This document shows, piece by piece, positions 1 through 22,592 of a stretch of 22,592 bases of DNA. The notes beneath the pieces are model-generated. The model was not told the DNA's origin and searched no databases. It saw only the letters and a list, made by a program, of their open reading frames with translations. The position numbers and the translations under genes are program-made. The stretch's first letter is position 1. Each line of letters starts with the position of its first letter. The stretch spans positions 2,314-24,905 of the forward strand of contig QXYP01000113.1 of assembly GCA_009886815.1 (NCBI GenBank), read 5' to 3'. The stretch comes from Halieaceae bacterium. Its GTDB lineage: Bacteria; Pseudomonadota; Gammaproteobacteria; Pseudomonadales; Halieaceae.

Positions 1-124
1 GTAATAACTCGGTAATCAGGACCACATGTAGCGCCACAGGCACGGTAAGTAAGAGCTCAGTGGTAATCGGCAAATTAGGCTGTAGGTATAGAAAACTAAC
101 AATAAAACTTTGAGGAGAAACGCA

Positions 125-2425
125 ATGAGACATCGACAAACGCCAATGAATTTAGCTTGTCGCGCGGCGCTGTTTGCTGGCGGCGCAGCAACCACGGCTA
201 TCACCTTGAGCAGTGCTCCAGTATTTGCACAGGGAGGACAACTTGAGGAGGTCATTGTTACCTCCACGTATCGTGAGGAGAATCTGCAAGATATTGGTGT
301 TGCCGTCACGGCCATCAGTGGTGACGAGCTCAACGACGCGCAAATATTTGGCCCTACGGAATTAGCCTTCAGGGTGCCGGGCATGGCTTACGCAGAGTTT
401 GCTCCGGGGCAAGCCATTATCTCTATGCGCGGTGTGAGTTCGGCGGATGACGGCCCCAGCATGGACAACTCTGTCGTGATGTTCCTCGATGGCATGTACG
501 TGGGTTCTATCGCATCGATCAGCCAGGAAATGTTTGATGTTGAGCGCATCGAAGTTCTGCGGGGACCGCAAGGCACGCTGTTTGGTCGCAACGCGGTAGG
601 AGGCGTCATTAACGTAACCACCCTTAAGCCATCTCAGGAAACCAATATCCGTGCCGAGGTGTCGGCGGGAAACGAGGGCACACTGCGTTATCAGGGCCTT
701 GTCTCAGGTGGTCTCACCGAGAACCTTTCGGCCAAATTAGTCTATAACCACCGCGAGCACGATGGCTATGTCGACAATATTGTCATGGGCATTGATCAGC
801 AGGACGAGGACGTAACGTCCTATCGTGGCCAGCTGCGATGGGAAACGGACAACATGGATTGGCTCTTGTCGGCCGATTACATGGAGGATGAGCGCGAAGA
901 CATGGGTCGCTTCCCGGTTTTCGGTAACGGCGGCCCCACGGTTGATACCTGGAAGGCCTGGGGTGGCGGCTTTCGCAAAGTCGCAGCGCCAGCGGGAACC
1001 AAGGCAGAGGGCGGCGGCTCTGAGCGTGAAGCGTCTGGCGTCAGTCTTCAGGGCGACATTGAATTTGGCAGTGGCACTTTGACCTCTATTACGGGTTTCA
1101 GGAATGCCGAGACTGATTGGGGCATGGCGTCCGTAGGGGTAGGTATTCCCGTAGAAATTATTGATGACATAACCCAGGACATCGATACCTTCACCCAGGA
1201 GTTCCGCTGGACCTCGAACCTTGATGGCAAATTTAACTACGTTGCCGGCTTGTATTACCTCGATGAGGACTCCGAGCGAACAGAGCAGTACAGACTCTTA
1301 ATTCCTGGGGCTGTTGGTGGAGGCGTGTTTGTAGATCCTGCAACGCAGCAGTGGGCTGGCGCCAGCGATATTGGCAATGAAGTGTCACGGCAGGTTAATA
1401 CGACGACATCCTATGCGGCCTATTTTCAGGGCGACTATGATCTAACAGACGCAATGACGTTGACCTTTGGACTGCGCTATACCTACGACGAAAAGGACAC
1501 AACCACAACGGGTGTTAACTGCGGTAATGCCGCCGGGCAAGCTAATTTCCCCCAGTACTGTACTGGTGTGGGCGGCAGTCTATCCGTCATTCCTGAGACA
1601 TTTACAGTCAGTGCCAAAGACGATTGGAGCGACGTCTCGCCCAAGTTCACGCTAACCTATAATGTCAGTGACGACCTCATGGTCTACGGCACGGCCTCTT
1701 GGGGCTTCAAAAGTGGTGGCTTTGGCGGCGGTGCGGGAACCCCCGAGCAGGCGTCGCGCTCCATTGATCCGGAGAATGTCATTAACTACGAGGTTGGACT
1801 CAAGGGTGATTTTCTCGATCGAACCCTACGTCTCAACGCCGCAGCTTTTTACATGGATTACACCGACCTGCAGATCGTGCGATTTGGTCCTACGGCAGAC
1901 AACCCCGATTTTGGGCAGTTCAGCACCGAGAACGTGGGTGAGGCTGAAATCGCTGGAGTGGAGGCCGAAATTACCTGGGCGCCCTCCGAGAACTTTCGGC
2001 TTTTCGCCACCTACGCCTACTTGGACACTGCGGTTGATGATTTCACGATCAACGGCATCGACCCAACGGCTATTCCCGGAAACTCTGACGATCTGCGTCA
2101 GGCGCCCGAAAATAAGTACTCTCTTGGTGGGGTGATCGATTTTCCCCTGGCCGGCGGTAGCATGATTAGTCTCCGTGCCGACTACTACCACACCGATGAG
2201 CAAATCAACGATTACATCAACCAAAAGACGGTGATCGATGCCTTCGACTTACTTGATGCTCGGGTCTCATGGACGTCTGCCAGCGGTAACTGGCAGGTGG
2301 CCCTTTGGGGTAAGAACCTGACCGATGAAGAGTGGGTATCCCACAGCTACACCATTGGGCCGGGTGTCATCGGCGTATGGGGCGCTCCCGCTCTGTACGG
2401 TGTGTCAGTTTCCTATGAGATGTAG
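125..2425 (+). CDS. TonB-dependent outer-membrane receptor
   Basis: Probable outer-membrane beta-barrel transporter that takes up a ligand using TonB/ExbBD energy; the ligand is unknown. The chosen ATG at 125 has an AGGAG at 113-117, seven bases upstream, and gives 766 residues; a TTG 15 bases upstream is open but less likely. Residues 1-35 form a signal peptide (cleavage after PVFA). A TonB-box-like LEEVIVTS follows at about 40-47, then a plug domain with the LRGPQGTLFGRNAVGG and GGVINV hallmarks, then a long barrel with a typical late segment (WGKNLTDEEW). Two cysteines 13 residues apart in the middle of the barrel may form a loop disulfide. The last residue is Met (VSYEM) rather than the usual aromatic. 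An intrinsic terminator separates it from the downstream acylase gene. No FecA-type signalling extension is seen. The family is near certain and the substrate is not determinable. Confidence 0.93.
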   Translation: MRHRQTPMNLACRAALFAGGAATTAITLSSAPVFAQGGQLEEVIVTSTYREENLQDIGVAVTAISGDELNDAQIFGPTELAFRVPGMAYAEFAPGQAIISMRGVSSADDGPSMDNSVVMFLDGMYVGSIASISQEMFDVERIEVLRGPQGTLFGRNAVGGVINVTTLKPSQETNIRAEVSAGNEGTLRYQGLVSGGLTENLSAKLVYNHREHDGYVDNIVMGIDQQDEDVTSYRGQLRWETDNMDWLLSADYMEDEREDMGRFPVFGNGGPTVDTWKAWGGGFRKVAAPAGTKAEGGGSEREASGVSLQGDIEFGSGTLTSITGFRNAETDWGMASVGVGIPVEIIDDITQDIDTFTQEFRWTSNLDGKFNYVAGLYYLDEDSERTEQYRLLIPGAVGGGVFVDPATQQWAGASDIGNEVSRQVNTTTSYAAYFQGDYDLTDAMTLTFGLRYTYDEKDTTTTGVNCGNAAGQANFPQYCTGVGGSLSVIPETFTVSAKDDWSDVSPKFTLTYNVSDDLMVYGTASWGFKSGGFGGGAGTPEQASRSIDPENVINYEVGLKGDFLDRTLRLNAAAFYMDYTDLQIVRFGPTADNPDFGQFSTENVGEAEIAGVEAEITWAPSENFRLFATYAYLDTAVDDFTINGIDPTAIPGNSDDLRQAPENKYSLGGVIDFPLAGGSMISLRADYYHTDEQINDYINQKTVIDAFDLLDARVSWTSASGNWQVALWGKNLTDEEWVSHSYTIGPGVIGVWGAPALYGVSVSYEM

Positions 2426-2444
2426 TTGATTTTGGGCGTATCTG

Positions 2445-2471
2445 AGGGCTGGTGAAACAGCCCTTTTTTTT
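2445..2471 (+). terminator. Rho-independent terminator after the first receptor gene
   Basis: A 7-bp perfect stem, AGGGCTG (2445-2451) with CAGCCCT (2458-2464), encloses a GTGAAA loop and runs into eight T residues (2464-2471). It begins 20 bases after the receptor stop codon and 34 bases before the acylase start, so the acylase would be expressed by read-through or from its own promoter. Confidence 0.88.
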
Positions 2472-2504
2472 GCAAAAATTCCCGTCGTAGGAGTCAGTGA
2501 CACT

Positions 2505-5057
2505 GTGATGATGCATCGAAACTGGTTGTGCAGCTTATTGGCTGTCGTTTGTTTAAGTGCCTGTGAACGTGAGGCGCCGGCATCGGCGCTTGACGCTGTA
2601 CCCCAAGAGGATCAGGGGGGATTGCCGTTAAATGCCATGCCGAGGGAGGCCGTCACCATTTACCGTGATAGCTACGGTACGCCCCAGGTCTTCGCCGAGA
2701 CTAATTATGGTGTCTTTTACGGCTACGGTTATGCCGTCGCCACTGATCGCCTGTTTCAAATGGAAATGCTCAAGCGCACGGCCGAAGGTCGTGTCGCCGA
2801 GGTACTGGGTTCCAAATTTTTAGATTTGGACGTCAAGTTACGCGCGGAATATAACCACCCCATTGTGCGGGCTCAGGTAGCTGCATTGAGCGATCGGGAT
2901 ACGGAAATTCTCGAAGGCTATGCGGCTGGCTTCAACGCCCGGCTCGACGAATTGCGAGCCAAGCCCGGAAAGCCGTTACCCAAACCGTTTTATGACTATG
3001 GCTTTAAACCATCTCGATGGACGGCTTATGACGTTGCCGCTATTTTTGTCGGGTCGATAGCCCATCGCTATGCTGACTTTAATAGTGAGCGCGATAATCT
3101 GGAATTTCTGCAAGCCATGGAGAATCGACACGGCAAGGCTAAGGCTTGGGGGTTATTCAATTCGATAAAATGGTTGCGTGATCATGGGTCACCCACGACG
3201 GTGCCAAGGGGGGAGTCCGACGAGCTGCCATTAGCCCCTAGGCCTGAATATCTCGACGAACAGGTTGAGCCAGACGTTGTTAATCGAGTGGTTTACGACG
3301 ATATGGGTAAGTTTGCCGGACTCAGCCGAACGACCGAAGGCCTAGCCCGTCATCGTCAGCAGATAGCATCATCGGGTTACGGTAGTCATGCCGAGTTTTC
3401 GCCGGCGAGTAACTACTGGGCTATGTCGGGTTTGTCAGATGCTCCCGGCGCTTTACTCAATGGGCCTCAGTTTGGTTTTGCACTGCCGAGCTACGTCTAT
3501 GGCATAGGACTTCATGGCGGCGATTTCGACGTGGTCGGGAATACTTTACTGGCATTACCTTCGCTACTTTTTGCGCACAATAACGCCATTGCCTGGGGCA
3601 GTACCGCCGGTATATCGGACCAGACCGATGAATTCTGGTTGGTTTTAAACCCCGATAATGCCGAGCAATACCGGCATAACGGGGATTGGCGAAACTTCGA
3701 ATCATGGCCTGAGGTGATTAAGGTTGCGGGTGCAGAGACTGTCACCGTTACTGCGCGACGTTCGGTTCATGGCATGGTGCTGGCTCACAATCCTGACGCG
3801 GGGTTTGCCTGGGCACGGGCGCGGGCATGGGAGGGTCGAGCGGTACAGGATCTAATGACTTGGGTATGGTTGGCTACCGATCAAACCTTAGAGGACGCCG
3901 ATAAGCGCATTGAAGGTAAAACGACGAATATCAACATGTATACCCTCGATAAAACGGGGCGTCTCGGCTACGTTCACAGCGGCAAGTATCCAAAACGGGC
4001 AGCCGGTCATGATTCGAGGCTTCCTGCCCCGGGTGACGGAAGCATGGACTGGCAGGGGATGCGGTCTTACGCAGAAAACCCGAGGATAATAGATCCTGAG
4101 CAGGGTTATATCGTCAACTGGAACAACCGACCCTCGGCGGATTGGATCAGTTCGGACCTCTGGTCCTACACATGGTCTCGAGCGGATCGTGTGCATATTT
4201 TAATCGATGAACTCGAGGCATTAAATGGCGGAAGTGTTGCCGATTTAGTGGCGATTAATACCCGCAGCGCCTTTGAAGACGTCAACCACCGCTACCTGTT
4301 GCCCAGATTACGCCAAGCGTTGGCTCAGCAGAGGCTGAGCCCGGTAGAGCAAGATGCAGTGAGGATGTTGTTCGACTGGGATAAGAGCTGGCGTGTTGAT
4401 AACAGCGGTTTTTACGGTCCAGCCAATGCCCTCATGGAAGCTTTTGTTCGCCTGCTTCAGGCACAGATCTTTCTTGATGATGTTGGCGGGGATCAGTACT
4501 TCCGATTTGCGGCCACTAATTATCCCAATAATCCCTTGGGGGCGTCCCTGGGAACATCGGTAGCGATTCGTGCGCTGGTGCACTGGCTTGATATTGCAGA
4601 GAGTGGTGGTGCGCCTCCCTACGATCTACTTAATGGTGCTGCCCTAGAAGACGTCTTAGTTCTTAGCTTTAGGGAAGCTGTTGCAGAGCTAACGACTGAT
4701 CAGGGTGCTGATCCACTTAAGTGGCAGCTAAAAGCGGCCCCAATGGTTTGGCGATCGGTCAATTTCCGGGGTGTGCCACAAGCCGACCCCGCCAATACGG
4801 TCTCCCTTCCCGGTTATCAAAACAGAGGCAGCGAAAATAACGTTTTTGTGGCTACGGGCACGGGCATAGAGGGCCGGGATGTCATTCCTCCAGGGCAGGG
4901 TGGACACTGGATGGCGTCAGGTGAGCCCGGTCCCCATCGAAGCGATCAGTTCAAGTTGTATGCCGACTTCGCGTATAAGCCGTTACCTTTTCACCGTGAG
5001 GCGGTGGCAGCTGCAGCCAAAACGGTGCGCGAGCTTCGGGTGATACACCCGCGATAG
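2505..5057 (+). CDS. Penicillin acylase-family Ntn hydrolase, lipoprotein
   Basis: An 850-residue amide hydrolase of the penicillin G acylase / AHL acylase / cephalosporin acylase family, made as one precursor that self-cleaves into alpha and beta chains. The GTG start at 2505 is closest to an AGGAG at 2489-2493; in-frame ATGs follow at 2508 and 2511. The N terminus is a lipoprotein signal with lipobox LSAC (Cys20) followed by Glu, so an outer-membrane lipid anchor is expected rather than the free periplasmic form of classical penicillin acylase. The beta-chain nucleophile is Ser302 in ASNYWAMSG, the usual processing site. NWNNRPSADW (Asn540/Asn541) matches the oxyanion-hole Asn, and Arg562 in SRADRV matches the conserved Arg. 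Length is close to E. coli penicillin G acylase (846). Substrate is open: phenylacetylated amides would fit the nearby paa genes, but long-chain acyl-homoserine lactones or other N-acyl compounds are equally possible from sequence. Confidence 0.9.
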   Translation: MMMHRNWLCSLLAVVCLSACEREAPASALDAVPQEDQGGLPLNAMPREAVTIYRDSYGTPQVFAETNYGVFYGYGYAVATDRLFQMEMLKRTAEGRVAEVLGSKFLDLDVKLRAEYNHPIVRAQVAALSDRDTEILEGYAAGFNARLDELRAKPGKPLPKPFYDYGFKPSRWTAYDVAAIFVGSIAHRYADFNSERDNLEFLQAMENRHGKAKAWGLFNSIKWLRDHGSPTTVPRGESDELPLAPRPEYLDEQVEPDVVNRVVYDDMGKFAGLSRTTEGLARHRQQIASSGYGSHAEFSPASNYWAMSGLSDAPGALLNGPQFGFALPSYVYGIGLHGGDFDVVGNTLLALPSLLFAHNNAIAWGSTAGISDQTDEFWLVLNPDNAEQYRHNGDWRNFESWPEVIKVAGAETVTVTARRSVHGMVLAHNPDAGFAWARARAWEGRAVQDLMTWVWLATDQTLEDADKRIEGKTTNINMYTLDKTGRLGYVHSGKYPKRAAGHDSRLPAPGDGSMDWQGMRSYAENPRIIDPEQGYIVNWNNRPSADWISSDLWSYTWSRADRVHILIDELEALNGGSVADLVAINTRSAFEDVNHRYLLPRLRQALAQQRLSPVEQDAVRMLFDWDKSWRVDNSGFYGPANALMEAFVRLLQAQIFLDDVGGDQYFRFAATNYPNNPLGASLGTSVAIRALVHWLDIAESGGAPPYDLLNGAALEDVLVLSFREAVAELTTDQGADPLKWQLKAAPMVWRSVNFRGVPQADPANTVSLPGYQNRGSENNVFVATGTGIEGRDVIPPGQGGHWMASGEPGPHRSDQFKLYADFAYKPLPFHREAVAAAAKTVRELRVIHPR

Positions 5058-5144
5058 GGGTTGTATAGCAGCTGTATGCAGGGGGTTGCGCTTGTTTTTA
5101 AAGGCCGAGGCCACAGGGACAGCTTTTGTCGCCAGGGCGCGCGC

Positions 5145-5171
5145 AAAAAAAAGGCGCCCCAGAAGGGCGCC
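5145..5171 (-). terminator. Rho-independent terminator of the reverse-strand receptor gene
   Basis: GGCGCCC (5153-5159) pairs with GGGCGCC (5165-5171) around a CAGAA loop. Eight A residues at 5145-5152 become the U tract when read on the minus strand. It lies 22 bases past the stop of the minus-strand receptor, in the convergent gap with the acylase gene. No separate plus-strand terminator is evident for the acylase. Confidence 0.88.
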
Positions 5172-5193
5172 CATTGCTAGCTTTAGGCCTACT

Positions 5194-7506
5194 TTAGAAG
5201 CGATAGCGCGCTTCGAGACCAATAGTACGAGGTCTGTTAGTCACTATGCGTGGCCGTCCGGGCATCTCAGCAGCGATTGAGCGGTTATCAGCAAGGTTAG
5301 CTCGCTCATCGGTGACATTGTCAGCAAACAGGGTGACATCCCAATTTTCATTGAGCACCCCGGCACGCAGATTCAGTGCTGACCAGCTGTCTCGGTCGAC
5401 GATCGAGCCATTGTTAAAGCTGGTGCTCTCGCCGTAATAGTTTGCGTCAGCCCGCAGTCGTGCATCCCAGCCGCTGAAGGCGGGGAATATGTACTGAGCG
5501 GAGCCAGTACCGGTCCAGTCAGGAACGCCGTGCAGTGCCTGGCCTTCTGCATAACCCGGAAAGCCATCACCTGAAGCGCTGGCGACTTCGGTGTCGGTAT
5601 AGCCAATGCCCATATCAAGTGTCAGACCCTCAATAGGAGCCGCAGAGAGTTCTACTTCAAAACCTTTGCTCTCAACGTCACCCACATTGGCGTCAACCTG
5701 AAAACCACAGGCCAGCCGCTGGACTTGTAGCGAGTCACTCCAGTCAATAAAGAACGCTGCCGCGTTCAGAGACACACGGTTATCGGCAAGTCGGGACTTT
5801 ACGCCAACTTCGTAGCTCCAGAGACTGTCTGAGTCGTAGGTGCGTAATGAATCAGGGTCGAGGCCTACGCTATCGAGTTCGTCGCCACACAGCGTGGGCG
5901 AGACTTGTCCATTAACCCCGCCAATGCGGAAGCCTTTGGAGGCGCTGGCATAGAAATTAAGATCATCTGTAGCATCGAAGGAGGCCATGACCTTGGGGTT
6001 GAAACCACTCTCGCTCTGCACACCCGAAAAGGCACTAGGACCTCCGTTGGCGAATCCGTCAGACGCCGAATCAAAAGAAACTTCAGTGTCATACCATCGA
6101 CCGCCAGCAGTCAGCGCTACTCGGTCTGTCAGGTCGAAGGTTATTTCGCCAAAGAGTGCGAGTTCTTCTACCTGCTCGGGCTGGCTGGTGATGTAAATCA
6201 AATCACCGGGCACAATGCCAGGTGTTCCGGGTGCCGGTATACCCAGAGCTGCGCCAAGGGCGGCATCGGCGCCGGGTTGCAGTGCTGCTGGGTAGCCACG
6301 AGTGAACTCACTATCGCCGTAGAAGAATCCCACTGTGTAGTTTAATCGCCCATCAAGGTTGCTGGTAAAGCGGGTTTCATGAGTAATATTTTCGTACTCA
6401 GATGTGGTTTCTAATACCGATTCCAGCGGGGTAATCGGTATTCCCACAGCAGCGCCATAAATAAAGTCTAGGAAGGTATGCTCTTCTTCAAACTCAGAGG
6501 TATCCCGCTCATACATTGCAGTCGTTGAGGTAATGTCACCCGCATTAATCGACCAATTAACGACAACGCTGGCAATCCACCACTCATCTTCACCCGGCTC
6601 ATCAGCGTCAAAAAAGCGCCGTGTTTCCATATTTTCCGCATCGACGTCAGCGAAGGGGAGGCCATCAGCTTTAATTTTTTGGTACATGAATTTAGGCGTG
6701 ATCGACAGGTTGTCAGTAGGCATCCACTTCATGGCAATTTGGGTGCCATAGTAGTCTTCGTCATCGACGTCTTTATTGGTATCAAATGCGGGCGTGGTGC
6801 CTTGTACTGTCTCTCCCGTTTGGTAGTTCAGCCAATTGGGTTCGTAGACTCGGTCATAAATGCCCGAAATAGACCCGTAATAAGCCGCGATACGCAGGCC
6901 TAGCTTGTCTTCTATTAAGGGGACATTGATATTGCCGTCAAAGGCATAGTTCTCGCCGCCGTCAGCTACGGATGAGACCGAAGTGTGAATCGCACCGGAG
7001 CTCTCATCTAGGCTAGGTTGTTGAGTAATCAGGCGAATAGTGCCGCCCATAGAGCGTGCACCATACAATGACCCTTGGGGGCCTCGAAGTACTTCTATGC
7101 GCTCGAGGTCGATGACGCGGGGCTGCAGAGCTGAGGTTACTGGCACATCATCGATATAAATGCCGGTGGTTGCGGAGGACGACTTATCGCCGCTGCCAAA
7201 AACGCCGCGCAGAGAGGGAGAATTCGAGTCGAAGCGGCCGTCAGACTGAAAGGCTGTGCCTAGGTTTGGAATGCGGACCGCAAAATCGAGATAGCTGTCT
7301 ATGCCCATTTCTTCAATTGATTGCTCGGACAGCACCGTAATCGACATGCCAACCTCTTGCAGGGATTGGGCGCGTTTGGTTGCTGTAACAATCACTTCTT
7401 CAAGTTGCCCCGTGTCCTGAGCGTGAAGGCTGGTTGAGAGGCAGGCGGCAGCACAAGCTAGCGCTAGCGGGGTCTGAGAAAATAGTGGGGGAAATTTTAT
7501 TTTCAT
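5194..7506 (-). CDS. TonB-dependent outer-membrane receptor
   Basis: A second TonB-dependent receptor, 770 residues, clearly different in sequence from the one at 125-2425. The ATG at 7506 is preceded by GGAG six bases upstream. Residues 1-29 form a signal peptide (cleavage after SLHA), a TonB-box-like LEEVIVTA lies at about 35-42, the plug carries LRGPQGSLYGARSMGG, and the barrel ends with an aromatic residue (LEARYRF), as expected for BAM-dependent insertion. Two cysteines in the C-terminal half could form a loop disulfide. It is transcribed away from the amidase, the next upstream gene on the same strand, with a 414-base gap between them, and has its own terminator. The ligand is unknown: pairing of receptors with an acylase and an amidase suggests an organic nutrient rather than iron, but iron-siderophore uptake cannot be excluded. 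Confidence 0.93.
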   Translation of the reverse strand: MKIKFPPLFSQTPLALACAAACLSTSLHAQDTGQLEEVIVTATKRAQSLQEVGMSITVLSEQSIEEMGIDSYLDFAVRIPNLGTAFQSDGRFDSNSPSLRGVFGSGDKSSSATTGIYIDDVPVTSALQPRVIDLERIEVLRGPQGSLYGARSMGGTIRLITQQPSLDESSGAIHTSVSSVADGGENYAFDGNINVPLIEDKLGLRIAAYYGSISGIYDRVYEPNWLNYQTGETVQGTTPAFDTNKDVDDEDYYGTQIAMKWMPTDNLSITPKFMYQKIKADGLPFADVDAENMETRRFFDADEPGEDEWWIASVVVNWSINAGDITSTTAMYERDTSEFEEEHTFLDFIYGAAVGIPITPLESVLETTSEYENITHETRFTSNLDGRLNYTVGFFYGDSEFTRGYPAALQPGADAALGAALGIPAPGTPGIVPGDLIYITSQPEQVEELALFGEITFDLTDRVALTAGGRWYDTEVSFDSASDGFANGGPSAFSGVQSESGFNPKVMASFDATDDLNFYASASKGFRIGGVNGQVSPTLCGDELDSVGLDPDSLRTYDSDSLWSYEVGVKSRLADNRVSLNAAAFFIDWSDSLQVQRLACGFQVDANVGDVESKGFEVELSAAPIEGLTLDMGIGYTDTEVASASGDGFPGYAEGQALHGVPDWTGTGSAQYIFPAFSGWDARLRADANYYGESTSFNNGSIVDRDSWSALNLRAGVLNENWDVTLFADNVTDERANLADNRSIAAEMPGRPRIVTNRPRTIGLEARYRF

Positions 7507-7920
7507 GATTGGCTCCGGTCAGTAAAGGCAGGTATTTGGGAATACTCCTTGCCTATGATGTTGTTCTAATTTTGTCCAGTTGCAGGCTTTATAGTGCCCG
7601 CTGTCGTTTGCGGAGGAAAGTGAATTTTTCCTAGCTTGGGTATTTATTACCAAAGTGCAGATTTTTTTTCATTTTTGTATCAGTTACGCGGCATTTTGCT
7701 CGAATTCTCCCTGTTCAGTGCCATTTTCATGCCCGTCTGTTCAGCGGAGTGTCCGGGGGCACTTAGTGACCCTAAAAAAAGTCTGCCATTTTGGGACAGC
7801 TTTTGTATGACAGCGACCGCTTTGGAATTGTTGCCAGAGCACTTTGCGATGATGTTGAAATGGTTTTTCTACAGTCGAAGGCGTCGCCTATGCGAAACCC
7901 GCTGCGCCGAGTTTGCCGAG
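7507..7920. other. 414-base intergenic region, no credible gene
   Basis: This gap separates the stop of the minus-strand amidase from the start of the minus-strand receptor. It should carry the receptor promoter and leader, but I found no convincing sigma-70 pair. An open frame of about 97 codons on the plus strand from a TTG at 7636 runs into the amidase end. It has no Shine-Dalgarno match and no recognisable domain, so I do not call it. An imperfect inverted repeat lies near the receptor start (listed separately). Confidence 0.6.
7526..7554 (-). repeat. Imperfect inverted repeat in the receptor leader
   Basis: GTATT (7532-7536) and AATAC (7541-7545) flank a TGGG loop, and the outer arms AGGCA (7526-7530) and TGCCT (7550-7554) are also complementary. 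It sits 20 to 48 bases upstream of the receptor ATG, so it could be an operator or a leader hairpin. It is short, and chance is possible. Confidence 0.3.
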
Positions 7921-9378
7921 TCACAATGACGGATTAAGTTGATTGATAAAAGCCTTTTCAATGGCTAAAGCGAGGCCCAGTAGGTCACGGTCACTGCCAA
8001 TCGGTCCATCAAGCTCAAGACCAACGGGCGGTCCGGCGCTGCTGACCAATGCCGGTAAGCTGATGCCTGGTATCCCGGCATTCGAGCCAGGGTCAGTATT
8101 TCGAATGTAAGTCGTAAATGTGGGCATTGACTTGCCATTCACCTCGACCATTTCCAAGCTGCTGGCAATAGGTCGCGCTTCGACTGGCGTGGTTGGAAAT
8201 ACCATAGCGTCGACGCTGTGACGGTCAAAATACCGCTGATACGCAGCTTGTAAAGTCGCTCGGTGATCATCAACGGCCGTTTGATAGGTGGCCTCGTCAA
8301 TAACACCCGACAAGGCATCGCCAACAACGCCTTTAACGTCGGTGCTGGCAATGGTGCTTAAAAAGGCGTCGATCTCGAGGTCCGGACGATGTGTTGCCAG
8401 GTAGGATCGCAGTAGCTGGTTGGTTTCATAGAGTACGACAGGGAAGCCTACTGCGCCGTTTAAAGCCTCGATATTTGGAATGTCGGCATAAATCAACGTC
8501 ACACCGGCAGCTGTGAGTGCGTTGAGCGATCGCTCCATCGCTGCGCTCACACGAGGGCTCAGGTCTTCATAGAAAAAGGCCTTTGGGACGCCCAGGCGAA
8601 CGCCTGCGAGCGGTGTTTCTGCCAGTGCAGTCACAGGCTCCTGAGTGAGTACGGAGTCTAGCAATGCAGCGTCAGTCACGGTGCGGGTTATAGGGCCTGC
8701 CGTATCGCGGGTCGTTGAAATCAGTGTCATGCCCGCGTTGGGATAACGGCCCGTGCTCGGGCGGAAGCCAACCACGCCATTTAAGGCAGCCGGGATGCGG
8801 ACAGAGCCCCCGGTATCTGTGCCAATGCCAGCATCAACGAGGCCAAGGGCTACTGCTACGGCTGTACCGCCACTGCTTCCCCCCGCGATTAGGGTCGGGT
8901 CAGTCGCGTTTTGCACGATGCCATAGGCTGCGTTGGCGCTGGTTATACCATAGGCAAGCTCGTGTAAATTGTTTTTGCCGGCGATCACGGCGCCGGCTTT
9001 TCTCAGCCGTGTTACTAACTCAGCATCGCGCTTTGGGATCAATTGATCAAATGCAGGCGTACCCGCGGTGTTCGGAATGCCAGCGACATGAATGTTGTCT
9101 TTGATGCTTAGCCGCAGCCCGGTCAGTGGTCCGTCGGCCAGGGGTGGTAGCTCCATTTCAGTGATAAAAGCGCGGTGGGTGCTGCTGTTGTTGGAGCCAT
9201 CGGGTGACTGATGAATTAGCCCGGGGAGCTCGGCTGTAGCGATTTCGCTCACTGGGGCTGGCAACGGCGTGTCCGTGCCTTTGGCACACCCGAGCAGAGT
9301 GACGGTTGCTGCCAAGGTGAGGGCTAATAGCCGTTGCTCGCTGCTGATCAAGGGGTAAGACGATTCGTTGTAAGCCAC
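7921..9378 (-). CDS. Amidase-signature hydrolase, predicted lipoprotein
   Basis: Amidase signature family serine hydrolase, 485 residues from the chosen start. The GTG at 9378 is preceded by AGGAG (complement of 9386-9390) exactly seven bases upstream; a longer frame from a TTG at 9423 has no such site. The Ser-cisSer-Lys triad is complete: Lys93 in LSIKDNIH, Ser168 in GGSSGG and Ser192 in [12 protein letters not shown], with the standard spacings of 75 and 24 residues. The N terminus has a hydrophobic stretch ending in a lipobox (TLLGC, Cys31), so it should be exported and lipid-anchored, whereas most family members (GatA, cytosolic amidases) are cytoplasmic. The family hydrolyses diverse amides including aryl-acetamides; the substrate here is unknown. 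It is divergent from paaZ across about 156 bases with a palindrome, hinting at shared control. It is not GatA, because no gatB/gatC neighbours are present. Confidence 0.9.
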
Positions 9379-9459
9379 GGTCGCGCTCCTGATGTTCGTT
9401 AAAGTGGGGCAGTTGAAAAACAATGCCTGAGCTTACCCCTAGATCCTGTGAGATTAAAC

Positions 9460-9480
9460 ATTACATAACTTACATGTAAT
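9460..9480. promoter_or_regulatory. Candidate operator between amidase and paaZ
   Basis: TTACATGTAA (9470-9479) is a perfect 10-base palindrome, and the same block forms a longer inverted repeat ATTACAT-N7-ATGTAAT (9460-9480). It lies in the divergent gap of the amidase and paaZ, overlapping the candidate -35 region of paaZ. On the minus strand it lies downstream of a TTGAAA (complement of 9480-9485) that could serve the amidase. Placement fits a TetR- or GntR-type repressor site controlling both directions. The regulator is not in the window, and I cannot match it to a known PaaX or PaaR consensus. Confidence 0.45.
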
Positions 9481-9498
9481 TTCAATTTTGTGTATCAT
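9470..9498 (+). promoter_or_regulatory. Candidate sigma-70 promoter for the paa operon
   Basis: TATCAT (9493-9498) matches five of six bases of the -10 consensus. A poor -35 (TTACAT, 9470-9475) lies 17 bases upstream inside the palindrome. The predicted transcript would start about 30 bases before the paaZ ATG. A weak -35 would fit an activated or tightly repressed promoter. Confidence 0.35.
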
Positions 9499-9534
9499 AT
9501 TGGCGTTGCTAACGACAAGAGCTGGGTCCGCGTC

Positions 9535-11577
9535 ATGAAGCTAGAGAGTTACGTCTTGGGTGCCTGGGTAAATGGCACGGGTGAAGGTAGGCCTGTCGTC
9601 GACGCCGTCCGGGGCGGGCCCGTATGTACGGTAGATGCCAGCGGCATCGACATGGCAAGCGTGGCCGACTATGGACGCAGGGTAGGTGGCACTGCGCTGC
9701 GTGGGATGACTTTCCATGAACGTGCTGCCGCGCTCAAAGAAACCGCCAAACAGCTCATGGCGATGAAAGAGCAGTTTTATGAGCTCTCCTTTAAAAGTGG
9801 TACCACCCGTGCCGATGCCTGGCCCGATATTGAAGGAGGCTTTGGCACTGCATTAAGTTATGCCAGTTTGGTCACGCGAGAGTTTCCAAACGATTCAGTA
9901 TTCGTCGAAGGGGATATGGAGGCCTTGTCAAAAAATGGCACCTTCGTAGGCCGACATATTTTGACCTCGAAGCCGGGCGTAGCTGTTCATATTAATGCCT
10001 ACAATTTTCCTGTCTGGGGCATGCTGGAAAAAATAGCGCCCAGCTTGCTTGCCGGTATGCCGGTGATTATTAAGCCCGCCACTCCAACAGCGTATTTAAC
10101 GAAGGCAGTTGTTGAGGAGATTATCCGAATAGGACTCATACCTGAAGGTGCCGTTCAGCTAATTTGTGGCAGCGTGGGCGATTTGCTCGACCAGCTGAAT
10201 GAACAGGATGTCGTCACGTTTACAGGTTCTGCAAGCACAGGGCAAACCCTTAAAAATCATCCGAATCTCTTGGCGAACAGCGTGCCATTTACCATGGAGG
10301 CCGATTCTCTAAATTGCGCAATCCTCGGTGAATCCGTTGCAGAAGAAGATCCGGAGTTTCAGCTTTTTGTCAAAGAAGTGGTGCGTGAAATGACGGCAAA
10401 GGCGGGGCAGAAGTGCACCGCGATTCGCCGTGTCATTGTTCCTCACCGGCTAATTGATCCGGTTTCCGAAGCGATCAGGCAACGACTTGCTTCGATAGTT
10501 TCTGGCGACCCGGCACTCGAAGAAGTGCGTTTAGGAGCCCTAGTGAGTGCTGAGCAGGCGAGGGATGTCAGTGCGAAAGTCGCGGCCCTGTGCGAAGAGG
10601 CCACGATTGTTGCCGGGGGCGATCAGGACATGGAATTGGCGGGGCTGACCCACAACCCCGGTGCGTTTTATCCCGCAACCTTGTTGCGCTGCGATAGCCC
10701 CTTGAGTGCTTCGGCGGTACACAATGTGGAAGCTTTTGGTCCTGTCGCCACGATAATGCCTTATCACTCCCTTGATGAGGCTATTGACCTCGCGAGAATG
10801 GGTAAAGGATCGTTGGTTGGTTCGTTATTTACAGCAGACGATTCTGAGGCTCGAACAATGATATTAGGCACTGCGGCTTGGCACGGGCGGATGCTCATCA
10901 TCAACAGCGATTGTGCTGGAGAGTCAACGGGCCATGGCGCACCCCTTGCAAACTTGATTCACGGGGGACCTGGCCGAGCGGGTGGTGGCGAGGAGCTCGG
11001 TGGCAGCAGAGCGATTAAGCACTACATGCAGCGCACGGCTATTCAGGGCTCACCGACGACTTTAATGGCTATCACACGCGAATATCATCGGGGTGCTAAA
11101 GAGGTGCATGACGCCGTGCACCCGTTTAAGAAATATTTCGAAGAGTTGCAAATTGGCGAGACCTTGGTGACGCATCGACGCACTGTGACAGAGGCCGACA
11201 TCGTCAATTTCGGATGCGTCAGTGGTGACCACTTTTATGCGCATTTCGATGAAATCGCGGCGAAAGACTCTTTCTTTGGTCAGCGTGTTGCCCACGGCTA
11301 CTTTGTTATCTCAGCAGCGGCGGGCATGTTTGTACACCCGGCACCGGGGCCCGTTATTGCAAACTATGGTCTTGAGAACCTGCGCTTCGTTGAGCCCGTA
11401 CCCGCCGGCACTACGATTCAGTGCAAGCTGACCGTAAAGCGTAAAATTAAAAAGGCCCAGCGCGGTGACGAAAAGCCCAATGGCGTTGTGGTGTGGGCGG
11501 TCGAAGTGACGAATCAAGACGGAGGCCCCGTTGCTGTCTATGACATTCTGACGCTGGTTGAGCGACAGGAGGCATGA
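9535..11577 (+). CDS. paaZ: Oxepin-CoA hydrolase / 3-oxo-5,6-dehydrosuberyl-CoA semialdehyde dehydrogenase
   Basis: Bifunctional ring-opening enzyme of aerobic phenylacetate degradation: a C-terminal MaoC-like hydratase opens oxepin-CoA and the N-terminal NADP-dependent aldehyde dehydrogenase oxidises the resulting semialdehyde. From the ATG at 9535 ([11 protein letters not shown]) it has 680 residues, against 681 in E. coli. An upstream in-frame start at 9490 would add 15 residues unlike the family. ALDH catalytic residues are Glu255 (FTMEADSLN) and Cys294 ([11 protein letters not shown]). The hydratase residues are Asp565 and His570 ([20 protein letters not shown]). All four fall within five positions of the E. 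coli numbering (E256, C295, D561, H566). It is the first gene of a nine-gene run, with only three bases before paaG. Because both domains are intact, the reactive semialdehyde should not accumulate. Confidence 0.96.
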
Positions 11578-11580
11578 TCA

Positions 11581-12369
11581 ATGCTTTATGAGCATATCGA
11601 GTACACGGTCGCCCGCGGTGTCGCTTGTCTTACTTTAAATAGACCTGACAGCTTGAACAGTTTTACCGCGGCCATGCACGGAGAGGTGGCCGAAGTGTTA
11701 AAAGCTGCCGCTGAGGATCGCGCCATCCGTGCCGTGGTAATCACCGGCGCCGGGCGAGGTTTTTGCGCGGGGCAGGACTTAAACGACCGCAACGTGGCTC
11801 CTGGAGAGCGTGTCGACCTGGGTGAGTCGGTCGATCAATTTTATAATCCCCTTATCCGGCGTATTACCGGTATGGAGAAGCCGGTTATATGCGCTGTGAA
11901 CGGTGTGGCGGCTGGCGCAGGGGCGAATTTAGCCTTGGCGTGTGACTTGGTCTTTGCGGCTGAATCGGCCAAGTTCGTGGAGTCTTTCGCCATGTTGGGG
12001 TTGATACCCGATTCCGGGGGTAGTTGGCACCTGCCAAGAATGATCGGTATGGCCCGCGCCAAGGGAATGGCGATGCTCATGCCCAAAGTTACTGCCCAGC
12101 AGGCCAAGGAATGGGGACTCATCTGGGAGGTGGTAGAAGACGCTAAGCTCATGGATACGGTCATGGCTCTTGCGGAACACCTCGCCACCCAACCCACCCG
12201 AGGTTTTGCCTACACTAAGCAAGCTTTTTCGGCGTCGATGACTAACACCCTTGATGAGCAGCTAGAACTCGAAAAAACCTTGATGAGCACGGCCGGGTTT
12301 ACTGACGACTACGCTGAAGGGGTGAAGGCTTTTCTGGAAAAACGGCAACCGGAGTACAAAGGCCAGTGA
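11581..12369 (+). CDS. paaG: 1,2-epoxyphenylacetyl-CoA isomerase
   Basis: Enoyl-CoA hydratase/isomerase (crotonase) superfamily enzyme of 262 residues, matching PaaG across the whole length. It converts ring-1,2-epoxyphenylacetyl-CoA to oxepin-CoA, and the family also shifts a double bond later in the pathway. Diagnostic blocks are the oxyanion-hole GAGRGFCAGQDLNDRN (about 57-71), AVNGVAAGAGANLALACD (about 105-122), and GLIPDSGGSWHLPR, whose Asp144 corresponds to the catalytic Asp of PaaG. The start is supported by AGGAGG at 11567-11572, eight bases upstream and inside the end of paaZ. Its stop overlaps the GTG of paaI, so the genes are translationally coupled. Generic enoyl-CoA hydratase is unlikely given GQDLNDRN and the neighbours. 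Confidence 0.95.
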   Translation: MLYEHIEYTVARGVACLTLNRPDSLNSFTAAMHGEVAEVLKAAAEDRAIRAVVITGAGRGFCAGQDLNDRNVAPGERVDLGESVDQFYNPLIRRITGMEKPVICAVNGVAAGAGANLALACDLVFAAESAKFVESFAMLGLIPDSGGSWHLPRMIGMARAKGMAMLMPKVTAQQAKEWGLIWEVVEDAKLMDTVMALAEHLATQPTRGFAYTKQAFSASMTNTLDEQLELEKTLMSTAGFTDDYAEGVKAFLEKRQPEYKGQ

Positions 12370-12827
12370 GCAACGACACGAAGGCAGCTACGCCAGTCTC
12401 TGCCGTCGCTGCAGCAATGTGGCAAAGTGATCGAGCCTGTCAGGCGCTGGGTATGGAGCTTGTCAGTGTTGAGGTGGGTAGTGCCCAAATGGCCATGACA
12501 GTCAAAGACCATATGGTTAACGGTCACGGTATATGCCATGGCGGCTTTCTTTTTACACTGGCCGATAGTGCTTTTGCTTACGCCTGTAACAGCCGGAATC
12601 TTGTCACGGTCGCGTCGGGCGCTCGCATTGATTTTTTGAAGCCTGCACACTTGAACGAGCTGTTAATAGCCACGGCATGTGTTGTTCACCAAGGCAAACG
12701 CTCGGGGCTTTATGACGTCACGGTGACTAACAAAGCGGGCGATTGTGTTGCGCAGTTTCGTGGTAATTCGACGACGATTGGTGGTGAAATTGTGCGGCTA
12801 GATTCAGCAGAGGTAGCTAATGACTGA
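12366..12827 (+). CDS. paaI: Hydroxyphenylacetyl-CoA thioesterase
   Basis: Hotdog-fold acyl-CoA thioesterase of 153 residues, slightly longer than E. coli PaaI (140) at the N terminus. PaaI removes CoA from ring-hydroxylated or dead-end phenylacetyl-CoA derivatives, protecting the CoA pool. The signature VNGHGICHGGFLFTLADS AFAYACNS is present, and Asp67 aligns with the catalytic Asp61 of the E. coli enzyme. The alignment through AAAMWQSDRACQALG supports a start near the GTG at 12366, which overlaps the paaG stop by four bases (GTGA). Its end overlaps the start of paaJ by eight bases. Confidence 0.93.
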   Translation: MSNDTKAATPVSAVAAAMWQSDRACQALGMELVSVEVGSAQMAMTVKDHMVNGHGICHGGFLFTLADSAFAYACNSRNLVTVASGARIDFLKPAHLNELLIATACVVHQGKRSGLYDVTVTNKAGDCVAQFRGNSTTIGGEIVRLDSAEVAND

Positions 12828-14025
12828 GGCCTTCATTTGTGATGCCGTCCGTACTCCTATAGGGCGTTATGGCGGTGGTTTATCAGCGGTCCGTACTGAT
12901 GACTTGGGTGCCATACCCATCGCTGCGCTGATGGCACGCAACCCCAATACGGATTGGTTGAGGGTTGACGACATTTGGATGGGTTGCGCTAACCAAGCGG
13001 GGGAAGACAATAGAAATGTGGGGCGCATGAGTGCGCTTTTGGCGGGTATGCCAGCGCAGGTACCTGCCGTTACGTTAAACCGTTTGTGCGGCTCTGGCCT
13101 TGATGCCGTGGGTTCTGCGGCTCGCGCCATCAAAAGCGGTGAAGTCAGTCTGGCGATCGCCGGCGGCGTCGAGTCAATGAGTCGTGCGCCCTACGTGATG
13201 AGTAAAGCGCACTCAGCCTTTGATCGTAACGTACAGACCTACGACACGACTATTGGTTGGCGCTTTGTGAATCCGGTCTTTCAAAAACGTTGGGGTACAG
13301 ACTCAATGCCAGAGACCGCAGAGAACCTCGCCAGCCAATTTGAAATATCGAGGGCGGATCAAGACGCCTTTGCCCTGCGCTCCCAGCAGAAGGCTGTCGC
13401 AGCTCAAGACGAGGGGCGACTGGCACAGGAAATTACAGCAGTGTTGATTCCTCAGCGCAAAGGCGAACCGCTAAGCGTGATCTCGGATGAAGGCCCCAGA
13501 AAGGACACGTCACTAGAGCGTTTAGCCGGCCTGCCAGCCCCTTTTCGAGAGGGCGGCACGGTAACGGCGGGCAATGCCTCCAGCGTCAACGATGGCGCCT
13601 GCGCTCTGCTGCTGGCGTCTGAGGCAGCCGCATCAGCACAGGGCCTGGAGCCATTGGCCCGCGTGGTGGCCATGGCAACTTCGGGTCTTGAACCGCGAAT
13701 TATGGGGCATGGCCCTTACGAGGCGACGTTGAAGGTGCTCGCCCTAGCAGGTTTAAAACTGGCCGACATGGATGTGCTTGAACTTAATGAGGCTTTCGCG
13801 GCTCAGGCCTTGGCAGTAACCCGATCTCTGGGACTTGCCGACGATGCTCAGCTGGTTAATCCCAATGGTGGCGCAATCGCTCTGGGGCATCCACTGGGAA
13901 TGAGTGGTGCGAGGTTGGTCACCACAGCGGCCTATGAGTTACGGCGTAGCAATGGACGTTATGCCTTGTGCACCATGTGTATTGGTGTTGGTCAGGGTAT
14001 AGCCCTAATTATTGAGCGTGTTTAA
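12820..14025 (+). CDS. paaJ: 3-oxoadipyl-CoA / 3-oxo-5,6-dehydrosuberyl-CoA thiolase
   Basis: Degradative thiolase of 401 residues, the length usual for PaaJ/PcaF. In the Paa pathway it acts twice, cleaving 3-oxo-5,6-dehydrosuberyl-CoA and 3-oxoadipyl-CoA, giving acetyl-CoA and finally succinyl-CoA. The acylated nucleophile is Cys90 (LNRLCGSGLDAV), the general base His357 (GGAIALGHPLGMSG), and the second Cys is Cys387 (CTMCIGVGQG). The ATG at 12820 overlaps the end of paaI and has an AGAGGTAG just upstream. PcaF of the protocatechuate pathway has nearly the same sequence, so the name rests on the operon. Only 24 bases separate it from paaA. Confidence 0.93.
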   Translation: MTEAFICDAVRTPIGRYGGGLSAVRTDDLGAIPIAALMARNPNTDWLRVDDIWMGCANQAGEDNRNVGRMSALLAGMPAQVPAVTLNRLCGSGLDAVGSAARAIKSGEVSLAIAGGVESMSRAPYVMSKAHSAFDRNVQTYDTTIGWRFVNPVFQKRWGTDSMPETAENLASQFEISRADQDAFALRSQQKAVAAQDEGRLAQEITAVLIPQRKGEPLSVISDEGPRKDTSLERLAGLPAPFREGGTVTAGNASSVNDGACALLLASEAAASAQGLEPLARVVAMATSGLEPRIMGHGPYEATLKVLALAGLKLADMDVLELNEAFAAQALAVTRSLGLADDAQLVNPNGGAIALGHPLGMSGARLVTTAAYELRRSNGRYALCTMCIGVGQGIALIIERV

Positions 14026-14049
14026 AACAACAGAATGTAGGTGTGTAGC

Positions 14050-15006
14050 ATGAAAGACAATATGTCCTTGGTAGGCAATGAAGAGAAATTTCAATCGAAG
14101 GTCGATGCCGAGGAGAAGGTTGAACCCAAAGACTGGATGCCGGAAAAGTATCGTCAGAATTTGATTCGTCAAATATCCCAGCATGCGCACTCCGAGGTGA
14201 TTGGTGAGCAACCTGAAGGGAATTGGATTTCCCGTGCCCCCACCTTGGAGCGTAAGGCTATTTTGATGGCCAAGGTGCAAGACGAGGCTGGACACGGGTT
14301 GTACTTGTACGCCGCGGCTGAAACCTTGGGCATTACTCGGGATGAGCTTATTGACCGACTGCATACCGGTGCGAGTAAATACGCGTCGATTTTTAATTAT
14401 CCTTCGCTCACCTGGGCTGACATTGGTGCCATCGGTTGGTTGGTTGATAGTGCAGCCATCGTTAATCAGGTTTCCCTGCAAAATACATCCTACGGACCTT
14501 ATGCCCGTGCCATGGTGAAAATCTGTAAGGAAGAGAGCTTTCACCAGCGTCAGGGATACAACATTATGATGACCCTCATGCAGGGTGCTGAGCTCCAACG
14601 TGATATGGCACAGGACGCCTTAAATCGTTGGTGGTGGCCATCGCTCATGATGTTTGGCCCCCATGATGCGGAGTCTGCCCACTCGGCGCAGTCCATGAAA
14701 TGGAAAATCAAACGACGCAGCAACGACGAGCTGCGCCAACAGTTTGTCGATCAGGCGGTGCAACAGGCACAGGCTATTGGGCTTGTAGTCCCAGATCCCG
14801 ATCTTGTTTGGAATGAGCAGCGGGGACATTACGATTTCGGCGCAATCGATTGGGAAGAGTTTCAGCGGGTTGTGTCGGGCAATGGGCCCTGCAATCGCCA
14901 GCGCTTGGCGCATCATGTCAGTGCGCATCAAGAGGGTGCTTGGGTCCGTGAGGCTATGGCTGCCTATGAGGCGAAGCGTCGTGCCGTTCCAGCGGAAGTG
15001 GCGTAA
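14050..15006 (+). CDS. paaA: 1,2-phenylacetyl-CoA epoxidase, catalytic subunit A
   Basis: Catalytic diiron subunit of the multicomponent monooxygenase that epoxidises the ring of phenylacetyl-CoA with O2 and NADPH. From the ATG at 14050 (AGG eight bases upstream) the protein has 318 residues; a GTG at 14041 and an ATG at 14062 are alternatives. All six expected iron ligands are present: Glu49 (QHAHSEV), Glu79 and His82 ([11 protein letters not shown]), Asp133 ([12 protein letters not shown]), and Glu162 and His165 ([11 protein letters not shown]). Further hallmark blocks are [17 protein letters not shown] and [13 protein letters not shown]. It acts in the cytoplasm as a PaaA-PaaC core joined by PaaB and reduced by PaaE. 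It starts the A-B-C-D-E sub-block in the same order as E. coli. Confidence 0.97.
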
Positions 15007-15015
15007 GGAGGCTAG

Positions 15016-15300
15016 ATGTCTGACCAACTTCAGCTTTACGAGGTATTCATTCGCTCAAGTCGCGGGTTAGATCACAAGCATGTTGGCAGCCTTCATGCCG
15101 ATGACGCCCACCAAGCCCTGGAGTATGCGCGGGATGTTTACACGCGTCGCGGTGAGGGCATCAGTATTTGGGTGGTCGCGTCACGAGATATTACGGCGTC
15201 CCAAGAGAGCGATTGCGACAGCTTTTATGATCCTTTAGATGATAAGCCGTATCGCCATGCGGCGATGTACGAGCTGCCCGAGGGAATCGACAGTTTATGA
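15016..15300 (+). CDS. paaB: 1,2-phenylacetyl-CoA epoxidase, subunit B
   Basis: Small non-catalytic subunit that bridges PaaAC heterodimers. It has 94 residues (95 in E. coli) and typical sequence: LYEVFIRSSRGLDHKHVGS near the N terminus, HAADA-like helix DDAHQALEYARDVYTRRGEG, then SIWVVASRDI. The ATG at 15016 has GGAGG immediately upstream within the nine-base gap after paaA. Its TGA overlaps the paaC start as ATGA. Identity is secure from sequence and position. Confidence 0.95.
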   Translation: MSDQLQLYEVFIRSSRGLDHKHVGSLHADDAHQALEYARDVYTRRGEGISIWVVASRDITASQESDCDSFYDPLDDKPYRHAAMYELPEGIDSL

Positions 15301-16055
15301 AGCTGCATGATCCGCTGACGCGGTATGTTGTGCGATTAGGCGATGATGCTCTGATCATGGGTCATCGTTTGTCCGAGTGGATGAGCCGAGCCCCCTTTCT
15401 TGAGGAAGATATAGCACTCTCCAATGTCGCGCTTGATTTCGTGGGGAGGGCGCGTTTGTTTTACCAATATGCGGCCGACCTCATGGGTGGCGAGGTGACT
15501 GAGAATACCTTCGCTTATCAACGCGATGTTCGCGATTTCACGAATCTGCTGCTTTGTGAGCTGCCTCGTGGGGACTTTGCTTTCACCTTGTGTCGCCAGT
15601 TTTTATACGATGCCTATTCTTTACCCTTTACGCAGGCGCTGTGTAAAAGCGCTGATAGCCAGTTGGCGGCGATCGCGGCTAAGGCAGAGAAAGAGAGTCG
15701 CTATCACCTGCGTCGCAGTCGGGATTGGATGTTGCGTTTGGGCGATGGCACTGCCGAGAGCCATGAGCGCTGCCAAAATGCCTTGGATCAGCTTTGGATT
15801 TATACCGATGAGATGTTTGAGTGCGATGCACTACTCGATGGCTTGATAGCCACGGGTGTCGCAGTCAATACCGCGAGTTTACGTTCAGAGTGGCTTGATA
15901 CCGTTACCGAAACACTGCATGCGGCGACCCTTGTGATTCCCGAGGCCCAAGGAGGCGTTACCGGGGGGAGAGAGGGTATTCATACTGATGACCTCGGATT
16001 TCTGCTCGCTGAAATGCAATTTATGCAGCGCGCTTATCCGGGACTACAGTGGTGA
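15297..16055 (+). CDS. paaC: 1,2-phenylacetyl-CoA epoxidase, structural subunit C
   Basis: Ferritin-like partner of PaaA, 252 residues (248 in E. coli), with a structural role and generally without a functional diiron site. Recognisable blocks are LGDDALIMGHRLSEWMS near the N terminus, NVALDFVGRARLFYQYAA, FTNLLLCELPRGDFAFT, and IAAKAEKESRYHLRRSRDW in the middle. The C-terminal GREGIHTDDLGFLLAEMQ is also typical. It is translationally coupled to paaB through an ATGA overlap and is followed by paaD after seven bases. Confidence 0.95.
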   Translation: MKLHDPLTRYVVRLGDDALIMGHRLSEWMSRAPFLEEDIALSNVALDFVGRARLFYQYAADLMGGEVTENTFAYQRDVRDFTNLLLCELPRGDFAFTLCRQFLYDAYSLPFTQALCKSADSQLAAIAAKAEKESRYHLRRSRDWMLRLGDGTAESHERCQNALDQLWIYTDEMFECDALLDGLIATGVAVNTASLRSEWLDTVTETLHAATLVIPEAQGGVTGGREGIHTDDLGFLLAEMQFMQRAYPGLQW

Positions 16056-16062
16056 CCCGAAA

Positions 16063-16584
16063 GTGACTAGTGCCACAGCAGACTGCATTCCTCTTTTACC
16101 GATTGAGGAATTAGCGCGCCGCCGGCGTCGCCATGAGTCCTCAGTAGGCGATATTTGGGATTTGCTGGATAACGTCATGGATCCAGAGATCCCCGTGATT
16201 TCGTTGTACGAACTGGGCGTCTTGCAGGACATAAGCCGGGAGGGTAATGCCGTAAAGTTGGTGCTGACGCCTACCTACATTGGTTGCCCAGCCTTAGGGA
16301 TCATGGAGGAAGACGCTCGAGCTGCACTGACCGCGGGTGGGTACCACCAGGTGATAGTAGAGACTCGTTTGGCACCGGCATGGACTACAGCCTGGCTAAC
16401 CCCCGAGGCACGGCGAAAAATGACCGCTTATGGGGTGGCGTCACCAGAGAAGGGCGGTATCGCGTGTCCTCAGTGCGGGAGTGTCAATACCGAAGTCATT
16501 AGTGAGTTTGGATCAACAGCCTGTAAGTCACTTTTTCGATGTGTTGCTTGCCATGAGCCTTTCGACGTATTTAAGGCGATCTGA
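16063..16584 (+). CDS. paaD: Phenylacetate degradation protein PaaD (Fe-S/maturation factor)
   Basis: A protein of 173 residues from the GTG at 16063, with GGTGA seven bases upstream. Longer frames from 15988 would run back through the end of paaC and add sequence not found in the family. It has an N-terminal MIP18/DUF59 domain (DPEIPVISLYELG, PTYIGCPALG with Cys75) and a C-terminal zinc-ribbon-like part with Cys135/Cys138 and Cys160/Cys163 plus Cys154 in SEFGSTACKSLFRCVAC. PaaD is needed for epoxidase activity but is not part of the purified core complex; a role in metal-centre maturation is the usual inference. An RRRRRH run at residues 19-24 before the DUF59 domain is unusual. It ends one base before paaE. 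Confidence 0.93.
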   Translation: MTSATADCIPLLPIEELARRRRRHESSVGDIWDLLDNVMDPEIPVISLYELGVLQDISREGNAVKLVLTPTYIGCPALGIMEEDARAALTAGGYHQVIVETRLAPAWTTAWLTPEARRKMTAYGVASPEKGGIACPQCGSVNTEVISEFGSTACKSLFRCVACHEPFDVFKAI

Positions 16585-16585
16585 T

Positions 16586-17686
16586 ATGTCTAGTTCGATC
16601 TTTCATCCTTTAAAGGTCGCCCGGGTAGTGCCCGAGACTTCCCAAGCGGTGTGTCTGAGTTTTGAAGTGCCTGTGCATTTGCAAGACGTATTCGATTTTA
16701 AACCGGGACAGTACCTGACTCTTAGAGCAACTATCGATGATGTTCCTGTGAGTCGGGCTTACTCAATTTGTGCGCCACCGTCCTCCCAGCAGCTTACAGT
16801 TGCGATTAAGCGCGTTGAGAACGGGGTCTTCAGTAATTTTGCCAATGACCACGTGCAATGCGGCATGACGCTTGAGGTGATGGCCCCCCAAGGAAATTTT
16901 GGGCTGCCGGCGGCGGCCACTGACACCAATTATTTATTTATTGCTGCGGGCTCGGGTATCACCCCGATTATGTCCATGCTGATAGCGGCATTAGAAGCAG
17001 ACCCTAAGGCGACAGCGACTTTGCTTTACGGCAATCAGCGCTCTTCCAGCATTATGTTTCGCCAGCAGTTATCTTTTCTTAAAAATCAGTATCTGGAGCG
17101 TTTTAACTGGATCAATATATTGAGTCGGGAGACCCAAGATGCGCCAGTGCTCAATGGTCGTATTGATAATCAGAAAGGGGCGGAGTTGAGCCGCAAAATA
17201 CTTAATCTAAAGGGTTTTGGTGGGTTTTTCCTGTGTGGTCCCGAATCTATGATTTCTGAGGTATCCAGAGGCCTGCGAGATAGTGGAATCCCTGAAGATA
17301 AAATCAAGTACGAGCTTTTTGGAAGCTCTGCCGCTGATGCAGCAGAGCGGGTTGCTAAGCACCATGCTCGTGCAGAGGCTTTTTCCGGAACAATGTGCGA
17401 CGTCACGCTGGTTAACGATGGGCGCGCTAGCCAAGTTCGCATTGCCGCAGATGGTGAAAATTTATTGGACGCAGGTTTGAATTTAGGACTCGATTTGCCC
17501 TTCGCGTGTAAAGGAGGGGTGTGCTCAACCTGTAAAGCATTGTTGGTTGAAGGCGAAGTTGAAATGGATATTCAGCGAGGCTTAACGGCTGATGAAATCG
17601 CGCGGGGTATGATACTCACCTGTCAGGCTCACCCCATTTCTAAGCGCGTTCATATCGATTTTGATAAGCGCTGGTCTGGAGGCTAA
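16586..17686 (+). CDS. paaE: 1,2-phenylacetyl-CoA epoxidase reductase, subunit E
   Basis: Electron-transfer subunit (NADPH to FAD to 2Fe-2S to PaaA), 366 residues against 356 in E. coli. The ATG at 16586 follows the paaD stop by one base. Upstream in-frame starts within paaD would add up to 52 residues without family match. Domains in order: an FAD domain with RAYS (57-60) and GVFS (80-83), an NAD(P) domain with AAGSGITPIMSM (about 120-131) and FFLCGPESMI, and a C-terminal plant-type ferredoxin domain with Cys308, Cys313, Cys316 and Cys346 (C-x4-C-x2-C-x29-C). It is the last recognisable paa gene; 77 bases with no clear terminator separate it from the transporter pair. Confidence 0.95.
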   Translation: MSSSIFHPLKVARVVPETSQAVCLSFEVPVHLQDVFDFKPGQYLTLRATIDDVPVSRAYSICAPPSSQQLTVAIKRVENGVFSNFANDHVQCGMTLEVMAPQGNFGLPAAATDTNYLFIAAGSGITPIMSMLIAALEADPKATATLLYGNQRSSSIMFRQQLSFLKNQYLERFNWINILSRETQDAPVLNGRIDNQKGAELSRKILNLKGFGGFFLCGPESMISEVSRGLRDSGIPEDKIKYELFGSSAADAAERVAKHHARAEAFSGTMCDVTLVNDGRASQVRIAADGENLLDAGLNLGLDLPFACKGGVCSTCKALLVEGEVEMDIQRGLTADEIARGMILTCQAHPISKRVHIDFDKRWSGG

Positions 17687-17763
17687 AGCGTAGGGTGAGC
17701 ACGAATGGGTAGTAGCAGTGAGTAGTAGCCGTTTTTAGGCGCCATAAAAATAAGAGGTAGAAG

Positions 17764-18006
17764 ATGACAGACGCCAATATTGAAGCGGTGCACCGCAAGA
17801 CCCGACAGCGATTGTTGTTTACCGGGATACACCTGATTCTTTATTTCTCTTTTACCCTCAACTGGACGAGTTGGGGTGAGCGTTTAGGTGGTTATTTGGG
17901 TGAAACTCGATTGACCGGTTCGCTGCTGATGTTTGTTGTTCTCGTTTTAACGTTTATTGTTCTGGAGACCATTTTTCTCCTGCTGTCTCGCCGGGAGGCG
18001 CGATAA
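17764..18006 (+). CDS. Small two-helix membrane partner of a sodium:solute symporter
   Basis: An 80-residue protein with two predicted membrane segments (about residues 16-36 and 46-72), a basic N-terminal stretch (HRKTRQR) and a basic C terminus (SRREAR). The ATG at 17764 has AGAGGTAG just upstream. Its stop overlaps the start of the ActP-like symporter (TAATG). Small two-helix proteins of the DUF485 (YjcH) or DUF4212 type regularly precede such symporters. I favour DUF485-like because the partner resembles ActP, but the sequence is too short to be sure. Its biochemical role in these pairs is not established. Confidence 0.75.
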   Translation: MTDANIEAVHRKTRQRLLFTGIHLILYFSFTLNWTSWGERLGGYLGETRLTGSLLMFVVLVLTFIVLETIFLLLSRREAR

Positions 18007-19670
18007 TGCAGCGTCTATTGTGTAAAGGAGTGCCCGGAGTTGCTCTGCTGCTGTGGTCTGATTTTATATTGGCTGCTGGTGCCCTCGAAGGCGCTTCTGG
18101 ACGTCAAGCAGTCAATCCTATTGCCATTGGCATGTTCCTGCTATTCGTTGCTTTTACCCTTTATGTCACCTGGTGGGCCTCAAAGTCGACAAAAACCAGT
18201 TCCACGTTTTATAACGCCGGCGGTCAAATAACAGGCGCTCAAAATGGTCTCGCTATTGCGGGCGATTTTATGTCTGCAGCGTCTTTTTTGGGTATCACAG
18301 GGCTGATGTATGTAGGGGGGTTCGACGGCTTGATTTTGTCTTTGGGCGCCTTTGGTGCTTGGCCGGTATTTATGTTTTTGTTCGCCAAGCGTGTGCGCAA
18401 TCTGGGTAACTTCACCTTTATCGATGTTATCTCTCAAAGGTTAGACCGCGACCCTATACGACTCGTCACAGCTTTTAGCACGATCCTCATCGTTATTATG
18501 TATCTTATTGCACAGATGGTGGGGGCGGGCACGCTCATCCAATTGCTGTTTGGATTGCCTTATGAGTGGGCTCTTTTGCTCGTTAGCGTGCTGGTGCTCG
18601 CCTATGTTGCCTTTGGTGGCATGTTGGCCACGACCTGGGTACAGATTATCAAGGCTGGTTTATTGCTCACGGGTGTAACGCTCATCTCTGCGTTACTACT
18701 GGCAGATTCAGAGTTCAGTTTCTCTAATTTATTGGGCAAAGCAACAGCAAATCATCCCAGCGGTGAAGGCATATTGCGTGCTGGCTCGATCTTTGACGAC
18801 CCTGTGCAAATACTGACTATTCAGGTTTCGATGTTGTTCGGCACGGTAGGCTTGCCCCATATTCTTATGCGGCTGTTCACGGTCCCGAATATGCATCAAG
18901 CCAAGCTATCTGCTTACTACGCGTCCTTATTTATTGGGTATTTTTATATTGCCCTGCTGGTATTGGGGTTTGGTTCCATAGCCTATGTGGCGGGAAATCC
19001 CGAATTTTTTAATGACCAGGGCAAGCTAATTGGCGGCAGTAATATGGCTGCGATCCATGTGGCGACCGCTATGGGCGGAGATATTTTGACGGGCTTTATG
19101 TCGGCGGTGTGTTTTGCCACCATTTTAGCGGTGGTTGCTGGGCTAACCCTCTCGGGTGCCGCGGCCATTTCTCACGACGTGTATGCGGAGGTGCTTAAGA
19201 AAGGGAAGCCCGATCCAAAAACAGAGCTGCGATTAACCCGTATTAGTGTCCTGCTCATCGGTTTCGCCGCGGTCTCACTGGGTATTGCTTTCCAACATGA
19301 AAATATCGCGTTTATTGCGACGATTCCTATGGTGGTTTCGGCTTCGGTGACTTTTCCTATTCTATTTCTTTCGCTATTTTGGAAGGACTTTACGACTAAG
19401 GGCGCTTTATATGGCGCGGGGGTGGGACTGGTTTCCTCGATTGTTCTCATTGTCTTGGGGCCTCAGGTTTGGGTATCTGTGTTGGGTAACGTCGAGGCGT
19501 TGTTTCCTTATGATTATCCCGCCTTGTTCACTATGCCGGCTTCCGTATTGGTGATGGTCGTTATTTCACTGCAAGATCGCAGCGAAAGAGGGGGCATAGA
19601 TCGGGAAAACTACGATCGTTTGCTCGTGCGCTCAGAATACGGACCATCAGTGACAGAGGCGCTTGATTAA
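18006..19670 (+). CDS. ActP-like sodium:solute symporter, possible phenylacetate permease
   Basis: Cytoplasmic-membrane transporter of the SSS family, 554 residues. It carries an N-terminal signal-like segment and strong similarity to the ActP acetate permease type: FYNAGGQITGAQNGLAIAGD, MSAASFLGITGLMYVGG, YLIAQMVGAGTLIQLLFGLP, FGGMLATTWVQIIKAG, GLPHILMRLFTVP and FATILAVVAGLTLSGAAA. About 13 membrane helices are expected. ActP relatives transport acetate and other short monocarboxylates, and some pseudomonad phenylacetate permeases (PaaL/PhaJ) belong to this family. Location directly after paaE makes phenylacetate uptake the leading inference; acetate is the main alternative. No convincing terminator follows. 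Confidence 0.88.
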   Translation: MQRLLCKGVPGVALLLWSDFILAAGALEGASGRQAVNPIAIGMFLLFVAFTLYVTWWASKSTKTSSTFYNAGGQITGAQNGLAIAGDFMSAASFLGITGLMYVGGFDGLILSLGAFGAWPVFMFLFAKRVRNLGNFTFIDVISQRLDRDPIRLVTAFSTILIVIMYLIAQMVGAGTLIQLLFGLPYEWALLLVSVLVLAYVAFGGMLATTWVQIIKAGLLLTGVTLISALLLADSEFSFSNLLGKATANHPSGEGILRAGSIFDDPVQILTIQVSMLFGTVGLPHILMRLFTVPNMHQAKLSAYYASLFIGYFYIALLVLGFGSIAYVAGNPEFFNDQGKLIGGSNMAAIHVATAMGGDILTGFMSAVCFATILAVVAGLTLSGAAAISHDVYAEVLKKGKPDPKTELRLTRISVLLIGFAAVSLGIAFQHENIAFIATIPMVVSASVTFPILFLSLFWKDFTTKGALYGAGVGLVSSIVLIVLGPQVWVSVLGNVEALFPYDYPALFTMPASVLVMVVISLQDRSERGGIDRENYDRLLVRSEYGPSVTEALD

Positions 19671-19729
19671 TGAATGTATTCGCGTCAATGGCCTCGTCCA
19701 TATCGTGTTTCAAGTGCTATTTACATGTC

Positions 19730-19758
19730 TTGGTGTGTCGTTATGACAGGGTTATACT
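19730..19758 (+). promoter_or_regulatory. Candidate sigma-70 promoter of the amine-oxidation operon
   Basis: TTGGTG (19730-19735) and TATACT (19753-19758) are separated by 17 bases. The -10 matches five of six consensus bases and the -35 three. The leader would be about 150 bases. The -35 directly adjoins TTACATGT, the motif that also occurs in the paaZ promoter gap. Confidence 0.4.
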
Positions 19759-19774
19759 CCGAGAAAGCATAACG
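19739..19774. repeat. Inverted repeat flanking the candidate -10
   Basis: CGTTATG (19739-19745) and CATAACG (19768-19774) are exact reverse complements separated by 22 bases that contain the candidate -10 TATACT. It could be an operator with half-sites on both sides of the promoter core, or chance. Confidence 0.35.
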
Positions 19775-19877
19775 TGTTACCTATTGTGGTTGGGTAGGGT
19801 GCAACGCAACATCAGCGGTCATTGTAGGCCGCGTGTAAGTCGCGCAAGGCACGGTTAAAAGTGCCTGCATAAAAAGA

Positions 19878-19887
19878 AAGCGCGCTT
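19878..19887. repeat. GC-rich palindrome AAGCGCGCTT
   Basis: A perfect 10-base palindrome extended by near-matching AAAGA and TCTTT flanks with one extra A on the left. It lies 28 bases before the aldehyde dehydrogenase ATG. No T-run follows on the plus strand, so it is not a forward terminator; it could be an operator or leader structure. Confidence 0.35.
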
Positions 19888-19915
19888 CTTTGAAGATTAC
19901 AATTAGGGGGATTTT

Positions 19916-21337
19916 ATGTCTGATTATTCAATGCTTATAAACGGTGAAGCCGCTACGGCGGAACACGCAATTGAGGTGATTAATCCTGCAACTGAGACTG
20001 TCATAGCGACAGTGCCGGAGGCCAGTCTCGCCCAGCTCGATGAGGCTGTAGCAGCGGCTAGAAGCGCGTTACCCGACTGGAGCGCGCGGTCTATGGATGA
20101 CCGCAGAGCACTCATCTTAAAAATTGCCGATCGGCTAGAAGAAAATATTGGAGAGCTCGCTCAGCTCCTTAGCGAAGAACAGGGCAAGCCCATTGAGGGC
20201 TTTGCCGGCTTAGGCGCTATGTTTGAGCTCGGGGGCAGTCTCGCATGGATACGATACACGGCCAGCTTAGATTTACCCATTGAGGTTATTCAGGACAACG
20301 ACGAGGCGCGCATTGAGGTGCACCGCAAACCTGTGGGCGTAGTGGGTTCCATTACTCCTTGGAATTACCCGCTGTTAATCACCTGTTGGCACATAATTCC
20401 CGGTCTACTTTCTGGCTGTACCGTGGTGGCGAAGCCTTCTGAGTACACACCCCTTACGGTGCTGAAAGCGATGCATTTGATCAGTGACTTATTGCCCCCT
20501 GGTGTCGTGAACATTGTCACTGGCAAGGGCGCGTTAGGGGCGGCGATATCATCTCACTCTGACATCGATAAAATCGTGTTCACCGGTTCAACCCGCACGG
20601 GTAAGCGGATTATGGAAGCCGCTGCTGATAACTTAAAGCGCCTCACCTTGGAACTCGGGGGCAACGATGCGGCAATTGTATTGCCCGATACCAATGTGGC
20701 AGAGGCAGCGGGTAAGATTTTTGCAACGGCCATGATCAACAATGGTCAGACTTGCGCAGCTTTGAAGCGGCTCTACGTGCATGAAGACATTTACGATGAG
20801 ATGTGCGATGCCCTTGCGGCCATTGCGCAGAGCGTTAAAACAGGCCCGGCTTCAGAGAGCCCAGACTTTGGCCCCATCCAAAATAAAATGCAGTACGACC
20901 GGGTTTGTGAGCTTGCAGAATCTGCTAAGGCCGATGGCGCGACTTTCTTGAGTGGTGGTGAGCCCATGCCAGGTCCGGGGTATTTCTTTCCGGTAACGAT
21001 TGTTAAGGATATACCCGAAAACAGTCGATTGGTTCAGGAGGAGCCTTTTGGTCCCATCCTGCCTGTCGTGAGTTTTTCAGATGTTGAAGATGCTTTGGAA
21101 AGAGCCAATGCGGTGTCGGTAGGCCTTGGCGGCTCGGTGTGGTCCAGTGACGTGCCTGCCGCGCAAAAGCTAGCCTCACGACTCGAGTGCGGTACTGCCT
21201 GGGTCAACAATCACGCTATGATTCAACCTGATGCGCCTTTTGGCGGCGTTAAACAGTCAGGCGTTGGCGTTGAATTTGGTCGCTACGGGCTGGTGGAATA
21301 CACCAACATCCAAACCTTACAAATTTCTAAAGGCTGA
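19916..21337 (+). CDS. Aldehyde dehydrogenase (NAD(P)-dependent), likely phenylacetaldehyde or similar
   Basis: A 473-residue ALDH-superfamily enzyme, cytoplasmic (no signal peptide). Catalytic residues are intact: Asn150 (SITPWNYP), Glu246 (LTLELGGNDA) and Cys280 (NNGQTCAALKR). FTGSTRTGK is the coenzyme-binding turn, and EEPFGPILPV and FGGVKQSGVGVE are family C-terminal blocks. The enzyme oxidises an aldehyde to an acid with NAD(P)+. Because the next gene encodes an amine dehydrogenase large subunit and the paa genes lie upstream, phenylacetaldehyde is the favoured substrate, but sequence alone does not separate it from other medium-chain or aromatic aldehydes. It is 20 bases from the next ATG, so the two are probably co-transcribed. 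Confidence 0.92.
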   Translation: MSDYSMLINGEAATAEHAIEVINPATETVIATVPEASLAQLDEAVAAARSALPDWSARSMDDRRALILKIADRLEENIGELAQLLSEEQGKPIEGFAGLGAMFELGGSLAWIRYTASLDLPIEVIQDNDEARIEVHRKPVGVVGSITPWNYPLLITCWHIIPGLLSGCTVVAKPSEYTPLTVLKAMHLISDLLPPGVVNIVTGKGALGAAISSHSDIDKIVFTGSTRTGKRIMEAAADNLKRLTLELGGNDAAIVLPDTNVAEAAGKIFATAMINNGQTCAALKRLYVHEDIYDEMCDALAAIAQSVKTGPASESPDFGPIQNKMQYDRVCELAESAKADGATFLSGGEPMPGPGYFFPVTIVKDIPENSRLVQEEPFGPILPVVSFSDVEDALERANAVSVGLGGSVWSSDVPAAQKLASRLECGTAWVNNHAMIQPDAPFGGVKQSGVGVEFGRYGLVEYTNIQTLQISKG

Positions 21338-21357
21338 TCACAGTGCGAGGAATAATC

Positions 21358-22530
21358 ATGGTTAAGCAAGGCTTATTTGTGGCGCTACTGGCCGCCGTGG
21401 CTGTTCTGGCCAGCGCGCAGGAGACCCAGCCACCACTTCCTGTAGAGCCAACCGGCATCATCGAAACGCTGCCAGCGCGATATCCGGCTGACTGGTTTTT
21501 TGTTCATGACGCGGCCTTCTTCCACATGTCTGATGGAAAGGTCTATCTCTTAGACACTGACAAGGATTCGATTGGCGATCAAGTGAAAGGGCTGTTTCCT
21601 GTCAGTTTGATGGGCACCTTTATTGAGGCGCCCTCGCGGGGTGAAATCTTTGCGGTTGAGACGTTTCATACTCGAGGTACCCGCGGCGATCGTATCGACG
21701 TGCTGACAATCTGGGACACGGTAAATCTTGCGGCGATTGCCGAGGTCATGCTCCCCACTGGCAAGCGCTTTATGGGTATGCCCGAGCGTGTTGCGCTACA
21801 ACTTTTAAAGAACGATCGCTGGCTCGCGATTTTTAATCTCAGTCCATCGACAACGGTCACGCTGGTTGACCTAGATACCCGTGCCGTCATCGGTGAGATT
21901 CCGATTCCAGGTTGCAGCTTTATTTATGCAAACGGGGACATGGGTTTGAGTGCATTGTGTGCCGACGGCCGCATGCTAACGGTGGTGCTCAATGACGATG
22001 GCTCCGAAAAATCCAGAGTAATGAGTGAAGCTTTTTTTGATTCAGACGACTCCCCCATTTTTGAACGGCCTGCCATGGTCGGTGATATCGCCTACTTCCC
22101 TGCCTTTGACGGGCGAGTACAGCCTGTTGCCATGACCGGAAACGCCGCTTTACCTATGGCGTCCTGGCCGCTATTTGGCAAGGGCGAGGAGGCTTGGGCG
22201 CCTTCGGGTATCGGTATTGACAGTGAGGATGATCTAGGTCGCATTTATTTTCTGATGAACGCTGAGGCTAATGGCGTTGACGGTATGCATAACGCCGGGG
22301 GCAGTGAGATCTGGGTGTTCGATCCTGAGGCAAGGCGCCGCGTTCTCCGGATTCCTCTCCAAGCCTGGGGTCTTTCGTTAGCGGTGGGCCGAGGTGAGGA
22401 GCCTAAAGTACTGGTGACTAATCCCACTGATATGAGTGTGGAACTGTACGACGGTTTGACCGGAAGTTTTATGAAGAAAATTACCGGCTTTGGTCAGGAA
22501 ACGCCGCTTCTGCTGAGGGGTGCTGAGTAG
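21358..22530 (+). CDS. Methylamine/aromatic-amine dehydrogenase large (heavy) subunit, TTQ type
   Basis: Periplasmic beta-propeller subunit of a quinohemoprotein-free TTQ amine dehydrogenase (MauB/AauB family), 390 residues from the ATG at 21358 (GAGGA six bases upstream; the GTG at 21343 is less likely). Residues 1-20 form a signal peptide (cleavage after LASA). Family features: FVHDAAFFHMSDGKVYLLD, an ETFHTRGTRGDRIDVLTIWD block aligning with YHERITRGKRSDVVEVWD of aromatic amine dehydrogenase, a Cys186/Cys201 pair, and AEIWVMD-like GSEIWVFDPEARRRVLRIP. The small subunit carrying the tryptophan tryptophylquinone cofactor must lie past the window end. These enzymes oxidise primary amines to aldehyde and ammonia and pass electrons to a cupredoxin or cytochrome. 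An aromatic-amine role is inferred from the paa and ALDH neighbours; methylamine is the alternative. Confidence 0.88.
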   Translation: MVKQGLFVALLAAVAVLASAQETQPPLPVEPTGIIETLPARYPADWFFVHDAAFFHMSDGKVYLLDTDKDSIGDQVKGLFPVSLMGTFIEAPSRGEIFAVETFHTRGTRGDRIDVLTIWDTVNLAAIAEVMLPTGKRFMGMPERVALQLLKNDRWLAIFNLSPSTTVTLVDLDTRAVIGEIPIPGCSFIYANGDMGLSALCADGRMLTVVLNDDGSEKSRVMSEAFFDSDDSPIFERPAMVGDIAYFPAFDGRVQPVAMTGNAALPMASWPLFGKGEEAWAPSGIGIDSEDDLGRIYFLMNAEANGVDGMHNAGGSEIWVFDPEARRRVLRIPLQAWGLSLAVGRGEEPKVLVTNPTDMSVELYDGLTGSFMKKITGFGQETPLLLRGAE

Positions 22531-22592
22531 ATGTTGCTGTCTGTCTTAGTGGCCGGTATCGCGGCTTTTGTAGGGATTATCTTTTTTCACGC
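22531..22592 (+). CDS. MauE/AauE-like membrane protein, 5' end only
   Basis: An ATG immediately after the stop of the amine dehydrogenase large subunit opens a frame that stays open to the window edge. It encodes 20 residues that are strongly hydrophobic (MLLSVLVAGIAAFVGIIFFH), consistent with a first transmembrane helix. In mau and aau operons the large-subunit gene is followed by mauE/aauE, an integral membrane protein needed for small-subunit maturation, so this is the expected gene. The assignment rests on position and hydrophobicity only. Confidence 0.6.
   Translation, partial: MLLSVLVAGIAAFVGIIFFH

Follow-up and report, generated by a model that had tools for sequence, protein, structure and literature searches.

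The aromatic amine dehydrogenase of Alcaligenes faecalis (AauBEDA; PDB 2agy family) is encoded in the order large subunit, E, D, small subunit. This order is found at the locus described here, as are the TTQ tryptophans, the catalytic Asp, a downstream cytochrome c gene and the lack of MauG-type genes at the locus; AauBEDA-type arrangements were also seen in plasmid relatives and further loci. In contrast, identity to the A. faecalis enzyme is 27% for the large and 58% for the small subunit (both compared with fragments), a Ser occupies the place of A. faecalis Thr172, and the operon here adds an aldehyde dehydrogenase and a dihaem cytochrome c. The methylamine dehydrogenase (MADH) system of Paracoccus denitrificans (mauFBEDACJGMN) shares the subunit families, MauE and MauD, whereas our locus has no match to mauF, amicyanin, mauJ or mauG and its enzyme falls in a different clade.

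Routes from phenylethylamine to phenylacetate are known with other enzymes. In Escherichia coli, tynA-feaB and the paa genes carry phenylethylamine through phenylacetaldehyde and phenylacetate into the paa pathway (as outlined in part of PMC4640556), the same sequence of steps as proposed here. The E. coli route uses a copper amine oxidase and makes hydrogen peroxide, whereas the present locus encodes a dehydrogenase with cytochromes; copper amine oxidase (PF01179) had no match in this genome. The quinohaemoprotein amine dehydrogenase (pea) route of Pseudomonas reaches phenylacetate by identical chemistry with a different cofactor and different subunits, and an excerpt of PMC3644233 describes the pea genes as not forming one single operon in the strains studied. 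The phenylacetyl-CoA catabolon of E. coli includes a penicillin G acylase under PaaX and resembles the present locus in that an acylase gene lies beside paa together with a PaaX regulator gene; according to PMC9493321, the acylase scavenges phenylacetate esters and amides, and PaaX binds its promoter. What differs from the E. coli catabolon is that the amine dehydrogenase operon belongs to the same cluster.

We analysed a window of 22,592 nucleotides (the whole stretch of DNA under study; G000:C17:2314-24905) from a Halieaceae bacterium, in an assembly of 374 contigs that is 86% complete. The end of the window is the end of its 24,905-base contig. The window contains the following features:

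110..2425, + strand, TonB-dependent receptor, preceding the acylase gene (TIGR01783, below cut-off)
2505..5057, + strand, penicillin G acylase-like amidohydrolase (PF01804)
7921..9423, - strand, indoleacetamide-hydrolase-like amidase (NF005688, 509.9 bits, below the cut-off of 532; PF01425)
9490..17686, + strand, paaZ, paaG, paaI, pcaF/paaJ, paaA, paaB, paaC, paaD and paaE (NCBIfam)
17764-18006, + strand, 80-aa open reading frame directly before the symporter gene
18006..19670, + strand, ActP-like sodium/solute symporter (NF006903, 712 bits, below the cut-off of 750)
19770..19780, no strand, near-palindrome TAACGYGTTAC, conserved, within the 245 bp between actP and aldH
19916..21337, + strand, aldH, aldehyde dehydrogenase (PF00171, E 1.6e-147)
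21343..22530, + strand, TTQ amine dehydrogenase large subunit (PF06433, E 9e-24)
22531..22592, + strand, start of mauE (start codon at 22531; the gene runs past the window end)

The initial annotation had placed a TTQ amine dehydrogenase operon directly after the paa genes, and this is confirmed: aldH, the large-subunit gene and the start of mauE all lie on the + strand downstream of them. The remainder of the operon lies on a second contig of the same genome, G000:C353 (L005; 7,800 bases), where the mauD and paired-Trp small-subunit genes that the annotation had named as a check were both found:

7252-7776, - strand, mauE (PF07291)
6644-7264, - strand, mauD (TIGR02661, 176.6 bits, below the cut-off of 188.6)
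6126-6647, - strand, TTQ small subunit (PF02975, 1.6e-52)
5669-6181, - strand, cytochrome c (monohaem)
5091-5672, - strand, dihaem cytochrome c
4055-5113, - strand, AraC regulator
1448-3871, - strand, TonB receptor
3-1379, - strand, amidohydrolase

The ends of the two contigs overlap by 86 bp with 82 identical positions (95%), a near-identity short of 100% as in a mixed-strain assembly.

The large subunit probably starts at the ATG at 21358, as read from the sequence, and a signal peptide was recognised by eye at its N-terminus. In searches of the PDB it matched aromatic amine dehydrogenase at E 2e-36 and methylamine dehydrogenase at E 2e-17. Using Foldseek, its AlphaFold2 model (pLDDT 91.7, pTM 0.86) retrieved the A. 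faecalis aromatic amine dehydrogenase as the best 14 matches; ranks 1-28 were all dehydrogenases of the aromatic amine or methylamine type (TM 0.76-0.82, normalised by query length) and the first match after them had an E value of 2e-10, so that the predicted fold is that of the solved TTQ dehydrogenases. The genes for both subunits are present, each with a single genome-wide match (PF06433 and PF02975), on two contigs here and on one contig in relatives. In the small subunit, both TTQ tryptophans (equivalents of W109 and W160) and both aspartates (likewise D84 and D128, including the catalytic Asp) are kept, together with 14 of the 14 Cys of the A. faecalis fragment. Altogether, the paired subunit genes, the TTQ residues and the modelled fold identify the predicted enzyme as a TTQ amine dehydrogenase. 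Elsewhere in the genome, two PF03150 proteins (C212, C60) are candidates for a MauG acting in trans.

The initial annotation had described the large subunit as MauB/AauB-type, to be placed in a tree of the two. In our tree the large subunit falls outside the MauF-linked MADH clade; it also falls outside the A. faecalis aromatic amine dehydrogenase clade (AU test p 0.005), and direct assignment to AauB was ruled out on this basis. The tree, a quick one with SH-aLRT support only, long branches for L185 and L191 and an A. faecalis row covering only some 330 residues of the protein, thus places the large subunit in a separate clade, neither MADH nor A. faecalis-type. An aldehyde dehydrogenase gene lies close by in 32 of this clade's 40 loci; in the A. 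faecalis clade, none of the 16 loci whose flanks could be examined has one. We found no characterised member of the window's clade. The A. faecalis enzyme ranks first in sequence and fold searches because no closer structure has been solved and, given the position outside its clade and an identity of only 27%, its substrate is not transferable. At the position aligned to Phe55, the gate residue of MADH, the window shares Phe with all 5 MADH rows, and A. faecalis has Met; as the alignment has gaps there, this reading is ambiguous and the residue was dropped as a substrate predictor.

The neighbouring genes form a phenylacetate degradation pathway, with PaaABCDE, PaaG, PaaZ, PaaJ and PaaK present. 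PaaZ, G, I, J, A, B, C and D score above the NCBIfam equivalog cut-offs and PaaE (391.8) slightly below its cut-off of 420.8. PaaK, encoded directly upstream of the window, was recognised by its Pfam domains, its position adjoining PaaX and 65% identity to its L161 counterpart, a protein that passes TIGR02155. Neither PaaF nor PaaH was seen within the cluster. AldH, in which no signal peptide was recognised by eye, is below the cut-off of every one of the 25 NCBIfam models listed out of 43 and reaches no phenylacetaldehyde dehydrogenase cut-off; its second-best relative in the PDB is the phenylacetaldehyde dehydrogenase 4o5h (E 6e-110), and we propose that it converts phenylacetaldehyde to phenylacetate. 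For the symporter we propose a role in phenylacetate uptake. The 80-aa open reading frame before it has no Pfam or NCBIfam match.

The acylase-like enzyme is closest in the PDB to penicillin G acylases (E 2e-151), followed by D-succinylase (3e-39) and cephalosporin acylases (1e-16), and carries Ser302 at the start of the beta chain; a weak NCBIfam match suggesting a 'PvdQ-like' enzyme was set aside, the solved penicillin G acylases being closest. We propose this enzyme as a second, and the amidase as a third, source of phenylacetate. The receptor-acylase gene pair recurs in six loci (L159, L164, L207-L210), adjoining the TTQ operon in L159 and L164 and paa in L209. Within the genus Luminiphilus, the acylase (E<=1e-60) occurs in 10 of 57 genomes, every one with the TTQ small subunit. 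Outside it, a homologue (E<=1e-40) was found in 7 of the 53 enzyme-bearing genomes searched, out of about 70, and lies within 10 kb only in G634 and G550; it is elsewhere in G600, G627, G510 and G503, and on a short contig in G420. These two linkages alone are not above chance, and the conservation of the receptor-acylase pair carries more weight.

The near-palindrome between actP and aldH is seen in an alignment of seven such gaps. It matches once in the window at <=1 mismatch, where 0.6 matches are expected by chance, and has no match in L005 or L006. Of 10 other Luminiphilus loci, 9 have a match to TAACGCGTTA at <=1 mismatch within 450 bp before aldH, and the tenth, L129, has 2 mismatches; no such match at <=1 mismatch was found in 19 other aldH-linked loci, three of which match at 2 mismatches. 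The motif is possibly an operator of the aldH-amine dehydrogenase unit; a promoter and terminator scan of the gap gave no match.

The proposed link between amine dehydrogenase and phenylacetate degradation is conserved in relatives and recurs in other genera. Five of eight named relatives (L008, L009 = HTCC2080, L011, L012, L013) carry the genes from paa through the amidohydrolase on one contig, the locus is interrupted by contig ends in L007 and L010, and L014 has no paa match within 8.5 kb upstream of aldH. Among the 57 Luminiphilus genomes, many of them incomplete, 10 have both paaA (called at E<=1e-60) and the small subunit, 45 have neither, one has the subunit only and one paaA only, both single-gene cases lying at contig ends (Fisher 2.7e-9, relatedness ignored). 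Of 83 further non-MADH loci, 5, from four genera, are likewise linked to paa, where 0.35 were expected; the 83 include eight plasmid stretches and L145, a second, different TTQ operon of the same-genus genome G480. In the family, PF02975 occurs in 28 of 140 genomes, and other Halieaceae carry the same kind of aldH-linked operon without paa in the DNA examined. Open-access papers yielded no report of linkage between a TTQ operon and paa, which is weak evidence of absence with subscription papers outside the scope. The claim that TTQ enzymes are rarer than copper amine oxidases fails in the 369 gammaproteobacterial genomes compared (13 with TTQ enzymes versus 8 with copper amine oxidases), and the initial annotation as a whole is partly supported.

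We infer from the gene neighbourhood, with a probability of roughly 72%, that this is a phenylacetate-centred catabolic cluster in which the TTQ enzyme feeds paa degradation. A periplasmic dehydrogenase, its cysteine-rich small subunit exported or folded by MauE and MauD, would release the aldehyde and ammonia from an arylethylamine, with 2-phenylethylamine the likeliest substrate, and the monohaem and dihaem cytochromes c encoded with it would accept the electrons. The aldehyde would enter the cell and be converted to phenylacetate by AldH, the acylase-like enzyme and the amidase would supply further phenylacetate from amides, and PaaK, PaaABCDE, G, Z and J would open and degrade the ring. 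This reading is favoured because of the complete operon, the TTQ residues and fold matches, the contiguity and co-occurrence with paa, the acylase/receptor linkage and the clade-wide aldehyde dehydrogenase; against it stand the low identity to A. faecalis, the gate Phe, the paa-less Halieaceae operons, AldH scores below cut-offs, the unseen PaaF and PaaH and the 95% contig overlap.

It is conceivable, though considerably less probable, that the main substrate is another amine (tyramine, tryptamine or a branched or longer aliphatic one) whose aldehyde AldH oxidises, the adjoining paa genes serving only the acylase and amidase products. Such a substrate would suit a clade in which we found no characterised member and in which many members have aldH and lack paa in the DNA examined, as well as the MADH-like gate Phe, but it accounts poorly for the joint presence or absence of paa and enzyme across Luminiphilus, their linkage in four other genera, and HTCC2080, where paa adjoins the enzyme and no acylase was detected. 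Most database names ('methylamine dehydrogenase light chain') imply a methylamine dehydrogenase, which would serve nitrogen or C1 metabolism: of the 120 matches listed, 28 rows are named, and by hand count 27 of these say so (the other, from L. syltensis NOR5-1B, says aralkylamine dehydrogenase); MADH models also match both subunits. We consider this very improbable and rejected the identity, as both equivalog cut-offs are missed (TIGR02658, 92.4 of 454; TIGR02659, 156 of 197), the tree places the enzyme outside the MauF-linked clade, no MauF, MauJ, MauG or amicyanin match exists in Luminiphilus loci, and the enzyme genes adjoin paa. That the two contigs are unrelated and their subunit genes belong to different operons, as the four mismatches in the overlap might suggest, is scarcely credible when each subunit family matches once in the genome and five named relatives keep the identical gene order on one contig.

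Returning to phenylethylamine as the substrate, a bolder extension, which we regard as unlikely, is that the clade is a third functional TTQ group, a phenylethylamine:cytochrome c dehydrogenase dedicated to this reaction, with the Thr172-to-Ser change and its own aldehyde dehydrogenase as distinguishing marks. In this group TTQ would be built with no MauG-type enzyme encoded at the locus, and the dihaem cytochrome would act in cofactor maturation or electron uptake. HTCC2080 and L. syltensis NOR5-1B are named strains in which to ask how TTQ forms without a linked MauG. The phenylethylamine reading offers a testable substrate for this clade; if it is true, marine surveys that score these genes as a sign of methylamine use would be wrong, and aromatic amines and phenylacetyl amides are suggested as food for marine Luminiphilus.

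The TTQ amine dehydrogenase operon that the initial annotation had placed next to the phenylacetate degradation (paa) genes is real and complete. The window stops at the end of its contig (C17), within the first bases of mauE, and the remaining genes, including the mauD gene and the paired-Trp small subunit sought downstream, were found on another contig of the same assembly (C353).

Features of the cluster on C17 and C353
C17, upstream of and outside the window: PaaX- and PaaK-type genes
2505-5057: penicillin G acylase-like gene
7921-9423: amidase gene
Also within the window: two TonB receptor genes
Plus strand, in this order: paaZGIJABCDE, then an 80-aa ORF, followed by
18006-19670, plus strand: ActP-like symporter gene
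19916-21337, plus strand: aldehyde dehydrogenase gene (aldH)
21343-22530, plus strand: TTQ large subunit gene
Plus strand, window end: first bases of mauE
C353 (7.8 kb), in this order: mauE, mauD, small subunit, monohaem cytochrome c (one CxxCH), dihaem cytochrome c (two CxxCH), AraC, TonB receptor, amidohydrolase

The two contig ends share an 86-bp overlap (82/86 identical), and the gene order across them is settled because named relatives carry everything from the paa genes through the amidohydrolase on a single contig (loci L008, L009 from strain HTCC2080, L011, L012 and L013); the loci of two further named relatives, L007 and L010, are cut by contig ends. In the Haliea locus L014, no paa match was found within 8.5 kb upstream of aldH. 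A profile search of the source genome gave one match each to PF06433 and PF02975; for MauE, one match exceeded the cut-off and a second fell below it.

The functional prediction for the cluster is sound, and its amine substrate is inferred. 2-Phenylethylamine would be oxidised in the periplasm by the TTQ enzyme, with electrons passing to the two co-encoded cytochromes; the resulting phenylacetaldehyde would be taken by AldH, and phenylacetate would enter the paa pathway. Genes, gene order, cofactor residues, conservation and co-occurrence make up the observed part of this mechanism. Known parallels are the E. coli tynA-feaB-paa route (PMC4640556) and the Pseudomonas quinohaemoprotein route (PMC3644233).

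In alignment, the small subunit keeps both tryptophans that form TTQ, the two aspartates and each of the 14 cysteines present in the A. faecalis fragment (residue names use A. faecalis numbering), and by eye its leader carries paired arginines. Using the predicted model of the large subunit (pLDDT 91.7) in a structure search, PDB matches 1-14 were A. faecalis aromatic amine dehydrogenase, and ranks 1-28 contained nothing but dehydrogenases of the aromatic amine (26% identity) and methylamine (12-22%) types, after which the first match falls to E 2e-10. The residue aligned with the gate is Phe, as in methylamine dehydrogenase, where Phe55 is the gate residue (one PDB title among the fold matches names Phe55 mutants); this counts against 2-phenylethylamine, as does the failure of AldH to meet a specific NCBIfam model among the best 25 of 43 models.

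In a quick tree of 98 large subunits, rooted on five MauF-linked enzymes, the window enzyme groups with Luminiphilus rows (13 rows, SH-aLRT 100) nested in a broader clade (40 rows below the ancestor shared with L033; the first tree shows 42, with an open fork). The A. faecalis enzyme sits in a different clade of 17 rows, and forcing it into the window's clade was rejected (p 0.005). Of the AauB and MauB affinities initially considered, the tree supports neither. The window enzyme is not a plain AauB, and the substrate of the A. faecalis enzyme cannot be carried over to it. An aldehyde dehydrogenase (>300 bits) lies near the TTQ locus in 32/40 rows of the window's clade, 2/25 of the next set, 0/16 examined in the A. 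faecalis clade and 4/16 of the rest, counts that cover 3.5 to 21 kb per locus, with some loci cut by contig ends, and include the identical sequences L008 and L141. The A. faecalis Thr172 position is Ser in all 38 scored rows of the window's clade and Thr in 17/17 of the A. faecalis clade; Ser also occurs in 10 rows of the next set and four of the rest, and the trait changed at least six times on the tree.

Several loci depart from this arrangement. Large and small subunit genes are adjacent in L033 and L191, followed by mauE and mauD, and in L034 and L042, with no mauE or mauD match. L037 (genome G006) carries a small subunit (9674-10198) and a cytochrome c, flanked by genes for an aminotransferase, an FAD oxidase and an aldehyde dehydrogenase, with no large-subunit, mauE or mauD match within 18.7 kb. 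L154 (G422) has both its small subunit gene and its aldehyde dehydrogenase gene broken across frames, through either decay or sequencing error. A MauG-type gene (264-360 bits) lies behind 4 of 83 other operons outside the methylamine dehydrogenase (MADH) type (L180, L181, L195, L196). The two MauG/CCP-type proteins of the source genome are encoded away from the operon, beside a selenium-binding-protein-like ORF and a dihaem cytochrome/parallel-beta-helix ORF (L045 and L046; names by eye). The A. faecalis aau cluster, too, is reported to be without mauG (Chistoserdov 2001).

Linkage to paa was assessed in 57 genomes of Luminiphilus, taken as the genus of the source genome (completeness 54-100%, many incomplete). 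The small subunit and paaA were each present in 11 and the acylase in 10 (E<=1e-60 for the latter two); small subunit and paaA occurred together in 10 and neither in 45, as raw counts that ignore relatedness. Both exceptions involve contig ends: G457 has the small subunit without paaA on a contig beginning within the large subunit (L136, L010), and G456 has paaA without the small subunit on a contig stopping within aldH (L211). Beyond these, paaA or paaZ lies near 5 of the 83 other non-MADH loci (L039, L161, L186, L187, L188; L187 and L188 belong to one genus) vs 0.35 expected for one randomly placed paa cluster per 4.2-Mb genome, the 83 excluding five MADH loci and duplicates and including eight plasmid stretches and L145. 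NCBIfam cut-offs are passed by PaaA in both L039 and L187 and by PaaZ in L186; in L161, a PaaZ fragment cut by the locus edge reaches 446 of 563 bits, and PaaK is over its cut-off. In other Halieaceae, the DNA examined around the aldH-linked operon contained no paa genes, which counts against the 2-phenylethylamine reading.

The acylase and amidase genes next to paa are conserved in NOR5-1B (L197) and others; L211 has no match to either between paaK and paaZ. Penicillin G acylase is described as scavenging phenylacetate esters and amides (PMC9493321). The TonB-acylase pair adjoins amine dehydrogenase in L159 and L164, paa in L209 and an ActP-like gene in L207 and L208, and also occurs in L210, with the amidase in four of these six loci. 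Across different lineages, then, modules with a possible role in supplying or consuming phenylacetate occur in linked pairs, and in Luminiphilus all three stand side by side.

The 240-270-bp gap before aldH contains a palindrome, (G)TAACGCGTTAC, kept with one- or two-base variants in 7/7 aligned gaps and found at up to one mismatch in 9/10 other Luminiphilus loci vs 0/19 other aldH-linked loci. Its single match in the window is at chance level (0.6 expected), and the evidence lies in its conservation. The aldH-amine dehydrogenase unit is thus probably under its own regulation; the AraC gene at the operon end is one candidate regulator. A promoter and terminator scan gave no sigma-70-like site or terminator in this gap.

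TTQ dehydrogenases had been considered rarer than copper amine oxidases, which does not hold here, because of 369 gammaproteobacterial genomes searched for both, 13 carry PF02975 (three of them together with MauF: L041, L043, L044) and 8 a copper amine oxidase domain. PF02975 was found in 28/140 genomes of the family, 36/293 of the order (35 over cut-off) and 13/398 of the phylum (12 over cut-off). G515 holds four PF02975 matches, G376 a tandem pair of TTQ dehydrogenases from different subclades on a single contig (L144), and G480, taken as L. syltensis NOR5-1B, a second, different TTQ operon with no aldH or paa nearby (L145). The interest of the cluster lies in a clade in which we found no characterised member, in its block-wise co-occurrence with paa and in TTQ formation without a linked MauG.
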